In this document: positions 1 through 64,000 of the stretch, piece after piece
Layout: every line of letters starts with the position of its first letter
Position numbering within the stretch: the stretch's first letter is position 1
From: Cuniculiplasma divulgatum
Lineage (GTDB): Archaea; Thermoplasmatota; Thermoplasmata; Thermoplasmatales; Thermoplasmataceae
Reading direction: 5' to 3'
Assembly (NCBI GenBank): GCA_031200235.1
Contig: CP133595.1
Location: 62,001-126,000 of the forward strand
Length of the DNA stretch: 64,000 nucleotides
Made by a program: the position numbers and the translations under genes
Notes under the pieces: model-generated
The model's input: the letters and a program-made list of their open reading frames with translations, nothing else
Told to the model about the DNA's origin: nothing
Databases searched by the model: none

Positions 1-542
1 CCACTGAAAAGGCCCGCCGCGTGTAGGCCTCCTGTACTGGAGAATATCCCCTGCGTTCCCCAGAGTGAATCTGGCAGAGAAGCAATGACCGAAGCTCTGA
101 CCCTGAAATCAGATCTTTGGATTTTTCCCACTCTCATGAACACCTGATCTATGCTTCCCTTTCCGCACACACCGCATGATGAATTGATGTACCTTCTGCC
201 ACCCATGTTGGCAGGCTGCAACTGTACGTTTTCGGCAAGGGTAACATTTATCCTGTTGCTGTGGGATATGCCGTCACAATCAATACCTTCCATGGCTGAG
301 ATATCGTTTATGCTGCGGATAATGCCCTCCGTGAACAGGAATCCAGCCGCAAGGCAGTCATCCATCACTGGAGTGCGCATGATTATTCCTGCGCTCACTT
401 CATGACCATGCTTATCTGAAACAATTATTTCCAGAGGCTCCTCAACTGTTATTGTATCTGTGGATTGGGTTGTTCCATTCCCCACAGTAACTTTAAAGGC
501 TTCCTTTCTGGCAACTCCCGGACGTGAAAAACCAGCTATCAC
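1..542 (-). CDS. fdhD: Formate dehydrogenase accessory sulfurtransferase FdhD (C-terminus cut by window edge)
   Basis: FdhD passes sulfur from a cysteine desulfurase to the molybdenum cofactor of formate dehydrogenase. The visible ~180 residues show the family pattern: an EEPLEI stretch near residue 35, the MRTP..D..LA.GFLFTEGII block, the catalytic-loop motif SSCGVCGK and the later TGGLHAAGLF block. I chose the GTG at 542 because it overlaps the upstream TGA in a GTGA arrangement and places the first conserved block at the usual distance. It is the third gene of a minus-strand operon with fdhA and a DUF1641 gene. The C-terminal part lies beyond position 1. Family assignment is firm from motifs; the substrate enzyme is inferred from the adjacent fdhA. 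Confidence 0.93.
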   Translation of the reverse strand, partial: MIAGFSRPGVARKEAFKVTVGNGTTQSTDTITVEEPLEIIVSDKHGHEVSAGIIMRTPVMDDCLAAGFLFTEGIIRSINDISAMEGIDCDGISHSNRINVTLAENVQLQPANMGGRRYINSSCGVCGKGSIDQVFMRVGKIQRSDFRVRASVIASLPDSLWGTQGIFSSTGGLHAAGLFS

Positions 543-1006
543 TTATCCTTCCTTCCTGCAGTGAAGCCTCTGGCTACAGACAGCAGCACCCTTACGCCAG
601 CGCTGACATCAGGATCCTTGAGCTGTGATCCGATCTTCAGCAGCCCCAGAGGCCCATTGGCTTTCAGGCGATCTGCGGCCGCTATTGAATCGGCAGCATT
701 CTCCATGAAGGGCCTCAGTCTTTCAGGATCTATGCGGGAGAGCATTGTGTAAACAGAAAGAAGGTTTCTCATAAAACGCATGTTGCTCTGGCTTGTGGCT
801 TCCTCTACAACAACATCTGTGACATCCTGGTGATTCTCAACCAGCGCCCTCAGGAAGCCAATAACACCGGTTCTGTTTGCAGCCGCAATGAGATCAAGCA
901 CTGCCGAAATATCAGATGCGTGATTCATAATCTCTTCCATCACTGCGTCGGGAGAAGCAGTGCCTGATTTCTTATCCTCTTCTATTTCCTCAATCATCTT
1001 TGCCAT
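539..1006 (-). CDS. DUF1641 family protein of the formate dehydrogenase operon
   Basis: This 155-residue soluble, mostly helical protein begins with a strongly acidic/basic stretch (MAKMIEEIEEDKKSG) and has the DUF1641-like core around residues 60-150. A homologous small gene (yrhD) sits beside the formate-dehydrogenase-like yrhE in Bacillus. Its ATG is 4 nt after the fdhA stop and its stop overlaps the fdhD start, so the three genes are almost certainly co-transcribed and translationally coupled. A role in assembly or electron transfer of the dehydrogenase is inferred only from this constant linkage; no catalytic motif or metal-binding cysteine cluster is visible. Confidence 0.8.
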   Translation of the reverse strand: MAKMIEEIEEDKKSGTASPDAVMEEIMNHASDISAVLDLIAAANRTGVIGFLRALVENHQDVTDVVVEEATSQSNMRFMRNLLSVYTMLSRIDPERLRPFMENAADSIAAADRLKANGPLGLLKIGSQLKDPDVSAGVRVLLSVARGFTAGRKDK

Positions 1007-1010
1007 TTTC

Positions 1011-3953
1011 TCACTCCGTTGTCAGTTTCTCATAATCCGCCCTTTCCCATTTCTTCTCCACAAGAACCCCTTTCTGGGGATTTCCAGAAAAGTTCCTGGG
1101 GTTTGATGCCGGAAGCGGCGAGATGCCTTTCTTTCCGGGAATCTTTTCAATCTTTACCGGGAGCTCCTTATAAGCAGGAGTATGGGCAGTGCTGTCCATG
1201 TACCTGCTTGTTAGCCTGTTTATGGCTGAATCGCCTGAGGCGTTCATGGGCATGTACATTTCCCTGCCTGAAACTCTATCTGAAACAAGCACTGTCACCC
1301 GGAGGCTGCCCCACTTTGAGATGACCCTGACACTGTCTCCTGTCTCTATGCCGCGTTCCTTGGAAAGCTCAGGCGAGATCTCAATGAATGTACCCGGAAC
1401 CTTCTCCTTTATGCCCGGAGATTTATAGGTCTCATTGCCTTCGTGGAAATGCTCCATGAGCCGCCCATTATTGAGATGCAGATCGTATTCCTCATCCAGG
1501 GACAGTGGTGGCGTATATTGCACAGGATAAAACCTGGCCTTTCCATCCGGGAAATGGAATTCCTTTTCGTACAGGAAAGGGGAATCTGAACCATCCGGAA
1601 ACACTGGCCACTGCTGGCTGTTAAATCCCTCCAGCCTGTCATATCTGACCCCTGAGAACATTGGTGCCAGGGAAGCGGCCTCCTTCATGATCTCGGACGG
1701 GTGTGAGTAATTCCAGTTTGCGCCCAGCCTGCGTGCAATGTCCTGTACGATGATCCAGTCCGGTCTTGTGCCTTCCAGTGGCTTCATTACCTCATATATG
1801 CGCTGTATCCTCCTCTCGGTATTCACGAATGTCCCTTCTTTTTCAAGGCTCGCAGACGCAGGCAGGACTACATCAGCAAACTTTGCAGTCTCTGACAGGA
1901 AGAGATCCTCCACAACAAGGAAATCAAGCTTTTCAAGCTGCTCCTGGATGAAATTTGAATCCGACCCGGTCTCAACCAGCTCTTCTCCGATGACGTACAT
2001 TGCCCTTATTTTTCCATCCCTTGCGCCTTCCAGGCACGTGTTGTTGTCCATCCCGGGCTTTTCTGGGATACTGCAATTCCAGGCCTGCTCAAACTTCTTT
2101 CGTATGCTTGGATCAGCAACGCTCTGGTACCCCGGAAAATAGGCGTTCATTGCACCGAAATCACTGGCACCCTGCACATTGTTATGGCCCCTCAGTGGAT
2201 AAGCGCCGGTCCCTCTCCGGCCGTAATTTCCTGTCATAAGCAGAAGATTTGATATTGCAGTGGAAGCATCACTGCCCATCTGATGCTGTGTTATACCCAT
2301 GGCCCAGAGTATGACAACATTCTTAGACTGGTGAATCGTCTCTGCAACCTTTATGAGGTCAGATCTGTTTATTCCCGTGATCTGCTCTGCATATTCCAGT
2401 GTGAACATCTGGAGGCTTTTTCTGTATTCATCAAAGCCGCTTGTCCTCTGAGCAATGAAGTCCTCATCCTCCCATCCCTGGTCAATGATGTACTTTGTGA
2501 CCGCACTGAGCCATACAAGGTCTGTGCCCGGATGTGGATGGATGAATAAATCTGCCCTCCTTGCCATTTCATGTTTTCTCAGATCAGAAACAATGAGCTT
2601 CTGCCCGTTCAGCTTGTGTGCCCTTTTCACACGGGTAGCAAGAACCGGATGGGATTCAGCGGTGTTTGTTCCAACTGCTATAACAAGGTCTGCCATGTAT
2701 ATGTCCTGTATGGATCCGGCATCCCCTCCATATCCAACTGTTCGCCAGAGGCCTGTCGTTGCAGGTGCCTGGCAGAACCTGGAACTGTTGTCAACATTGT
2801 TTGTGCCGAATACCTGCCTTGCCAGCTTCTGAACAAGGTATGCCTCCTCATTGGTTCCCTTGGATGATGCTATGAACTCAATGGCATCCCCTCCATAATT
2901 ATCACGAATTTCGGAAAGCCTTCTGGCCACAAGATCGAGCGCCTCATCCCATGTGGCTTTCCTGAAGCGGTTGCCATCCCTGATGAGGGGCGATGTGATC
3001 CTTTCGCTGCTGTTGACAAAATCCCAGCCGAATTTTCCCTTAATGCACGTCGATATTCCGTTTGCTGGTGATTCAGGCTGGGGCTGCACCTTCAGTATCT
3101 CCCTGCCCTTGGTCCACATCTCAAATGAACAGCCCACACCGCAGTATGTGCAGACTGTCTTGGTCTTCTTTATCCTGGATTTCCTCATTCTGGATTCTGC
3201 GTTGCTGATGGCCATTATTGGACTCATGGTGGTTTCAGGCTCTATGGATTTCACAGCATCAATCATCCTGAGCTTTGTTTCTCTTGGAATGCCGGTCATG
3301 AAACCTGATTTGCCAAGCATGGATTTCTCCATGAGGGCATTCACCGGACATACCGTTACGCAGTGTCCGCATGAGACGCAGGATGAATCATTTATGGGAA
3401 CATCATTATCCCATATTACACGCGGGCGATCACGGCTCCAGTCAATCCTTAGAGTCTCGTTCACCTGCACATCCTGGCATGCCTCCACGCACCTGCCGCA
3501 CAGTATGCACTGGTTTGGATCATAAATGTAGAAAGGATTTGTGTCATCCACCTGGTAGGGTTTGGGTTCAAACGGATATTTCTGCACGTCAATATGCAGG
3601 TCATGCACAGTGTTATGCAGCGCGCAGTCACCGTTGTTGTTTTCGCATACTGTACAGTAAAGATCGTGGTTGTGCAGTATCCTCTGTGTCGCCTCAACCT
3701 GTAATTCTCTTACCTTCTTTGATGAAAAGTCAACATTCATTCCATCTGTCAATGGAGTCGAACATGACCTCACCATTTTACCATCAGCCTCAACAATACA
3801 GGTGTCACATGTCCTGACTGGACCCAGATTCGGCTGATAGCAAATATGCGGCACATCTTTGCCTTCCGCTAATAATGCCTGAAGTATAGTTTGCCCCCTG
3901 ACTGCCCTGGCTTCGATACCTCCGACCCTGAAACTTATGTTTTCTTCATCCAT
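1011..3953 (-). CDS. fdhA: Formate dehydrogenase-like molybdopterin oxidoreductase alpha subunit
   Basis: A 980-residue iron-sulfur molybdoenzyme of the cytosolic FdhA/YrhE type. In order: an N-terminal 2Fe-2S ferredoxin domain (C-x10-C-x2-C around residue 40), a His/Cys 4Fe-4S site of the NuoG kind (HDLYCTVCENNNGDC), two 4Fe-4S ferredoxin motifs (CILCGRCVEAC and CVSCGHCVTVC), the CTYCGVGC cluster of the catalytic domain, and the Mo/W-bis-pterin domains. The active-site segment reads RFCQAP with an ordinary TGC cysteine codon at 2772-2774, so this is a Cys, not Sec, enzyme. It has no twin-arginine signal and is predicted cytoplasmic. The family includes formate dehydrogenases, but related enzymes act on other substrates; formate is supported here by the adjacent fdhD. 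An AT-rich promoter region (about 4000-4010) precedes it. Confidence 0.9.
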   Translation of the reverse strand: MDEENISFRVGGIEARAVRGQTILQALLAEGKDVPHICYQPNLGPVRTCDTCIVEADGKMVRSCSTPLTDGMNVDFSSKKVRELQVEATQRILHNHDLYCTVCENNNGDCALHNTVHDLHIDVQKYPFEPKPYQVDDTNPFYIYDPNQCILCGRCVEACQDVQVNETLRIDWSRDRPRVIWDNDVPINDSSCVSCGHCVTVCPVNALMEKSMLGKSGFMTGIPRETKLRMIDAVKSIEPETTMSPIMAISNAESRMRKSRIKKTKTVCTYCGVGCSFEMWTKGREILKVQPQPESPANGISTCIKGKFGWDFVNSSERITSPLIRDGNRFRKATWDEALDLVARRLSEIRDNYGGDAIEFIASSKGTNEEAYLVQKLARQVFGTNNVDNSSRFCQAPATTGLWRTVGYGGDAGSIQDIYMADLVIAVGTNTAESHPVLATRVKRAHKLNGQKLIVSDLRKHEMARRADLFIHPHPGTDLVWLSAVTKYIIDQGWEDEDFIAQRTSGFDEYRKSLQMFTLEYAEQITGINRSDLIKVAETIHQSKNVVILWAMGITQHQMGSDASTAISNLLLMTGNYGRRGTGAYPLRGHNNVQGASDFGAMNAYFPGYQSVADPSIRKKFEQAWNCSIPEKPGMDNNTCLEGARDGKIRAMYVIGEELVETGSDSNFIQEQLEKLDFLVVEDLFLSETAKFADVVLPASASLEKEGTFVNTERRIQRIYEVMKPLEGTRPDWIIVQDIARRLGANWNYSHPSEIMKEAASLAPMFSGVRYDRLEGFNSQQWPVFPDGSDSPFLYEKEFHFPDGKARFYPVQYTPPLSLDEEYDLHLNNGRLMEHFHEGNETYKSPGIKEKVPGTFIEISPELSKERGIETGDSVRVISKWGSLRVTVLVSDRVSGREMYMPMNASGDSAINRLTSRYMDSTAHTPAYKELPVKIEKIPGKKGISPLPASNPRNFSGNPQKGVLVEKKWERADYEKLTTE

Positions 3954-4035
3954 TCTCTGCCTTCCTTTTCATGTTTGAAATTAATAGTCTATTTTGCTAT
4001 TTAATTATTTTTCACACCATATGCATATGAATATG

Positions 4036-5148
4036 TATTACTGCTCTTTGGATTAATAACTCCATATACTACTAATGCATTCAGTATTATGGCACCGCTG
4101 ATGGAAAGTCACAGATCGGGAAAGCCATCCTTCAGGGAACTGAGGAGAAAGAAGGGATATGATCTCCTTAACTCCGGAACATCAAAGGCAGAGATAGCAA
4201 GGAAACTTGATGTGGACTGGACAAGTGTGAACAACTGGGCAAAACGCCTTGCTGAAAAGGGATACGATTCCTGGAGGGATACAAAACAGAAGGGAAGACC
4301 TGATAAGCTCTCCTCAGACCAGAAGAAGAGACTGAAGGAGATCATCGATAATGGTCCGAGGGAATATGGCCTCAAAACCGATCTGTGGACTTTGAAAAGA
4401 GTGGCGGATGTTATCCTGAGGGAATTCGGAGTATTATACAACACAACACATGTGTGGAGGGTTCTCCGATCCCTCGGATACTCTGCACAGATTCCTCTTG
4501 CCACTGCAATGGAGAAGAATCCGGAATACGTCAAGGAATGGCTTGAGAAGGAATATCCTGAACACATGAAGGAGGCCCATGAACACCATGCAACCATACT
4601 ATTCCAGGACGAATCCGGAATGCAGAGCAGACCCAATGTCAGGAAGACATGGTCATTGAGGGGAAAAAGATCAATAATGAAGGTGAGGGAGAAGCGTGAT
4701 AGGATATCTATTTCATCTGCCGTATCCACGGAAGGCTATCTCTATTTCATGATCAGGGAAGGAAGCATGAACGAGGATGACATCATGGCTTTCCTGGATC
4801 AGCTTCTTTCAGAAATACATGGTTTCCTGTACATATTCTGGGATAACATAATGATACACAGGAGTAAAAAGGTAAAGGAATATCTTGGCGTTCATAACGA
4901 TCGCCTCATAACCAGGAGGATACCCGCATATTCTCCTGAATTCAATCCGGATGAATTTGTATGGAATGCACTGAAGTATCAGGAACTTCCAAATTTCTGC
5001 CCAACTGACATGGATGACCTGAAATCCACCGCCACTGAAACCATGAATAAACTGAAAAGCAACCCCGGAAGGATGAGGAAATTGATCAGGGGATCGAAGT
5101 TGCCCTTACCTGCCTGATGTGAACTAATTAAAGCAAAGAAGAATAATA
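4036..5148 (+). mobile_element. IS630-type insertion sequence with imperfect terminal inverted repeats
   Basis: The transposase gene at 4089-5117 is flanked by imperfect inverted repeats that I aligned by eye: 4036-4063 against the reverse complement of 5121-5148 matches at about 20 of 28 positions, with a shared TATTA outer edge and a CTCTTTG/CTTCTTTG core. Each outer end starts with TA, which fits the TA target preference of IS630/Tc1-like elements, and the span of about 1.1 kb is typical. The element sits between the fdhA operon and moaE. Exact ends are approximate because the repeats are imperfect. Confidence 0.68.
4089..5117 (+). CDS. IS630 family transposase
   Basis: A 342-residue, apparently intact transposase. 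Residues ~10-70 form a helix-turn-helix of the Homeodomain-like type (NSGTSKAEIARKLDVDWTSV), followed by a second winged-helix region, and residues ~165-320 form the DDE superfamily endonuclease domain. The likely catalytic triad is D in FQDESG, D in FWDNI and E in NPDEFVWNALK. There are no internal stops or frameshifts. The ATG at 4089 lies about 25 nt inside the left terminal repeat. Expression from within the element is likely since the nearest upstream gene is divergent. Confidence 0.92.
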   Translation: MAPLMESHRSGKPSFRELRRKKGYDLLNSGTSKAEIARKLDVDWTSVNNWAKRLAEKGYDSWRDTKQKGRPDKLSSDQKKRLKEIIDNGPREYGLKTDLWTLKRVADVILREFGVLYNTTHVWRVLRSLGYSAQIPLATAMEKNPEYVKEWLEKEYPEHMKEAHEHHATILFQDESGMQSRPNVRKTWSLRGKRSIMKVREKRDRISISSAVSTEGYLYFMIREGSMNEDDIMAFLDQLLSEIHGFLYIFWDNIMIHRSKKVKEYLGVHNDRLITRRIPAYSPEFNPDEFVWNALKYQELPNFCPTDMDDLKSTATETMNKLKSNPGRMRKLIRGSKLPLPA

Positions 5149-5178
5149 AGCAAACCAAAACCCTGCAACTTCACAATA

Positions 5179-5187
5179 TTTTTTATC
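5179..5187 (+). promoter_or_regulatory. TATA-like box for moaE
   Basis: A TTTTTTATC box is centred about 25 nt before the moaE ATG at 5208. This is the spacing of archaeal TATA elements giving leaderless transcripts. It lies just outside the right end of the IS630 element, so the insertion has not removed the core promoter. Confidence 0.5.
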
Positions 5188-5207
5188 ACGGCCAGCCTGA
5201 TCCTCTT

Positions 5208-5615
5208 ATGCTTATCAGAATCCAGGAAGAACCCATTGATTACGGCGATCTCATTGAAAAAATTCGGAGCGAATCGGTTGGAGCAATAGTGAGTTTTCTT
5301 GGCACTGTGAGGAACACCTCGGTTAATCTTAAGGTATCTGGACTGGAATACAGCAGCTACAGGGAGATGGCCCTCAGAATGATTGGGGAGATCGCGGAAG
5401 AAGCCGTGAAAAAGTATGGAATTACTGACTACGCCATTGTCCACCGCCTTGGTAGGCTGAACCTCAAGGAGGATTCTGTCGCAGTATGCGTTGCTTCTCC
5501 ACACAGGAAGGAGGGTTTCCGGGCATGTGAATTCATAATTGATTCCATAAAGGAAAAGGTTCCAATCTGGAAAAAGGATATTGCGGAAGGTGGTGAGGAG
5601 AAATGGAGGGACTGA
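5208..5615 (+). CDS. moaE: Molybdopterin synthase catalytic subunit MoaE
   Basis: MoaE converts cyclic pyranopterin monophosphate to molybdopterin using sulfur carried by MoaD. The 135-residue protein has the typical family length and order: GAIVSFLGTVRN near residue 27, the E/Y-rich central strand, HRLGRL near residue 80, VASPHRKEGFRACEFIID and the KEKVPIWKKD segment that contains the catalytic lysines. No moaD follows; the sulfur carrier must be encoded elsewhere. It stands alone on the plus strand between the IS630 element and mobA. Confidence 0.93.
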   Translation: MLIRIQEEPIDYGDLIEKIRSESVGAIVSFLGTVRNTSVNLKVSGLEYSSYREMALRMIGEIAEEAVKKYGITDYAIVHRLGRLNLKEDSVAVCVASPHRKEGFRACEFIIDSIKEKVPIWKKDIAEGGEEKWRD

Positions 5616-5733
5616 AAAGTGCTGGCCTGCAACCGGTGATAACGCAGGTGAATCAGTGATATCTTACAACAACTGCATGTTCTACGGCATAAAAGTCACC
5701 TTTTCCTAAGTCACATTCCAGTTCTGCTGATTC

Positions 5734-6264
5734 TTATTTCATCTTGCCGGTTTCAACCATTTTTTTCATGATTTCAAGAGCCTGCTCATAATCCACCTCT
5801 GTGTTAATGTTGAAGAAAGCGTATTTGGAGAACTTCGATGCGTTAATGTACACTGGATTCATTCTGGCAATCATATCAATAAGGCTATGCTCAGGCTTCA
5901 GTTTCCCACTGTAAATCGCGAAAAGTGGTTCGATCTTTCCGTCGTGATGGCGTGGCACAATTGATCGGCCCTGGAAGCCGTCAAGCAACATCCTCACATC
6001 AGATACCGTGAAGAACGGCATGTCTCCGCCCACAAGCATGAATGTGCCATACCTCTCAGAAAGCCCTGAAACAAGCTCCATTATGTTGCTTGAGCTGTCC
6101 GGCAAGTGAGGAAAAGAAATGTCGATCTTTGAGTATACCTCCACCTCCATCACCGTGCTGATCCGCTTAACGACAGATTCAAGTATGCTGGTGCCTCCAA
6201 TCTTCAGCATGTGCTTTCCAGGCAGTCTCTGAGACAGTTTCACAGGAACAATTGCAATCACCAT
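5734..6264 (-). CDS. mobA: Molybdenum cofactor guanylyltransferase-like protein MobA
   Basis: A nucleotidyltransferase-fold protein of about 176 residues that would attach GMP to molybdopterin. Visible motifs are a degenerate N-terminal nucleotide-binding loop (IVPVKLSQRLPGKH, rather than the standard LAGGxSxRMG), the metal-binding LVGGDMPF, EPLFAIYSG and the C-terminal FFNINTEVDYE. An upstream in-frame ATG at 6330 exists, but that extension would run into the divergent moaC leader and has no family counterpart, so I prefer the ATG at 6264. The unusual first loop resembles CMP-sugar synthetases, so substrate specificity is somewhat uncertain; the moaE/moaC/moeA context favours MobA. Confidence 0.82.
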   Translation of the reverse strand: MVIAIVPVKLSQRLPGKHMLKIGGTSILESVVKRISTVMEVEVYSKIDISFPHLPDSSSNIMELVSGLSERYGTFMLVGGDMPFFTVSDVRMLLDGFQGRSIVPRHHDGKIEPLFAIYSGKLKPEHSLIDMIARMNPVYINASKFSKYAFFNINTEVDYEQALEIMKKMVETGKMK

Positions 6265-6360
6265 TGTTAATGGCCTCGCCAGTATTACATTTTCATTAAC
6301 GTAAAGTTGTTGCTCTTTTGTATAGGTCAAAATTTTATGTGGTTATGCCATGTAACTGCA

Positions 6361-6798
6361 ATGATTAACATTTCTGAGAAGGGAGTAGTAAGAAGATTTG
6401 CCAGGGCCTCCGGAAGGATCCGGCTGAGGCCTGAAACCATTGATCTCATCAGAAATCACAGGATCAAGAAGGGTGACGTCGTTGAGGCTGCCAAGATCGC
6501 GGGAATTACCGGTGCGAAGGAGGCATGGATGCGTATGCCTTACTGTCATCAGATTCCACTGGAATCAGTTGATTTTTCAATGGAGCTTGAAGAAGATGGG
6601 GCCAGAGTAACCTGCTCTGTGCTGGCCAACTGGAAGACCGGCGTAGAGATGGATGCTCTCAGTTGCGTTTCATCGGCTCTGCTCACTGTGTGGGACATGG
6701 TTAAGTATGTGGAAAAGGATGAAACGGGTAACTATCCCCATACACGAATTCATGATATAATTGTAGAGGAAAAGGAGAAAAGTGCAGCACGACCATAG
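6361..6798 (+). CDS. moaC: Cyclic pyranopterin monophosphate synthase MoaC
   Basis: MoaC acts with MoaA to make cyclic pyranopterin monophosphate, the first cofactor intermediate. Starting at ATG 6361 gives the canonical N-terminus (MINISEKGVVRRFARASG); a longer frame from 6307 would overlap divergent mobA. Conserved blocks are KGDVVEAAKIAGI, the PYCHQIPL metal/substrate segment, GVEMDALSCVSSALLTVWDM and the catalytic-lysine segment VEKDETGNYP. The AT-rich box around 6331-6340 is about 26 nt upstream, consistent with a leaderless message. It begins a plus-strand operon running to mobB, and its end overlaps moaB by 17 nt. Confidence 0.93.
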   Translation: MINISEKGVVRRFARASGRIRLRPETIDLIRNHRIKKGDVVEAAKIAGITGAKEAWMRMPYCHQIPLESVDFSMELEEDGARVTCSVLANWKTGVEMDALSCVSSALLTVWDMVKYVEKDETGNYPHTRIHDIIVEEKEKSAARP

Positions 6799-7273
6799 AA
6801 TTTCAGGATTTATTGCGTCATTCCATGTGATTACCTGCAGCAGCACCAGAACTATGGATAACGATGATTCCGGCAGAGGGATTGTGAATGCCATCAGAGA
6901 AAAGGGTCACAGGGTGTCGGGATACCAGATCGTTGATGATAATGTGGATGACATAAGGAGGGCCGTGATGGCTGGTCTTGAATCGTCCGATGCAGTAATC
7001 ATCACAGGCGGCACCGGAATCACTTCCAGGGATGTCACCATTGAGGCCGTTCGGAGCATAGCAGACTTCGAAATGACGGGGTTCAGTCATGTCTTCGCAC
7101 TGATCTCATTCCAGAAAATTGGAGCATCCGCAATTATGTCCAGATCAACTGCTTTCATAGTGGGACGGAAGCCAGTGTTCTGCCTGCCAGGATCGCCTGG
7201 CGGATCCATGCTGGCAGTTTCCAAACTTATACTGGATCAGATAGATCATATTCACCATGAACTGGGGAGATAG
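6782..7273 (+). CDS. moaB: Molybdopterin adenylyltransferase-type protein MoaB
   Basis: A 163-residue MoaB/MogA-fold protein that would adenylylate molybdopterin before metal insertion. It shows FHVITCSSTRT, the DDSG nucleotide motif, the ITGGTGITSRDVTIEAV signature and a C-terminal PVFCLPGSPGGS block. Translation probably starts at GTG 6782, inside the end of moaC (17-nt overlap), and the stop directly abuts moeA, so it is translationally coupled on both sides. The family assignment is secure. Confidence 0.92.
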   Translation: MQHDHRISGFIASFHVITCSSTRTMDNDDSGRGIVNAIREKGHRVSGYQIVDDNVDDIRRAVMAGLESSDAVIITGGTGITSRDVTIEAVRSIADFEMTGFSHVFALISFQKIGASAIMSRSTAFIVGRKPVFCLPGSPGGSMLAVSKLILDQIDHIHHELGR

Positions 7274-8509
7274 ATGGCTGGTACAGTAAGAAAGAAAATG
7301 AGCCGGTTCAACAGCATGATCTCGCTGGACGAAGTTTCCCGTATTGTGAAAGCATACAGCTGGAAGAAACTTTCAACAGTAGAAGTGGAAGCAGCGACAT
7401 CCGTGGGGATGATTGCTGCTAATACTGTGGTTGCCACGAAAGATTTTCCTCCAAATCCAAGGAGCCTAGTTGACGGATATGCCATAAGGTCCGACGAAAC
7501 AGAGGGGAGCAGCCCAGCGGACCCCTCCCGATTCAAAATTGTCGGAAAATCGGAAGCGGGAAAGGGCTTTAATTCAGCTGTTTCTGGAGGCGAAAGCGTT
7601 GAGATCTATACCGGCGGGATTCTACCGGAGGGATTGGATGCAGTAGTAATGGCGGAGAACGCCACTGTTTCTGGCGACACTATTACGGTAAGTTCATCCG
7701 TGAAAGCGTGGGAGAACGTGGCCTCTAGAGGTGAAGATATCAGTGCAGGGACAGTACTCATCAGCTCAGGCAACATAATTAAGCCCTGGCATCTGCCTGC
7801 ACTTACTGATGGCGGCATTGGCAGGCTGACCGCCTTTTCACCCATGAGAGTTGCTGTCCTCAATACAGGTGATGAACTTTTTCCGGATGCACCTGACCAC
7901 ATCGAGAATTCGGGAATGCCTTCAATGATGGCGCTATTGCCTTGGAGATTCAGCAATACATTATGGATCGGTCAGGTACATGATGATCCTCATGAGATTG
8001 CCCGTGCAGTCAAGGAGAGTTCGAATAGATGGGACCTGGCAATAATAACTGGTGGGAGCAGCCTGGGCAGAAAGGACGAGGTTCCAGAAGCCATGGAGAT
8101 AGCAGGGGCCTTTGAGGTATTTGGAGGAATTAGAACCAAGCCAGGCAGGACTACGTCTCTCTATTCGCTTGATGGAAAGCCAGTTATGTCGCTTTCGGGA
8201 TTCCCGTCCACATCAATCCTCATGGCTGACCTGATGGTTGAAATGCTGCTTGAGGCCATAACTGGGGTTTCAGGCTACAGGATTCGGCAACGGCTTCCCA
8301 TTTCTTCTGACATCACCACAGGGTCAGGCTATACAAGGCTGATTCCCGGAACCCTGGTGGAGATGAATGGCCGGACCATGGTTGCGCCTGCATCCGACAA
8401 CATAGGGATGCGTCTTGGCTCGCTCCTCAATTCATCCGGCATCATTATCGTTCCGGAATGGGTGGAAGGATACCATTCAGGAGATTTGGTGGAATTCAGG
8501 TTGTGGTGA
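7274..8509 (+). CDS. moeA1: MoeA-like molybdenum (or tungsten) insertase, first copy
   Basis: A 411-residue MoeA-family protein. It has the four-domain layout with SLVDGYAIRS where canonical MoeA has MDGYAVR, EIYTGGILPEGLDAVV, ARGEDI-like ASRGEDISAG, the MogA-like fold region with IITGGSS, and a C-terminal beta domain. The conserved GLPGNPVS-type loop is changed to SLSGFPSTS, so it is clearly divergent from the second moeA downstream. Archaea often carry two MoeA proteins that may serve Mo and W cofactors or separate targets; that is inference here. Its TGA lies 5 nt before the next start. Confidence 0.88.
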   Translation: MAGTVRKKMSRFNSMISLDEVSRIVKAYSWKKLSTVEVEAATSVGMIAANTVVATKDFPPNPRSLVDGYAIRSDETEGSSPADPSRFKIVGKSEAGKGFNSAVSGGESVEIYTGGILPEGLDAVVMAENATVSGDTITVSSSVKAWENVASRGEDISAGTVLISSGNIIKPWHLPALTDGGIGRLTAFSPMRVAVLNTGDELFPDAPDHIENSGMPSMMALLPWRFSNTLWIGQVHDDPHEIARAVKESSNRWDLAIITGGSSLGRKDEVPEAMEIAGAFEVFGGIRTKPGRTTSLYSLDGKPVMSLSGFPSTSILMADLMVEMLLEAITGVSGYRIRQRLPISSDITTGSGYTRLIPGTLVEMNGRTMVAPASDNIGMRLGSLLNSSGIIIVPEWVEGYHSGDLVEFRLW

Positions 8510-8514
8510 ACAGA

Positions 8515-10338
8515 ATGAGAAGTGTATACAGGAATCTGGTAACATTTCAGAAGGCAGTGGAACTTGTCAGGACCAATATGCAACCTATCATGGAGACGCA
8601 GAGCATTTCCATAGATGAGGCAGCTGGCAGGATAGTCTCAGAAGATATTTTCTCCCCAATGAATACACCTCCATTTAACAGGGCCACCATGGATGGTTAT
8701 GCAGTGAGATCTGCGGATATTGCGGGCTGCAGTTCAGACAATCCGGCGACACTGAAAATATCTGGAGAATCATTCATAGGGAACGAGTCGCCAGCCCTTG
8801 AGGAGGAAAAAACATGCATCAGGGTTTCCACGGGATCCATTGTTCCGCCCGGAGCTGATTCCGTCGTTCCTGTGGAGGCAACGTCGGAGGCAGGCGGGTT
8901 TGTCAGCGTCAAGACTGCCACGGTCCGCGGTGAGAACATTGCAGAAGCGGGAAGCGATATGGCAGAAGGTTCCATGGTGCTGTGGAAAGGTCGGGAGATT
9001 CAGCCCCATGATGTTGCCGTACTTGCATCAATGGGAATCAGCAATGTCAGCGTTTACAGGCGCCTGAAGATTGCAGTCATTTCCACAGGGAATGAACTCA
9101 TCAAACCTGGAGAGGATTATTCACCTGGCAAAATATACGAGGCAAATTCCCACATGATTATGTCGGATCTCTCCAAATTGAATTTCATAGAGGCACGATT
9201 CCTTGGGCTTTTCCCTGACAGGATTGATCAGATTGAAAATGCAATGTCAACAGGCCTGGAGGATTCGGATATAGTAATACTGTCAGGTGGAAGTTCAGCT
9301 GGTGAATCCGACCTGGTGTATGTTGCGGCAGAAAAACTGACACCAGGAATAATCTTCCACGGTGTGCTTACCAAGCCCGGTCTTCCAACCGTATTTGCAA
9401 GATCAGGAAACAAAATAATAATTGGATTGCCCGGATTTCCCGTATCTGCTGCAATGATTCTCAGAACAATTTTCATTCCCGGAATTGCCACTATGGCAGG
9501 AATGTCATATGAGAGCATGGGCATACACGGCGTTCTGGGCAGGAGGATTAATCTTGAGATAGGAAAACAGAATCTCATACCGTCACGAATCCTTCACGGG
9601 AACCCGGCAAGAATCTATCCTGTACAGGGACTCTCAGGTTCCATCAGCAGGTTCACCGGAACCTCCGGTTACATTTCGATTCCTGGAACAACAAAGTATA
9701 TGGATGCTGGGGACCCTGTGGATTTTCATCCATGGAACCAGTCATGCTTGCTTCCTGTTGCCAGGATATCCGGAACCATTGAAAGGAGAAATGCCAAGCT
9801 TCTTAGGGAAATACTTCCCAATGTGGGGTTATCGTATTCCTCGCCTGATGAGGCGGTGGACATGATTCTTAATTCAGATGTAGATGCCATAGTGCTCAAG
9901 GTAGCTGTGCATCCATATACTGCCGATGCAGTTGCGGAACTCCCCGGGGATTTGACGGAAAGCGTGAGGATATACGAACTGGGAGGAAGATGCATAACGG
10001 CTAGTGGCACGCCCCCTATCGCCAGCGCGGATAACCTGGAGGGATATGTGGAAAAATGCAGCAGCATTTTTGGCCCCCCACTGAAATACCTGGAGAATAT
10101 CATTGGAAAGAACGCAATGGAAAAGAGAGTTGTTTCGGCACTCAGGAAAAATGTGCCGGTTTACGGTCAGAATCGTACTGACGGATATCAGCTTGTACTT
10201 GCAGAGGATGATCAGGAGTCCACAGGCGGGATTCCCCTTTTAACATACGCTGACCTTCTCTTTGTGCGTACCGGTGCAACGAACATCGTCAATGAAGTGG
10301 ATGCATTGATTCATACAGGCGATTCCAGGAGGCGCTGA
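8515..10338 (+). CDS. moeA2: MoeA with C-terminal LysR-substrate/PBP-like domain, second copy
   Basis: A ~607-residue two-part protein. Residues 1-400 are a MoeA insertase with the canonical MDGYAVRS, RVSTGSIVPPGADSVVPVE, VRGENIAEAGSD, VISTGNEL and GLPGFPVSA motifs. Residues ~420-607 form a periplasmic-binding-like domain, a fusion common in archaeal MoeA proteins and thought to sense or bind a ligand such as molybdate. I chose ATG 8515 because GGTGA lies 5 nt upstream; GTG 8506, which overlaps the moeA1 stop as GTGA, is a plausible alternative. No signal peptide is visible, so the fused domain is cytoplasmic. Confidence 0.9.
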   Translation: MRSVYRNLVTFQKAVELVRTNMQPIMETQSISIDEAAGRIVSEDIFSPMNTPPFNRATMDGYAVRSADIAGCSSDNPATLKISGESFIGNESPALEEEKTCIRVSTGSIVPPGADSVVPVEATSEAGGFVSVKTATVRGENIAEAGSDMAEGSMVLWKGREIQPHDVAVLASMGISNVSVYRRLKIAVISTGNELIKPGEDYSPGKIYEANSHMIMSDLSKLNFIEARFLGLFPDRIDQIENAMSTGLEDSDIVILSGGSSAGESDLVYVAAEKLTPGIIFHGVLTKPGLPTVFARSGNKIIIGLPGFPVSAAMILRTIFIPGIATMAGMSYESMGIHGVLGRRINLEIGKQNLIPSRILHGNPARIYPVQGLSGSISRFTGTSGYISIPGTTKYMDAGDPVDFHPWNQSCLLPVARISGTIERRNAKLLREILPNVGLSYSSPDEAVDMILNSDVDAIVLKVAVHPYTADAVAELPGDLTESVRIYELGGRCITASGTPPIASADNLEGYVEKCSSIFGPPLKYLENIIGKNAMEKRVVSALRKNVPVYGQNRTDGYQLVLAEDDQESTGGIPLLTYADLLFVRTGATNIVNEVDALIHTGDSRRR

Positions 10339-10346
10339 TCTCGTTA

Positions 10347-10844
10347 CTGATACTTGTCTCGGGGCCAAGTGGCTCCGGAAAGACATTGCTTGCAGAGCAG
10401 ATCATTGGCGGTCTGTCACGCCGTGGCATCCGGGTTTCCTTTATCAAGGATATTCCCCACGATGATGCAGAGTTTGATACCCGGGGAAAGGACACTTACC
10501 GGGCCGTTGCTAAGGGTGCAGTCATGTCCATGGGCCGATCACCATCGAAATCCTTCATCAGCATTGGCGGATATCTGAATCTCAAGGGACTTTTGAAGCT
10601 TGCTGAGAACTATTCCAGCGTATGCATTGTGGAAGGATTCACCGGAGAAGCATCTGCAGTGAAATTTGATATCCGCTTAGGTTTGCAAGGGAAAAATGTC
10701 GGCCGGGAATCATGGGACGTTTATGCCAGGGTTGAAACTGGCAACAGGGTCTATGATTTCAGCCTTGTGAATGAAAGTACAGATATTGTCAATTTCATTG
10801 TGTCATTTGTGGAGGAACAGGCGAATAGCAGAGAATCATCATAA
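10347..10844 (+). CDS. mobB: MobB-like P-loop GTPase, probable non-canonical start
   Basis: MobB is a small P-loop protein that assists guanylation of molybdopterin. The frame contains an intact Walker A (GPSGSGKT) near its start, then SRRGIRVSFIKDI, DTRGKDTYR and a C-terminal family-like region, about 165 residues. The puzzle is the start: between the in-frame TGA at 10293 and the Walker A there is no ATG, GTG or TTG. CTG at 10347 (giving M-I-L-V-S-G-P) matches the family N-terminus, with GGAGG at 10328-10332 somewhat far upstream; CTG 10335 or ATC 10338 are alternatives. TTG at 10386 would delete the P-loop. A sequencing indel is also possible. Confidence 0.75.
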   Translation: MILVSGPSGSGKTLLAEQIIGGLSRRGIRVSFIKDIPHDDAEFDTRGKDTYRAVAKGAVMSMGRSPSKSFISIGGYLNLKGLLKLAENYSSVCIVEGFTGEASAVKFDIRLGLQGKNVGRESWDVYARVETGNRVYDFSLVNESTDIVNFIVSFVEEQANSRESS

Positions 10845-10923
10845 CCTGAACCATGCTGGCGTATGGATAAAAAGTAAAAAATTCATAGGTTTCCTCAGGC
10901 CTGAATTATGATAGGGGCCCACT

Positions 10924-10991
10924 GCATAATTATGCCCATTAACTGGTTTAAGCGGCGTTTCTCAAGTTATGTCGCGGGGCCGGACCGGCCC
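10924..10991. repeat. Palindromes between convergent mobB and cyclophilin genes
   Basis: The 185-nt gap between two convergent genes carries a perfect 12-bp palindrome GCATAATTATGC (10924-10935) and a GC-rich inverted repeat GGGCCGGACCGGCCC (10977-10991). The second could fold into a six-base-pair hairpin with a three-base loop. They may mark transcript ends or bind a protein; nothing else is visible in the gap. Confidence 0.45.
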
Positions 10992-11029
10992 GTTATAAGT
11001 TGTTACAGTTAACAAATAATGTCCTCTGA

Positions 11030-11482
11030 TCACAGGACCTTTGCGGTCTTTATTGCGACCTGCGACAGCGGACGATCATTCCTGTCCCTTTTCACATTGC
11101 TTATTGAATCAACAACATCCATGCCTTCTGTAACCCTGCCGAAAACAGGGTGCTTGCCGTCCAGATAATGATTGTCAACCACATTTATGAAGAACTGGCT
11201 GCCACCGGTGTTCGGACCAGCATTTGCCATTGATATGGTGCCCCTTGAGTTGCCGTATTTTTTGTTGAACTCGTCCTTTATGGTATATCCAGGACCGCCC
11301 ATTCCAGTGCCCGTTGGGTCTCCACCCTGAATCATGAAACCCGGTATAACACGGTGAAAAATAACACCATTGTAAAAACCCTTTTCTACAAGTTTCCTGA
11401 AGTTCCCGGCAGTAACCGGCATATCATCAAAGAGTTCTATCTTCACATTTCCCATGGTTGTTTCCAGTAAAACAGATGTCAT
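11030..11482 (-). CDS. Peptidyl-prolyl cis-trans isomerase, cyclophilin type
   Basis: A compact single-domain cyclophilin of about 150 residues that catalyses proline isomerisation in protein folding. The catalytic and binding motifs are FHRVIPGFMIQGGDP (catalytic Arg), GMGGPGYTIKDEF, ISMANAGPNTGGSQFFI and LDGKHPVFGRVTEGMD. I chose ATG 11482 because the domain begins immediately (MTSVLLETTMGNVKIELF); a longer frame to 11650 would overlap the divergent HxlR gene and adds an unlike-family segment. ATG 11500 is an alternative. No signal peptide, so cytoplasmic. Confidence 0.93.
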   Translation of the reverse strand: MTSVLLETTMGNVKIELFDDMPVTAGNFRKLVEKGFYNGVIFHRVIPGFMIQGGDPTGTGMGGPGYTIKDEFNKKYGNSRGTISMANAGPNTGGSQFFINVVDNHYLDGKHPVFGRVTEGMDVVDSISNVKRDRNDRPLSQVAIKTAKVL

Positions 11483-11618
11483 AGCAGTCCTGTAGTCCAT
11501 GATCGCTAATTTATGTTTTCGCGGCAACGGGATATCCATCATAGGTAAAACACAGGTATTTAAATCCGAATTTGTTACAGGGATTTGAAGCACGCTAGAT
11601 GGAATGTGGAGAGAGAGT

Positions 11619-11969
11619 ATGGCGCAGAATGTCAGGGTTGAAAGTTGCATGATACTTCACGACGGCATGCAGACCTGCATAGATCCCTCCATGCCGTTAC
11701 TCTCTGTTCTTGGTAAGAAGTATACCATGCTGATTCTTGGGGTCCTGGGGAACGTTGATCACGGCAGGAATTTCAATGAAATACGCAGGGAAATACCAGG
11801 CTCAAGCACCACCATGATATCCAGACGCCTGACGGACCTCCTTGATCTGGGCTTGATCACAAGATATGAATCTGACGGACGAATCTTATATTCGCTTACG
11901 GACCTCGGCATGAAGGTGAGGGGCAATCTCATACCACTTTTCATGTACATGGAGGAACACCCACGTTAA
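11619..11969 (+). CDS. HxlR-type winged-helix transcriptional regulator
   Basis: A ~116-residue winged-helix protein with the HxlR pattern: an N-terminal cysteine (TCIDP) close to the DNA-binding domain, LGKKYTMLILGVL, the recognition region SSTTMISRRLTDLLDLGLI and the wing YSLTDLGMKV. Such cysteines can sense oxidants or electrophiles in the family. ATG 11619 has a purine-rich GGAGAG 8 nt upstream; ATG 11604 is the longer option. It is divergent from the cyclophilin gene, and a TATTTAAAT box in the shared gap (about 11553-11561) could serve either direction. Confidence 0.85.
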   Translation: MAQNVRVESCMILHDGMQTCIDPSMPLLSVLGKKYTMLILGVLGNVDHGRNFNEIRREIPGSSTTMISRRLTDLLDLGLITRYESDGRILYSLTDLGMKVRGNLIPLFMYMEEHPR

Positions 11970-12082
11970 CTGCAGGTTTACTTTAATTGCAGGAAAAACA
12001 AATTATGCATATTCAGCATGTTCCTGAGAAAAGGTTCTGAAACCTGGCAGTGTTTCAGTTTATCCCCAGTGGTGATATTTGA

Positions 12083-13585
12083 ATGGCAGACAATCCTGAT
12101 TCCTACGGAAAAGAGCAGTTTTCATCAGATGTGAGTCCGAATGAGGTCAAGGTGCTCAATTTCCTGTCTCAACGGAAAGAAATATCTGAGGCTGAAATTT
12201 CCATTGAGGGTCTGGGGCAGAGAGAAATATCCAGTGCAATTTCCTGGCTGGAATCCAAGAAACTCATTGACGTATCAAGAAAAGACCACACAGAATACAG
12301 CCTTACGGATGAGGGTGAAAAATTTCTCCTCCAGGGGCTTCCAGAAGAAAAAGCTATGCAGATCATCAGGAATGGGCATGCCACCGTAAGGGATGTTCTT
12401 CAAACTCTTGGACCCAGTGAAGGGAAAATTGCACTTGCACAGCTTGCCAAATTGGGCATTAAACCTTCCGGCGGCCTTCTCCCCGCACCAGAGAGTTCCG
12501 TGTTCTCTTACCTTGAAAATCGGAGACAGTTTCTGGAGAAAATAAAAAAAGGTGAAGAGCCCCCTGACCAGGAAATTCTGGAACATTTCAGAAAAAGAGA
12601 GAACGTAATAAAGGAAAGAAAGAGGACAATTCGCATGGTGCGGATAAATCCAGCAGGAATAAGGGTCCTTGAGGCCAATTCCGGAAACCAGGGGAGCATT
12701 GGTGCACTTACTTCCGACATAATACAATCCGGATCATGGAAAACCATCCCGTTCCAGAGATATGACATGAACTCAAGGGTTGAACGGATTCTTGGTGCGG
12801 GTATACATCCCATATCATTCCTCAGCAGGATGGTAAGAGAAATATTTCTTGATCTGGGATTCACTGAGATGTCAGGGCATTACATCGAACATGCCGCCTG
12901 GAACATGGATGCCCTCTTCATACCACAGGATCATCCCGCAAGGGATATGCAGGATACATTCTACATAGATTCAAGCACTGATCTGGAAATGGAACATCCT
13001 GAGGTTCTGGAAATATTCAGGAAGGTTCACGAGAAGGGCATAAAGGGGTACACTGGATGGGGCTACAGGTGGTCCAGCGAAAAGGCTGCTGAACTGCTTC
13101 TCAGAACTCACACGACTGTGAGCACCATCCGTTACCTCTATGAACACAAGCAGGCGCCCCAGGCCGTTTTCTCTGTTGAAAAGGTTTTCCGCCATGAGAG
13201 CGTTGACTGGAAACACCTGGCTGAGCTTCACCAGATAGAGGGCGCATACTATGGAAAGGATGCCAGCCTTGCCTCGCTGAAATGGCTCATGAAGGAATTC
13301 TACAGGAGGCTTGGTTTCACAGAGCTAAGGTTTATTCCCTCTTATTACCCCTACACTGAGCCAAGCATGGATGTGATGGTAACCATCAATGGAAAGGAAA
13401 TGGAACTTGGAGGCTCAGGGGTGTTCAGGCCTGAAGTTACCCGGCCACTTGGGCTGAAACATCCTGTCATTGCATGGGGGCTGGGTCTTGAAAGACTTGC
13501 CATGATCTATTTTGGACTGGACGACATAAGGGATATCTACCAGAGCGATCTGGACTGGCTGAGATCATACAGGGTAAAGATCTGA
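12083..13585 (+). CDS. pheS: Phenylalanyl-tRNA synthetase alpha subunit
   Basis: The 500-residue catalytic subunit of the class II enzyme that charges tRNA-Phe. Residues ~10-160 are an archaeal-type N-terminal winged-helix region (ISEAEISIEGLGQREISSAI; NGHATVRDVLQTLG). The class II core follows: ILGAGIHPISFL, FLDLGFTEM, HPARDMQDTFYI, motif 2 FRHESVDWKHLAELHQIEG and motif 3 GLGLERLAMIYFGLDDIR. No pheT follows, so the beta subunit is elsewhere. A GGTGATA element precedes the ATG. Confidence 0.96.
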   Translation: MADNPDSYGKEQFSSDVSPNEVKVLNFLSQRKEISEAEISIEGLGQREISSAISWLESKKLIDVSRKDHTEYSLTDEGEKFLLQGLPEEKAMQIIRNGHATVRDVLQTLGPSEGKIALAQLAKLGIKPSGGLLPAPESSVFSYLENRRQFLEKIKKGEEPPDQEILEHFRKRENVIKERKRTIRMVRINPAGIRVLEANSGNQGSIGALTSDIIQSGSWKTIPFQRYDMNSRVERILGAGIHPISFLSRMVREIFLDLGFTEMSGHYIEHAAWNMDALFIPQDHPARDMQDTFYIDSSTDLEMEHPEVLEIFRKVHEKGIKGYTGWGYRWSSEKAAELLLRTHTTVSTIRYLYEHKQAPQAVFSVEKVFRHESVDWKHLAELHQIEGAYYGKDASLASLKWLMKEFYRRLGFTELRFIPSYYPYTEPSMDVMVTINGKEMELGGSGVFRPEVTRPLGLKHPVIAWGLGLERLAMIYFGLDDIRDIYQSDLDWLRSYRVKI

Positions 13586-13790
13586 TTATTGCTGCATTAT
13601 CCACGTTCCAGATCGGTGGGAACCAGCCTATCTGTGAGGATATGTCAATCCCCCACGCCTCTCCTTACATGCAACGCAAATGCCAGAAGATGTGATGTGA
13701 TCCGCGCAGACCGGCTCATGACAGACCCTGCATATAAATGACGCAGATTTCCCGCATATATGGCAGAGCCCAGGCATATTCACAAATTTG

Positions 13791-13800
13791 TATATATTTT
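13791..13800 (+). promoter_or_regulatory. TATA box of the GNAT gene
   Basis: TATATATTTT lies about 25 nt before ATG 13820, which both predicts a leaderless transcript and decides that start over the upstream ATG at 13760, which lies before the box. Confidence 0.6.
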
Positions 13801-13819
13801 ACCCTCATATACATTTTCA

Positions 13820-14527
13820 ATGCAGACCGTGGAGATCGCAACTGGTGCAGACTGGCCAAAGATAAGTGAAATATCTGGAAGATCCGGATACGAGGATTAC
13901 ATCAACAGGATTGGCCCATCATATCTGGATAATGGACAGGTCTTTTTCTGGAAAGATGAAACTGAAATCAGGGGCTTCCTGAAGCTGGAGTACCTGCCGG
14001 ATAATTCCGCATGGCTCAGCGGACTCAGGGTGGACCCTGACTTCCGTAGAATGTCAATCGGAAGTGAACTGACCAGTGCTGCAATTGAATACGCAGCGAA
14101 CTCCGGTAAAGAATATGTCAGAATGCTGATCCACGACGGCAATGTGAAATCATCTGGACTTGCCCTGAAGCTTGGATTTTCCGCTGTTTCCAGATTCGCA
14201 TTTTTCGAAGGAATACCAGCGGGTGAAAGTATGAATGATGAAAGGATCTCGTCAGGAGAGGAAATCCAGTACCTTAACCTGGGCTGGACTTTCATAAGGT
14301 ACAGTTACGTGGATTCAGTTCCAGCCAGATACTTAAGATACGGGGGAGACGGAATTGCCCTAACTGTCAGCGGGCATGACTACCAGATCATTGTCCCGGA
14401 TGACCACATATCTCTGTCTGGAGAAGGATTCACATGCATGGAAGTTCATGGCAGTATTCCCGACTATCTTGAGGGTCTGCTTGACAGGGATTTTGATTAC
14501 GCTTCAGTGTTTCAGAAGAAAATTTAG
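13820..14527 (+). CDS. GNAT family N-acetyltransferase with C-terminal extension
   Basis: A ~235-residue acetyltransferase. The first ~150 residues are a GNAT domain: strand-rich substrate region, SGLRVDPDFRRMSIGSELTSAAIEYA as the acetyl-CoA loop (R-x2-SIG in place of the usual Q/R-x2-G-x-G/A), MLIHDGNVKSSGLALKLGF, then a C-terminal ~85-residue extension of unknown fold. The start is set by a TATA box 25 nt upstream. Substrate cannot be told; neighbours (pheS upstream, HTH_10 regulator convergent) give no clue. Confidence 0.85.
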   Translation: MQTVEIATGADWPKISEISGRSGYEDYINRIGPSYLDNGQVFFWKDETEIRGFLKLEYLPDNSAWLSGLRVDPDFRRMSIGSELTSAAIEYAANSGKEYVRMLIHDGNVKSSGLALKLGFSAVSRFAFFEGIPAGESMNDERISSGEEIQYLNLGWTFIRYSYVDSVPARYLRYGGDGIALTVSGHDYQIIVPDDHISLSGEGFTCMEVHGSIPDYLEGLLDRDFDYASVFQKKI

Positions 14528-14550
14528 CCATGTCCTGTTGATGGTGAACT

Positions 14551-15252
14551 TCATTCATCCTTTCCGGCGGACATTCCCAGGTAAAGCCTCAGATAAGGTT
14601 CAAGAAATGACATCACCTTTGTTGTTGCCTTGCTTACATGTTCCTGAAGCGTGGATTTGGATATGCCCATGTGTGTGGCAAGTTCCTCCAGGTCAATTTT
14701 TCTTGGAATTGAGAAATATCCTGCAGATATTGCGTTCAACAGGTATTCCATCTGCTTTCCTGTCAGTGGGTTGAAGAGCTGCGACATTGATATTGTGTAT
14801 ATGTCCCTGAGTGATTCCGGATCGATCTGCTGTTTTCTTTCAATGCCCACGGTGCCCACTGCACTGAGATCTTCAAAAAGCTGCCTGAAATTTCCGGCCT
14901 CAAGCGAAACCACAGAAAGGTTCTCCTCTCCATTCTCATATTGAACAGGCGCTTTCCACAGGCAGCTGTCAAATTCAGCCATCCTTATGGTGGAATTCTG
15001 GCGGGTGCACCTGCAAGCAACCATGACAGAAATCCTGTTCACCTTCCTTGACTGGAATATTATCCTGCTCTTCAGTGAAGAAACAAGCTCAGGTAGTGCT
15101 TCAGCAATCCTGTCAAGCGTGGAATCACCTGCATAAAATTCAAGATAATCCACAGCCGAATTGCACCAGCGCAGCATGGTGGCATCAGGAAATCTTTTTG
15201 AGACCCTGCAGAAAGGCAGATCATTCACCAGCTTAAGATCAATTTCCTCCAT
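14551..15252 (-). CDS. Bacterio-opsin activator-like HTH_10 transcriptional regulator
   Basis: A 233-residue protein with an N-terminal sensor region of unrecognised fold containing several cysteines (FCRV, RWCNS, VACRCTR, DSCLW) and a C-terminal HTH_10 domain: LTGKQMEYLLNAISAGYFSI followed by LEELATHMGISKSTLQEHVSKA. Family members in haloarchaea and Thermoplasmata are transcriptional regulators. A perfect inverted repeat lies two bases upstream of its ATG (see the operator entry), suggesting autoregulation. The cysteines could be redox or metal sensing, which is inference. Confidence 0.87.
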   Translation of the reverse strand: MEEIDLKLVNDLPFCRVSKRFPDATMLRWCNSAVDYLEFYAGDSTLDRIAEALPELVSSLKSRIIFQSRKVNRISVMVACRCTRQNSTIRMAEFDSCLWKAPVQYENGEENLSVVSLEAGNFRQLFEDLSAVGTVGIERKQQIDPESLRDIYTISMSQLFNPLTGKQMEYLLNAISAGYFSIPRKIDLEELATHMGISKSTLQEHVSKATTKVMSFLEPYLRLYLGMSAGKDE

Positions 15253-15253
15253 G

Positions 15254-15280
15254 ACCGGTCCAGACCGGTTATAAATATAT
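15254..15280 (-). promoter_or_regulatory. Palindromic operator overlapping the core promoter of the HTH_10 gene
   Basis: ACCGGTC-CA-GACCGGT (15254-15269) is a perfect 7-bp inverted repeat directly between the start codon at 15252 and the TATA-like box ATAAATATAT (15271-15280). On the minus strand the box-to-start distance is about 23 nt, so the message should be leaderless and the palindrome covers the transcription start. It also lies about 45-60 nt upstream of the divergent small gene at 15315, so one bound protein could act on both. Confidence 0.65.
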
Positions 15281-15314
15281 ATTTTGCCCTGACATCATAA
15301 ATTGGTGACAAAAG

Positions 15315-15575
15315 ATGGTTAATCTTATTGTTGAACACAGATGGAAAGAAAAGAATCAGGAAGCAGCCTTCAAGGTAGTTGGAAGCATAGTTGAAATGGC
15401 AAAGAATGGAAAATTGCCACAGGGATTCTCCCTGAAGTCAATAAATGTAATAGGCTCAGAGAGAATGGCCATATGCAACTGGGAAGCTCCTAGCCTCAAT
15501 GACCTGAAGGGTCTTGTTGCGCAGGTAAACCCGCCAACAAAGTACGAGATCTTTGAAGCTCAGAAGCTTCTCTGA
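15315..15575 (+). CDS. Small conserved-looking soluble protein, unknown function
   Basis: An 86-residue protein without transmembrane segments, starting MVNLIVEHRWKEKN and with alternating predicted strands and helices that resemble a dimeric alpha+beta (ferredoxin-like) barrel, as in several small DUF families. No catalytic motif is evident. It is divergent from the HTH_10 regulator and shares its 62-nt promoter region and palindrome, which suggests it may be that regulator's target. It ends 18 nt before the convergent exporter gene. Confidence 0.7.
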   Translation: MVNLIVEHRWKEKNQEAAFKVVGSIVEMAKNGKLPQGFSLKSINVIGSERMAICNWEAPSLNDLKGLVAQVNPPTKYEIFEAQKLL

Positions 15576-15593
15576 AATCTGAACCGGGCATTT

Positions 15594-17066
15594 TTAATCC
15601 TCGCCATGCGGGGATGCATCAATTTTTTTCTTGAATTCACCTTTCTCCGGATCGAACGTCTCGCCTTTTTTTCTCCCGGACTTCAGGATTGAGAGAATCC
15701 CGGCAAATATCAATAGCACGAGGCTGATCAGGAGTGCGGCATGCAGTCCACCCAGGAATTGTGAGGAAACTCCCCCGGTAAGCTGCTTGTTTGTACCAAG
15801 AAATACCTCGAATGCAACATACCTTGGGATCGCCAGGGATGCTACCGAAATTGTTATGACGTAGCTCATGAGTGTTCCTATGCTGGAAAGTGTCCTGAGG
15901 AGACCTGAAACCGATCCGTACAGGCGGCGTGGAGCACTTGACATGACTGCACTGTTGTTTGATGGCCAGAATAGTGCGCCCCCAATGCCTGAAATTATGG
16001 AAGCCAGTACGACAAGATACAGACTGCTGTTAACCTTGAGTGTAAAGTAGATAAGAACTCCTGCCGCCATGAGGAATATTCCGATACCTGCCACAAGCCC
16101 GGCGCCAATGTGATCGGAAAGCCTCCCCATCCTGGGGGCAAGGAGGCTTGCAACCACATAGCCTGGCACAAGTAGCAGCGACGCGGTCAGCGGAGTGAAA
16201 CCCCTGATACCCTGAAGGTACATTATGAGTATGAAGATAACCGATAAATAACCAAGGGCCTGAAGAAGGGCAGCAAATAGGGAGAACGTGAGTCTCGGCT
16301 CACGGAACGCCTTGATTTCTATAACAGGGAACTTCACTATTTTCTCCACATATATGAATGGTGCAATCAGCGCAAGCCCGGCCACAACCAGTACGGTATT
16401 GAATGAATCCACACCGTGGCCAGCAATATCCGTTGCACCGTACGATATCAGGGAGAGAATGGAAAGCAGGAGTGCCATGCCCGGAATGTCGATCTTTGAT
16501 GGCGCCCTGTTATTGTCCTTAACATAGCGGACTGCCAGCACAAAGCCAATGAGGCCTATTGGGACATTGATGTAGAAAATGTATCTCCATCCGATGAATG
16601 TTGTGATAATACCCCCAAGAACTATGCCAAGGGTTCCACCTATATTCCATCCCATTGTGGTTATGCCGAAAGCCCGCCCCCTTTCGCTTGGCGGGAAGTT
16701 ATCTGCAACTATGGCGCTGCTGTTTGCCTGCATCAGTGCAGCACCGAAGGCCTGTATGCCCCGGGAAATGATCAGTATATCAATTGTTGGGGAAGCCCCA
16801 GACGCAGCTGAACCTACTATGAAAACAAGAAATCCCGAGTTGAACATCCTCCCCCGGCCGAATATATCCCCGAGCCTGCCAAGCTGTGTTGTGAAAGCGG
16901 CAAGAAGCAGCAAATAAATCAGTATAACCCAGATTGTGGATACAAGGGATGCATGCAGATCCACAGTAATGGTTGGGAGTGCAAGTATCACAATAGTGGT
17001 ATCGATTGCCGACATCAGCGTCCCCACCAGGACACTGACCAGTATCAGATCTTTTCTGTCTCTCAT
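15594..17066 (-). CDS. MFS drug exporter, DHA2/EmrB-QacA type
   Basis: A ~490-residue proton-driven exporter with 14 predicted membrane helices. Family signatures are the first-helix motif D1-like LMSAIDTTIVILALPTI, motif A GRLGDIFGRGRMF, motif C-like GWNIGGTLGIVLGG and FINVP-like FYINVPIGL. I take ATG 17066 since it begins right before helix 1; the longer frame to 17096 starts with TTG. The C-terminus is a hydrophilic, charged tail. Substrates are probably organic cations or drugs; this is by family only. Confidence 0.9.
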   Translation of the reverse strand: MRDRKDLILVSVLVGTLMSAIDTTIVILALPTITVDLHASLVSTIWVILIYLLLLAAFTTQLGRLGDIFGRGRMFNSGFLVFIVGSAASGASPTIDILIISRGIQAFGAALMQANSSAIVADNFPPSERGRAFGITTMGWNIGGTLGIVLGGIITTFIGWRYIFYINVPIGLIGFVLAVRYVKDNNRAPSKIDIPGMALLLSILSLISYGATDIAGHGVDSFNTVLVVAGLALIAPFIYVEKIVKFPVIEIKAFREPRLTFSLFAALLQALGYLSVIFILIMYLQGIRGFTPLTASLLLVPGYVVASLLAPRMGRLSDHIGAGLVAGIGIFLMAAGVLIYFTLKVNSSLYLVVLASIISGIGGALFWPSNNSAVMSSAPRRLYGSVSGLLRTLSSIGTLMSYVITISVASLAIPRYVAFEVFLGTNKQLTGGVSSQFLGGLHAALLISLVLLIFAGILSILKSGRKKGETFDPEKGEFKKKIDASPHGED

Positions 17067-17173
17067 TGTTACTTTGCCTTTCAACGCTAAATTCAACCTG
17101 AGATAAAAAGTGAACTGTTTACAAACTTTACAAAATATGCTTTTTCAAGCAGATGTTGTGTCCGCAAAAAGTA

Positions 17174-17182
17174 ATTAAATAC
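17174..17182 (+). promoter_or_regulatory. TATA box of the AAA-associated-domain gene
   Basis: ATTAAATAC is centred 27 nt before ATG 17205, the spacing of a leaderless archaeal promoter. Confidence 0.55.
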
Positions 17183-17204
17183 ATCACCATTCGTTATAAC
17201 AACA

Positions 17205-17678
17205 ATGGAGAGCATAGAACCAGATGCAAGAATTGCCGATTTAGTAGGAATACTCTATGTGCTGAGCTTCATTTTCAAGGAAAAAACGGACCTTTTTGAA
17301 CTGGAAAAGGAAATGGAGGTAGATCTTGATGATCTCATGCCCATCGTGTACACCGCTTCCACCCTGGGCTTTGTGGATGCAACAGAGGGAGACATCTCTG
17401 TAACGCAGAAAGGCAGGGAATACATAGCTTCGAGCCTCAAGAAAAGAAAGGAGATACTGAGGCAGTCAATAGCTGGCGTAGAGCCCTTCAAGACTGCCTT
17501 GAAACTGGGCAAGTTTGAGATTGAAGATCTGTATGATGAACTGAAGAAGGAGGGCATACAGACCTATAACAATCCATCTGGCAAGAGAGACCTGGAGATA
17601 ATACTCATAGAGTGGGGATTATATTCTGGACTCATCAAGAAAGACGATGAGGATTTTATTGTCCAGACCGTAAAATGA
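17205..17678 (+). CDS. Stand-alone AAA-associated C-terminal domain protein of an ABC importer
   Basis: A 157-residue protein resembling the AAA_assoc_C domain (PF09821) that is usually fused to the C-terminus of NitT/SsuB/TauB-type ABC ATPases. It starts with DARIADLVGILYVLSF, continues with winged-helix-like segments (LFELEKEMEVDLDDLMPIVYTASTLGF; VTQKGREYI) and ends with a helical bundle. Here it is its own gene, convergent with the ABC permease/ATPase operon and 26 nt from it. I infer that it binds or regulates that ATPase in trans. Identification rests on residue pattern and context. Confidence 0.72.
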   Translation: MESIEPDARIADLVGILYVLSFIFKEKTDLFELEKEMEVDLDDLMPIVYTASTLGFVDATEGDISVTQKGREYIASSLKKRKEILRQSIAGVEPFKTALKLGKFEIEDLYDELKKEGIQTYNNPSGKRDLEIILIEWGLYSGLIKKDDEDFIVQTVK

Positions 17679-17704
17679 TTTACTTTGTGGTATTTATCAT
17701 CTGA

Positions 17705-19330
17705 TCAGGCCGAGTATATGCCTTCCTCTGCAACGTATTTCTTTCTTGCAAGGTCCATCATCCTTCTTGTGAATACCAGGGAATAGATAGCCACCACTAT
17801 GCCGAAAATCAGGGATGCCCAGGCCGCTACTGCCAGATTTCCGTTGTTTGTTGCAACATCGATTGTCTTCATGAGGCCGTGTGCTACCTCCAGACTATGA
17901 CCACCTGCTATATCTGGCCAGAATTCACCTATCATCAAGCCACCCCAAGCACTGTTGATGGTTGACGAGATACCGCTGATAAGATACGGGAATGTTGACG
18001 GCATGATGATCAAGCGCATTTTCTGGAAGAAGCCAAGGTTCAGGTTGTCCATGATTTCAAGGTACTCGGAAGGCATTGCCTTGACACCCATCCAGAAGCT
18101 GTAGAACACATAGTAAAATGTGCTTATAAAACCAAGGAACAGGACGAATACATCACTGGTGTACTGTCCGAAGATGCTGTTCAGGAACGGCACTGCGGCG
18201 AGGAATACGAATGGGAAATAAGTTGGAACCGGATACGCACTGAATCCCTGGATTACAGGAACACCTATTGATTCTGCCCTTGAGTTCATTGCGAAATAAT
18301 ATCCGACGAATATTGAGAATACAAAAGCAACCACAGTTATTATTGCAACACGTGCATAGTCGTAAAGAAGGTCAAGGAGAAGTGTTGGCGTCATCCTTAG
18401 CAGAGTTCCCCATTCTGCCACAGATACCGAACTTACTATGTGATAGGCGCCGTACAGAAGAAGTGCAAGTATCAGTATGCCGACGCCAGCCCAGATATAG
18501 CCATAATTCTTTGTATGCGGTTCCTCATAATACTTATCCTGTTCTGTGCCCCTTCTTCTTCTACGGTCCATGTTGTATTTTGCAAGCCTGTTGAGAGGGT
18601 TCACTGAGGCCATGGCGGTGAACCTGATGGATTCACGCACGTTCAGCCGTCCCCGCCTGACTATTGGCATATCTGTATCGAGAGTGTATTTCGCCACAGC
18701 CCTCTTGCTGAATTCACGGAGCCCGATTATGACCAGGACAATGACTATTCCCAGGACGATGAATGTCTCCAACACATACGTCCAGAGGGCCTGTGAGATA
18801 TAAGTATCCAGGAGAGTCCCCACACCAAATGTCCTGTATGTATGAATGCCCACAGCAAATACCTCGCTTACTGTTATGTAAAAGAACCCATCAGAAACGC
18901 TTGGAAAAAGATTTGCCGATATCCTGGGGACTGAAAATGGAATGTATATATATCTTAACCTGTCAAGAAGTCCGAACCTGAAGTTCTGCGAAACTTCAAG
19001 CATTTCCCTGGGAACCGTCTTGAAAGCCTGATATTCACCCATCCATATATTCCATACTACAGCAGTGAATACAAGGAAATCCGCTGCAAGCTCAACTCCG
19101 AGGGGACCGCCAACTCCCAGCACAAACAGCGCCAGCACAATTGGAAAGAATGAAATTACCGGAACAGATTCAAAGACTTCAATTGCTGCAATAAATACAT
19201 TCTCGAATGCCTTGCTCTTGACCGCTTGATATCCGAGAAACCAGCCCACGACCACCGAAGCCAGCATGAGACCAAGTACTCTTCCTGCAGTGGCTAGCAC
19301 GGCGAGAAACATGAGCAGCAGTGGAATCAT
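17705..19330 (-). CDS. ABC transporter permease with two fused BPD_transp_1 domains (NitT/TauT type)
   Basis: A 541-residue membrane protein consisting of two homologous permease halves (about 1-220 and 285-530) joined by a basic cytoplasmic linker (NMDRRRRRGTEQDKYYEE). Each half carries an EAA-like coupling loop: EYQAFKTVPREMLEVSQNFRF and MGVKAMPSEYLEIMDNLNLGF. A fused pair serves as a complete translocation pore. Its ATG overlaps the ATPase stop (ATGA). No substrate-binding lipoprotein gene is adjacent, so the substrate (nitrate, sulfonate, pyrimidine-precursor or similar) is open. Confidence 0.88.
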   Translation of the reverse strand: MIPLLLMFLAVLATAGRVLGLMLASVVVGWFLGYQAVKSKAFENVFIAAIEVFESVPVISFFPIVLALFVLGVGGPLGVELAADFLVFTAVVWNIWMGEYQAFKTVPREMLEVSQNFRFGLLDRLRYIYIPFSVPRISANLFPSVSDGFFYITVSEVFAVGIHTYRTFGVGTLLDTYISQALWTYVLETFIVLGIVIVLVIIGLREFSKRAVAKYTLDTDMPIVRRGRLNVRESIRFTAMASVNPLNRLAKYNMDRRRRRGTEQDKYYEEPHTKNYGYIWAGVGILILALLLYGAYHIVSSVSVAEWGTLLRMTPTLLLDLLYDYARVAIITVVAFVFSIFVGYYFAMNSRAESIGVPVIQGFSAYPVPTYFPFVFLAAVPFLNSIFGQYTSDVFVLFLGFISTFYYVFYSFWMGVKAMPSEYLEIMDNLNLGFFQKMRLIIMPSTFPYLISGISSTINSAWGGLMIGEFWPDIAGGHSLEVAHGLMKTIDVATNNGNLAVAAWASLIFGIVVAIYSLVFTRRMMDLARKKYVAEEGIYSA

Positions 19331-20076
19331 TTGTTCCTCCCCCTGGGTGTAAGGTAATTGTAGAGCCTGTCCAGGTACCTGTCAAATTCAGGATCCCGTG
19401 GATTGCGTGGCCTTGCAAGTGTCACATCCACCCTGGCCACAACGGTGGCTGGCGACCCGTTAATGACGTAAATCACGTCTGCAAGTTCCATTACTTCAGT
19501 GAGATTGTGCGAAACCATCACAACGCTCTTGAGGGGTGTGTTTTCATTGAACAGGATATTGTAAATATCCTGCCTGAGACCCTCTGCCGTAAGCTCATCA
19601 AGATGTGCGAACGGCTCATCCATCAGCAGGACCTGGGGATCTGCAACAAGGGCCCTGGCCACTGCCACTCTCTGGCGCATGCCCCCGCTCATTTCCTTGG
19701 GGTAAAGATCCTCAAAACCTTGCAGCCCAACAGTCTCAAGAGCTACAAGAGCCATATCCCTTGCCTCATCTTTCGGGAGCCTTCTTGGCTTTAGAGCAAG
19801 CATAACGTTCTCAATTGCTGTCATCCAGGGAAATGTTACAATCGATTGATGGACAAGTACCGCCTGAGGAGTTGGCCGCAATATCCTCTTCCCCTGCAGC
19901 CTGACTTCCCCTGAACTTGGCTTCAGGAAACCGCCAATAAGCCTGAGAAGTGTGGACTTCCCGACCCCGGATGGGCCAACAAGAGCTACAAACTTACCGG
20001 ATTCAGCGACAAGGTTGATGTCCGTGAAAACCTTAAACCCGTTATCATAAGTGAATTCGAGGTCCCTAACCTCAAT
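19327..20076 (-). CDS. ABC transporter ATPase (NitT/TauT type), no standard start codon
   Basis: The reading frame has all ATPase motifs: Walker A GPSGVGKST, Q-loop as VLVHQSIVTFPW (H-Q), signature MSGGMRQRVAVARAL, Walker B VLLMDEPFAHLD and the switch histidine VSHNLTE. Upstream of the Walker A, the frame runs back to a TAG near 20120 without any ATG, GTG or TTG; the family-like N-terminus (T-I-E-V-R-D-L-E-F) begins around ATT 20076, so I place the start there tentatively. An AGGTGG ribosome-binding-like site is at 20092-20097, with an out-of-frame TTG 4 nt later, so a one-base sequencing error is an equally good explanation. The stop overlaps the permease start. Confidence 0.82.
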   Translation of the reverse strand: MEVRDLEFTYDNGFKVFTDINLVAESGKFVALVGPSGVGKSTLLRLIGGFLKPSSGEVRLQGKRILRPTPQAVLVHQSIVTFPWMTAIENVMLALKPRRLPKDEARDMALVALETVGLQGFEDLYPKEMSGGMRQRVAVARALVADPQVLLMDEPFAHLDELTAEGLRQDIYNILFNENTPLKSVVMVSHNLTEVMELADVIYVINGSPATVVARVDVTLARPRNPRDPEFDRYLDRLYNYLTPRGRNK

Positions 20077-20190
20077 CGTTGTTCCAAGTAACCACCTTAA
20101 CCGGTATTGAGCGATTCTATAATACTATTCACCCGGAAAGAGATACCAATAGGTTATGCACAGAGGAAGGGTCTTCCAGTATCATGCTAA

Positions 20191-20200
20191 TTTTTTATAC
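20191..20200 (+). promoter_or_regulatory. TATA box of the LeuC-like gene
   Basis: TTTTTTATAC is centred about 29 nt upstream of ATG 20226. It supports this start over an upstream in-frame TTG at 20079, which would put coding sequence across the box and into the divergent ATPase gene. Confidence 0.55.
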
Positions 20201-20225
20201 ATCTCTAAGCATTCTATATTCTAGA

Positions 20226-21461
20226 ATGAGGAGCAAAGGAAAAAGTGCCATAGAAAAAGTATTCTCAAGGTTAACTTCCAAAGATGCCCGCTCAGGGGAT
20301 TTCTTGTGGGCAAGTCCAGATATGGTCTATGTACATGACGTACTTGGGCCAATGATGCTGGATTCATACCGGAAACTTGGTAACCCTCCATTAAAATACA
20401 GAGGGAGAACACTATTCGTGTATGATCATATCTTTCCGCCAAAGGACTCTGCCAGCGCCAATAACATCCTGTCCATGAAAGATTTCGCTTCCCTGAATGG
20501 AGTTGAGAGTATCCCAGCCGGAGAGGGAATAGAGCACACTCTACTCATTGAACGAGGCGATATTACACCGGGAATGTTTGTGGTGGGGTCCGATTCCCAC
20601 ACCGTTACCGCTGGGGCCAACGGTGCTTTCGGTGCAGGGCTGGGTTCAACTGATCTTGCCTGTCTTCTTGCAAGTGGGGAAACATGGTTTATGGTTCCGG
20701 AAACTATTCTTTTCAGATTGAGTGGAAAATTTAACCGGTTTGTCACAGGTAAGGATGTTATTCTCAACATAATTTCCAGGATCGGCGTTGACGGTGCAAA
20801 TTATCGCTGCATGGAATTCAGAACTGAGAGCGGGACACATCTTGATATGGACGAAAGGCTAGCCATAGCGAACATGACCGTGGAAGCAGGCGCAAAGACA
20901 TGCTTTCTTCCGCCTGATGTGAGCCAGGAAAAACTGATGGAGATTCAGAGTGATGAGGATGCCAGAATCTCTGAGGAACTTTCTGTGGACCTTTCGTCAA
21001 TTGAACCTGAGATTGCCGCCCCTTATTCCCCAGGTAACGTGAAACGCCTATCAGATCTGCAGGGCACCAGAGTCAACCAGGTATATATTGGCAACTGTGC
21101 CAACGGGACCCTGACTGATCTCAAGGAAGCAGCTGAAATATTGAAACACAACCATGTAAGAGGGGACGTCACTATGATCGTAGTGCCGGCAACGAGAAGC
21201 ATCTACAGCAAAGCCCTGGATCTTGGACTGATCAAGATATTCCTGGATAGTGGAGCTGTAGTTTCTCCCCCCACGTGCGGGGCATGTGCCGGCCTGCACA
21301 TGGGTGTGCTCGGTCATGATCAGGTATGCATCTCCAATACAAACAGGAATTTCAGGGGAAGAATGGGCGATCCCACCAGCAAAGTGTATCTTGCAAATTC
21401 CTATGTTGCTGCAGCAGCTGCCGTGGAAGGCAAGATTGTGAACCCCCTGGAGGTGTTCTAA
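20226..21461 (+). CDS. Aconitase-superfamily large subunit (LeuC/HacA-like)
   Basis: A ~411-residue dehydratase/isomerase large subunit. The 4Fe-4S ligands are visible: GNCANG and the PPTCGACAGLHMG pair. The substrate loops FVVGSDSHTVTAGANGAFGAGLGSTD and DHIFPPKD match the 3-isopropylmalate dehydratase/homoaconitase group. The start is set by a TATA box 29 nt upstream. Its stop overlaps the LeuD-like start (TAATG). The true substrate could be isopropylmalate, homocitrate, citramalate or a related acid; a neighbouring synthase-like gene and a CoA transferase make a C5 or branched acid route attractive. Confidence 0.88.
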   Translation: MRSKGKSAIEKVFSRLTSKDARSGDFLWASPDMVYVHDVLGPMMLDSYRKLGNPPLKYRGRTLFVYDHIFPPKDSASANNILSMKDFASLNGVESIPAGEGIEHTLLIERGDITPGMFVVGSDSHTVTAGANGAFGAGLGSTDLACLLASGETWFMVPETILFRLSGKFNRFVTGKDVILNIISRIGVDGANYRCMEFRTESGTHLDMDERLAIANMTVEAGAKTCFLPPDVSQEKLMEIQSDEDARISEELSVDLSSIEPEIAAPYSPGNVKRLSDLQGTRVNQVYIGNCANGTLTDLKEAAEILKHNHVRGDVTMIVVPATRSIYSKALDLGLIKIFLDSGAVVSPPTCGACAGLHMGVLGHDQVCISNTNRNFRGRMGDPTSKVYLANSYVAAAAAVEGKIVNPLEVF

Positions 21462-21958
21462 TGGGCAGGATTTTTGTCTTTGGAGATGACATAGATACCG
21501 ATGTCATCGCTCCCGGAGGGTATCTTCATCTGAGAATAGAAGAGGTGAAGAAGCATTGCATGGAGGCCATATATCCAGACTTCTGGAAGGACGTGGCAAA
21601 GGGGGATATCATAATTGCAGGGAAAAATTTTGGAACCGGTTCCTCCAGGGAGCAGGCTCCAGTGGTACTGATGGAACTTGGAATTTCCCTGATACTTGCC
21701 ACAAGCTTTGCAAGAATTTTTTTCAGAAATGCAGTAAACGTTGGACTTCCAATAGGAACAATAACTGGGCCTTTGAATCTGAAAGCAGGGGATATTGCCG
21801 AAATTTATCTGGAGAAAGGGGAATTAATCCGTGCAGCCGACCATAAGGCCATCAGGTTCAAAGCACCTTCCGGCGCTCTGGCAGATATACTGTCAGAAGG
21901 CGGAATAATACAACATACTCTGAAGAAGCTGGGAAAATTGCCTGATGATAAACATTGA
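21461..21958 (+). CDS. Aconitase-superfamily small (swivel) subunit (LeuD-like)
   Basis: A 165-residue swivelling domain partner of the preceding large subunit. Diagnostic segments are DDIDTDVIAPGGYL near the N-terminus, the substrate-binding GKNFGTGSSREQAP loop, and FARIFFRNAVNVGLPI. In LeuD/HacB proteins the loop after the first strand decides specificity; here it reads PGGYLHLRIEE, the YL form seen in archaeal LeuD/HacB types. It starts in a TAATG overlap with the large subunit, so the two are made together. Confidence 0.88.
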   Translation: MGRIFVFGDDIDTDVIAPGGYLHLRIEEVKKHCMEAIYPDFWKDVAKGDIIIAGKNFGTGSSREQAPVVLMELGISLILATSFARIFFRNAVNVGLPIGTITGPLNLKAGDIAEIYLEKGELIRAADHKAIRFKAPSGALADILSEGGIIQHTLKKLGKLPDDKH

Positions 21959-22107
21959 TTTATCTCTTTCATTCCGGATTTTGCCTGAGCGATTTCATTT
22001 CTTCTGTTTCCATCTTGCCTGTGATGAGGGAAGATGTGTTTCCATCAATTAGCTGCAGCAAATAGAACCTTTTCTCTGTTGAATAATTTAACGGATTAGA
22101 TATTTTC

Positions 22108-22116
22108 TTAATATAC
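22108..22116 (+). promoter_or_regulatory. TATA box of the DRE-TIM gene
   Basis: TTAATATAC is centred 25 nt upstream of ATG 22137, consistent with a separate leaderless promoter for the synthase-like gene and CoA transferase pair, 178 nt after the LeuD-like stop. Confidence 0.55.
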
Positions 22117-22136
22117 GTGCCACGGTTAAAGAAGCC

Positions 22137-23174
22137 ATGATAACAGACGATACGCTCAGGGAGGGACTTCAAACTCCAGGCATCTCATTCACCATGGAGG
22201 AGAAGCTTAAACTTGCAAAGATCATTTCAGAATCTGGCGTGAAGAGGGCGCTGGTTTCTTATCCTTCAGCCCATAGATCTGAGGTGGAAGTAACTGAACG
22301 GATTGTAAAGGAAAAACTCTTCAGCGAAACCTATGCCCTGGGAAGAACAATGACTTCAGACATAGACACAATTGCGGAGACCGGAGCAAATATATCTCTC
22401 CACCTTCCATTCAGGCTGGAAAATCTTGATAAAGTGAAGGAGGCAATCATCTATGCATCAAGGAAGAATAGAAAACTTGAGGTTGCCGTAGTTGATGTAA
22501 TACACCATTCAGATAAGGAAATCCTTGACCTGGTGAGGATGGTTTCAGAAGCTGGCGCTGACGTAGTCCAGCTTCCTGACACAACTGGATCTGGCTATCC
22601 TGCAAGAATGCGATCCATAATAAGGCTGGTGAAGTCAATTTTTGATGTTGAGGTTGAGGTGCACTGCCACAACGACATTGGCGGATCAATCTCCAACACA
22701 ATCGCCGGAATTGAAGCTGGAGCAGAATATGCAGATTCAACAATATTCGGGATGGGGGAACGTAATGGCATTGCTGATACCGCATCGCTTGTGAGCCTTC
22801 TTGAAGCCCAGGACATAGCAACCGAAATTGACATCGTAAAGCTGGAAAAAGCCTATGACAGCATGCTTGAGCTCATCCTTGAGAAAATAGGTTACGATTT
22901 CTTCATTGCCAACAGGCCAGTGTACGGGAAGAATACTGTAATCAATACCGCAGGAACTCATGCAGCATTCTCTGACGTTTTCAGCGGAGGCGGAGTTTCG
23001 GTGAATGTATACACAGGGAAAGCAATGATCAGGGAAATACTGGAATCCAGAGGGAGGCATGTGGATGATAAATCCCTGCCAGCACTGGTAAACCTCATCA
23101 AGGACGAGGCTGTCAGCAGCGGACGAACCGTAACCATAGAAAAAATACTGAAGATGGCGGAGGAATTCCAATGA
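22137..23174 (+). CDS. DRE-TIM metallolyase family acyltransferase/lyase-like enzyme
   Basis: A 345-residue TIM-barrel enzyme of the isopropylmalate/homocitrate/citramalate synthase and HMG-CoA lyase superfamily. The N-terminus carries the D-x-T-LREG (DRE) signature, the metal-binding VHCHNDIGG (HxH), and GMGERNGIADTASL, which is the synthase-type GERNG block rather than the HMG-CoA lyase cysteine loop. It lacks the C-terminal LeuA allosteric domain. The linkage with LeuC/LeuD-like subunits suggests condensing acetyl-CoA with a 2-oxoacid, while the downstream CoA transferase would suit cleavage or activation. Exact reaction is not determinable from sequence alone. Confidence 0.85.
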   Translation: MITDDTLREGLQTPGISFTMEEKLKLAKIISESGVKRALVSYPSAHRSEVEVTERIVKEKLFSETYALGRTMTSDIDTIAETGANISLHLPFRLENLDKVKEAIIYASRKNRKLEVAVVDVIHHSDKEILDLVRMVSEAGADVVQLPDTTGSGYPARMRSIIRLVKSIFDVEVEVHCHNDIGGSISNTIAGIEAGAEYADSTIFGMGERNGIADTASLVSLLEAQDIATEIDIVKLEKAYDSMLELILEKIGYDFFIANRPVYGKNTVINTAGTHAAFSDVFSGGGVSVNVYTGKAMIREILESRGRHVDDKSLPALVNLIKDEAVSSGRTVTIEKILKMAEEFQ

Positions 23175-24298
23175 TAAAGGTTCTTGAGATAGGGCATATT
23201 GTTGCAGGACCAACCGCAGGTCTCATTCTCTCAGACCTGGGCTACGATGTCATAAAGATTGAGAGGCCAGGCGATGGGGACATTGCCAGAAGGCTCACCG
23301 GATCCAGTTCCGGTGCATTCCCTTTCTATAACAGAAACAAGAAGAGCCTTACAGTTGATATGTCATCCGAGGAGGGGAAGAAGGTTTTCCTGAATCTTGC
23401 AGAACAATCTGGAGTCATAATTGATAATCTCGGGTACGGGGCAATGGACAGGCTTGGTCTTTCATACCAGGTGATTTCAAAACGCAACCCGAAGATCATA
23501 TATCTTTCAATGAAGGGCTATGGCAAAGGCGTTTACGAAAAAAGGAAATCGCTGGACTACCCCATTGAAGTCCACTCCGGGCTTGCATACATGACAGGAC
23601 TGTCCGGAAAGCCCATGAGGGTGGGTGGCTCCCTTGTGGACATGAGTGCCGCCATGTTCGGTGTCATTGCAGTGCTGAACGCAATGATTGAAATGAGGGA
23701 AAGCGGCGTGGGAAAATACATCGATATTGGGCTGTTCGAAAGCTCAGTTTTCCTCATGGGCCAGCACATTGCAACATATCAGATCAACCAGAGGGAACTC
23801 AAGCCCATCAATGAAGAGGGCTTTGCCTGGGCTATTTATGATTTCTTTCCTACCAGAGAGGGCCGCTCTCTCTTCATAGCAGTCACCACAGACAACCAGT
23901 GGAGGGATTTCTGCAACGGCCTGGAACTTGGAGTATGTGGTGATGCTTCCCTTGACCGTAACGAAAAAAGGTTCGAGAAGAGGGATATGCTATACAGGCT
24001 CATTTCAGAAAAGACCTCCAAAATAGCCATTGGCGATCTCATGAACCGACTTGAGAAAATGAACATAGCCTTTGCGGTACTAAACAAACCATGGGATATG
24101 CTGAACGATCCCCAGGCTTCTGCCAAAATGGTAACCGAGACCTATGAAAACAGGACTATCCGTGTTCCCGTTACCCCTACAGGAGGCATAATGAGAGGCA
24201 ATCCACCTGGCCTAGGTGAAAACACAGACGAAATTTTACAGAATCTGGGATACAGTTCAAAGGAAATTCAGGAAATGAAGATGAAAGGCGTTATCTGA
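23171..24298 (+). CDS. Class III (CaiB/BaiF) CoA transferase
   Basis: A 375-residue family III CoA transferase, which moves CoA between carboxylic acids through an aspartyl-CoA intermediate. The N-terminus VLEIGHIVAGPTAGLILSDLGYDVIKIE is typical, and the catalytic Asp is in GGSLVDMSAAMFG. Start overlaps the DRE-TIM stop in an ATGA, so it is translationally coupled to it. Candidates by family and neighbours are itaconate, mesaconate, citramalate or related acid CoA transferases; none can be singled out. Confidence 0.9.
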   Translation: MIKVLEIGHIVAGPTAGLILSDLGYDVIKIERPGDGDIARRLTGSSSGAFPFYNRNKKSLTVDMSSEEGKKVFLNLAEQSGVIIDNLGYGAMDRLGLSYQVISKRNPKIIYLSMKGYGKGVYEKRKSLDYPIEVHSGLAYMTGLSGKPMRVGGSLVDMSAAMFGVIAVLNAMIEMRESGVGKYIDIGLFESSVFLMGQHIATYQINQRELKPINEEGFAWAIYDFFPTREGRSLFIAVTTDNQWRDFCNGLELGVCGDASLDRNEKRFEKRDMLYRLISEKTSKIAIGDLMNRLEKMNIAFAVLNKPWDMLNDPQASAKMVTETYENRTIRVPVTPTGGIMRGNPPGLGENTDEILQNLGYSSKEIQEMKMKGVI

Positions 24299-24334
24299 AT
24301 CTCCATAATCCCCATTACCCAGATTACTGTCCAG

Positions 24335-24360
24335 TGAAAGTATCGAATAATGCACTTTCA
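24335..24360. repeat. Inverted repeat between CoA transferase and regulator genes
   Basis: TGAAAGT (24335-24341) and ACTTTCA (24354-24360) form a 7-bp inverted repeat with a 12-nt spacer, 36 nt after the CoA transferase stop. It may end the transcript as a hairpin or be a binding site for the downstream regulator. Confidence 0.35.
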
Positions 24361-24487
24361 TTAGCCACAACGCAATTCATGTGGCAGTATTGATGATAAC
24401 GCTGCATTTTGTTGCTATTCCCGTCTTAATGTTAAATATAACAATGACCGAAATGTATAATGCCAACTAAATCCTACATTATGCGTA

Positions 24488-25132
24488 ATGTTCTATTGTG
24501 AGATCAAGATCAACAGCAACTGTGGACTCTCTAAACTTTCGGATGTACTGGAAACCCCGGTAAACGTCTCCTATGTGAATCCAATGTCCAGAGGCCAGAA
24601 TCTTGTTCTTTCCTATGCAAGAACCGATCTCTCGCCTGAGAAGATTGATTTTCAATCGCGCGATATTATCAATAGAAATATTTATGGAGTTGGCAAATTC
24701 ATGATTATGAATTCTGTCAAGCGGGGACATGGAATAATACATTCAATTGTGGACGGAGGCGGATTTCCAATTTTTCCCGTGGTGATTGGATCAGGTATAG
24801 AGAATGTAGCTTGCATTGTTTCAAGCAGGGAAAAGTGTGAACCAATTATCCACAACATAGAAAAGATGAATCATATTGACGATTTCACCATCTCAAGACT
24901 CAGACAGGAGGACCTGGCTTCCCTGATGAACAGAAATTATATTCCCCTGTATGGGCAGCTCACAACAATGGAACTGGAGATACTGAGGTCAGCCGTGAGC
25001 AACGGCTATTATCAGTGGCCAAGAGAATACAATCTTGATGATATATCAAAGCGTTTTAACATAAGAAAACCCACGGTCCTGTATCATCTCAGGAATGCGG
25101 AAAAGAAAATCCTCGGGTTGATGTTTCGCTGA
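24488..25132 (+). CDS. HTH_10 (bacterio-opsin activator-like) regulator
   Basis: A 214-residue protein with an N-terminal ligand/sensor region containing several cysteines (MFYCEIKI, NSNCGL, VACIVSS, REKCEP) and a C-terminal HTH_10 domain, LTTMELEILRSAVSNGYYQW then LDDISKRFNIRKPTVLYHLRNA. A TATA-like TGTATAATG at about 24454-24462 precedes it by ~31 nt. It follows the LeuCD/DRE-TIM/CoA-transferase cluster in the same direction and is the natural candidate to control it; that is inference from position. Confidence 0.85.
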   Translation: MFYCEIKINSNCGLSKLSDVLETPVNVSYVNPMSRGQNLVLSYARTDLSPEKIDFQSRDIINRNIYGVGKFMIMNSVKRGHGIIHSIVDGGGFPIFPVVIGSGIENVACIVSSREKCEPIIHNIEKMNHIDDFTISRLRQEDLASLMNRNYIPLYGQLTTMELEILRSAVSNGYYQWPREYNLDDISKRFNIRKPTVLYHLRNAEKKILGLMFR

Positions 25133-25419
25133 TGATCTTTCAGAACTGAAATATCCGGGCAATTACAGTAATATGCATGCCATTACGGATGCACAAAGCC
25201 CTTAACTATAATTTTAGAACTGCCTTTAAACTCAATCAAATATTTCCACAATTTATCATAAACATTCCATAACAGCCCGTGTTATTTCTGCATTCGGAAT
25301 CTGGTTGCCCATATACACTTGCCTGTAACTGCAAACATAGACAGTTTAAAATTCTGATCAAAAAAATATGCTTAAAAATTAAATGAATAAATTTCAGAAT
25401 AAAATAAGAAATGGTTTGT
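25133..25419. other. Non-coding gap
   Basis: An AT-rich 287-nt gap between the convergent regulator and MFS genes. I see no gene, tRNA or strong hairpin in it. Confidence 0.5.
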
Positions 25420-26787
25420 TCAGTTCGCTATCTGTTCCACATATTTTCTTGTACTCTTTGGACCAAGAACTATGAGAACAACTGAAACAATCACAACCAG
25501 AATCCATACGAAGGCGAATATTCCTGGTGCATTCTTAGATCCTATGAATACTGCTATGAACAGCACCAGTATTGTTGTGGATATCCTGCTTATAGAGTAA
25601 ACAAAGCCTGCAGCTGTAGTCCTTACCCTTGTTGGGAATATCTCTGCATTGTACTGGTGCATGAAGTTTGAGAAGTTCCACAGCATAAAGGCAGTCAGGA
25701 AACCGAATATGACGACCTCATCCAGCCCATGTATGATAGCGAAGAATGTTCCGAATACTCCACCAAGTACTGCAAAGAGGATTATTCCCCACTTTCTTTC
25801 AATCTTGTCGATTATGAATATGTTGAATATGCTGCCGAATACAAAGCCCGAGAATATCACTGCGGCTGCTCCCAGAGGATCACTTTTTGGGAAAGACACT
25901 GTTACAAGGCCGGGCGCAAATGTCACAAAGCCATAGAAGATGCCAGACTGGAAGAACATGAAAATTGCCATCATTATGGTTGTCTTCCGCACGTCTGGAG
26001 CAAAAATATCCTTGTATTTTGATACACGAACTGGCACTTCAAGCGTATCAGTTACAGGTGGAAGCTCTTTGAGTCCTGCACTTTTCTTGACCTCGGCTTC
26101 TATCTTATCCATCATGGTTTCTGCTTCCTCAAGCTTTCCATGATTTGCCAGCCACCTGGGGGACTCCTTCAGCCTGAATCTTATGAGCCATACAACAATA
26201 CCTGCAGCTCCCATGAACCAGAGAGGAATCCTGAATGAATAATATCCCATGTGTTGTGTGATTGAAGTTATGAATATGATCAGTGGGGCAGCAGTGACTG
26301 CTATTGTGTATATCAATGCAAGCCAGGCACCCCTGTTCTTACCCGTGAAAACTTCAGTTCCATAGCTGTCAACAAGTGGAAATTCTCCTCCAACACCTAT
26401 ACCTCCAATCAACACAAAGATTCCAATCAGAGGCCACGAATTCATGAAACCAGCAATTATCATTCCAAGACCAAATACAAGCTGGTTGATCAGGAATACC
26501 GCTCTTCTTCCCCTTGCATCCGCGAGTCTACCGAAAACTATTGAGCCCACAAACTCTCCCGCAAAGAAAAATGCGGGAAAAGCAAATGTTGACAGATTAC
26601 CGGTCAGATGATAATATGTCGCCACCAGACCAAGAATAGCCCCGTTTCCCAGAAGCATCAAACTCTCAGCCCATTCTCCACTGGTGAGCATGAGCGCGAA
26701 TTTTGTGTGGAAACTGCTAAAAGGCAATCTCTCGAGTCTGCCAGCTATATTTTCTCTACTGGTATCGCCCTTAGTGTCTTCTACCAT
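25420..26787 (-). CDS. MFS transporter, sugar/carboxylate porter type
   Basis: A 455-residue carrier with 12 predicted membrane helices. The loop 2-3 motif GRLADARGRRAVF, the acidic EFPLVDSYGTEVF segment in helix 4-5 and RFRLKESPRWLANHGKLEEAE after helix 6 place it among sugar-porter-like MFS proteins, many of which carry organic acids. It is divergent from lutAB-like genes across a 419-nt control region, so uptake of lactate or another hydroxy acid is a reasonable guess. Confidence 0.85.
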   Translation of the reverse strand: MVEDTKGDTSRENIAGRLERLPFSSFHTKFALMLTSGEWAESLMLLGNGAILGLVATYYHLTGNLSTFAFPAFFFAGEFVGSIVFGRLADARGRRAVFLINQLVFGLGMIIAGFMNSWPLIGIFVLIGGIGVGGEFPLVDSYGTEVFTGKNRGAWLALIYTIAVTAAPLIIFITSITQHMGYYSFRIPLWFMGAAGIVVWLIRFRLKESPRWLANHGKLEEAETMMDKIEAEVKKSAGLKELPPVTDTLEVPVRVSKYKDIFAPDVRKTTIMMAIFMFFQSGIFYGFVTFAPGLVTVSFPKSDPLGAAAVIFSGFVFGSIFNIFIIDKIERKWGIILFAVLGGVFGTFFAIIHGLDEVVIFGFLTAFMLWNFSNFMHQYNAEIFPTRVRTTAAGFVYSISRISTTILVLFIAVFIGSKNAPGIFAFVWILVVIVSVVLIVLGPKSTRKYVEQIAN

Positions 26788-27206
26788 GTCTTGATCTAAT
26801 TTCAGTCCGTATTTATAATTACATTATAACCTGTTAGAAATTGTTAAATCATAGATTCTGCACTTAATAGGTTAGAAGATTTTTCCAGAAATGACGCAAA
26901 AACTGTTAAATCGTTGTACCAAACAGGATATAGCGTACTATTAACTTTTAAATTTTGACCCGATTGAAAATATTCTACATCATTTTCACAACTGTAACGA
27001 AAAAGGATGCTTGTATCCCCGTTTTATCAAATGTTTCCTGTTATTTTGCCTCAAATTTTCTTTAAACCATGCTGTGGGTATCAGGCTAAAATAGTATTGA
27101 AATACTCCCTTGTCTGGTCAAAAACGCATTATGCTATGAAATAAATCTACGGCAACCCATGGGTCAATTTTAATAACCATTCAGATTATTTCTTCAGGGT
27201 GGTATA
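26788..27206. promoter_or_regulatory. Control region between the MFS carrier and lutAB
   Basis: A 419-nt AT-rich divergent region. On the minus strand AATTATAAAT (26811-26820) is ~28 nt before the carrier ATG. On the plus strand TTTTAATAAC (about 27168-27177) and GGTGG just before ATG 27207 serve lutA. Two direct copies of TGTTAAATC (26842-26850 and 26904-26912), with a related TGTTAGAAA at 26832, are candidate regulator sites. No coding sequence seen. Confidence 0.5.
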
Positions 27207-28109
27207 ATGGATGAAAAGGCTGTTATGAAAGAGCTTCCTGCTGTCCGGAAGCTTGTATACGGGAACCTTATGGAAACGTACCTTCCTTTCCCTGTTGATA
27301 TGAAAGCAAGCAGCAGATGGGCTGTTGAGGCTGACGTCCCACGTAATACTGACACCATAATTTTCACATCACATATGTATCAGATGGGGAGCATGTTTAA
27401 AAATTATGAGAAATACATTCCCCTGTTCACAAAACTTGGAGGGTCCAAAATGATAGCCTCAGTTGGATCACGGTTAATCAAAACAGATAAATCAGAGGCT
27501 GAAAGATCAACCAGAATACTGAAAAATATCTACTCAATGCTGCTCAAGTCAGGCATAAAGTGTGGATACCTTTACGAGGATGAGCCTTACAGCGGTTCTC
27601 TGCTGCTTGAACTGGGATTTGTTGATGAGTTCATGGAGTACGGAAGAAAACTACTTTCCCTCTTCAAGTCAAGGGGTGTTAAGAATATATACACCGTTGA
27701 CCCGCATACAACCAACAGCCTGACAAATCTCAAGAAAATGATAGGATTTGACATTAAATCCACGCCTTACCTCAATGCCATCAGCGGCACAAATGGGTCT
27801 GGAAAGTTCGTTCTTCATGATTCCTGTCTGTATTCCAGATTTCTGGGCATGTATGACGATGTGCGGCTGGTAGCAAAGAACGCCGGAATTGAACTCCTTG
27901 AAGATCCTGATGTTACGGGGAAGTCAACCTCCTTCTGCTGTGGCGGACCCATCGGCCCAGTCAATGCAGAAATAAGCAGTAAGGTTGCAAGTCTGAGGGT
28001 AAAGCAGCTCAACACCGTTTCAGACACCATCCTGGTAGTCTGCCCACTATGTTATGAAAACCTGTCTGAATTCGGAAATGTGAAAGACATAGCTGAGGTG
28101 ATGGCATGA
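27207..28109 (+). CDS. lutA: LutA/LldE-like CCG-domain oxidoreductase subunit
   Basis: A 300-residue protein of the cysteine-rich CCG family (HdrB, GlpC, LldE/LutA) that binds an iron-sulfur cluster in electron-transfer complexes. The second CCG motif is clear: SFCCGGPIGPVNAEIS followed by VVCPLCYENL; an HDSC segment (VLHDSCLYSRF) stands for part of the first. The gene is coupled to lutB by an ATGA overlap. In bacteria LutABC oxidises L-lactate; no lutC is adjacent here. Family is firm, substrate inferred. Confidence 0.82.
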   Translation: MDEKAVMKELPAVRKLVYGNLMETYLPFPVDMKASSRWAVEADVPRNTDTIIFTSHMYQMGSMFKNYEKYIPLFTKLGGSKMIASVGSRLIKTDKSEAERSTRILKNIYSMLLKSGIKCGYLYEDEPYSGSLLLELGFVDEFMEYGRKLLSLFKSRGVKNIYTVDPHTTNSLTNLKKMIGFDIKSTPYLNAISGTNGSGKFVLHDSCLYSRFLGMYDDVRLVAKNAGIELLEDPDVTGKSTSFCCGGPIGPVNAEISSKVASLRVKQLNTVSDTILVVCPLCYENLSEFGNVKDIAEVMA

Positions 28110-29248
28110 ACTGGACAGATGTGGCAGACCTGGTGATAAAAGGGAACAACAGGGAAGTTGAACATGTACTGAAGAATTATCCGTATATTCCAGCCATAGC
28201 TGAAGATCTCAGGAAAAAGAAGCTTCAGGTCCTCGAGGATCTCCCCAGGTACATTCAGGAAACCATGAAAAATGTGGAGAAACTTGGCGGTCATGCATAT
28301 CTGGCCAGGGATGCAGATGAAGCCCGCAAAATAATAGGCAAAATTGTCAGTACAAAGAAAACTGTCGTGTTCTCAAAGTCAAACGTTGCCTATGAGATAG
28401 GGCTCAGAGAATTCCTTCAGGAAACTGGAAATGATGCATGGGAGACTGATCTGGGAGAATATCTTGTTCAGTTGCAGAACGGATGGCCTGCACATATCGT
28501 TGCACCTGCAATTGATCTTACAAGAGAGGATGCTGCTACCCTGGTTTCCAGGATTGACAAAAACATCACAAAAGATTCGAAGATTGAAGATATTGTGGCT
28601 GCAGTTAGGAAATTTCTCATGGATAAATACATAAAAGCCGACGTTGGAATAACAGGAGCAAACGCTGTAGCAGCAGATTCGGGTTCCATAGCGCTTGTTG
28701 AAAACGAGGGAAACATAAGGATCGATTCAGTACTTCCCCAGACCCACATTTCTGTTACTGGCATTGACAAGATCGTTCCAACTCTTCCAGACGCACTGAA
28801 TGAGATCTATGTGCAGTCAGCTTATGCCGGGTTATTTCCGCCAACATACATCAATATCACTTCCGGTCCCAGCTCCACGGGCGATATTGAGTTGAAACGT
28901 GTATCTCCAGCCACTGGCCCCAAGGATTTTCACCTTGTGCTCATTGACAACGGGAGGCTGAATGCCAGCAGGGATGAAAAGATCAAGGAAGCACTGCTCT
29001 GTATCAAATGCGGGAGATGCTACCTGGCATGCCCGGTATACAGAGCCATTGGAAAGGAATGGATATCCACAAAATCTCCCTACGGGGGACCCACTGGAGT
29101 AATGTGGAATTACATCACAAACAACGATCCATGGCCTGCTTCATTCTGCATGCATTCCGGTGGATGCTCCGAAGTGTGTCCAATGAAGATTGACATTCCA
29201 ACGGTGATCAGGGAGATAAAGTCCCGCGGAAACCGAACGCTATCATGA
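28106..29248 (+). CDS. lutB: LutB-like LUD-domain iron-sulfur protein
   Basis: A 380-residue protein with an N-terminal LUD domain (residues ~50-280, including VFSKSNVAYEIGLREFL and TGANAVAADSGSIALVENEGN) and a C-terminal ferredoxin-like region with CIKCGRCYLACP. The second cluster motif reads SFCMHSGGCSEVCPM, a C-x5-C-x3-C spacing instead of the usual C-x2-C-x3-C (two extra or shifted residues). With LutA it should pass electrons from a hydroxy-acid oxidation. It is shorter than many bacterial LutB because the C-terminal domain is truncated. Confidence 0.85.
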   Translation: MNWTDVADLVIKGNNREVEHVLKNYPYIPAIAEDLRKKKLQVLEDLPRYIQETMKNVEKLGGHAYLARDADEARKIIGKIVSTKKTVVFSKSNVAYEIGLREFLQETGNDAWETDLGEYLVQLQNGWPAHIVAPAIDLTREDAATLVSRIDKNITKDSKIEDIVAAVRKFLMDKYIKADVGITGANAVAADSGSIALVENEGNIRIDSVLPQTHISVTGIDKIVPTLPDALNEIYVQSAYAGLFPPTYINITSGPSSTGDIELKRVSPATGPKDFHLVLIDNGRLNASRDEKIKEALLCIKCGRCYLACPVYRAIGKEWISTKSPYGGPTGVMWNYITNNDPWPASFCMHSGGCSEVCPMKIDIPTVIREIKSRGNRTLS

Positions 29249-29368
29249 ACAAGAATTCAGAAAGCCCTTCATAATGGAATGATGCATCTCTGGGAGTGGC
29301 TACCCTGATACTCCTTCGAAGCTGAAACAGTTCTAGGGTTTGGAATGGTGGAAACCTGCAGGCAAGGC

Positions 29369-30388
29369 CTAATCCAGGCCGATGCTGTTGATCAGGTTTC
29401 CTGAATGCCCGTCTATAACAAGTGCGATCTTCTTGCCCTTACTGTCAAATTTTGCGAACCATACAGGCACGTGAAGGAGTTCCGGGTCAGACGTATCGAT
29501 TTCTGTTACAAGGCTCCTGACACCATGGTGCTTCTGGTGTACCATTGCTGACTGCATCTGATCCACGTTGGTTTTGGCTTCATTCTTTGCAGAATCCTCC
29601 CCAATATCTCCATTCAAAACCTTGGTCCCCTTGGGAACTTTCGATGCGTCGAATATGACCCTGTCGGGGAGATCAAAAGTGTAGTTCCTTGGCTGGTATT
29701 CCGTAAGCCCTTTAACTGCTACCACCGGGTAATTGTAGTTCTGGTCCAGAGTGTATGACCGCACTGAGCCTGAGCCACCACCCATACCACCCATCATCAT
29801 GCCGCCCATTAGCATACCCCCCATCATTCCTCCTCCCATTCCTATTCGCCCACGTCCACCCATGGCGCTTCCCAGGAGACCCGCGAGAACAGCAGTTCCG
29901 GCAACTTTTCCAATCTCCTCACCGGTATCGACAGCGGTATAACGGGATCGGGCTGAGGCCGGGACAATCCAGTACGGGACAATGCTTAAGAAAATGCCTT
30001 CACTGGTGGATTTCTCTTCCATGTGCCTTCTTAACAACCCCCTGTCCATCAGTCTTTTGATGATCCCGGTGACTTCGTCAGTTGTCTGGATTTTTAGAGG
30101 CAGCATGGTGTTGGATTCAATGCTCTTCCACCCTTCATTGGCAAGGGATATGCTCGCTCCGCAATACTCGCATGTAATTATCATCTCGCCTATCTGAGGC
30201 TTTATTGGCGCTCCGCATCCCGGACACTTGAGTTCCGTAACATCGGATGCCGCTATGATCTTTTCACCGGTAGCCTGAGCTGGATGGCTGGAATCCTGTC
30301 CTGTTTTTCCCTGATCCTGCTTGAACCCACATTTCGGGCAGTATACAGCATCGTCTGGTATTTCCGAACCGCATTTGATGCAATACAT
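29369..30388 (-). CDS. Double zinc-ribbon protein with Gly/Met-rich segment
   Basis: A 339-residue protein starting with a zinc ribbon (YCIKCGSEIPDDAVYCPKCG), then a second CPGCGAPI...CEYCGAS ribbon at residues ~53-80. A central segment (about 180-215) is a glycine/methionine run (GMGGGMMGGMLMGGMMMGG) that may be membrane-associated. A beta-rich C-terminal half follows. It is last in a three-gene operon with an SPFH protein, 8 nt downstream. The arrangement resembles the Bacillus ydjGHI membrane-stress cluster; function inferred from that. Confidence 0.75.
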   Translation of the reverse strand: MYCIKCGSEIPDDAVYCPKCGFKQDQGKTGQDSSHPAQATGEKIIAASDVTELKCPGCGAPIKPQIGEMIITCEYCGASISLANEGWKSIESNTMLPLKIQTTDEVTGIIKRLMDRGLLRRHMEEKSTSEGIFLSIVPYWIVPASARSRYTAVDTGEEIGKVAGTAVLAGLLGSAMGGRGRIGMGGGMMGGMLMGGMMMGGMGGGSGSVRSYTLDQNYNYPVVAVKGLTEYQPRNYTFDLPDRVIFDASKVPKGTKVLNGDIGEDSAKNEAKTNVDQMQSAMVHQKHHGVRSLVTEIDTSDPELLHVPVWFAKFDSKGKKIALVIDGHSGNLINSIGLD

Positions 30389-30396
30389 CTCATCAC

Positions 30397-31542
30397 CTAA
30401 AGTTGTTTACCGCAATTTGGACAAAACTTTGCAGTAGATGATACTTCCGCACCACAGGAAGGACATTTCCTGGTTGCCGGGGTTGACATGTTAAAACCGC
30501 AATTCGGGCAGAATTTTGACCCGGCGGGAACTGCCGCACCACATTTGGGACACGTATTTGTTTGATTTCCCATAGGACTGCCGCAGTTCGGGCAGAAACT
30601 CACGTTGGCGGGCACCAGTGATCCGCATTTGGGACACGTCCTTGTGGGTTGAGTCTGGCTTGCACCCATCAGCTGCCCCGACATCCCGTAGCCCATCCCA
30701 GCGCCGGCTCCCAGACCAACTCCAAGGCCAGCTCCAGCTCCTGCAACGCCTGTTGGATTTTTTGCCGCATCAACCATGGCCTGTCCTGCCTGGTACTGGA
30801 TATAATTCACCCCCAGGACTGACATGTCGGACCTCGTATCAATAGCCTTCTGCACCTCGTCTGGGAGTGATATATTAAGGCCCTGAATCTTGTTGATCTC
30901 AACACCGTATTGCCTGAAATGATCAGGAGCCATTGCCAGTATTATCTGTTCAATTGTTGTGAGGTTTGCGGGTATGTCTGTAACCTTGAGACCTTTCTCC
31001 TTCATCTGGCCTAAGGCAGTATATACAAGGATTACAATCTGTTCCCGCATCCTTGCTTCCACATCATCGGATGTCTCAACATTGAATGTACCCACGAACT
31101 GGTTGATGAAGTTTTCAGGGCTGGATATCTTCCACCTGTATTCGCCGTAAACTTTAAGGTTGACAACCCCGAATGTGGGGTCTGTAAACTGGTATGGTTC
31201 CGGGCTGCCAAATTTCCCGTCAAGGAACCTTCTCTGTATGTAATAAACTTCAGCCTGCTGCTGAACACCCGAAAAAAACTTAAGAAGTTCTCCCACAACA
31301 GGTGCGTTGAAATCCGTCAGGGCATACCTGTTTGGCTGGTCAAAGTAGGTGAGAACTTTGCCGTCCCTGAAAAATACTGCAGTTTCGTCTTCCCTTACCA
31401 CAATATTATCATTAAGCCGGATGAGTCTGGGAACCTTCCACATTACGTTTCCTTCCTTGAACTGCGTTTCCCAGGCTATTGTAATTGAACCGGCAACACT
31501 GCCACCTGAATATGGTATCTTGCTAGATTTTTTTCCAAACAT
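30397..31542 (-). CDS. SPFH/band-7-like protein with three C-terminal zinc ribbons (YdjI-like)
   Basis: A 381-residue protein with a YdjI-type SPFH domain (residues ~20-240; MWKVPRLIRLNDNIVVREDETAVFF-type start, no N-terminal membrane helix), an Ala/Gly-rich linker, and three tandem zinc ribbons near residues 300-381, each CPxCG-x10-12-CPNCG. SPFH proteins scaffold membranes; YdjI is recruited to stressed membranes in Bacillus. Its ATG overlaps the upstream stop (TGATG). Confidence 0.85.
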   Translation of the reverse strand: MFGKKSSKIPYSGGSVAGSITIAWETQFKEGNVMWKVPRLIRLNDNIVVREDETAVFFRDGKVLTYFDQPNRYALTDFNAPVVGELLKFFSGVQQQAEVYYIQRRFLDGKFGSPEPYQFTDPTFGVVNLKVYGEYRWKISSPENFINQFVGTFNVETSDDVEARMREQIVILVYTALGQMKEKGLKVTDIPANLTTIEQIILAMAPDHFRQYGVEINKIQGLNISLPDEVQKAIDTRSDMSVLGVNYIQYQAGQAMVDAAKNPTGVAGAGAGLGVGLGAGAGMGYGMSGQLMGASQTQPTRTCPKCGSLVPANVSFCPNCGSPMGNQTNTCPKCGAAVPAGSKFCPNCGFNMSTPATRKCPSCGAEVSSTAKFCPNCGKQL

Positions 31543-32099
31543 CAGACTGAGCCTCCTGGCACCTGTTTTATGCTCTCAACAGTTATGACCCTTTGCTCCC
31601 ACGAATATTTCATTTTCTGAATGTTATCCTTAATATCCGAGATTCTCCTGGCAAGAGTTTCCTCTTCTGGGCTTTCCAGCAGTTTTGAAAGATCACACAG
31701 CTGAGCAGTGGCAGAAGCTCCCTGAAGGAATGCATAATCATATTCATAAAGTGAATTCAACCTTGCCGCGTTGATCCTGATGGCAGGTGATATTCCGGAA
31801 TAAACCTGCTCGGAATGGAGGAGTTCCCCCTCAAACTGCTGTAGCTGAGACAGCACAGATGCGATCGTGGTCAGCATCTGGAAGTTTCCCGAAGAAACCA
31901 CTGCGGACCTGGCATCCTGAAGCCTGCTTTCTGATAGCTGCAGCAGGTAGGAAACCTGCTTTCTCAGCAGTGCATCCGCCACTCGGATGTCATCGAGCTG
32001 CCTGTAGCCTTTGAATCCGGGTATTACAAGCTGTATCTTCTTCAGTAATCCACGGCTTTCGTCCACCTCTCCCCTGATGTCAGGATCTGTAGAATTCAT
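31542..32099 (-). CDS. Helical protein of the SPFH/zinc-ribbon operon, unknown function
   Basis: A 185-residue, largely alpha-helical soluble protein with probable coiled coils (around LRKQVSYLLQLSESRLQDARSAV and LARRISDIKDNIQKMK). It is the first gene of the operon and overlaps the SPFH gene by one base. I do not recognise the family; by position it could play the part that PspA-like or YdjH-like helical partners play in bacterial SPFH systems, but there is no clear PspA signature. Confidence 0.7.
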   Translation of the reverse strand: MNSTDPDIRGEVDESRGLLKKIQLVIPGFKGYRQLDDIRVADALLRKQVSYLLQLSESRLQDARSAVVSSGNFQMLTTIASVLSQLQQFEGELLHSEQVYSGISPAIRINAARLNSLYEYDYAFLQGASATAQLCDLSKLLESPEEETLARRISDIKDNIQKMKYSWEQRVITVESIKQVPGGSV

Positions 32100-32258
32100 G
32101 TAATTGCCACACTCTCGATCATGATTTGCTATATATCATTATCCAGATCTTATATTATTCGCCCATATGGGTGCCTCTGCTGAACCATGAAGTTACTACC
32201 TCAATTTAAAGTAAACTATGTCTTAACAAAAAAAGGACGGAAGAGAAACTGCGCTGTT

Positions 32259-32435
32259 TCACTCTGTGCCTGTTTTCCTCATTTCCTCCTGGAATCTTCC
32301 AAGCTCGCTTGCCCTTACTTCCAGGATAAAAGCGCCCACGTATTCACAGTCATCGCACTTATAAACGGCCCCTGCAACACCTCCAGCGATCCAGTTTATG
32401 TGAATTGAGCCGCATTTCGGGCACACCTTGATCAT
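32259..32435 (-). CDS. Small single zinc-ribbon protein
   Basis: A 58-residue protein beginning MIKVCPKCGSIHINW with a second pair CDDCEYVG, i.e. a rubredoxin-like zinc knuckle, followed by a short hydrophobic and an amphipathic helix. A TTG at 32450 would add five residues; ATG 32435 puts the ribbon at the N-terminus as is usual. It sits upstream of the SPFH/zinc-ribbon operon in the same direction and may belong to it. Confidence 0.65.
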   Translation of the reverse strand: MIKVCPKCGSIHINWIAGGVAGAVYKCDDCEYVGAFILEVRASELGRFQEEMRKTGTE

Positions 32436-32681
32436 TTCGCTTTCCTTCAAGATTACCAGCTGTTCAACATTCCCTGCTGATTATAATATGTATCTATGTC
32501 CAGTATATTATTGAATGAATATGGAACCTCAGTGAGAAGGAATGCCTGCATTTGAACTTGTATATTTTACCGGGATTTACCCACATTGAAGGAAAATTGC
32601 CACAAAATTCCAGCAGGATTTTCTGTTGTTCTGCTCTTAACGCTGGGTTAATAACACATTAGGGCATTTCATAAACAATAG

Positions 32682-34802
32682 ATGATTAAAATGGCAACAG
32701 AAGGAAATACCGTTGGTAATGGAGATATCCAGAAGCTATTCAAACCGGCGTCCATAGCAGTTATTGGCGCGTCTTCTGACCCTGATAAGATCGGATACCA
32801 GATTGTTCTAAACCTTAAGGATGGAGGATACAAGGGGAAAATATTCCCGGTTAATCCAAAAGCAAAAGAAATCCTGGGATTCCGGGTATATCCAGATGTT
32901 GCCGCAATAGGAGAGAAAATAGATCTTGCCCTGCTTTCAGTTCCTGCAGCAATAACTCCACAGGTCGCTGAAGAATGCGGGAAAGCTGGCGTGGGGAGCA
33001 TAATAGTTGTTGCATCCGGCTTTTCCGAGGTTGGGAACAGCGATCTTGAGGCCAGGCTTCTGGATTCTGCAAAGAAATACAATGTTAGAATGCTTGGGCC
33101 AAATGTTGTTGGTCTGCTGAGCAACCCCATGAGGATGAATGCTTCATTTGCTCCGTTTCTTCCGTACGCAGGCAAGATCGGAATGGTTTCTCAGAGCGGA
33201 GCCATGATAATAGCTCTGGATGCCAAGACATGGGTTGACAGGATTGGCATGAGCTATCTCGTAAGCATAGGAAATATGGCAGACCTTGATTTTTCAGATA
33301 TCCTGACTTACCTGGTGAATGATGAGGATACATCCTGTATTACACTTTACGTAGAAGGAATCAAGAATGGAAGGAGATTTCTTGATGTGGGAAGAAATTC
33401 CAACAAGCCCATCGTTATGCTCAAGGCTGGAAAATCAAAGCATGGATCAGTCGCAGCAAGTTCACACACAGGTTCCCTGGCTGGATCTGACAAAATATAT
33501 GACGGTGCTATGAAGCAGGCTGGCATCCTGAGGGCAGACACTATCGACGATCTCTTTGACATGTCTCTGGCGCTTTCCCTCCAGCCAACCATGAAGGGAC
33601 CCAACCTTCTGATAATAACAAATGGTGGAGGTATTGGAGTACTGGCAACTGACGCCAGCGAGATGTATGGCATCCCAATTGATACCCCGTCTGATGAGCT
33701 CCGTCACAAACTGGCTGCCTTCATGCCATCCTTTGCCAGCACTAAAAACCCAATAGACATGAGCGCAATGGCAACAGGGAACACGTATCAGGATGTCATC
33801 ACCAATGCACTCCAGGATCCAGGAGTGGACGGGGTGGTGGTCCTTTACTGCGAGGTTTCAAACCTTGATCCCCAGGTTGCGGCAAAGTCAATACTGAAGG
33901 GAAAAATTGAGTCCGGAGTGGACAAACCGGTCTGTGTGGGAATGGTAGGAGGAGAGGCAACTGAACGTGCAATTGAATGGCTCCAGAAGAATGAAATCCC
34001 CTCGTATACCTCACCGGAGAAAGCTGTCATGGCAATGTCAACCCTCAGAAAGCATGAGGTCCTGAATCAGAACAGGAAGGCTGCAACTGATGTCAAAGGA
34101 ATAAGACGCGACGATGTGGACGCAATTCTTCGGGAAAAGGTCAGCAGTGGCAACAGGCTTGTTTCCGAAATCGAGTCCAAGAAAATATTCAGTCTCTATG
34201 GAATACATGTGAATTCAAGCGAACTTGCCACAAATGAGGAAGAACTTAAGAACGTGGCCAGAAACTTCCAGTTTCCAGTAGTTCTCAAGATACAGAGCAA
34301 AGACATATCGCACAAATTCGATGTGGGAGGTGTAATACTGAACATAAAGAACATGGATGCCCTCATGGATTCTTATCACCAGATGATAAAAACTGTGTCG
34401 CAGAAAGCACCGGATGCAAAAATAGATGGAGTTGTGGTGGAAGAAATGCTCAGACCGGGGCTTGAAACCATTGTGGGCACTGCAGTTGATCCTTCCTTCG
34501 GTCCATCTGTTATGTTCGGAATGGGTGGAACAAATGTTGAGGCCATTGGAGATGTTACTTTCAGGGTTGCACCCGTGGACAGTTTCAATGCCAGGCAGAT
34601 GATCTCCGAGACACTTGCGGGGAGGCTTTTCAAGGGTACCAGAGGCAGAAAGGATCTTGACATGGATTCAGTTATAGACACAATTCAGAAAATAGGGCTA
34701 CTTGCTTACAATCACCCCCAGATAAAGGAAATTGATGTCAATCCCCTCACAGTCTATGAGGATGGCTGTATCGCGGTTGATGCCAGAATAATACTGAATT
34801 AA
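32682..34802 (+). CDS. Acyl-CoA/acetate-CoA ligase, ADP-forming, fused alpha-beta
   Basis: A 706-residue enzyme that interconverts acyl-CoA, ADP and phosphate with acid, ATP and CoA, an archaeal energy-conserving step. Order: CoA-binding domain (FKPASIAVIGASSDPDKIGY), succinyl-CoA-ligase-like domain with the phosphorylated His loop SSHTGSLAGSDKIYDGA, and a C-terminal ATP-grasp domain (FPVVLKIQSKDISHKFDVGG; EIDVNPL). Single-polypeptide fusions of alpha and beta parts occur in several archaea. A GTTAATAAC box (32646-32654) is ~30 nt upstream. The substrate could be acetate or branched/aryl acids. Confidence 0.92.
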   Translation: MIKMATEGNTVGNGDIQKLFKPASIAVIGASSDPDKIGYQIVLNLKDGGYKGKIFPVNPKAKEILGFRVYPDVAAIGEKIDLALLSVPAAITPQVAEECGKAGVGSIIVVASGFSEVGNSDLEARLLDSAKKYNVRMLGPNVVGLLSNPMRMNASFAPFLPYAGKIGMVSQSGAMIIALDAKTWVDRIGMSYLVSIGNMADLDFSDILTYLVNDEDTSCITLYVEGIKNGRRFLDVGRNSNKPIVMLKAGKSKHGSVAASSHTGSLAGSDKIYDGAMKQAGILRADTIDDLFDMSLALSLQPTMKGPNLLIITNGGGIGVLATDASEMYGIPIDTPSDELRHKLAAFMPSFASTKNPIDMSAMATGNTYQDVITNALQDPGVDGVVVLYCEVSNLDPQVAAKSILKGKIESGVDKPVCVGMVGGEATERAIEWLQKNEIPSYTSPEKAVMAMSTLRKHEVLNQNRKAATDVKGIRRDDVDAILREKVSSGNRLVSEIESKKIFSLYGIHVNSSELATNEEELKNVARNFQFPVVLKIQSKDISHKFDVGGVILNIKNMDALMDSYHQMIKTVSQKAPDAKIDGVVVEEMLRPGLETIVGTAVDPSFGPSVMFGMGGTNVEAIGDVTFRVAPVDSFNARQMISETLAGRLFKGTRGRKDLDMDSVIDTIQKIGLLAYNHPQIKEIDVNPLTVYEDGCIAVDARIILN

Positions 34803-35099
34803 TGAATGCCCTGAATTATTCAGGGAAAAGCAGATTTGAAATCAATGCTGGGCCAATTTATCTGGCAGTCATCCCGGACATCTCCCTGACCGGAGCAATG
34901 AAGGGGAACTGGCAATTTACTTTAGAAGTACTGGAAATAAATTTCCACAAAGCTGGATTTTTGGGGACTCAAATGATGCGTTCTTCCCGTCTATCAGATT
35001 TAAAGACCTGTGAAAACTTCCCGATTCTTTACTCCAAAACCTGAATTATGCATTCATGGAACTTCGAAAGTTTCTGTGCAAGGGATAAAAAAACCATGT
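34803..35099. other. Non-coding gap
   Basis: 297 nt between the CoA ligase and a convergent membrane protein gene. A frame of 80 codons starts at 34802 but lacks any family pattern, so I leave it uncalled. No RNA gene or strong repeat seen. Confidence 0.45.
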
Positions 35100-35534
35100 T
35101 CAGTGGTAGAATCTTGCCCGAACAATCAGGAACATAGTACCAGCCAGTGCGATCCACAACAATGGAAGAAGTGCTATCAATCTGAAATCAAAGAATGAGC
35201 ATCCGAACTGTATGATTATGCCATATGCATCGTGGGTCCTTCCTCCCTTGAAACGAATGAACCACTCGTCGAGTGTTATGTCGGGTCTGTACCTGTTGTT
35301 GAACAGATGTGAGACTAGATCCACGAGAACTCCAAAGCTGGTCAGGAGTGCAACTTCATTGACAAGGAAATTGAAAAGAGAGAATCTGCTGTAGAGAACC
35401 ATTACTGCAAGAATTGCAAACGAAATGAGCGATAGGTATATCCCAATGGTGCCTCCCCTGAGAAACTGCTGCTGCCACTGCTTGAAAGTTATTCCTGAAG
35501 GTATGTTTTCACCCCGATTTACTGTTTTTTTCAT
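35100..35534 (-). CDS. Small polytopic membrane protein, unknown function
   Basis: A 144-residue protein with three to four predicted membrane helices (GTIGIYLSLISFAILAVMVL; NFLVNEVALLTSFGVLVDLV; a C-terminal LIALLPLLWIALAGTMFLI) and a hydrophilic middle loop RYRPDITLDEWFIRFKGGRT. No family recognised. It stands alone between the CoA ligase and tRNA-Arg. Confidence 0.65.
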   Translation of the reverse strand: MKKTVNRGENIPSGITFKQWQQQFLRGGTIGIYLSLISFAILAVMVLYSRFSLFNFLVNEVALLTSFGVLVDLVSHLFNNRYRPDITLDEWFIRFKGGRTHDAYGIIIQFGCSFFDFRLIALLPLLWIALAGTMFLIVRARFYH

Positions 35535-35732
35535 TATTGGTTTAATCCGATCTGCTGTGCGTTATATAAGAGACCCGATTTGTGTTAATATTATTAAGGA
35601 TGTATATAGAATATACCCCGATCCAGGGATTGCTTGATTTCTTACGCTTGCGACATTTAAGTGAAATCTTTAAGAGTTTCAGCTTAATCCAATTGCAGTT
35701 TTTATTCCTAGGATTCCGGTTTCTGTATAAAC

Positions 35733-35805
35733 GCCCGAGCCGGGATTCGAACCCGAATCTGAGGCTCCGCAGGCCTCCAGGATATCCAAATTACCCCACT
35801 CGGGC
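35733..35805 (-). tRNA. tRNA-Arg (anticodon GCG)
   Basis: Read on the minus strand, the 73-nt sequence folds as a cloverleaf: 7-bp acceptor GCCCGAG/CTCGGGC, D-arm with GG, anticodon stem GAGGC/GCCTC closing loop CTGCGGA (anticodon GCG, Arg), and T-arm TCGGG-TTCGAAT-CCCGG. No CCA is encoded and no intron is seen. A GTATTTAG box lies about 40 nt upstream. No integrase or element is attached to it. Confidence 0.93.
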
Positions 35806-36177
35806 ACAGGGCATTATCTGCCTGCTTCTGCGCACTGGTACCTAAATACCTTCACAGGCAGTATTGCTGCCTCTGATTGTACCTTTGCTATTATTATTTA
35901 CGCGTCGTTGCAACTTCATAGGACAGATTCACAATCAGCATCTAATTTTGCCCCCTTCCCAGGCTGTAAACTCAACAGTAAATAGAATAGTAAACTCTTT
36001 CTCCCCCTCAGCAGCGACGCACTGTGGAAAGATCACCACCTTCATCCTTAACTGTGCCGGCCTAGGATAGGCAATCAATAACCGAAGAAATAATGCATAC
36101 TTTGGTTAGATTGTTATCCTTGGTAATCCACCAAAATATATTTCCAAAGTCGTGAGATAAAATTCCATCGTAGCGCG
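35806..36177. other. Non-coding gap
   Basis: 372 nt between tRNA-Arg and the aldo-keto reductase, containing the probable tRNA promoter near 35844-35851. A short AGTAAA(C/T) motif repeats around 35970-35997. I see no gene in it. Confidence 0.45.
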
Positions 36178-37170
36178 TCAGATACTGTTCAGCCTCTTCA
36201 TGGTCTCATCGGAAACATTGATATCAAGCGCCTCCACATTTGATTCAAGATGTTTAACGCTGGTTGCCCCCAAGATCGGGACAATCCTTATCCCCAAATA
36301 CTCCTGCATTTTAAGTATCCAGGCAATTGCCAACTGTGCAGGTTCAACATCCATTTCTTGCGCCACTTGAACAAAATTGCCAATTTTCTCTCCTGTTTCA
36401 GCCAGCCTTGCTTTGAATCCATCAGTATAGCTCCCCCTTGTTCCAGATGGAATTCCATTCTTGTACTTCCCTGTGAGAAGACCTTCAGCCAGTGGCACAT
36501 ATGCAAGAAGAGTGAGTTTGTTCCTTGACGCTATGTCTGCTTTGGTTTGCTCGAATGACCTGTCAAGTAGATTGTATGACTCCTGCATTGATGCAAACTT
36601 CTCCCATCCCTTTGTTCTGGAGATGCTCAGCATTTTTTCAGTGACTTCCGGAGGATGATTGCTTGTCCCTATGTAATGTGCAAGACCTCTGTGTACAATA
36701 TCATTCAATATATCCATTGTTTCCTCCGGATCTGTTTTCCTGTCCTCCCAGTGAATCTGGTATAGATCGACATGGTCGGTTTTTAGGCGCTTCAGACTTT
36801 CCCTGATCTGCCATGCAATGTGCTTCCGAGATAATCCTCCTCCATTGGGGAATCTTGCAACCTCAGCACGAACTTTTGTGGCGACCACAATTGATTCCCT
36901 TTCCTGTCCTGAAATAAAATCTCCAAGAATCGATTCAGCATTGCCAGAATGTTCGGGATGAAGGTGCGTTTCACTTATGGTTCCGTGGTATGTATTGGCC
37001 GTATCAAAAAAATTTATCCCGAGATCCACTGCTCTTTTGAAAATCTTATTCGATGCTTCAACGTCCACATTGAGGATTCCATCTCTGTCCCTGATGCTGC
37101 CTGGTGGAAGATGCCATGTGCCAAGTGCAAGCTGTGAAACTTCCATTCCGCCAATTTGCGTGTATCGCAT
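36178..37170 (-). CDS. Aldo/keto reductase
   Basis: A 330-residue NADPH-dependent oxidoreductase with a TIM-barrel. Catalytic tetrad residues are visible: D and Y in FFDTANTYHG, K in VVATKVRAE and H in LYQIHWED. The cofactor segment near the C-terminus (IVPILGATSVKHLESNVEAL) is typical of the YghZ/Kvbeta-like branch. It reads divergently from mscS over a 316-nt gap. Substrate unknown. Confidence 0.9.
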   Translation of the reverse strand: MRYTQIGGMEVSQLALGTWHLPPGSIRDRDGILNVDVEASNKIFKRAVDLGINFFDTANTYHGTISETHLHPEHSGNAESILGDFISGQERESIVVATKVRAEVARFPNGGGLSRKHIAWQIRESLKRLKTDHVDLYQIHWEDRKTDPEETMDILNDIVHRGLAHYIGTSNHPPEVTEKMLSISRTKGWEKFASMQESYNLLDRSFEQTKADIASRNKLTLLAYVPLAEGLLTGKYKNGIPSGTRGSYTDGFKARLAETGEKIGNFVQVAQEMDVEPAQLAIAWILKMQEYLGIRIVPILGATSVKHLESNVEALDINVSDETMKRLNSI

Positions 37171-37486
37171 AACCCATCATTTAAACATCAGACATAAGTT
37201 TTCAGGAAATTTGTGAATAAGGGAAAAATGTCTGAATACATTTCCGATCTGTCAGTCGTATTATAAGGGAATGCCTGGAACATATTGTGTAAGTAAGGCT
37301 ATGCAAAAAAAATTCAGATACTATTTATATGGACTCCTGGGTCAGTTTCGCCGGTGTCCATCAACACTTTTCAGACTAAGTTCTCATAACAGCGCCTCCC
37401 TCTTCCGGAGGCTGTGCAGTTGTCTCATGCTCCGGACAATTTCAGGATAAAAAGTATTTACAATGAGAAAGTAATGTTAAGGCATA
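37171..37486. other. Divergent intergenic region
   Basis: 316 nt between AKR and mscS. It contains a TATA-like CTATTTATATGG (about 37319-37330), then a GCCTCC/GGAGGC hairpin (37394-37412), and a second AT-rich box near 37446-37456 that probably serves mscS. The first box and hairpin could mark a short RNA of about 80-100 nt, but there is no family evidence. Confidence 0.35.
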
Positions 37487-38389
37487 ATGGCAGGAAATGG
37501 GAAGAACAACCTCGCACTGAAAATTGTTGGACTGATGTTTGTGATGGCTGCTGTTCTGTTCCTTATCTATCTGGTAACAACAGTGTTTCATATCATACCT
37601 CTCAAGTTCACGGTATACGTCAATGCCATCTTCATCGGCATTATCGTATATGTGATCATAAGAATAATTCTGGGATTCCTGAACAGGTATCTCCGGAAAT
37701 ATATGGATGTAAGGAAAGTCCATCCAATCATGTTTTTGGTTTCCCTGCTGTCATATTTCATTCTAGGTATAGTGGTCCTCTCATCCCTGGGTATCGACGT
37801 TTCCTCACTCATACTTGGGGGTTCCCTTATCTCAGTTGTTCTGGGTCTAGCAGCAAGCACCGTTCTAGCCAATCAGTTTGCAGGAATTCTGTTTGTTGTT
37901 GTACGGCCATTCAACATAGGTGATCTTGTGACAATGAACATGTGGCAGTATGGAGGGGCTTTCCCAACCCTCTTCCCCAAATACTTCTCCGTCGACAGGA
38001 TCGAAGCGACCGCTTACACGGGAAAGGTTGTTGACATAACTATAAATTACACGATACTTGATCTCGCAAGCGGCGACAGGGTGAAAATTCCCAACGGAAT
38101 ACTTGTGCAGGGAGCCATAATCATACGAAAGCCAGGCATCATGGTCAAAGCGAGGTATGAGATTCCAAAGTTCATAGAATTTGACAGGATCGAACCGCTC
38201 ATCAGGAAAGAAATCGAGGCTATAGAGGACTACATGGGATACCTATCAATAACTGTTGATGAAACGACGCTGAATACATATATACTCATGGCCGTTGCAA
38301 AGTTCAATGTACTTGATGCCGATCTGAAAAGAGGCGAGATGTTCCTCAGGATTATGAAACTGGTGGAACCCTTGAAATCCGTGAACTGA
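37487..38389 (+). CDS. Small-conductance mechanosensitive channel (MscS) homologue 1
   Basis: A 300-residue channel with three to four membrane helices and the MscS pore/beta domain. The pore helix is Gly/Ala-patterned (GGSLISVVLGLAASTVLANQ) followed by FAGILFVVVRPFNIGDLVTM and the IPNGILVQGAII segment. It would release solutes upon osmotic downshift. Convergent with a 67-codon gene; a second MscS homologue lies 260 nt further on the opposite strand. Confidence 0.9.
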   Translation: MAGNGKNNLALKIVGLMFVMAAVLFLIYLVTTVFHIIPLKFTVYVNAIFIGIIVYVIIRIILGFLNRYLRKYMDVRKVHPIMFLVSLLSYFILGIVVLSSLGIDVSSLILGGSLISVVLGLAASTVLANQFAGILFVVVRPFNIGDLVTMNMWQYGGAFPTLFPKYFSVDRIEATAYTGKVVDITINYTILDLASGDRVKIPNGILVQGAIIIRKPGIMVKARYEIPKFIEFDRIEPLIRKEIEAIEDYMGYLSITVDETTLNTYILMAVAKFNVLDADLKRGEMFLRIMKLVEPLKSVN

Positions 38390-38393
38390 TCAG

Positions 38394-38597
38394 TCACTGC
38401 ATTGTATTTATGCGGCAGAGCCCAATGGGAAGAACCACCAGCTCACTTTTTCCGTCAGATGTTCTTTCAATTATATATGTTCCCTGGTCAACGCCCTTAA
38501 GTATGCCGTCAAACCTGAGTCGGGGAGAAAGATTCTCCTGGGCCTGGTTAAGTATCATCACCTCAATCTTTCTGTCTATAAGATCATTCAATATCAT
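38394..38597 (-). CDS. Small soluble beta-rich protein, possibly Sm-like
   Basis: A 67-residue protein, MILNDLIDRKIEVMIL...RFDGILKGVDQGTYIIERT, whose strand pattern (short helix, then five strands with an F-x-G-x-L-x-G-V turn) resembles an Sm/LSm fold. It begins 55 nt after the second mscS stop on the same strand and may be in its operon. The fold suggestion is a guess from pattern; no motif proves it. Confidence 0.55.
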   Translation of the reverse strand: MILNDLIDRKIEVMILNQAQENLSPRLRFDGILKGVDQGTYIIERTSDGKSELVVLPIGLCRINTMQ

Positions 38598-38652
38598 GAA
38601 CTGTCATCCAGCCATGACTTTAATAATTTACCTGACTGTTGTTTAACAATCA

Positions 38653-39540
38653 TCAGGTTTTCCTGTTCTTTATGCTCCAGTAGCATCCGTCCGTAACTCT
38701 GTTGATGTGGTCAACAACCGGATTCAGATCGTCTATCTTATTGAATTTTGCAATTGCCAGAATGGTATTCGTGGTTCCATTCTTTGAACTCAGAAACAGA
38801 TCAGCTGAGACTATGCTGTTTTCTGAACGGCCTGTTTCTAAATTCTCCTTAGCACATTTCATAATGTCATCAACTGGAACATCTGCCTGCACAGTTACAT
38901 TGAATGAGTACTTCAAATCTGTTCCGTCCCGCAATGGCGTGAAAAGCGAACTCCCCAGCAGAGCGGTGTTGGGCATCAGATATATTTGGCCGGATTGAGT
39001 CCTCAGCTTGGTATAAAGAGTCTTTACGTCTTCCACGGTTCCCGTCAGAACGGGCCCAAAGAGCCATGAATATATGGAAACGGGTTCCCCTGGCGTGAGG
39101 AGCCCTCCTCCGCTGACCATCAATCCTGAGAAAAGGTTTGAGACCACTGACTGAAGTGCGAAGCCTATTACGACCCCACCGATTGCTCCGCCCACCAGGG
39201 CACCTTCGATATTGACGCCGATATATGACAGGAACCAGAATATTGCAACTGCATAGATGACAACCCTGAGAATGATGAATATTCCCCTAAGATTCCTCTG
39301 TCCTGCGTTTCTCTCGGAGATGGTTTCTATAATATGCCTGACAATTCTCACGAGAGTTATGGAGATTCCAATGGTGATTATTCCACCTATGGTATCCTTT
39401 ATGTAAACTTCGTATAACTTCAGAGCAGGATAGTAATGCGACGCCAGCAAAAGGATGAATTCAAGAATGTATACAACGGCAATTGCCAATGCGACAGCAA
39501 CTACCATTTGCGTGATTTCTCCTCTTAAGGACCTCGCCAT
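38653..39540 (-). CDS. Small-conductance mechanosensitive channel (MscS) homologue 2
   Basis: A ~295-residue MscS-family channel with four membrane helices, the pore helix GALVGGAIGGVVIGFALQSVV and the beta domain with PNTALLGSSLF. I choose ATG 39540 because a TTTATATTGA box on the minus strand (39561-39570) is 27 nt upstream; the longer frame begins with TTG at 39564 inside that box. It is only distantly similar to the first MscS, so not a recent duplicate. Confidence 0.88.
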   Translation of the reverse strand: MARSLRGEITQMVVAVALAIAVVYILEFILLLASHYYPALKLYEVYIKDTIGGIITIGISITLVRIVRHIIETISERNAGQRNLRGIFIILRVVIYAVAIFWFLSYIGVNIEGALVGGAIGGVVIGFALQSVVSNLFSGLMVSGGGLLTPGEPVSIYSWLFGPVLTGTVEDVKTLYTKLRTQSGQIYLMPNTALLGSSLFTPLRDGTDLKYSFNVTVQADVPVDDIMKCAKENLETGRSENSIVSADLFLSSKNGTTNTILAIAKFNKIDDLNPVVDHINRVTDGCYWSIKNRKT

Positions 39541-39570
39541 TATAGGGTATAATTTACCGCTCAATATAAA

Positions 39571-40593
39571 TCATGGTTCTGCCAATTTTTTATGATTTAC
39601 GAAATGTGGAGATACCAGCTCACCCAGAATCACCAGAAGGACGGCAATGCCAGAAATGAGGATTATTATTGAAAGAATTTGAAGTCCGTGAAAATATGCC
39701 CTGGAAATAAGGTAAGTTGCGGTGGAGTATACGCCTGTGGGGAAAATTATGGCAAATTTTGAAACTTTGAAATCATGGGTTCTGTTTGCAAGCAGATAAA
39801 GTCTCATTGCGAATGGATACCATACTGTGGAATATATCCAGAGTCCAAGAGCTAGCAGGAGAAGAAATGACACAGATACATTACTTAGGAAACCTTGCAG
39901 AGACTGCATAGATTGAAAAATAAATATGGAACTTAGAGCGGGGAATCCCATGTTTATGAATATGCTCCCATCAGCCACAATCCCTTTAATGTGCTCTGAT
40001 AAGTAGGTTCTTAATAGGTATCTCTGAAACCGGAAGAACACCAGCATCGAAAGGATGGCTGCCAGTACGGCCCCGAACGCAATCAAATCTGAATAATTGG
40101 TGCCATCAGGGAATGAATGCAGCAATGCAATGGAGTATGCAAGAATAGCTATGGAATAATTTGAAAGCCCGGAATCCACCTTCCTGCTGGAATTCCTGAT
40201 CTTTCCAAGCAAACCTGGCCTGATAACTGCAACGATAAAAACGAGAAGTGCAAAATCAGTTGCCAGAGCCAATGGAGAAACTTCTATGACATCCATGGAC
40301 AGCCTTGTAAGCAATACGCTCAGGCCAGAAGATATTGTGAATGCCCCGTATCTGCATTCATATGTGCCACAGGTTTTTCTGCTTCCACCTTCAACTATCC
40401 ATATCAGCAATAACGTGGCTTCCGCAATAAAGGCCATGACACCTGCATAAAATAAAATGTCTGATACAAGATCAAATCCATTCAGTAAGGAGGACATGGA
40501 AAGAATGCCCAAGGACATTACAAGGGCAAAAAATCCCGGCTGAAATTTTGTCCCTCCATTTCTGATCAATACAATCATCCTGAATTTTATCAT
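39571..40593 (-). CDS. TDT family (TehA/SLAC1-like) transporter
   Basis: A 340-residue membrane protein with about ten helices. The N-terminal PGFFALVMSLGILSMSS and C-terminal FAIIFPTGVYSTATYLI match the repeats of the tellurite-resistance/dicarboxylate transporter and anion channel family. Family members carry dicarboxylates, sulfite or chloride. It precedes mscS on the same strand by 30 nt and is divergent from the rhodanese gene, which would suit a sulfite export/sulfur role, but this is only suggestive. Confidence 0.8.
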   Translation of the reverse strand: MIKFRMIVLIRNGGTKFQPGFFALVMSLGILSMSSLLNGFDLVSDILFYAGVMAFIAEATLLLIWIVEGGSRKTCGTYECRYGAFTISSGLSVLLTRLSMDVIEVSPLALATDFALLVFIVAVIRPGLLGKIRNSSRKVDSGLSNYSIAILAYSIALLHSFPDGTNYSDLIAFGAVLAAILSMLVFFRFQRYLLRTYLSEHIKGIVADGSIFINMGFPALSSIFIFQSMQSLQGFLSNVSVSFLLLLALGLWIYSTVWYPFAMRLYLLANRTHDFKVSKFAIIFPTGVYSTATYLISRAYFHGLQILSIIILISGIAVLLVILGELVSPHFVNHKKLAEP

Positions 40594-40652
40594 ATCATTT
40601 CAAGGTTTTTTAGGACAGAAAAGAAAATAAGGGAAAATGCAATATTTTTTCC

Positions 40653-41018
40653 ATGGCCAATAGTGTTCCGAAAATCGGCATGGTGGATTTGCTGAGGCTG
40701 ATGGAGGAGCACAGCGTTACTGTGGTCAATGTTCTTGGTAGAGAAGCTTACGAGAATCTTAGAATTGCCGGAAGTGTTTGGATCCCATTTGACATTCTTG
40801 AAGAAAGAGGCTGGGAGATGCTGGATAAAGAGAGACCCGTGGTCACATACTGCGCCAGCAGTTCCTGTGGAGCCTCTCTCACAGCTGCCGCAATATTGAG
40901 AGAACACGGAATTGATGCCAGCGCCTATGAGGGCGGCATTAAGGAGTGGGCAGAAGCTGGACTCCCAGTGGAAGGGAAATTGCAATATTCTGACTTCTAT
41001 CGCGCAGGGAAATGTTGA
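40653..41018 (+). CDS. Rhodanese-domain sulfurtransferase
   Basis: A 121-residue single-domain rhodanese. It shows VVNVLGREAYENLRIAGSVWIPFD and the active-site loop VVTYCASSSCGAS with a catalytic cysteine, then YEGGIKEWAEAGLPVEG. A second cysteine four residues on could form a disulfide. It is a soluble protein for sulfane-sulfur transfer or protein reduction. Divergent from the TDT transporter; followed by the IS5-type insertion 170 nt on. Confidence 0.9.
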   Translation: MANSVPKIGMVDLLRLMEEHSVTVVNVLGREAYENLRIAGSVWIPFDILEERGWEMLDKERPVVTYCASSSCGASLTAAAILREHGIDASAYEGGIKEWAEAGLPVEGKLQYSDFYRAGKC

Positions 41019-41178
41019 ATCTTATTTAACATAGCATTCTTCAACAATTATTGCACTGGCTTTCTAACGCCATCTGCTGAAGCCTGTTAAAATCTGCTTT
41101 ATTCTGTCGGTTAGAATGCTTTCCAGTATTCCATAATCAGGTGTAAGAGTAATGTAAAATGAAATTTATGCCATTTAT

Positions 41179-41187
41179 GCCTGATGA
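41179..41187 (+). repeat. Left 9-bp target-site duplication of the IS5-type element
   Basis: GCCTGATGA immediately precedes the left terminal repeat and is repeated exactly at 42189-42197 after the right end. Confidence 0.85.
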
Positions 41188-41204
41188 AAGTGTGTTGCAT
41201 AATT

Positions 41205-41228
41205 CCCCTGTATAATGAAATACAGGGG
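41205..41228 (+). repeat. Hairpin inside the left end of the IS5-type element
   Basis: CCCCTGTAT-AATGAA-ATACAGGGG is a perfect 9-bp stem with a 6-nt loop, ending a few bases before the transposase start. In transcripts entering from outside it could sequester the start region, a known way for insertion sequences to block translation from read-through; here it is inference. Confidence 0.7.
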
Positions 41229-41242
41229 AGTGATTGGTTTGT

Positions 41243-42172
41243 ATGACACCAAAGCCAATCACGACCACAGGCAATAGAAGCAAAAGAAGGTATTGGATCG
41301 GTTCGGACAGAAGGTATGACAGGTACAACAGGTCCCTGGTGGACAGGATTGAGGATCTCCTTGATCCGTCATTCCTCATGGACTGGAAGCTGCTCCTTGC
41401 AGATAACAACAGGGGAAAGAGAGGCCATCCCTACAGGACGCCAAATGCATTCATAACATTCCTTGCAAAACTCAGGGCAATGTACAGCATTCCCTTCAGG
41501 TCACTGGAGGGAATTGCCAGGATATTTGCAAGGATCACAGGCATTGCAACAGTATGCTACACAAGCATATTCCGAAGAATCAGAAAGATTGTGCCTGCAA
41601 TTCCCGATTCTCAGGGAAAGCCTGTGGACTGTGCAATAGATTCCACAGGCTTCAAGATCACCATCAGGGGTGATTATCTTGGATCAAAATGGAAGAAAGC
41701 AAGGAGAGGATGGTCAAAGCTTCATGCAGTCATATCCATAAATGATGTGTCAATGATGTCATTTACCATCACTGATGAACATGTGCATGATGCAAAGGCG
41801 GGAAAGGAACTGCTGAGGTCTGTAAGGGACAGAATCAGAAGGATATTTGCAGACAAGGGTTATGATTCAAAGTCAATATACAACTCATTCGGGGAGAATA
41901 CAGTAATACCGCCAAGGAAGAATGCATCCACAAGAAGCAGGGGATCATCTGCCAGGGCGAAAATAGTCAGACAGATCCGGAGTACATCGGAAAAAGAATG
42001 GAAGGAATCCGTTGATTATGGAAAACGATGGCATGTTGAGATATATTTCTCAGGACTCAAGAGGACAATGGGTGAGGTAATCAAGGCCAACAGGCCTGAT
42101 TACATAGTTCAGGAGATTGCACTGAAGGTGCAGTATTACAACGTTCTAAGAGAGATGACACATGCCTATTGA
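41243..42172 (+). CDS. IS5-family DDE transposase
   Basis: A ~309-residue transposase with a basic N-terminus (TGNRSKRRYWIGSDRRYDRY) and the DDE_Tnp_1 domain: first Asp in CAIDSTGFK, second in FADKGYDSKSIY, and Glu in RWHVEIYFSGLKR, the order seen in IS5-group elements. I use ATG 41243; a TTG at 41234 just after GGGGAG would add three residues. No frameshift or stop, so it is probably active. Confidence 0.93.
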   Translation: MTPKPITTTGNRSKRRYWIGSDRRYDRYNRSLVDRIEDLLDPSFLMDWKLLLADNNRGKRGHPYRTPNAFITFLAKLRAMYSIPFRSLEGIARIFARITGIATVCYTSIFRRIRKIVPAIPDSQGKPVDCAIDSTGFKITIRGDYLGSKWKKARRGWSKLHAVISINDVSMMSFTITDEHVHDAKAGKELLRSVRDRIRRIFADKGYDSKSIYNSFGENTVIPPRKNASTRSRGSSARAKIVRQIRSTSEKEWKESVDYGKRWHVEIYFSGLKRTMGEVIKANRPDYIVQEIALKVQYYNVLREMTHAY

Positions 42173-42188
42173 ATTGTGCAACACACTT

Positions 42189-42197
42189 GCCTGATGA
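42189..42197 (+). repeat. Right 9-bp target-site duplication of the IS5-type element
   Basis: GCCTGATGA follows the right terminal repeat directly and equals 41179-41187. Confidence 0.85.
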
Positions 42198-42458
42198 GAC
42201 AAGAATATAATTCTCGCGGATTTCAGAATAGATGAAGTAATATTTTCAGGTTGCACTTCAGAAGCATATTTGAAAATGAAGTGAGTTTTTCGCTCAAGAA
42301 CAGTTTAGTGTGATGAAAAAAGCAGCATGGCTGTGTCTACATTCAATATTGCTGAACTTCGTAACCCTTAATTGGATGTTTATTAAAGTTGGCGAAAGAG
42401 TTGCAAATAGAAATCTTATAAAATAATTTTAGATTAAAATATAACTCTATGGATTATA

Positions 42459-43880
42459 TCAATCTTCAACTACAGAAGTTGCAACTGATGGTTCTGCCTC
42501 GCCCTTGTTTCTATTTTTGTATTCAATATAGATCAAACCAATTACCATCCATATAACAAATGAGTATGCGGCTATCAGCACAGGACTACTTATGGATATG
42601 AATGACCCATAGAAAATGAACCCGAGAAAACCTATAGCAACTACAGTAACGATCATGTTGAGATAGCCGACCTTGAGTTTCTTGTCCTTAAGTATCTTTG
42701 GAAGAGATGCGTTTGCCATAATGTGCACCAGTATAGATCCAAGTGTTCCGGCAACTCCAGTGAAGAGAAATGCATTGAACCCACCCATTGTAACAGTCGA
42801 TATAGCAGCGATTGCAAAACTTGCTAGAGCCATAACTCCGGAAGCTACATGGGGTGTTAGGTGAGTCTTGTGCACGCTTGATATGCTCCTTGGAAAGAGG
42901 CCATCTTTTGCCATGGCGTAGAGAACCCTTGAAGAACTGTTGGTGTAGGTTACCATGTCTGTTAGTATACTGTTGATGTAGAATACGGTAATCAGTATGG
43001 CCGCCCATACGCCAATATCAGAGTATGAAAGTGATATACCAGGTACCAGTGCACTGGCATATGCGCCCATATTATTTATTCCCCAGGCGACCGTGAAGGC
43101 GTACGAGGCAAAAACGAAAAAGACACCAAGTATCACTATGGTGAGCACTATACCTTTTGCAATTGTTTTCCTTGCATCTGTGGTCTCCTCTCCTAGAGGT
43201 GTTGAAGTTCCAAAACCTGAAAATGCGGTGTACATAAACAACACTCCCAGAAGTACTCCAGAAATTCCTCCGGATGCATGTGACGGACTGAAGACAGACA
43301 CTGTGTTGATAGACGGCCTTGTGATTATGAGCCAGAGACCTATGAATACGACTACGGCAATCTCAAGACTTGCCATCACAGAGGCATATTTGAGAGATCC
43401 CTTAACACCCAGTACTGAAAGTATATACCCAAAGGCCACTGTTCCTGCCAGAAGCGGCAGCCAGAGATATGAGGGCAAATTGATTCCAAAAACGTTCGAG
43501 AGCAATGCGGGAACGAATACTGATATACTCAGCCCTATGAATGCAAGCGAGGTTACCTGATAAAACTGGTAAGACCATCCGGTATAAGCACTAATGTGCT
43601 TGCCGAATCCAAGTTTGACGTAATCATAATATCCTCCAGCTCCCGCAACATGTGTGGATATCCTATTGATTATGTACACATTTAAGCCCACTATGATCAA
43701 TGCCACGATTGCCGTAAGGGGAAGAGAGCCCAGGGCAAAAGCTGCCGCACCTGTCATGGTGGCCACTGCTGCACCTGCAGGAGCTGATGCAGCAACACCC
43801 TGAAATACAACGTCCCTGATGGAAAGAGCATTTTTTCTCAGACCTGAGGTCTCCGTGTTGTTATTGCTTGACACTGTCAT
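42459..43880 (-). CDS. APC superfamily amino acid permease
   Basis: A 473-residue carrier with twelve predicted helices. The first helix shows the APC substrate signature (GVAASAPAGAAVATMTGAAAF), helix 3 region has THVAGAGGYYDYVKLGFG, and FSGFGTSTPLGEETTDARKTIAKGI is the conserved helix 6-7 block. It lies 128 nt downstream of a peptidase/amidohydrolase pair on the same strand, consistent with uptake and use of amino acids or peptides. Confidence 0.9.
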   Translation of the reverse strand: MTVSSNNNTETSGLRKNALSIRDVVFQGVAASAPAGAAVATMTGAAAFALGSLPLTAIVALIIVGLNVYIINRISTHVAGAGGYYDYVKLGFGKHISAYTGWSYQFYQVTSLAFIGLSISVFVPALLSNVFGINLPSYLWLPLLAGTVAFGYILSVLGVKGSLKYASVMASLEIAVVVFIGLWLIITRPSINTVSVFSPSHASGGISGVLLGVLFMYTAFSGFGTSTPLGEETTDARKTIAKGIVLTIVILGVFFVFASYAFTVAWGINNMGAYASALVPGISLSYSDIGVWAAILITVFYINSILTDMVTYTNSSSRVLYAMAKDGLFPRSISSVHKTHLTPHVASGVMALASFAIAAISTVTMGGFNAFLFTGVAGTLGSILVHIMANASLPKILKDKKLKVGYLNMIVTVVAIGFLGFIFYGSFISISSPVLIAAYSFVIWMVIGLIYIEYKNRNKGEAEPSVATSVVED

Positions 43881-44008
43881 TCTCTGTGGGATTCATGCAT
43901 ATTATTAAGGTTTTTGCAACAGAAGCGACATAGGACCTAAACCCTCAAGGAATCTGGTATAGCAACTCCTGCACTACTGCTATCCGGACCTGAAGTTACA
44001 AGAATATT

Positions 44009-45322
44009 TCAGGTCAGTTCCTCCAGGAAGGCGCAGGTATGTTCTATGGCCCTGAAAAAATTATCTACGTCCACACTTTCATTCGGTGCGTGTGCCCCGG
44101 AGCGTTGATCTCCGACGCCTATGGCACTCACGGCCTCCTTAATCCCAAGATTCCTTGTAAAAAGTGCCATGGGTTGCGTCCCTGGGCTGTTGACCATCAC
44201 AATGGGATCTTTTCCGTAAACCTTTCTGGCAGACTCAATCATGGCTCTGGCAAGACCAGAGTCCGGAGAGGTTCTCACAGGATATTCAAGACCCATGGGG
44301 ACAATTTCTCCTTCGAATCCAGTATCCCTCAATGACCTCTCCAGGAGCCCGAAAATCTCATGGGGATTCTGATCTGGAACCAGCCTGAAATCAACCTTGA
44401 CCATGGCTTTCCTTGGCGTGACCGTTTTGCTTCCCTCCTGGGTGTACCCGGATAATATGCCGTCTATGTTGAAGGTTGGATTTCCAAAGAGAGCCTCTAC
44501 AATATCCTGCCTGTTTTCATATTTCAGATATTTAAGTCCGAATGATTCCATGTATTCCCTGACATCGAAGGGATACCTGGAGAGTATGGTCTTCTCCTTC
44601 TGAGAGAGTGGTTTGACTTTTTCATAAAAATCTGGGATTCTGACTTTCTTGCCGTCATATAGTTCTGCCAGTGCCAGCACAATATTCCATGCAGCGTTTG
44701 GAACTATGGCTGCATTGGATGAATGCATGTCTGAGGAGGCAATCGTTTCCCTCAGTTCTGCATAAACGAGCCCCTTTACGCCAAGGGAAATGACCGGCCT
44801 TCCGTCAATGCCTACAGTGCTGCCCTCCATTATTACATAATCACTCTTCAGAATTTCTCGATGCTTCTCCACGAACTTTTCCAGTGAGGGGCTCCCAATC
44901 TCTTCTTCCCCCTCATACAGGAACTTCAGGTTCACATTGAGTTTGTTCTCCCTGATAGCCTTGAGAATACCGAAAATCCTTGCCATAAGCGTGCCCTTGT
45001 TGTCGGATGATCCCCTGGCGTATATTCGATCTCCCCTCAATTCTGCTGAAAATGGGTCAACTGTCCACTCATCCACGGGATCCACAGGCTGCACATCATA
45101 GTGGTTGTAGACAAGAAGAGTTTTCTTCTTTCCCGCATCATAGTTTCCAAATACAACTGGATGTCCATCTGTTTCCATTATCTCAGAGCCTATTCCGTTG
45201 TCATCAAGCAGATCTGACAGGAATTCTGCTGTCTCCCTTATATGGCTATGTTGTGCCGATATGGATGGCATCCTGAGGAACTCTGAATATTTTTCAAGTT
45301 GGGATTTCATCTCGTCATTCAT
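44009..45322 (-). CDS. M20 family metallopeptidase (dipeptidase/carboxypeptidase type)
   Basis: A ~437-residue zinc peptidase. Metal and catalytic motifs are HYDVQP (His, Asp), RGSSDNKGTL (bridging Asp), GEEEIGS (catalytic/ligand Glu) and the C-terminal SGAHAPNES (His). A dimerisation domain sits at ~190-310. Translation may begin with TTG 45331, which overlaps the upstream TGA as TTGA, or at ATG 45322 (MNDEMKSQ); I chose the ATG. It is coupled with the amidohydrolase upstream. Likely hydrolyses dipeptides in the cytoplasm. Confidence 0.92.
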   Translation of the reverse strand: MNDEMKSQLEKYSEFLRMPSISAQHSHIRETAEFLSDLLDDNGIGSEIMETDGHPVVFGNYDAGKKKTLLVYNHYDVQPVDPVDEWTVDPFSAELRGDRIYARGSSDNKGTLMARIFGILKAIRENKLNVNLKFLYEGEEEIGSPSLEKFVEKHREILKSDYVIMEGSTVGIDGRPVISLGVKGLVYAELRETIASSDMHSSNAAIVPNAAWNIVLALAELYDGKKVRIPDFYEKVKPLSQKEKTILSRYPFDVREYMESFGLKYLKYENRQDIVEALFGNPTFNIDGILSGYTQEGSKTVTPRKAMVKVDFRLVPDQNPHEIFGLLERSLRDTGFEGEIVPMGLEYPVRTSPDSGLARAMIESARKVYGKDPIVMVNSPGTQPMALFTRNLGIKEAVSAIGVGDQRSGAHAPNESVDVDNFFRAIEHTCAFLEELT

Positions 45323-45327
45323 ATCTC

Positions 45328-46527
45328 TCAATTTATCTCAACCCCCCTGTGGAAAACATGTTTCACTCTGCTGAGATCTTTGATGTCTTCAACTGGATTC
45401 CCATCAATGGACACAATATTGGCAGGGAATCCTTTCATTATTCTCCCCTGTTTAAGCCCTATTCTGCTGACGTTTCCTGTTGAAGTCCTGAGGGCCTCTT
45501 CATTTGTCAGGCCACATATCTCGGTCATCAGAATCATTTCCATCCAGTTCTTGCCAATATCTATTTCCTTACCTGTGATAAACCCAAGATCCGTGCCGCA
45601 GAGAATGTTGACTCCAAGTCTCATTGCTTCCGGGACAACCTTTGCAATCCCCTCCCTGACTTCCTTTATCTTCTCCATGCCCCATTCATTGATTCCAAGT
45701 TCCCTTCCATGCCTCACGATAAGTTCCTGTATTGCAAGAGTTGGTGTCATGGACACTCCCTTCCTGGCCATGAGCTTCAGAGTGTCACTTCCAACAAGAG
45801 TTCCATGCTCCAGTGTCCTTACTCCTCCCTCAACTGCATTTCTTGCGCCTCTGTCGCCGTGTGCGTGGGCAGCCACATAAGTTCCAGCCTTTTCAGCTTC
45901 CCTGACAATACTCCTTATCTCCTCGACAGTGAACTGCTCATGATCCGGCCTATCCCTCTGAGACAGTACTCCACCTGTGGAAAATATCTTGATGAAGTCA
46001 GATCCAGTTCTGAGGACGTTTCTAGTGGACTTTATGCACTCATCCACGCCGTCGCATATTTCAGCTAGCCCCATCTGTTCACTCAGATCAACCGGTGTAA
46101 CGTGGGAGAATTCCCCATGGCCGAATGTCTGACTCAGAGGAGTTCCGGCTGCAGATATGTCCGGGCCAGTAATTATCCCCCTATTTACCGCATTCCTCAG
46201 ATATATTGAATTGCCTTCGCCACAGTCTCGCACAGATGTGAAGCCGGATTTGAGAAGTTTTGCAAGCCATGGTACAGTTCGAAGAAGCCTGTCTCTTCCA
46301 TCCACCGTGAAGTACTCCATTACAAGATTTCCTGATTCGGCACCGCTCAGGTGGATGTGGGCGTCTGTCATGCCGGGCATTATGAAAGAATCGCCCAGAT
46401 CAACGAGCTTGTCTCCTCTCAGGCTTGTCCCAGTCTCCACTATTATACCGTTTTCAACAACAATTTCATTGTCCTGCAACAGTTTTTCCCCGTCGAAAAT
46501 ATATTTTCCCCTGACAACCTGTCTCAT
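45328..46527 (-). CDS. Amidohydrolase (prolidase/imidazolonepropionase-like)
   Basis: A 399-residue metal-dependent TIM-barrel hydrolase. Ligands are visible: HxH in MTDAHIHLSG, the metal-bridging lysine in DFIKIFSTGG, His in VAAHAHGDRG and LEHGT, and Asp in CGTDLG. The group includes Xaa-Pro and Xaa-Arg dipeptidases and imidazolonepropionase-like enzymes. It is first in an operon with the M20 peptidase and probably shares its dipeptide-using role; exact substrate unknown. Confidence 0.9.
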   Translation of the reverse strand: MRQVVRGKYIFDGEKLLQDNEIVVENGIIVETGTSLRGDKLVDLGDSFIMPGMTDAHIHLSGAESGNLVMEYFTVDGRDRLLRTVPWLAKLLKSGFTSVRDCGEGNSIYLRNAVNRGIITGPDISAAGTPLSQTFGHGEFSHVTPVDLSEQMGLAEICDGVDECIKSTRNVLRTGSDFIKIFSTGGVLSQRDRPDHEQFTVEEIRSIVREAEKAGTYVAAHAHGDRGARNAVEGGVRTLEHGTLVGSDTLKLMARKGVSMTPTLAIQELIVRHGRELGINEWGMEKIKEVREGIAKVVPEAMRLGVNILCGTDLGFITGKEIDIGKNWMEMILMTEICGLTNEEALRTSTGNVSRIGLKQGRIMKGFPANIVSIDGNPVEDIKDLSRVKHVFHRGVEIN

Positions 46528-46797
46528 GCAAACTTGAATTTCTTATCATTATTGAACGTTTTTATGCATGGAACTCTTTCTGGGGACCCATTCATCTAAT
46601 CTCCACTGGCTAATCAATGCAGGCTTACGCGACAAAAGCATCAATAATATTATTCATTTATTAATATATTCCAAACTTTCATTCGTGAATATTTAAGCAA
46701 GCCCTTAAAACGGTAATGCTTGTATATGAGCCTATGGAATTTTATAAGCGCCCCGAACGGGTAGCGATGCATATGCTCCGAATATGGAGGGAACCGT
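46528..46797. promoter_or_regulatory. Transition from host genes to the mobile element, with promoter
   Basis: A 270-nt AT-rich stretch. TTTATAAG (46741-46748) is a strong TATA candidate that would start transcription near 46770, followed by a palindrome CCCGAACGGG (46752-46761) placed to act as an operator. GGAGG at 46786-46790 is the ribosome site of the first element gene. No tRNA end or clear attachment site was found, so the element's left boundary is only roughly here. Confidence 0.5.
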
Positions 46798-46956
46798 ATG
46801 CAGTTGCAGGCAGACTCAGTATTCGGTGAGCTTTCACGGAAGTACGGCGAGGCAAGGGCAGAGGAGCTGCTGAAGTTCTGGAGGGACAACAGGCTGGATC
46901 CTCCCTCTTCAAGCTCGGATGTAGAGGACTTTTTCTTCCAGGAGGTATCGTCATGA
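46798..46956 (+). CDS. 52-residue element protein, unknown function
   Basis: A short acidic protein (MQLQADSVFGELSRKYGEA..., ending FFFQEVSS) with an N-terminal amphipathic helix. It has a GGAGG ribosome site 7 nt before ATG and ends in an ATGA overlap with the next frame. It opens the element's long operon, so it may be a regulator or partner of the iteron-binding protein. No family recognised. Confidence 0.62.
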   Translation: MQLQADSVFGELSRKYGEARAEELLKFWRDNRLDPPSSSSDVEDFFFQEVSS

Positions 46957-47132
46957 GTTTCCGGGAATTAATGCAACACCCCCTGAGCTCACGGGTCGGA
47001 ATTAATGCAACACCAACAGCGGAATTGGTCGAGCACGGTTCCGGCTCATTTTTTTTATCGCCCATTAATGCAACACCCCGTGAGAATAAATGCAACACCA
47101 TTAATGCAACACCTGTGAGGTGGACGCCATGA
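46953..47132 (+). CDS. 59-codon open frame built across the iteron array
   Basis: The frame begins in an ATGA overlap and ends in another, exactly at ATG 47129 of the HTH protein. Its product would consist largely of iteron translations (ELMQHPL, INATP three times). The perfect fit between two coupled neighbours suggests it is translated, perhaps only to carry ribosomes through the origin to the next gene. It may not make a stable protein. Confidence 0.45.
   Translation: MSFRELMQHPLSSRVGINATPTAELVEHGSGSFFLSPINATPRENKCNTINATPVRWTP
46967..47113 (+). repeat. Iteron cluster 1: five copies of a 14-bp repeat
   Basis: ATTAATGCAACACC occurs at 46967-46980, 47001-47014, 47064-47077 and 47100-47113, with one variant (ATAAATGCAACACC) at 47086-47099 directly abutting the last copy. 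Start-to-start distances are 34, 63, 22 and 14 nt. The first copy continues into an imperfect palindrome centred on TGAGCTCA (46980-46995). All copies have the same orientation. This is how iteron-type replication origins look. Confidence 0.85.
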
Positions 47133-48100
47133 GGCCCTTCACACCATCCGCGAGGCATGAGGCCATTATCGAGGGGCTCTCACAGGGTCAGTCAATCAGA
47201 AAAATAGCGGCCTCGCTTGACCTTAATCCATCTACCATTATGAGAGATATAGCCCAGATGGCGAAAAGGGGATATATTGTAAAGCAGCTTCGCTCTAATC
47301 AGGTTCTCTATTCAATTCTGCCAATGGGCATGGAATTAATGCAACACCCCCTGAGGGAAAACCTCACGGGGGGGTCCATTAATGCAACACCCCGTGAGAG
47401 TGACATGAAGATCCGCCTTCATCGCCTCCAGATCAAGTTCGACCTGGTGAGTCCCATAAAGGACCCATCGGTGATAAAGTTCCAGGACTTCCCAAGCAAG
47501 ATCATACCGCTCGAGCACTGGTCCAAGAACATCATCCAGTTTGAGGACTTTACGGCAATCATCAGCACGAAATCGCTGATAATAACCGGGGTCCAGCGCT
47601 ACCTGAAGGCCTCCGATAACATAGAGGCCCAGGAATCAGACATAATGTCCGAGATAATCCCATTCGCTGAACAGGTGGAATCGAAAATCAGGAGGATCCA
47701 CAGTTCATTCAGGTTAAAACGTCTGGACAGAGGCGTTCTATCCGGCAAAATAATATCACGTGAATTCGCTTATGAGCATCATCCCATAGCGGAGAAGGCC
47801 AAAACAATGAGGATAGATGCACAGGACGGAAAGCCAAGGATAATAGTGGACCAGTCTAAGGGATTTCCCGAGCTGGAAACGGTCCACAGGGACACAGCAT
47901 CCGAAGATATGGAAATGCTCACCAGGAACACTGAGGTCCTTGCAGCAGCAGACCTCACGCAGGCCCTTAAGGCGATCAGGGAGTCAGCCCCAATTATCCT
48001 GGAGCAGTCCAAGCTATTTGCCACCACCCAGGACCAGATCTCTCAGCTGGCCTCCTCTCTGCAGCAGGTCATCGGAATCCTTGGAGGGATGGTAAGATGA
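47129..48100 (+). CDS. Winged-helix DNA-binding protein, candidate iteron-binding initiator or regulator
   Basis: A 323-residue protein. Residues ~8-65 form a helix-turn-helix (IIEGLSQGQSIRKIAASLDL; PSTIMRDIAQMAKRGYIV). Residues ~70-95 are themselves encoded by two further iterons (ELMQHPL...SINATPRES). The remaining ~230 residues (starting KIRLHRLQIKFDL) form an alpha/beta domain and a C-terminal helical region with likely coiled coil (LFATTQDQISQLASSLQQVIGILGG). There are no Walker, HUH or polymerase motifs, so it is not an ordinary Rep enzyme. By position it is the best candidate to bind the repeats. It overlaps both neighbours by ATGA. Confidence 0.72.
   Translation: MRPFTPSARHEAIIEGLSQGQSIRKIAASLDLNPSTIMRDIAQMAKRGYIVKQLRSNQVLYSILPMGMELMQHPLRENLTGGSINATPRESDMKIRLHRLQIKFDLVSPIKDPSVIKFQDFPSKIIPLEHWSKNIIQFEDFTAIISTKSLIITGVQRYLKASDNIEAQESDIMSEIIPFAEQVESKIRRIHSSFRLKRLDRGVLSGKIISREFAYEHHPIAEKAKTMRIDAQDGKPRIIVDQSKGFPELETVHRDTASEDMEMLTRNTEVLAAADLTQALKAIRESAPIILEQSKLFATTQDQISQLASSLQQVIGILGGMVR
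47335..47391 (+). repeat. Iteron cluster 2: two copies inside the HTH gene, with hairpin
   Basis: Two exact ATTAATGCAACACC copies at 47335-47348 and 47378-47391 lie within the HTH coding region. Between them (47347-47371) a hairpin forms: C-run plus TGAGG, loop GAAAA, CCTCA plus G-run. Flanking bases of these copies equal those of copies 1 and 3 of the first cluster, so the block looks duplicated. Confidence 0.8.
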
Positions 48101-48357
48101 GCAGGAAATGCGAGATGTGCCACAACCTCCTGCATTTTCCGCCTCCCTGGGAACCTGTCCCAGTAACTTCAAAGGTCACAGTGGAGACCCCGGAAGGAAC
48201 GAAATCATGGAGGATAGACGATATATGCGCTGCTGCAGTTGAGGAATTCATCCTTGAGTTTATGGATGACGTCAGGACAGGATTTAAGGACCAGGACGAG
48301 GCATATAGCCTTGACAGGAAAGTGTACCTTCAGAGGAAGCTGGAGGTAAAGCCATGA
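48097..48357 (+). CDS. Small CxxC protein
   Basis: An 86-residue protein beginning MSRKCEMCHNLLHF with one CxxC pair and a Pro-rich turn (PPPWEPVP), then a helical C-terminal half. A single pair could bind zinc in a dimer. It overlaps the HTH gene by ATGA and the next gene the same way. Family not recognised. Confidence 0.65.
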   Translation: MSRKCEMCHNLLHFPPPWEPVPVTSKVTVETPEGTKSWRIDDICAAAVEEFILEFMDDVRTGFKDQDEAYSLDRKVYLQRKLEVKP

Positions 48358-48797
48358 GCTCCCTTCTGATAATGAGCTGCTCAAAGACCAAGAAGCACCT
48401 GGACAATGTTCCGGCCATAGAACTGTACGATGGCCAGGCCTACAGGATAATAAGGAAAAATTCCGCTGAGAACCTTGAAATCCTGATAATATCCGCAAAG
48501 TATGGCCTTCTCAGGTCCACAGACATCATATCATATTATGACCAGGCAATGACAGTGTCCCGGGCCGCCGGTATGAGGAAAGAAGTCTCTGCAGGCATAA
48601 TGAATATTGTCTCCGGGGAAAACTTCAGGAGGATATTCATCAGCCTGGGATTTCCATACAACCTTGCAGTTTCAGAAGAACTCATGGGTTTCCTCGATGA
48701 AAATTTCCACCTGCAGGTAGCCCATGGGCCCATAGGGAAGAGGCTGCATCAGCTGAAGGAATGGCTTGGATCCCTGAAACAGGAGGCCCTGAAATGA
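48354..48797 (+). CDS. DUF6884-like protein
   Basis: A 147-residue alpha/beta protein with the pattern I associate with DUF6884: MSCSKTKK at the N-terminus, IELYDGQAYRIIRKN, ILIISAKYGLL and IISYYDQAM. The S-C-S-K-T-K and SAKYGL segments recall the Rossmann-like folds of YaaA and queuosine/archaeosine-type enzymes in phages. No biochemical role is established that I can cite. Coupled at both ends by ATGA overlaps. Confidence 0.65.
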   Translation: MSSLLIMSCSKTKKHLDNVPAIELYDGQAYRIIRKNSAENLEILIISAKYGLLRSTDIISYYDQAMTVSRAAGMRKEVSAGIMNIVSGENFRRIFISLGFPYNLAVSEELMGFLDENFHLQVAHGPIGKRLHQLKEWLGSLKQEALK

Positions 48798-49237
48798 ACG
48801 AAATCAAGTTCTCATATGCCTGGGATAAGCTACGTGACCCGGTGTTTACCACGATTAGAACGTGGAACAAGGAGAAAGAGGACTACTATCGCAGCCTGAT
48901 ATGGCAGAAATTTCAGGTATGGAAAGTAGGTGTGGCATACCCATTCAGGCCTGAATACGTAATCTGCCATGCCTATCTGCTTGACGTGAAAGCTATAAAT
49001 CCCAATGTTTTGGACACAACGGTCATCGAAAAGGATGTGCTGCTCAATGGGTCTGTGCAGCAGGACTGGATCAAACGCATCTTGAAATATGAAAAGGCTT
49101 TATTGCTTGCTTTCTCAAAGGAGGATCCATCTCTGCCTCTCCAGGCTGAAACACAAAAATTCTTTGAGATCCTCTCAGAGTATCATCTGAAAGAACCAGG
49201 CCAGCGTACATTAGAAGATATGGAAGTGGTGAAATGA
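48794..49237 (+). CDS. ASCH/PUA-like domain protein
   Basis: A 147-residue protein. FSYAWDKLRDPVFTTIRTWNKE at the start resembles the K-x-x-T-I-R strand of ASCH domains, a PUA-like RNA- or nucleotide-binding fold; a strand-rich middle (VWKVGVAYPFRPEYVICHAYL) follows. I chose ATG 48794, which overlaps the preceding stop (ATGA). With the DUF6884-like and DUF5131 genes it hints at nucleic-acid handling. Fold assignment is tentative. Confidence 0.58.
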   Translation: MNEIKFSYAWDKLRDPVFTTIRTWNKEKEDYYRSLIWQKFQVWKVGVAYPFRPEYVICHAYLLDVKAINPNVLDTTVIEKDVLLNGSVQQDWIKRILKYEKALLLAFSKEDPSLPLQAETQKFFEILSEYHLKEPGQRTLEDMEVVK

Positions 49238-50079
49238 ACAAGGAGATAAAAGAAAAGGTTGAGGCAAGAAGAGAGGAACTGAAAGCGGAATCTGAAAGGC
49301 TGAGGAAAGAGGCCAAGGAAAAGCATGTCTGTGCCAACTGTGGCAAGCCACTGCCACCGGGAAGGAGAACGTACTGCTCTGACGGGTGCAGCGAGATGTT
49401 TTTCAGGGTATTTGACTACAGCCCCAATTCACAGGTGCTGAAAGATTACGCCAGAGACCTGAAGCGTGAGTATGCAGCGGAGCATCCGAAACCCGAAAGG
49501 GAGCCTTGGTCACAGCCTGTGGCAAAGAAAATTTACCCGTGCGATTTCTGTGGAACCCGCATAGAGAAAGGTGAGAAATATGACAAATATATCAGGCTGC
49601 CGGGGTATGATGAATGGTTCGATGATGCCCCATACGAGGCTATGAGATACCACATAAACTGCCAGAAGTTCATAAGTGTGCTGTCAGATGCGAACCTCTG
49701 GAATGATGAGGATGGTTACAGCAATGACGAGGTGTTTGCGCTGCTGGCTGCCATAGCCATTGAGTCAGGCGACACCTACGAGAATGTAGTGAATAACATA
49801 AAGGCAGGAAAATTCCCCAATGCCAAGCTTCTTGAGACCATAGGTGATGGTTACGAATACTTTGAGCCGGTAATTCACTCATCATCGGATAATTCTGAAT
49901 GCAGGCATGTCTATTCTGTCCATTATGAGTCATTCGACAGGCCAATGCTGAGGATACATGTCACATACGGCGATGTTGAGGATCCCGAAGCATACTTCTC
50001 TGACCACTACCGGAAAGTCAATGGCCCTGAGTTCAAAAGAATCCTGTCAGTCAGGGGGGTGAAAGTTTGCCTGCCGTAA
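49234..50079 (+). CDS. Zinc-finger-containing protein, unknown function
   Basis: A 281-residue protein with a charged N-terminal helix (KEKVEARREELKAESERLRK), a zinc knuckle CANCGKPLPPGRRTYCSDGC at ~34-53, and a second Cys/His set PCDFCG ... HINC at ~100-145. The C-terminal half is acidic alpha/beta with no recognised family. The first finger resembles the MYND/treble-clef type found in small phage and plasmid proteins. Starts in an ATGA overlap. Confidence 0.68.
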   Translation: MNKEIKEKVEARREELKAESERLRKEAKEKHVCANCGKPLPPGRRTYCSDGCSEMFFRVFDYSPNSQVLKDYARDLKREYAAEHPKPEREPWSQPVAKKIYPCDFCGTRIEKGEKYDKYIRLPGYDEWFDDAPYEAMRYHINCQKFISVLSDANLWNDEDGYSNDEVFALLAAIAIESGDTYENVVNNIKAGKFPNAKLLETIGDGYEYFEPVIHSSSDNSECRHVYSVHYESFDRPMLRIHVTYGDVEDPEAYFSDHYRKVNGPEFKRILSVRGVKVCLP

Positions 50080-50093
50080 GAGGGCCCCGCGAG

Positions 50094-50345
50094 ATGAGTA
50101 TGCACATTGAGATATTAGATGATGGCAGGATAGAGATTTACCTGTCGGACAAGTGGCTGAAAGAGGGCGCCAGAGAGGAACTAAAAGGGAAAACATTTCT
50201 GGATTTCTTTCCCACAGCCAATGAACCGGGCTCTTTCTGGAACCTCATGACCAATGGGGCTGACGCATCCACTTTCCCCATTGTGGTACTCACAGATGAT
50301 GAGTACAATGAGCGGTTCTCTGATGATGAGGAGGAACCGGAATGA
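50094..50345 (+). CDS. Small acidic protein
   Basis: An 83-residue acidic protein (MSMHIEILDDGRIEIYL..., ending DDEEEPE). ATG 50094 follows the zinc-finger stop by 14 nt; a GTG/ATG-like start at 50067 would overlap that gene. It ends in an ATGA overlap with the DUF5131 gene. Its charge would suit a nucleic-acid mimic or a binding partner, but there is no direct evidence. Confidence 0.58.
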   Translation: MSMHIEILDDGRIEIYLSDKWLKEGAREELKGKTFLDFFPTANEPGSFWNLMTNGADASTFPIVVLTDDEYNERFSDDEEEPE

Positions 50346-51124
50346 ACAAGACAGGGATAAGCTGGACTGATCTGACATGGAACCCGGTAAGCGGGTGCTC
50401 AAAGGTGAGTCCGGGCTGCCAGAATTGCTATGCCGAGGCGTGGTCGCACAGGTGGGGCAGGCCATTCGATGTTACATTGCATCCTGAGAAGCTCAAAGAA
50501 GTTAAGAGAATCCCATCAGGGAGCAAGGTATTCGTCAATTCTATGTCGGATCTGTTCCATGAGAGGGTGCCTTATACGTTTATATGGGGTGTAATGAAAG
50601 CAATTGAGAGCCGCCCTGATGTCATTTTCCAGATTCTTACGAAGCGCCCAGAGAGGATTGCGGAATACTTCTACAGTATGAGTACCCATCCTAAATTTGG
50701 CAATGGTGGCGACCATGAGGTCTACGTGATCCCGCCCAATGTCTGGCTTGGCGTCAGTGTTGAAATGAGTTTGTATTACGCTGAGAGGGTTGCAGAGCTT
50801 CTTGAACTTGGGACTCAGGGAATACATGCGGGCAAATTCTTCGTTTCTTTTGAGCCTCTCCTTGGGGATATTGGTCCTATAAAATTCAGCAATGGCTTCG
50901 ATAAGGTTGACTGGATCATCATCGGGGGAGAGTCAGGCCCTCATCACCGTCCCATGCAAATTGAATGGGCACGCAACATCGTCAGGCAGGCAAAGGATCA
51001 GGGCGTTGCCGTATGGATGAAGCAGCTTGGTGGCATAAGGCCCGGTGGCGAACTTGAGGACTTCCCAGAGGACCTGAGGATAAGGGAATTTCCGGCAATT
51101 GCCAGTAAGGAGAGTGAGGAGTAA
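50342..51124 (+). CDS. DUF5131 (phage Gp37/Gp68) family protein
   Basis: A 260-residue protein with the family's hallmark three-cysteine segment SGCSKVSPGCQNCYAE near residue 20, which recalls a radical-SAM-like C-x3(-5)-C-x2-C cluster, followed by VFVNSMSDLFHERVP, ILTKRPERI, LGVSVE and WIIIGGESGPHHRPM. Members are common in phages and plasmids and sometimes next to TcmP proteins; no TcmP is seen here. Enzymatic function unknown to me. Starts in an ATGA overlap. Confidence 0.9.
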   Translation: MNKTGISWTDLTWNPVSGCSKVSPGCQNCYAEAWSHRWGRPFDVTLHPEKLKEVKRIPSGSKVFVNSMSDLFHERVPYTFIWGVMKAIESRPDVIFQILTKRPERIAEYFYSMSTHPKFGNGGDHEVYVIPPNVWLGVSVEMSLYYAERVAELLELGTQGIHAGKFFVSFEPLLGDIGPIKFSNGFDKVDWIIIGGESGPHHRPMQIEWARNIVRQAKDQGVAVWMKQLGGIRPGGELEDFPEDLRIREFPAIASKESEE

Positions 51125-51457
51125 ATGGAGAACGAGAGAGAAATAGAGGAAAAAGTGAATTGCAAGTTATGTGGAGAGGAAATAGACAGTCCAGTTGTTG
51201 ATACGCGTCTGATACCAATGCTCAATATGACATTGTTTCATTTTACCAGGCATCATGTAAAGGAGATACGTGAGTTCCTGAAGACAAAGACGCTGGCCGA
51301 TATCCTCGGCACTGATGAAGGCAGCCTGTATCCCATCTATTTAGAGTTTTATCCGGATGGTGATCTGATCACGGCCTCCTTGGAGATTGAAGATCTACTG
51401 TACAAATTTGTGGTATCAAACATTTCCGTCCGTTCAACTCTGGAGGCATCAGAATGA
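51125..51457 (+). CDS. Small zinc-finger-like protein
   Basis: A 110-residue protein with CKLCGEE near residue 13 and FHFTRHHVKEI at ~38-48, i.e. a C2H2-like set, then an acidic alpha/beta C-terminus. ATG directly follows the DUF5131 stop and the end overlaps the next start (ATGA). Unknown function; probably a DNA- or protein-binding accessory. Confidence 0.65.
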   Translation: MENEREIEEKVNCKLCGEEIDSPVVDTRLIPMLNMTLFHFTRHHVKEIREFLKTKTLADILGTDEGSLYPIYLEFYPDGDLITASLEIEDLLYKFVVSNISVRSTLEASE

Positions 51458-51645
51458 ACACTAAACGCCTGAAGAACTGGCTTCGTGCAGCCTTAGCATT
51501 GCAGCAGATATGCGAGATCGACGGATGCACAAGGAAAGCTGAATACAGCTTCACGAGGTGGCATGGCCTCCATATAGTGGTATGCAGGGAGCATCTTCCT
51601 CGTGCCTTCGAACTGGATGCAATGGACGAGGAGGAACAGAAATGA
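51454..51645 (+). CDS. Small Cys/His metal-binding protein
   Basis: A 63-residue protein with CEIDGCTRKA, then HGLHIVVCREH: a C-x4-C...H-x2-H-x3-C-x2-H set that could hold one zinc. N-terminus is basic (NTKRLKNWLRAAL). ATGA overlaps on both sides. Not recognised. Confidence 0.62.
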   Translation: MNTKRLKNWLRAALALQQICEIDGCTRKAEYSFTRWHGLHIVVCREHLPRAFELDAMDEEEQK

Positions 51646-51869
51646 ATGGATATCTTAAGTTTGATCTGATTGAGCGAAAGCCAAAAACAGCGGTCTATCT
51701 CGTAAGATCATCTTTCAATGGCGAAGCACTGGGAAGGATATCATGGCATGGGGCCTGGAGGCGTTACGGCTTCTATCCCATTGATGATACTGTCTTTGAT
51801 TCAGCGTGCCTTGGAGAAGTTAAGGAATTCATAGATGGGCTGATGAAGGAGCGGGAGGAACAGAAATGA
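51642..51869 (+). CDS. Small alpha/beta protein, unknown function
   Basis: A 75-residue soluble protein (MNGYLKFDLIERKPKTAVYL...) with a strand-rich core and terminal helix. ATG 51642 overlaps the upstream stop, which excludes the longer frame from 51558. No family recognised. Confidence 0.58.
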   Translation: MNGYLKFDLIERKPKTAVYLVRSSFNGEALGRISWHGAWRRYGFYPIDDTVFDSACLGEVKEFIDGLMKEREEQK

Positions 51870-52399
51870 CCCCAAAGGGATCAGCTGCAGAAGGTATCCT
51901 GCTAAAGATGCTTCTCCAGAATGGAATAGAGGCAGAGCATGGATCCCCGTCAAGTCCAGGTGACATAGTGGTTCCACCGAATGTGATCATTGAGATAAAG
52001 GATACAAAGTCAGGGTCGTTCAGCTTCAAGCAAGCACATAAAGCCGGCCAACTAATGTCAAGGAGTGAAAGGCAGTGGAATGCCCTGAATGAAAAGAAGG
52101 AGAGGTTTCCATGGCTTGAGATCTTCTATGTTGTCAGGTTCCACAGGAAGGAGTGGAGATATTTCCATTTTCCCGACGAACCAAGTCCACTCAGGCTCAA
52201 GGAAGGCGGAGAAATAGGTGCACTTCTTCATCTGATTCTGGAAAGACAATCCCATCTTATGGATATCATGAGACCAGAACTGCCACAGGCAGAGGTAATC
52301 GAAAGCAATGGCAGGGCAACTATGAACCCCCCAGAAAATGGAAGGGCTAAAACGAATTCTAAACGAACGCAGAATAAATTACAGAAGGTGAAGAATTGA
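51866..52399 (+). CDS. PD-(D/E)XK nuclease-like protein, Holliday-junction-resolvase-like
   Basis: A 177-residue protein whose N-terminal ~110 residues match the Hjc-like pattern: GSAAEGILLKMLLQNG (helix with Glu), then GDIVVPPNVIIEIKDTKSG with the D...E-x-K catalytic strand. The C-terminal ~50 residues are polar and basic. It would cut branched DNA during element replication or recombination. Assignment is by motif only; no other resolvase is seen in the element. Confidence 0.68.
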   Translation: MTPKGSAAEGILLKMLLQNGIEAEHGSPSSPGDIVVPPNVIIEIKDTKSGSFSFKQAHKAGQLMSRSERQWNALNEKKERFPWLEIFYVVRFHRKEWRYFHFPDEPSPLRLKEGGEIGALLHLILERQSHLMDIMRPELPQAEVIESNGRATMNPPENGRAKTNSKRTQNKLQKVKN

Positions 52400-52611
52400 T
52401 AAAAAAAGCAATAAGACGGCTATGGGAACCAAACCCTGAATTTGGAGTGTATTGTGGCTTCTTTGGGATAGTTTACACGGCTGCTGCCGGGCTCACATCC
52501 TATTTTGACCCCACAAATGGTGGCATCCCATGGCTGTGCTTAGCGGCACTCATCACCCTGGGGCTGGCGGTACATCATATGGAACTGCTCAAAGGGGAGG
52601 CGAAACAATGA
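52396..52611 (+). CDS. Two-helix membrane protein
   Basis: A 71-residue protein with two predicted membrane helices (FGVYCGFFGIVYTAAAGLTSYF; GIPWLCLAALITLGLAVHH). It starts with TTG overlapping the nuclease stop (TTGA) and ends in an ATGA overlap. Unknown function. Confidence 0.6.
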   Translation: MIKKAIRRLWEPNPEFGVYCGFFGIVYTAAAGLTSYFDPTNGGIPWLCLAALITLGLAVHHMELLKGEAKQ

Positions 52612-52934
52612 GACTGGAGGAAATAATACCGACTGAACCAAAGAAAAAGAGAGAATATGATCACGCAGTCCAATGCCTGGAAGAGGCGAAGAAATCGGGC
52701 CGCAGGTTTATCCATATCAGCATGGTAGCCGGCTTGGTGCAAAGAGGGTATATTGCAGTGCACAGGGGGCATATCGACGCCCCCTCTGAATACGTGTACA
52801 TCTGGTATAATGGAGTGGAAATATACATAAGGGCCGACGAGGACCCGGTCCTCTTTGCTTTTCCACTTGAGGCGGTCTCGGAGTTTGGCGACTGTGACGG
52901 AAGCAATCCCAGCATCACATGGAGGCGTGCATGA
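52608..52934 (+). CDS. Small soluble protein, unknown function
   Basis: A 108-residue protein (MRLEEIIPTEPKKKREY...) with a helical first half and a strand-rich second (YVYIWYNGVEIYIRADED). ATG 52608 overlaps the preceding stop. Not recognised. Confidence 0.58.
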   Translation: MRLEEIIPTEPKKKREYDHAVQCLEEAKKSGRRFIHISMVAGLVQRGYIAVHRGHIDAPSEYVYIWYNGVEIYIRADEDPVLFAFPLEAVSEFGDCDGSNPSITWRRA

Positions 52935-52935
52935 C

Positions 52936-53154
52936 ATGAAAGACGACATAACAATAAAATTCACAAAGGACGAGCTCCCATATCTTCTGGAAGGTGCATA
53001 TCTCAGCTACAGGGAATATAAGGACTCACAGGATAGGTGGCCATATCCGCCGCCTGAGGTAGCCCAGGGGTGCAGCGATCAGGCGTACAAACTGTACATG
53101 AAGATAAGGAAGGTCTATGATGGTGAGAGAAAGAATGAAGGGGTGAAACCATGA
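52936..53154 (+). CDS. Small soluble protein, unknown function
   Basis: A 72-residue protein starting MKDDITIKFTKDELPYLLEGAYL, with a beta-hairpin-like start and helical rest. ATG 52936 lies just after the previous stop; longer frames begin inside that gene. Not recognised. Confidence 0.55.
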   Translation: MKDDITIKFTKDELPYLLEGAYLSYREYKDSQDRWPYPPPEVAQGCSDQAYKLYMKIRKVYDGERKNEGVKP

Positions 53155-53375
53155 CGGAAGAACACTCAGATATCAGAATTAAGATAGTTGCAGCTCTTAC
53201 TATTATTCTATTGACAATTGGAGTGATTGTTGACATTATCCTATTGAAACTGGAACCTGAATGCACTGGAATTCTAATCTTATTGTTGAGTCTTTTTTTA
53301 ATGTATGACGTAGTTTATGCTTTAATAACACATTATGAAGAAATACTCTGGAATAAAGATGGGAAGGTGAGGTGA
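53151..53375 (+). CDS. Two-helix membrane protein
   Basis: A 74-residue protein with two predicted membrane helices (IVAALTIILLTIGVIVDIILL; GILILLLSLFLMYDVVYALI) and short charged ends. Its codon use is visibly more AT-rich than its neighbours. ATGA overlap upstream. Unknown function. Confidence 0.6.
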   Translation: MTEEHSDIRIKIVAALTIILLTIGVIVDIILLKLEPECTGILILLLSLFLMYDVVYALITHYEEILWNKDGKVR

Positions 53376-53418
53376 AATCGAGATCGGAAATCCTCCTAAA
53401 TCTGTCCTGACGGTAACA

Positions 53419-53646
53419 GTGCAGATTTTCCTTGATGAGATTGATTTCCAGTTAATCGAGATATTCAGGAGAATGCCATCCAAGGGTCTGAAGGCTCACC
53501 AGATAAGAAGCATACTTGAGTATGAGGGAATTCCTCTCGGATATGGGCAGGTCAGATACAGGCTGCAGCATCTCTCCTTTATCGGCGTTGTCAGGAGAGA
53601 GAAAGGCAGCCATTTTGACCGTTATTATTTTCATGAGAATGAGTGA
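53419..53646 (+). CDS. Winged-helix DNA-binding protein
   Basis: A 75-residue protein with a winged helix: DFQLIEIFRRMPSKGLKAHQIRSIL, recognition region YGQVRYRLQHLSFIGVV, wing REKGSHFDRYYFH. GTG 53419 is the only reasonable start. It ends the non-membrane part of the operon, followed by a hairpin and a promoter region, so it may control the envelope genes downstream. Confidence 0.68.
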   Translation: MQIFLDEIDFQLIEIFRRMPSKGLKAHQIRSILEYEGIPLGYGQVRYRLQHLSFIGVVRREKGSHFDRYYFHENE

Positions 53647-53655
53647 TGATACAGA

Positions 53656-53684
53656 TGCAGATCATCCTACGCAGATGATCTGCA
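53656..53684 (+). terminator. Hairpin after the winged-helix gene
   Basis: TGCAGATCATC pairs perfectly with GATGATCTGCA (11 bp) around a 7-nt loop CTACGCA, just after the stop at 53646. It is the most stable hairpin in the element and probably ends the first operon, though a protein-binding site is also possible. Confidence 0.55.
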
Positions 53685-53708
53685 CATTATGATTGTTCAT
53701 AATTTTCC

Positions 53709-53760
53709 GCATATTTACATACCAAGGAAAACCGGATCTGACGATGCCTTTCCGTCAGAT
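53709..53760 (+). promoter_or_regulatory. Putative promoter and dyad upstream of the envelope gene block
   Basis: An AT-rich CATATTTACATA (about 53710-53721) could be the TATA region; downstream ATCTGACG (53736-53743) and CGTCAGAT (53753-53760) form a perfect 8-bp inverted repeat with a 9-nt spacer, before the GGAGG ribosome site of the gene at 53802. Confidence 0.5.
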
Positions 53761-53801
53761 GCGAAAGCGATGCAGTTCCGCTTTTCCGGAGGAAAAACAG
53801 A

Positions 53802-54971
53802 ATGAAATACAGAAGCGTAGGAGCAATAGTGCTGTTCCTCATCCTGGCTATCTTCATGGTGGCTTCCATGGGATACGTATTTTCTGCCCAGGATCAGAGT
53901 GCAGCTAACACGGGAGGCCTGAATACAGCTTCGGGCTATAGCGTGGCGAATGAGATAAGTGCGGCATGGATACTTCAGAACCACACGTACTATGCCATGA
54001 CAATAGTGGCGGACAAGGCCACCGGACAGGTAACCCTCACGGCACCCCTCGGAGTCAAAGGGTCAGTCATATACATACAGACAGACAATTCTTCGCAGTC
54101 TGCATGGAAATTACTGAACCAGAATGACCTGTACACGTACATGCAGATAGGATCCTCGAACCTTAAGGGGACCATAACTGCGGCATACATGTACTTCGGG
54201 TCCCCGGTCAATGACACGGGAACCACAGCGGTGGCGGATAAGGGAATCACCGGATACACAGTGAATACCACAATGTACTCGTCATCTGTGAACCAGCTCG
54301 GCAAGGCGGTGCAGATCCCGGCAGATGACATGCTGTTCTCGCTCCCCTCATCGACACCGCAGTATATGATACAGGTGAACGGCACAGTCGCAAACACCAG
54401 CCTTGCGGAATCCTTCACGGTGACACAGTACTGGCAGTACACAGCACACTACCCCCTTGTGACTGAGATCTTCCTCATAGCATTCGTGTTTGATGGCATA
54501 CTTGGATACCTGTTCTACAGGGCGCTCCCTGAGCACTACGGGCCGGAAGAGGACCGTGTCGTCAGGTGGCAGTCAAAGAAGGAGGCAAGGACCACATACG
54601 AAGGCATAGCGCTCCTGGGAATCACACTGATATTCCTTGGATACGCCGGAGAATTCACCCCCATATTCGGATGGGCCTCAGCCATAGCATTCCTGTCAGG
54701 ATTTGCCCTCTTCACAAACCTGCTGACAGCTGACACGCACTCACACACATACGGCAGGGCAATACTGGTAGGTTTCCTCGGGGGAGCAGCCCTTGTGGTG
54801 GTCCAGCTCTTCGTGGCATTCGGTTCGGCAGAGTATGACGCCCTGATATCGGGATACTTTGTAGCGGCACTCCAGGCATTCGTCTACATAGGAATAATGC
54901 TGGTTGTCTCCTACTTCGGCATCCTGAACACAAAGCGTGTGCACCTGAGGGAGAGGGGATCAGCGGAGTAA
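53802..54971 (+). CDS. Membrane protein with signal peptide, ectodomain and four to six helices
   Basis: A 389-residue envelope protein. Residues 1-30 are a signal peptide or anchor (SVGAIVLFLILAIFMVASMGY). An exterior beta-rich domain (30-215) is Thr/Ser/Tyr-rich with N-x-S/T sequons. The C-terminal half has one helix (PLVTEIFLIAFVFDGILGYLF), a charged loop (EHYGPEEDRVVRWQSKKEA) and about four more helices. GGAGG precedes the ATG by 9 nt. The family is not recognised. It leads the surface-protein block, so a scaffold or virion/complex membrane role is inferred. Confidence 0.72.
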   Translation: MKYRSVGAIVLFLILAIFMVASMGYVFSAQDQSAANTGGLNTASGYSVANEISAAWILQNHTYYAMTIVADKATGQVTLTAPLGVKGSVIYIQTDNSSQSAWKLLNQNDLYTYMQIGSSNLKGTITAAYMYFGSPVNDTGTTAVADKGITGYTVNTTMYSSSVNQLGKAVQIPADDMLFSLPSSTPQYMIQVNGTVANTSLAESFTVTQYWQYTAHYPLVTEIFLIAFVFDGILGYLFYRALPEHYGPEEDRVVRWQSKKEARTTYEGIALLGITLIFLGYAGEFTPIFGWASAIAFLSGFALFTNLLTADTHSHTYGRAILVGFLGGAALVVVQLFVAFGSAEYDALISGYFVAALQAFVYIGIMLVVSYFGILNTKRVHLRERGSAE

Positions 54972-54979
54972 GATAGGCC

Positions 54980-55339
54980 ATGGCAGAAGACACAGTCAGC
55001 GATGCAGAGGATGTTGAACAGACCGCATCGGCGGGCACCGACGAGGTACTCCTCCTGGTGTTCCTCGCCCTTGGCCTGGTCTTCATCCTTGCATTCGTCT
55101 TTGACTACAAACAGCTGGCCAATCTCGGTGTGGGTGAGATATCCTCCTTCCTGACGCCTGTGCAGGACCTCTTCAACAGCATCGGCAACCTGATAACAGG
55201 GCTCTTCAACGGCCTTGCAAAGGATGTATCATCAGGCATCTACGTCATCATGATAACGATGCACATCGATCCGTCCAGGGGGACAGCACTCATCCGCATA
55301 GCAGCCGTAAGGCTGCACATAATCCCGGCGGTGGTCTGA
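54980..55339 (+). CDS. Small hydrophobic protein, first membrane module
   Basis: A 119-residue protein with an acidic N-terminus (AEDTVSDAEDVEQTAS), a membrane helix (LLLVFLALGLVFILAFVFDYKQ) and an amphipathic/hydrophobic region (VQDLFNSIGNLITGLFNGLAKDVS). Its last ~30 residues look unlike the rest. The same frame continues after TGA into the next module, which is similar (see next entry and the finding). Not recognised. Confidence 0.6.
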   Translation: MAEDTVSDAEDVEQTASAGTDEVLLLVFLALGLVFILAFVFDYKQLANLGVGEISSFLTPVQDLFNSIGNLITGLFNGLAKDVSSGIYVIMITMHIDPSRGTALIRIAAVRLHIIPAVV

Positions 55340-55384
55340 ACGGTACTCGCAGATGCACCGCCAAAAACTTCAGCCGCCTCCGAT

Positions 55385-55636
55385 GTGGAGGCTGGCGCCA
55401 TTTCTTATCTCACAGTCATGCTGCTGGTAGGGATACTGGCATTCGTCTTTGACGGGCACCAGGTTGCCGCAGTGTTCGGCAATCTGTACCAGTCATTTCT
55501 TTCGGTCCCGCTTGGATTTCTCCACGGGATCTATAACTTATTGCTCTCGCTTGTGCAGTCCGTCTGGAACTACATAGCAGGCGGAGCAGCCAATATTGGA
55601 AATACAATCTACAGGAACACGGTGGGGAGGCTCTGA
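55385..55636 (+). CDS. Small hydrophobic protein, second membrane module
   Basis: An 83-residue protein (from GTG 55385) with a helix ending LVGILAFVFDGHQVAAVF, close to the LAFVFDYKQLAN of the previous gene, then a second hydrophobic stretch (LHGIYNLLLSLVQSVWNYIAGG). It is in the same frame as the preceding gene and separated only by one TGA at 55337-55339 and 45 sense bases. No good ribosome site precedes the GTG, so the two may form a single protein by readthrough or a decayed fusion. Confidence 0.55.
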   Translation: MEAGAISYLTVMLLVGILAFVFDGHQVAAVFGNLYQSFLSVPLGFLHGIYNLLLSLVQSVWNYIAGGAANIGNTIYRNTVGRL

Positions 55637-55851
55637 TGCGTATCACGCTCTTCCTTGTGGCCCTCCTCATGCTTGTGTACCTCATGGCCTCATTCTTTGG
55701 GTCAGGATACATCGGCATCGTATATGCGACTGCCCTGGGAGCATCAGCCACGGGGAGGATATCATTCCAGGGTGCATATGACATGGGTGTGGCTGTATAT
55801 GCAGCCATCATGATTGCAGCCTTCGGGCTTTCATTCAGGAGCGGGAAATGA
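55636..55851 (+). CDS. Two-helix membrane protein
   Basis: A 71-residue protein with two predicted membrane helices (LFLVALLMLVYLMASFFGSG; GVAVYAAIMIAAFGLSF). ATG overlaps the preceding TGA (TGATG). Small Gly/Ala-rich two-helix proteins of this kind are often major membrane components of virions or vesicles, but no homology is visible. Confidence 0.6.
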   Translation: MRITLFLVALLMLVYLMASFFGSGYIGIVYATALGASATGRISFQGAYDMGVAVYAAIMIAAFGLSFRSGK

Positions 55852-55952
55852 ACAGAAGGGACGAGGAGGAACAGAAGGAGGAGGCAGACCGGAGGAAATT
55901 CCTCATGGGATTTCAGGCCTTCGCCAGGTACATAACAGGAAGGTCGAGATAA
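55848..55952 (+). CDS. 34-residue charged peptide
   Basis: A very acidic/basic peptide (MNRRDEEEQKEEADRRKF...) starting in ATGA overlap and ending as TAATG into the next frame. Its precise fit between coupled neighbours supports translation; function unknown. Confidence 0.45.
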   Translation: MNRRDEEEQKEEADRRKFLMGFQAFARYITGRSR

Positions 55953-56023
55953 TGACAAAAATTAATATGCACACTGAGAGTAGACGGAGCATAATCGCTC
56001 CGCCGGGAGAGGAGGTGAAATGA
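55952..56023 (+). CDS. 23-residue peptide
   Basis: A short frame (MTKINMHTESRRSI...) between TAATG and the ATG at 56024, containing GAGGTGAAATGA that supplies the ribosome site for the next gene. It may be only a coupling device. Confidence 0.3.
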   Translation: MTKINMHTESRRSIIAPPGEEVK

Positions 56024-56281
56024 ATGGATGGGTATGATGAGGAAATACAGAGGGACATGCAAAATATAAAAGATGCCTCATTAAGAAGGCGTCTGGCATG
56101 GGTCATTGCAACGAGTTCACTCATGGCGATCTTGGAATATGCAATGATTATGATAGTTTATCCAGTGCAGGGAGACTTCTACCTGTTCTTGGTAGGCATA
56201 GGTTCAACAATTTTCGGCATAGTTCTTCTATCAGGAATTCCAGAGAAAATTGATAAAATAAGGTGGGAGGAGAATCAATGA
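56024..56281 (+). CDS. Two-helix membrane protein
   Basis: An 85-residue protein with an acidic/basic N-terminus (YDEEIQRDMQNIKDASLRRR) and two predicted helices (VIATSSLMAILEYAMIMIVY; FLVGIGSTIFGIVLLSGI). Codon use is AT-rich, like the first kilobase of the giant gene downstream. GGAGGTG is 7 nt before ATG; ATGA overlap with the next gene. Confidence 0.62.
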   Translation: MDGYDEEIQRDMQNIKDASLRRRLAWVIATSSLMAILEYAMIMIVYPVQGDFYLFLVGIGSTIFGIVLLSGIPEKIDKIRWEENQ

Positions 56282-59200
56282 ATCGTCGTTTTATTACTGT
56301 ACTAATTGCACTCCTCTTTTTTAGTTCTGTTTTTGGGATGATCTCATATATTCCATCCCATACAGCCCCCGATAGTACTGGGCATGTTGTATCTGATCTT
56401 TCACCGTTGGGAGTGACAGGAGGAACTTCAATTAGTGTAGCATACTGGACGAATGGTGCAGTATCTAACTCTGGAACAACCACAGTCAATCTACCAGTGA
56501 ATGAGAATAGCAGTGCAAATGGATATTCTTATTCAGCAGGTGCTGTGGGACAAAGTACTCCTTGGTCATTTTCAAGTGGAACTGCAACTCTCGACATAAC
56601 AACATCTTCCTTCTATTTCTATTCGGGTTCAACCATAACCTTTAATGTTGTATTTCCAGCAATGGTAGATTCTTCTGGAAACTATGTGGCCGGTACACTC
56701 GGTGCCACCCTTGGAACTTCGACTGGAACTGTCGTAGGCACATTTTCTCACGATTACGACTACGCTGGAACATCAGATGCGTATGTTGAAGCGTCTATGT
56801 CATTTGGAATTACCTTCTATTTTGCTGGCTCTCTTACTCTTGATATGACTCTTACATCACCTTCTATTGATACAGCAAATAGTCTTCAAGAAGGGTCAAC
56901 CCACACGTTGTCATCTGCTTCAACACAGATGGTTTCCTCTGAACCATCTGAAGGAGCGACCCCATTCGCTGTTGGATGGACATACGGTTCCGCAACTTCT
57001 TCTTTCATAATACCTCAATATGAGTCATCATATGATCTCGTAACTGAGAATTCAGCAAATTCTCCATTGACGGTGGCATATAATTCAAACTCCCAAACTG
57101 TTCCTTACACATTCACAGGCTCTCTTACACAAAATTCTATTACGTTTACTCCCCAGTCAGATCCGCCATCAGGTGCGACAGGAGAAGCAGCACCTTCATG
57201 GTCAGTTCAGTATTATCTTGGTTCACAGTATCAGGTCTCGTCAGCGTCTGTAACCCAGACCGCCAGTCCATCTTATAATTACACTCAAGTAAGTGGGACA
57301 ACCAATCAGGCTAACGCATCCTTCTCTTTCAGCGGAACTACTCCATCAACAGCGGTATTCATCCCTTATGAATCAAGCCAGAACTCCCTTAAAACAGACA
57401 GCACCAGCATCACATTCACGCCGACCTTCACCGTCAGCAATCCCTACTACACGTATGCACAGAATCAGTTGGTTCCCTCTTTGTCAGGTGCATCATCGGG
57501 TTCATTCACACCGTCGTCAGGAACAGCATCCCCTTCATTCACTGGGGATTCGGCAACATACACATCCTCTGCCTCACCGAGCTGGACTGTCTCCCTTAAC
57601 CTCTATGGGAATGTTGCCCCATCCGTTACAGCACCCACACTGGCATTCCAGGGCTCCGGATCAGAGGTATCCGCAACATTCACCATATCACAGCCCGATT
57701 TCTCCGGAGAGCTCCAGGATGCCGTGATCAACTGGGGAGGCAGAGCCACATCATCCTATGACAACCTGGTTCCGGGCACATACACCTTTTACTACAACTA
57801 TACCGGCACATACCAGGGGTCATTCTCCCAGACATATTCCCCCTATGTTGTTGTGACAAACGTCCCCAGTCCGGATACAAATGATCTGTCCGGGCTCATC
57901 ACAACAGGCCCATCCGCTTCATACACATTCGGTTTCTCCCTCCAGGCTACACCTTATGCCTCCGTCCTCCAGAGGGGCCAGTACATATGGCTGAACGTGA
58001 CAGGCTCCAATGTTGTGCCCACAGCGGCATCCATCGTGGTCAATGGCCAGCCTTCCCAGCCTGTGCCCCTGTATTCGCAGACCGGATCAACATACAGTTA
58101 CCGCTTCACCTCCCCGCTGTTCGGAATCCAGGTGATCACTGCGATCTGGACAATCGATCCATCAGGCCTAACCGACACCGCCACATACGAGTATGCCACA
58201 GCCCTCGTCCCCCCATATCTCGGAACCTATGTTTCAGCCCTTTACAGCAACACGGCAACCCATTCATATCAAATAACGTTATCCGGCGTCCCTTCTGGAA
58301 CAGGGTTTTATCAACAATTGCTTACAATAAATGACCCTTCAAGTTACGGAATCAACACGGCAGGCTCAAACGTGCAATTCACCGCACAAAATGGTTCATT
58401 ACTATACGCATGGGAACAGTCCATAAATAGCAGTGCTTTACAGGTCTGGGTCAAGAACTACTATGGCAATTCTGTAATTGATATGCAGGTTCTGCCTTCA
58501 TTTGAAAACTTACTTTCCGCATCTGGGTATCTCGGTAATTCAAATCCATCAACAGATAATGGAAGATATGTTTTCTATGGATATGGAAATTTCAATAACA
58601 CTTTATATCAACAAGGCTGGACTTATGATAATATACAAGGTCAGTACGGATTAAACATAAGTCGAACAAATGTAGTATTTAACGGAACAATACCAGATAA
58701 TATATTAGTTGTATATGGATGGTATTTAAGCAATGCTGCAGCAGAATATTATGGCATATACAGCGATCCAAATGTTGCTTATTATGTACAAGCGTATGGT
58801 ACAAGTGATTCATACACTATTCCAAGTGGATATGGACAAGCAATAATTGAGATTGGTGGTTATCCAGTGCAATCATCCTATGGAAGCCTTACCTCTGGTG
58901 CGTTTAATGGATACAATTCTACTTTTGGTTTTACAGGTATGAACGCTTATGAGTGGGGGTATTTTGACTATTCTAATGGTTATAAAATGTATGCTTCGAG
59001 TACAGGATTTAATTACAATGATAACGCAGTACCACTTATAACAAATACAACTCCATTACAACATAATTCTACAATGGATAGGTTTGTCATTGGAAGTAAT
59101 TTTGATTCTGAATCTGGAAGAGTTGCAGACTTAAAATATGTTATTCTTATTGAAACACCTCCATCAATGCCCACCTTCACCATCGGCACAGGAAGCATAT

Positions 59201-62200
59201 TTCAGGCGAATGCCACACAGACCTCCAAGATCTTCTACAACGGAGTGAGCAATTACGCCTCCAATCCACTCCTCCAGGTCTACACATACGATATCTATGA
59301 TTCCTTCTCCTCCAATTATATCACCATCCTGGCAAATCCGAACTGGACCTTCGTATCAGATTCCGGCTATGCGCTCCCCTATGATGCGGCCAGCAGCGAG
59401 CTCACATTCTTCAACGTATCGGGTGCAGGCCAGCTTCAGGCTCAATTTCTGCAGCCTTCACAGGAGATAGGGCAGCCCTCCTTTGTTTCCCTCTCCGGAT
59501 CACTGGACGGAAATTCCGTTTCCCTGTACTCTGGCTTTTCCTTCCAGGTATCATACACGCCCTTTGATTCCACCGCAGTGGAATATGCCAACTCCTCATC
59601 TCCGGAGTTCCAGCTGCCATTCGGGTCCACTGCTTCCATCAGCATCCTGGACCAGTGGGGCCAGATCGTGGGATCCTATTCAGGCCTCGTAATTGACCAG
59701 TCAACCATAGCCCTCACCATACCCATGAGCGTTTCCCTGGTGTATCCGCAATTTGAGAACATGTATCCGTCAGGCGTGAACATCACGGCGGATGGCCATA
59801 CCGTATTCATCGGCGCATACCTTTCCTTCTATATCGCCAATGACACATCATTCATCTGGACAGTCAGCACCTATGATTCATCAGTGGGCCATGACGTTAA
59901 CCTGTCAGGGACCAACACTACAAACGGCCCGTCATATACCCTGATAATAAGGGGCCCTCAGGCCATAGCATCTGAAATCATATATGTGGATTCATACGCA
60001 GGATCACAGACAGGCCCTCTGCAGTCAGCACCCCCTGACAATGTGTCCCTGGCGGTGAACGGCGTCCCGGAGACCATAGGGGATACTTTCTACGGTTACG
60101 TGGGAGAGCGGCTGGATGTGCAGGTCTATGATGTCACCGGCCAGCTCCTGTACTCAGGCACCGCATACATGAACAGCACAGGCAACTCCTTCACGGCAAA
60201 GATCTCTGATCCCTCCTATACGCTGTCGCTGAAAAATGATGAGCAGGCGAAACCAGGTACGGCAGCTGCCACTGAGATCATCAATGTCACCTCTCTGTCA
60301 ACAGGCCAGAGCTACATCTTCCCCAACACCATTGGAACAGAGGCATCCCTCTATCTTGCTGCTGGTAACTACACTGTATATGCACATGATAATCTCACGG
60401 CGAAACTCAACATCACCCTCTCCTCTGATCAGTCATACGTGATGTTCGGGCAGGAGCTCCTCACATCCCAGCAGTTCGACAACCTGACATCGCAGATCTA
60501 CAATGACACGTCCCATTTCGTCATCATCCCCTATTCCGTGTCGGTCAATATTCCCGTCAATGCCACAGAGAATTTCCTCTTCTCCCTTGAGACTGCATCC
60601 GGGGCCCAGTTCACGTCATCCCAGATCTCCTCATTGATATCCAATACAACGGTCAGGATCGGGAATTCTTCCGTTCCCGTCACGCTCATAAATGACTATC
60701 CCTACCTGGAGGCCTCATTCCGATCCCCATCCCTTTCAGGATCCTATACGCTCTTCATCCAGGGATATCTCTTCTCGGGATCCTCCGTAATCTCAGGAGA
60801 ATACTCACTGCAGTTCTCAGCCGAAACATCACCGGTGACATCCAGCGGAATGCATCTCTATATCGACGGATCAGGGGCCCAGTATGAAATGCAGTCCTAC
60901 ACATATGACTTCATACTCACCTACGACAATGGATCCTCACTGTCCAGGAATGCAACCCTTTCAGCTCTCTCCAATATGACAGCATATGTTTCAGGCCCCC
61001 ATGGAATTGTGCAGCATCTCTCCCCGTACTATGAGGACCCCGGGGTGCTCGCTGCAGCTTTTGACGTGAACCAGACAGGCAACAACTTCTCCATATTCGC
61101 CTCCACGCATCTCGATGATCCCACCCTGATTGATGCCTCCTATTCCCTGCCGTTCTCGGTGCTCATCCCGGCCAATTCCATCATCACGGTTCCGGAGGAC
61201 ACCCCGTCCCAGGTGTTGGCCAATACGACGACATCCTATGTCCTTGCCATGGAGTACCCCAACGGAACCAGGATAACAGGAACAGCCCTGTCAACAGTGG
61301 CAGCATCCCTGTCCGCATCCCTCAGGAATTCCGCATCCTACTCCGTGTCGATCCAGTCCTCCGCCTCATATGTGTATGTGAACTTCACCATTCCCCTGGC
61401 AGGATCCTACACACTCACCCTGACGGGATCTCCTGCCATTTCCGGCATTGTCTATCAGCTCGTCTATTCCTCTCAGATAACAGTATCACCACCACAGTCA
61501 GTCAGCCATGGGATCTCAGTGCAGATCACGGTGCCCGGGACAATCCAGGTGAGAAATGTGACAGATGCCACCATATCTTTCCTGGTATCCTCCGGATCCT
61601 CTGTTTTCGTTCCTGATCAGGGCCAGACAATATCCATAATGGCCAACACCTCCGTTTACATCATGGACGGATCCTCACAGTATTCCAGGGTGAGCTCAGT
61701 GTATCAGTCACCGGGGACCCTGTATGTCATCCTGAACATCTCCTCCCCCGGGTCCTATTACATCCTTGTGGATGTCCACAATACAACAGTCTCATCAGCG
61801 AATGTCTCTGCTGTCGCCAGGTCACAGGCCTTCGTGGCATCCACAAGCAATCCCGCAAACCCCACCACAGGATGGGACCAGTTCCGCAACATTGTGACAG
61901 GCCTTTATGCCCAGATACTCTACCTTGTCCTTGCAATAGGCACCGCCATTTTCTACGTATACCGTGCACTGAGGCGCAAGCAGCTCAAGCTCGACGATGA
62001 GGAGAACACATCAGGCCTGTTCATGGAGGCAATGACCATGTTCGCCATTCCGATCTTCAATTTATTCAAGAAGCCGGTGCCTCCGGAGCTGCAGCAGATA
62101 TATGATGCAATTCCGGCAAGGAGGAGGAACAAAATATACGCCATGATAACAAGCAGGCGGAGGGCCCTGATGCCAAAACCCCTCATGATAGGAAGGAAGA

Positions 62201-62220
62201 AAAATGAAAAGAAGCAGTAG
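56278..62220 (+). CDS. Giant (1980-residue) secreted surface protein, C-terminal membrane anchor
   Basis: The largest gene in the window. ATG 56278 overlaps the previous stop and begins a signal peptide (RRFITVLIALLFFSSVFGM). Residues ~30-1865 are extracellular, rich in Ser, Thr, Tyr, Asn and N-glycosylation sequons, with beta-sandwich patterns. Residues ~660-960 resemble a DUF2341-like lectin-type domain (SWIESG-like YAWEQSINSSALQVWVKNYY, DNGRYVFYGYGNF). Four ~110-residue Ig-like modules follow at ~1414-1860. A single membrane helix (LYAQILYLVLAIGTAIFYVY) near 1876-1898 leads to a basic cytoplasmic tail of ~80 residues ending RKKNEKKQ. The gene is a mosaic of AT-rich and GC-richer blocks. 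It could be a spike, adhesin or S-layer-like receptor. Confidence 0.8.
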   Translation: MNRRFITVLIALLFFSSVFGMISYIPSHTAPDSTGHVVSDLSPLGVTGGTSISVAYWTNGAVSNSGTTTVNLPVNENSSANGYSYSAGAVGQSTPWSFSSGTATLDITTSSFYFYSGSTITFNVVFPAMVDSSGNYVAGTLGATLGTSTGTVVGTFSHDYDYAGTSDAYVEASMSFGITFYFAGSLTLDMTLTSPSIDTANSLQEGSTHTLSSASTQMVSSEPSEGATPFAVGWTYGSATSSFIIPQYESSYDLVTENSANSPLTVAYNSNSQTVPYTFTGSLTQNSITFTPQSDPPSGATGEAAPSWSVQYYLGSQYQVSSASVTQTASPSYNYTQVSGTTNQANASFSFSGTTPSTAVFIPYESSQNSLKTDSTSITFTPTFTVSNPYYTYAQNQLVPSLSGASSGSFTPSSGTASPSFTGDSATYTSSASPSWTVSLNLYGNVAPSVTAPTLAFQGSGSEVSATFTISQPDFSGELQDAVINWGGRATSSYDNLVPGTYTFYYNYTGTYQGSFSQTYSPYVVVTNVPSPDTNDLSGLITTGPSASYTFGFSLQATPYASVLQRGQYIWLNVTGSNVVPTAASIVVNGQPSQPVPLYSQTGSTYSYRFTSPLFGIQVITAIWTIDPSGLTDTATYEYATALVPPYLGTYVSALYSNTATHSYQITLSGVPSGTGFYQQLLTINDPSSYGINTAGSNVQFTAQNGSLLYAWEQSINSSALQVWVKNYYGNSVIDMQVLPSFENLLSASGYLGNSNPSTDNGRYVFYGYGNFNNTLYQQGWTYDNIQGQYGLNISRTNVVFNGTIPDNILVVYGWYLSNAAAEYYGIYSDPNVAYYVQAYGTSDSYTIPSGYGQAIIEIGGYPVQSSYGSLTSGAFNGYNSTFGFTGMNAYEWGYFDYSNGYKMYASSTGFNYNDNAVPLITNTTPLQHNSTMDRFVIGSNFDSESGRVADLKYVILIETPPSMPTFTIGTGSIFQANATQTSKIFYNGVSNYASNPLLQVYTYDIYDSFSSNYITILANPNWTFVSDSGYALPYDAASSELTFFNVSGAGQLQAQFLQPSQEIGQPSFVSLSGSLDGNSVSLYSGFSFQVSYTPFDSTAVEYANSSSPEFQLPFGSTASISILDQWGQIVGSYSGLVIDQSTIALTIPMSVSLVYPQFENMYPSGVNITADGHTVFIGAYLSFYIANDTSFIWTVSTYDSSVGHDVNLSGTNTTNGPSYTLIIRGPQAIASEIIYVDSYAGSQTGPLQSAPPDNVSLAVNGVPETIGDTFYGYVGERLDVQVYDVTGQLLYSGTAYMNSTGNSFTAKISDPSYTLSLKNDEQAKPGTAAATEIINVTSLSTGQSYIFPNTIGTEASLYLAAGNYTVYAHDNLTAKLNITLSSDQSYVMFGQELLTSQQFDNLTSQIYNDTSHFVIIPYSVSVNIPVNATENFLFSLETASGAQFTSSQISSLISNTTVRIGNSSVPVTLINDYPYLEASFRSPSLSGSYTLFIQGYLFSGSSVISGEYSLQFSAETSPVTSSGMHLYIDGSGAQYEMQSYTYDFILTYDNGSSLSRNATLSALSNMTAYVSGPHGIVQHLSPYYEDPGVLAAAFDVNQTGNNFSIFASTHLDDPTLIDASYSLPFSVLIPANSIITVPEDTPSQVLANTTTSYVLAMEYPNGTRITGTALSTVAASLSASLRNSASYSVSIQSSASYVYVNFTIPLAGSYTLTLTGSPAISGIVYQLVYSSQITVSPPQSVSHGISVQITVPGTIQVRNVTDATISFLVSSGSSVFVPDQGQTISIMANTSVYIMDGSSQYSRVSSVYQSPGTLYVILNISSPGSYYILVDVHNTTVSSANVSAVARSQAFVASTSNPANPTTGWDQFRNIVTGLYAQILYLVLAIGTAIFYVYRALRRKQLKLDDEENTSGLFMEAMTMFAIPIFNLFKKPVPPELQQIYDAIPARRRNKIYAMITSRRRALMPKPLMIGRKKNEKKQ
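58255..59160 (+). other. AT-rich inserted module inside the giant surface-protein gene
   Basis: Between about 58255 and 59160 the coding sequence shifts from C/G-ending codons (TCC, CAG, GGC, ATC) to A/T-ending ones (ATA, AAT, TAT, TTA, AGT) and back, sharply at both sides and without breaking the frame. The encoded segment is the DUF2341-like domain. It looks like a domain acquired by recombination. Confidence 0.65.
60517..61850 (+). repeat. Four tandem Ig-like modules (protein repeats)
   Basis: By eye, units at about 60517-60840, 60841-61170, 61171-61497 and 61498-61850 share the pattern I/V-x-V/I-P, later N-x-T, a VYIxxG/SASVxxG-type strand, then a GSYTL-like closing strand (SGSYTLFIQG, AGSYTLTLTG, PGSYYILVDV). 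DNA identity is low, so these are old repeats. They form the stalk next to the membrane anchor. Confidence 0.5.
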
Positions 62221-62782
62221 CATAGGAATAGCCATCGTACTGATTGCCATGATGCCGTTTCTCGCAGCCGGCATATCAACCGCATCCCCGGGGGGACTGC
62301 CGGCAGGAATGAGTGCCCAGATAATGGGGTATTATGCACCCTATGATCTGTATGTGACGGCCCCCTCAGGCCAGAGCTCCCCCATGATTGCACCGTTCCA
62401 GCTGAACCTGACCAGCGTTGGCACCACCTCTGTCACCGTCAATGCCTCCGGTGCCGTGATATATGCCGGGACATTCACCAATCATACAGTCATCTATGAT
62501 AACACCACATATGCAGGCAATGTGAATCTCACAGTGACAATGGTATCGTCCCAGGGTACGGCCGTGATAACATGGAAGCTGGACTTCATGTCCCCTGTCA
62601 CATACATTTCCTACGTTAAGGCCAAGGTGCCGGTCTCCGTGGGTGTGCCCTATTATATGCTGGGCACATTCGGGGTGCTGGGTGTTTTCCTGACCATCAT
62701 ATTCATGCGGATCTGGACCCCGGGAATGAGGTACCGTGTAAAGAGCAAGTGGATCTCTGCAGGAGGTGTCCGCCATGTCTGA
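62204..62782 (+). CDS. Secreted/membrane protein, small surface partner
   Basis: A 192-residue protein with signal peptide (SIGIAIVLIAMMPFLAAGIS), a ~110-residue Thr/Val/Ser-rich extracellular beta domain with sequons, and a C-terminal helix (YYMLGTFGVLGVFLTIIFMRI) plus a short basic tail. It overlaps the giant gene by 17 nt and, having the same topology, may form a complex with it. Confidence 0.7.
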   Translation: MKRSSSIGIAIVLIAMMPFLAAGISTASPGGLPAGMSAQIMGYYAPYDLYVTAPSGQSSPMIAPFQLNLTSVGTTSVTVNASGAVIYAGTFTNHTVIYDNTTYAGNVNLTVTMVSSQGTAVITWKLDFMSPVTYISYVKAKVPVSVGVPYYMLGTFGVLGVFLTIIFMRIWTPGMRYRVKSKWISAGGVRHV

Positions 62783-63986
62783 CGGCTATGCGGAAGGCCC
62801 TGAACAGGACAGTCCGATACCGGGAAAGAGGCAGCCGTTCCGGAAGCTCTTCCGGAGGGGCGGAAAAACATACGTGGAGCCTGATGCGAGCCTCATCCAG
62901 ACCACCGTTGTGGAGAAGGGGGGATGGATGCGTGATTTCAGGAAATTCATCGAACGAAACCAGATACATTACATCGTATTCTTCACCCTGGTCCTCATCC
63001 TGACCTATGTGGCAGCCAGCCGGTATTATCCCGGATATACAGAGGTCATAACGGGCATAGTGGCCACGTCCATAATAGTGAGTGCAGCTGCATCATATTC
63101 CCAGGCAGTAGCTGATGACCGCCATCACCGGGAATGGATCCATGGTGCACAGTTTGAGTTCGACGAAATCGACCTGGGCCAGGAGATGGACAATCTGAAC
63201 CTGAGCAGGAAGGTGCTCCAGGTCCGCATGACCAGGGTTTTCCTCTACGAGATCAGAGATTACATGAGGACAGAGGAAAGCGCCCTGAGGATCCAGCTGG
63301 AGAATGACCATGTGTTCGATGGCCTCACCAAGATCCATGAGGTAACAAGCGTTGACGACACCGGGAGGATCTTCATAGGCGACAGGGACGGCATCCCCTC
63401 GGGAGTTGTGCTGCAGATGGGCATGCCGTCCGCAGACTACGTGGCGGAAAGAATAAAGAAGGCCCGGAAGGACATCGAGAAGAACGGCAACTCATATGAT
63501 GACATTCAGGGATTCATACGCCTACACACAGCATGGGGAAAGGTATGGGACAAGATGATGAAATACCAGAAGGAGAAGCACCTTCACATCATAGATGTGG
63601 ACGGATCCCCGGAATGGGCAAAAAAGTATTTCCTTGCCCTTGAGAAGGCATCCCTCCCATACTGGAGTGACCGCCCGGAGAAGGGGGAGGTTGGCATGTC
63701 CTTCTTCCACTCTATGCCGCCTGAGGCCCGGCTCCCCATCATGCTGCGCCTGAAGCGTGACTATGATGAGATCAAGCATGAGAAGGTGCAGATGGCCATA
63801 CAGAGGCAGTCCGACCTCCTTGACAACCGTGTTTTCGCCATTCTGGAGGTCCTGAAGATGCTGGGCATAATGGACGAGGAGATCGAGAAGATCCTGGCAC
63901 AGAAGAAGATCTCCCTCACGTCTGTGGAGGACAGGGAGATCATGCTGAAAATAGAGGAGGCGAAGAAAGCTGCCGGAGAACAGTGA
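62775..63986 (+). CDS. Membrane-anchored cytoplasmic protein of the envelope block
   Basis: A 403-residue protein. ATG 62775 is preceded by a strong AGGAGGTG site 6 nt upstream, inside the previous gene. A basic cytoplasmic N-terminus (PGKRQPFRKLFRRGGKTY) leads to two membrane helices (IHYIVFFTLVLILTYVAAS; YTEVITGIVATSIIVSAAASY), then ~290 cytoplasmic residues, acidic and helical, with likely coiled coils near the C-terminus (ILEVLKMLGIMDEEIEKIL). No Walker motifs, so not an ATPase. It could connect the surface proteins to an inner partner encoded beyond the window. Confidence 0.7.
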   Translation: MSDGYAEGPEQDSPIPGKRQPFRKLFRRGGKTYVEPDASLIQTTVVEKGGWMRDFRKFIERNQIHYIVFFTLVLILTYVAASRYYPGYTEVITGIVATSIIVSAAASYSQAVADDRHHREWIHGAQFEFDEIDLGQEMDNLNLSRKVLQVRMTRVFLYEIRDYMRTEESALRIQLENDHVFDGLTKIHEVTSVDDTGRIFIGDRDGIPSGVVLQMGMPSADYVAERIKKARKDIEKNGNSYDDIQGFIRLHTAWGKVWDKMMKYQKEKHLHIIDVDGSPEWAKKYFLALEKASLPYWSDRPEKGEVGMSFFHSMPPEARLPIMLRLKRDYDEIKHEKVQMAIQRQSDLLDNRVFAILEVLKMLGIMDEEIEKILAQKKISLTSVEDREIMLKIEEAKKAAGEQ

Positions 63987-64000
63987 CCACAAAGAAGAAG
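63987..64000. other. Window edge
   Basis: The last 14 bases follow the stop of the preceding gene; the element continues past the window. Confidence 0.6.

Follow-up and report, generated by a model that had tools for sequence, protein, structure and literature searches.

A 323-amino-acid winged helix-turn-helix (wHTH) protein gene of the acidophilic archaeon Cuniculiplasma divulgatum is accompanied by seven 14-bp direct repeats (iterons), lying on both sides of the segment that encodes its DNA-binding domain. On balance, we read this locus as a self-contained unit in which the initiator and origin of an integrative mobile element lie together. Distant relatives keep the layout with different repeat sequences, which suggests that the unit is probably an undescribed kind of replication start unit. 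The stretch of DNA analysed, hereafter the window, is 64,000 nucleotides long.

Iteron array and the winged-helix protein

An earlier note made from the DNA letters had described six exact copies and one single-change copy of a 14-bp repeat in a single direction, together with two dyads; all were recovered, the repeats on the plus strand (Table 1). Its placement of the two clusters over the 5' region and the beginning of the HTH gene holds for cluster 1 (46967-47113, five copies), which lies upstream and ends 16 bp ahead of the ATG. Cluster 2 (47335-47391, two copies), however, is wholly intragenic, covering codons ~69-88 in the linker-coding part after the winged helix. With up to three mismatches allowed, ATTAATGCAACACC gave 17 matches in the window, whereas 100 shuffles averaged 7.3 and never exceeded 14. 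A blind search, in which any 11-mer recurring within 330 bp of the ATG would count, returned seven copies, against no more than two in 60 shuffles. The genome scan proposed as a check in the earlier note placed all six exact copies in the 2,006,340-bp host genome at this locus, with one-mismatch matches at only one further place. A scattered genome repeat was rejected on this basis, as it was for the related locus of Ferroplasma acidarmanus Fer1. No second array was found in the host genome or in the element by whole-genome scanning, as expected for a cis-acting origin. A clear A+T-rich unwinding region was not seen beside the window iterons, where there is just a T-tract (47049-47056) that could be a promoter, terminator, or unwinding element, and no Orc1/Cdc6 gene lies beside them. 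GC skew was uninformative because nearly all genes of the element run on one strand.

Table 1. Coordinates of the locus and associated features in the window, and iteron cores of the protein family
Feature	Position	Strand	Description
attL	46749..46761	.	CGCCCCGAACGGG; 13-bp direct repeat of tRNA-Asp 3' end
ORF1	46798..46956	+	52 aa; small protein upstream of iterons, conserved in most relatives
ORF2	46953..47132	+	59-codon open frame; carries cluster 1; overlaps ORF1 stop and HTH start (ATGA)
Iteron 1	46967..46980	+	exact ATTAATGCAACACC; offset -162 from ATG of wHTH gene
Dyad	46981..46995	.	CCCTGAGCTCACGGG; between iterons 1 and 2; same place in G135 is a perfect palindrome
Iteron 2	47001..47014	+	exact ATTAATGCAACACC; offset -128
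T8 tract	47049..47056	+	7 bp upstream of iteron 3
Iteron 3	47064..47077	+	exact ATTAATGCAACACC; offset -65
Iteron 4	47086..47099	+	one-change variant ATAAATGCAACACC (begins ATAAATGC); offset -43; first of tandem pair
Iteron 5	47100..47113	+	exact ATTAATGCAACACC; offset -29; second of tandem pair
Putative initiator gene	47129..48100	+	323-aa wHTH protein; ORF with Shine-Dalgarno (GAGGTG ahead of ATG 47129); homologues in Thermoplasmatota
wHTH-coding segment	47129..47326	+	residues 1-66; generic Pfam HTH matches; AF2 pLDDT ~70-90
Iteron 6	47335..47348	+	exact ATTAATGCAACACC; intragenic, offset +206
Dyad	47363..47398	.	CTCACGGGG...CCCCGTGAG; encloses iteron 7; conserved in G135
Iteron 7	47378..47391	+	exact ATTAATGCAACACC; intragenic, offset +249
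C-terminal domain-coding segment	47411..48100	+	from family alignments
177-aa protein	51866..52399	+	PD-(D/E)XK-like look, by inspection only; no library match; downstream context
attR	genome ~134042, L010:8043		25.3 kb from attL, at tRNA-Asp, beside tyrosine integrase
Core, window and G135			ATTAATGCAACACC
Core, G031			AAGGGAAACACC
Core, G100			AAGGGCAACACC
Core, G105			AAGGGAACCACC
Core, G033			GTGGAAACACC
Core, Fer1 and G013			AAAGTGGAAGCA
Core, G019			TAAACCGGCC
Core, G424			TTGACGCAA

In agreement with the earlier observation that the HTH protein lacks a recognised Rep catalytic motif, the only Pfam or NCBIfam models to match it were generic HTH ones, and none was of a named family. Neither Rep_3 nor any other plasmid Rep model in Pfam or NCBIfam matched the 323-aa protein, identity with Replic_Relax (PF13814) was rejected as there was no Pfam match, and the C-terminal part matched nothing in Pfam or NCBIfam. 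Homology to O-like proteins was not found for the window protein, and phrog_678 matched the wHTH of one relative only (E 0.006). Among PDB sequences, the closest to the wHTH was the pNOB8 centromere-binding protein AspA (E 2.4e-6), which was also among the Foldseek matches, and TubR matched weakly (E 0.32). Residues invariant in seven homologues include H98, D140, E212, A214, D241, S243, E248, and E250. A new initiator type, which the earlier note had put forward as a possibility, is our best inference.

AF2 models were poor beyond the wHTH. For the window protein, a PDB fold search with one low-confidence model returned TBP folds (E 5.6e-4), which we treat as a lead only because a second model failed to reproduce it. 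The TBP fold is that of Rep_trans and Rep-Arvir (PMC13107129), and a rolling-circle initiator related to these proteins, with the C-terminal domain as a TBP-like endonuclease and the two dyads as nick sites, would accommodate both the match and the dyads. Such an initiator is highly improbable here. Homologue alignments of the C-terminal domain contain no invariant tyrosine, PF25227 matched neither the protein nor anything across 117 genomes of the order, and hhalign to HRPV-3 ORF9 returned a probability of 0.5%.

Conservation and layout across the protein family

A single-protein query of genome and viral contigs gave no match, and an alignment query returned four genome relatives. Homologues were present in F. 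acidarmanus Fer1 (L058), a second genome of the Ferroplasma genus (G013), several MAGs of the same family (G031, G100, G033, G105, and G019), and a genome from a different family within the class (G135). A distant homologue (G424; hhalign 96.7%, E 4e-10) came from elsewhere in the phylum. Apart from G135, identity to the window protein was ~18-35%. The window and all of these homologues except G424, which was considered separately, make up a main set of nine loci. No homologue and no extrachromosomal copy was found in PLSDB, INPHARED, or IMG/VR. The G033 gene is broken between its halves (L059:1934-3026), with the iterons still there, and the G135 element carries a second, truncated copy of the C-terminal domain fused in frame to a predicted membrane protein (L066; G135:C21:17065-17532).

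When the window is compared with G135, all seven iterons match without exception (98 of 98 positions), and the variant iteron 4 occupies the identical place in both. Outside the iterons, by contrast, identity falls to 77/130 upstream (59%) and 641/941 in the coding region (68%). Since the iterons occupy all three reading frames, it is the DNA and not a peptide that is conserved; a peptide repeat was rejected on the same observation, and on the differing iteron sequences between lineages. On this comparison, with invariant iterons set in flanks that have diverged, and on the layout shared by relatives, the protein-iteron pair is a real cis-acting unit under selection at the DNA level. As is general for iteron origins, same-direction repeats lie at a DNA-binding gene, travel with the protein family, and are selected as DNA.

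Iterons were found at all ten loci, usually with a different sequence in each lineage (Table 1); they co-vary with the protein family, and the layout is retained for longer than the sequence. This bears out the earlier assignment of the repeats to the HTH gene, rather than to a genome-wide scatter. Every locus of the main set (9/9) has a tandem pair with exact 14-bp spacing just upstream of the gene, at about -26/-40 to -34/-48, at least one additional upstream copy at -65 to -200, and one or two intragenic copies at +206 to +296, the offsets for G019 depending on an assigned, uncertain start codon. A T5-8 tract 7-8 bp ahead of an iteron is likewise common to all nine. The protein of G424 has an N-terminal extension, and its iterons are all intragenic, with four immediately preceding the wHTH-coding segment and three immediately following it, some of them inverted (six exact 9-mers, against no more than three in 200 shuffles). 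Because G424 keeps the bracket with every iteron inside the gene, the rule is that iterons bracket the wHTH-coding segment.

The blind 11-mer search was clearly above shuffles for the window, G031, G100, G105, and G019, slightly so for Fer1 (4 versus no more than 3), and not for G013 and G033, where copies are more variable and iterons were recognised by pattern and position. The ten loci share ancestry and hence are not independent events. No such array occurred at 18 unrelated wHTH loci from the same profile search. A separate wHTH family of Thermoplasmata with an RxHxxQFK-like motif (L055 in G044, L033 in G070, and L034 in G053), one member of which is directly downstream of an integrase, is possibly a distant paralogue; no iterons were found at these three loci by the blind 11-mer search, and they were left out of the family comparison.

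The same layout bears on whether the protein is simply an autoregulator, bound to the repeats solely as repressor or activator of its own operon (and, in the circular form of the element, of int-ORF1-ORF2) and so setting lysogeny or excision, with no part in initiation. Generic wHTH proteins are mostly regulators, and the window tandem pair at -29/-43 lies over the presumed promoter or leader. Yet there are no sites near other genes of the element, the clusters within the gene after the wHTH segment are conserved in every family member although a simple repressor needs none, and the C-terminal domain is large and conserved. We therefore consider regulation alone unlikely; autoregulation alongside initiation, on the other hand, is probable.

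Integrated elements and their gene content

An element of ~25.3 kb is integrated in tRNA-Asp, and the locus forms its left end, adjoining attL. The interior of this element encodes a serine recombinase and a VirB4-like P-loop ATPase. Elements with visible ends occupy tRNA-Asp (window and G105) or tRNA-Ala (Fer1 and G019), and in these the wHTH gene adjoins the left attachment site. Besides ORF1, ORF2, and the wHTH gene, the Fer1 element (6.3 kb, L058:9556-15838, at tRNA-Ala) encodes an integrase and a serine recombinase, as well as two small and two membrane-type proteins. A second integrase fragment precedes it and, because this fragment shares the element's end, suggests that the site once held a tandem element. 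All copies with resolved context are integrated, and two small contigs have no terminal overlap.

Proximity to the attachment site, from which the array starts ~220 bp away in the window (attL) and ~330 bp away in Fer1, with the same order in other relatives, could mean that the repeats are accessory recombination sites, either integrase arm sites or excision-factor sites with attP nearby. This is very unlikely, as no copies occur on the integrase side of attP and the array extends more than 600 bp from att, into another gene. Moreover, the iterons track the wHTH-coding segment and not att, those of G424 being without exception intragenic.

ORF1 belongs to no Pfam family; ORF1-like ORFs were seen by eye in G031, Fer1, G013, G105, and G019. 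Open frames equivalent to ORF2 were read from the sequences of G031, G100, G105, Fer1, and G013, and the ORF2 peptide may be non-functional. Read from the sequence, the integrase frame runs in phase through the 13-bp attachment sequence, and in a circular form it would end within ORF1; ORF2 and the wHTH gene would come next, with start and stop codons that overlap. Since the integrase frame crosses att into ORF1, the order after excision would be int-ORF1-ORF2-initiator, and we infer an operon that would be complete only in the excised circle.

Downstream of the wHTH gene, relatives encode a resolvase, either of the serine type or a short tyrosine recombinase. The homologous gene is also followed by a Holliday-junction-resolvase-like protein of 131 aa in G031 and G135; the one from G031 has a match to phrog_2002 Holliday junction resolvase (E 7e-7), and both differ from the 177-aa protein of the window. 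The library scan, which covered the proteins of the 25.3-kb element apart from some small ORFs, identified none as a known Rep or as an Orc1/Cdc6, MCM, polymerase, HUH, or PF25227 protein, and inspection of the 6.3-kb Fer1 element by eye likewise brought up no such protein.

Initiation, partition, and known systems

With no recognised Rep, a single cis-acting array, and resolvases and Holliday-junction-resolvase-like neighbours in relatives, an initiator with its nested origin is the most economical reading of the locus. The setting, beside integrase and attP with resolvase or Holliday-junction-resolvase-like genes following in relatives, resembles that on replicating plasmids and viruses. On this reading, the N-terminal winged helix would recognise the 14-bp direct repeats bracketing its own coding segment, and the gene would be autoregulated when the tandem pair nearest the promoter is bound. 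Occupancy of the full array would then open or mark the origin, and the C-terminal domain would recruit the host replicative machinery.

Some wHTH proteins have iteron centromeres, and the likeness to AspA makes a partition complex, in which a centromere-binding protein and an iteron centromere act as in AspA-, TubR/tubC-, or StbA-like systems, a rival to take seriously. However, no motor gene was recognised: the scanned element proteins included no recognisable ParA, ParM, or TubZ, and inspection of the 6.3-kb Fer1 element by eye revealed none either. The site of AspA is a single 23-bp palindrome ahead of the gene encoding it (PMC5120986), not a set of direct repeats within the gene, and intragenic sites would be unexpected for partition. 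AspA works with ParB and ParA, neither of which was recognised here. Unlike AspA, the window protein has a C-terminal domain, whose conservation partition would leave unexplained. Taken together, partition appears rather improbable despite the shared wHTH domain.

For an initiator with a nested origin, the closest functional analogue in layout is lambda O, as the lambda origin maps within the O gene (PMC5043065). In both cases repeats lie inside the gene of the initiator, putative here, between the segments for the N-terminal DNA-binding and C-terminal domains. The Cuniculiplasma locus differs in its archaeal host, unrelated protein, and second cluster upstream, and no loader gene P was recognised. 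Its sites are 14-bp direct, non-palindromic repeats, whereas those of lambda are 19-bp inverted repeats that bind O dimers. Bacterial iteron plasmids (Rep_3, RepA, and pi) similarly have direct repeats of one orientation upstream of a winged-helix gene, some of them 21-22 bp apart as here. In contrast to these plasmids, there is no Rep match, the iterons continue into the gene, and the 14-bp tandem spacing is not a whole number of turns.

Among archaeal systems, an excision-completed int-rep operon has been shown experimentally for the virus SNJ2 (PMC13107129). The window element resembles SNJ2 with Rep-Arvir (PF25227/DUF7845) in being an archaeal integrative element in which excision would join int to a wHTH-containing Rep, putative here, with a possible but weakly indicated TBP-like domain. 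It is unlike Rep-Arvir in having no detectable sequence relation, the wHTH at the opposite end, no invariant Tyr, and iterons instead of a downstream hairpin. Plasmids pTA1 and pPO1 of the Thermoplasmatales use an Orc1/Cdc6-like protein (PMC3177234). They come from the same archaeal order and also have repeats beside the presumed initiator gene, but an Orc1/Cdc6-like protein was not recognised in the window element.

More tentatively, at a little short of an even chance in our estimation, the homologues may constitute an undescribed archaeal initiator family. The wHTH and its sites would form one inseparable cassette, with iterons on both sides and partly or wholly within reading frames, so that specificity and origin could be inherited or swapped together. 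This family would span integrative elements of at least two families in one Thermoplasmatota class and a distant member elsewhere in the phylum. The replication protein is unrecognisable in many archaeal plasmids and viruses, and here a concrete candidate family is available for Thermoplasmata elements, one that includes an element of the cultured F. acidarmanus Fer1. The sequence rule, repeats flanking the winged-helix-coding segment on both sides, can be used to find further members, and genetic tools for extreme acidophiles could draw on the locus for an origin.

Elsewhere in the window element are DUF6884/YaaA-like and DUF5131 (phage Gp37/Gp68-like) genes (48354-48797 and 50342-51124). A module at 53802-63986, continuing at L010:378-1665, encodes the VirB4-like P-loop ATPase (phrog_22963) and several membrane proteins, along with a secreted protein of 1980 aa that is anchored at its C-terminus. 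Broadly similar modules are present in the G135 and G105 elements, and the module possibly serves virion formation or transfer in an archaeal virus or plasmid of an undescribed family. Two transposase-like genes, recognised by eye, are found elsewhere in the window (4089-5117 and 41234-42172).
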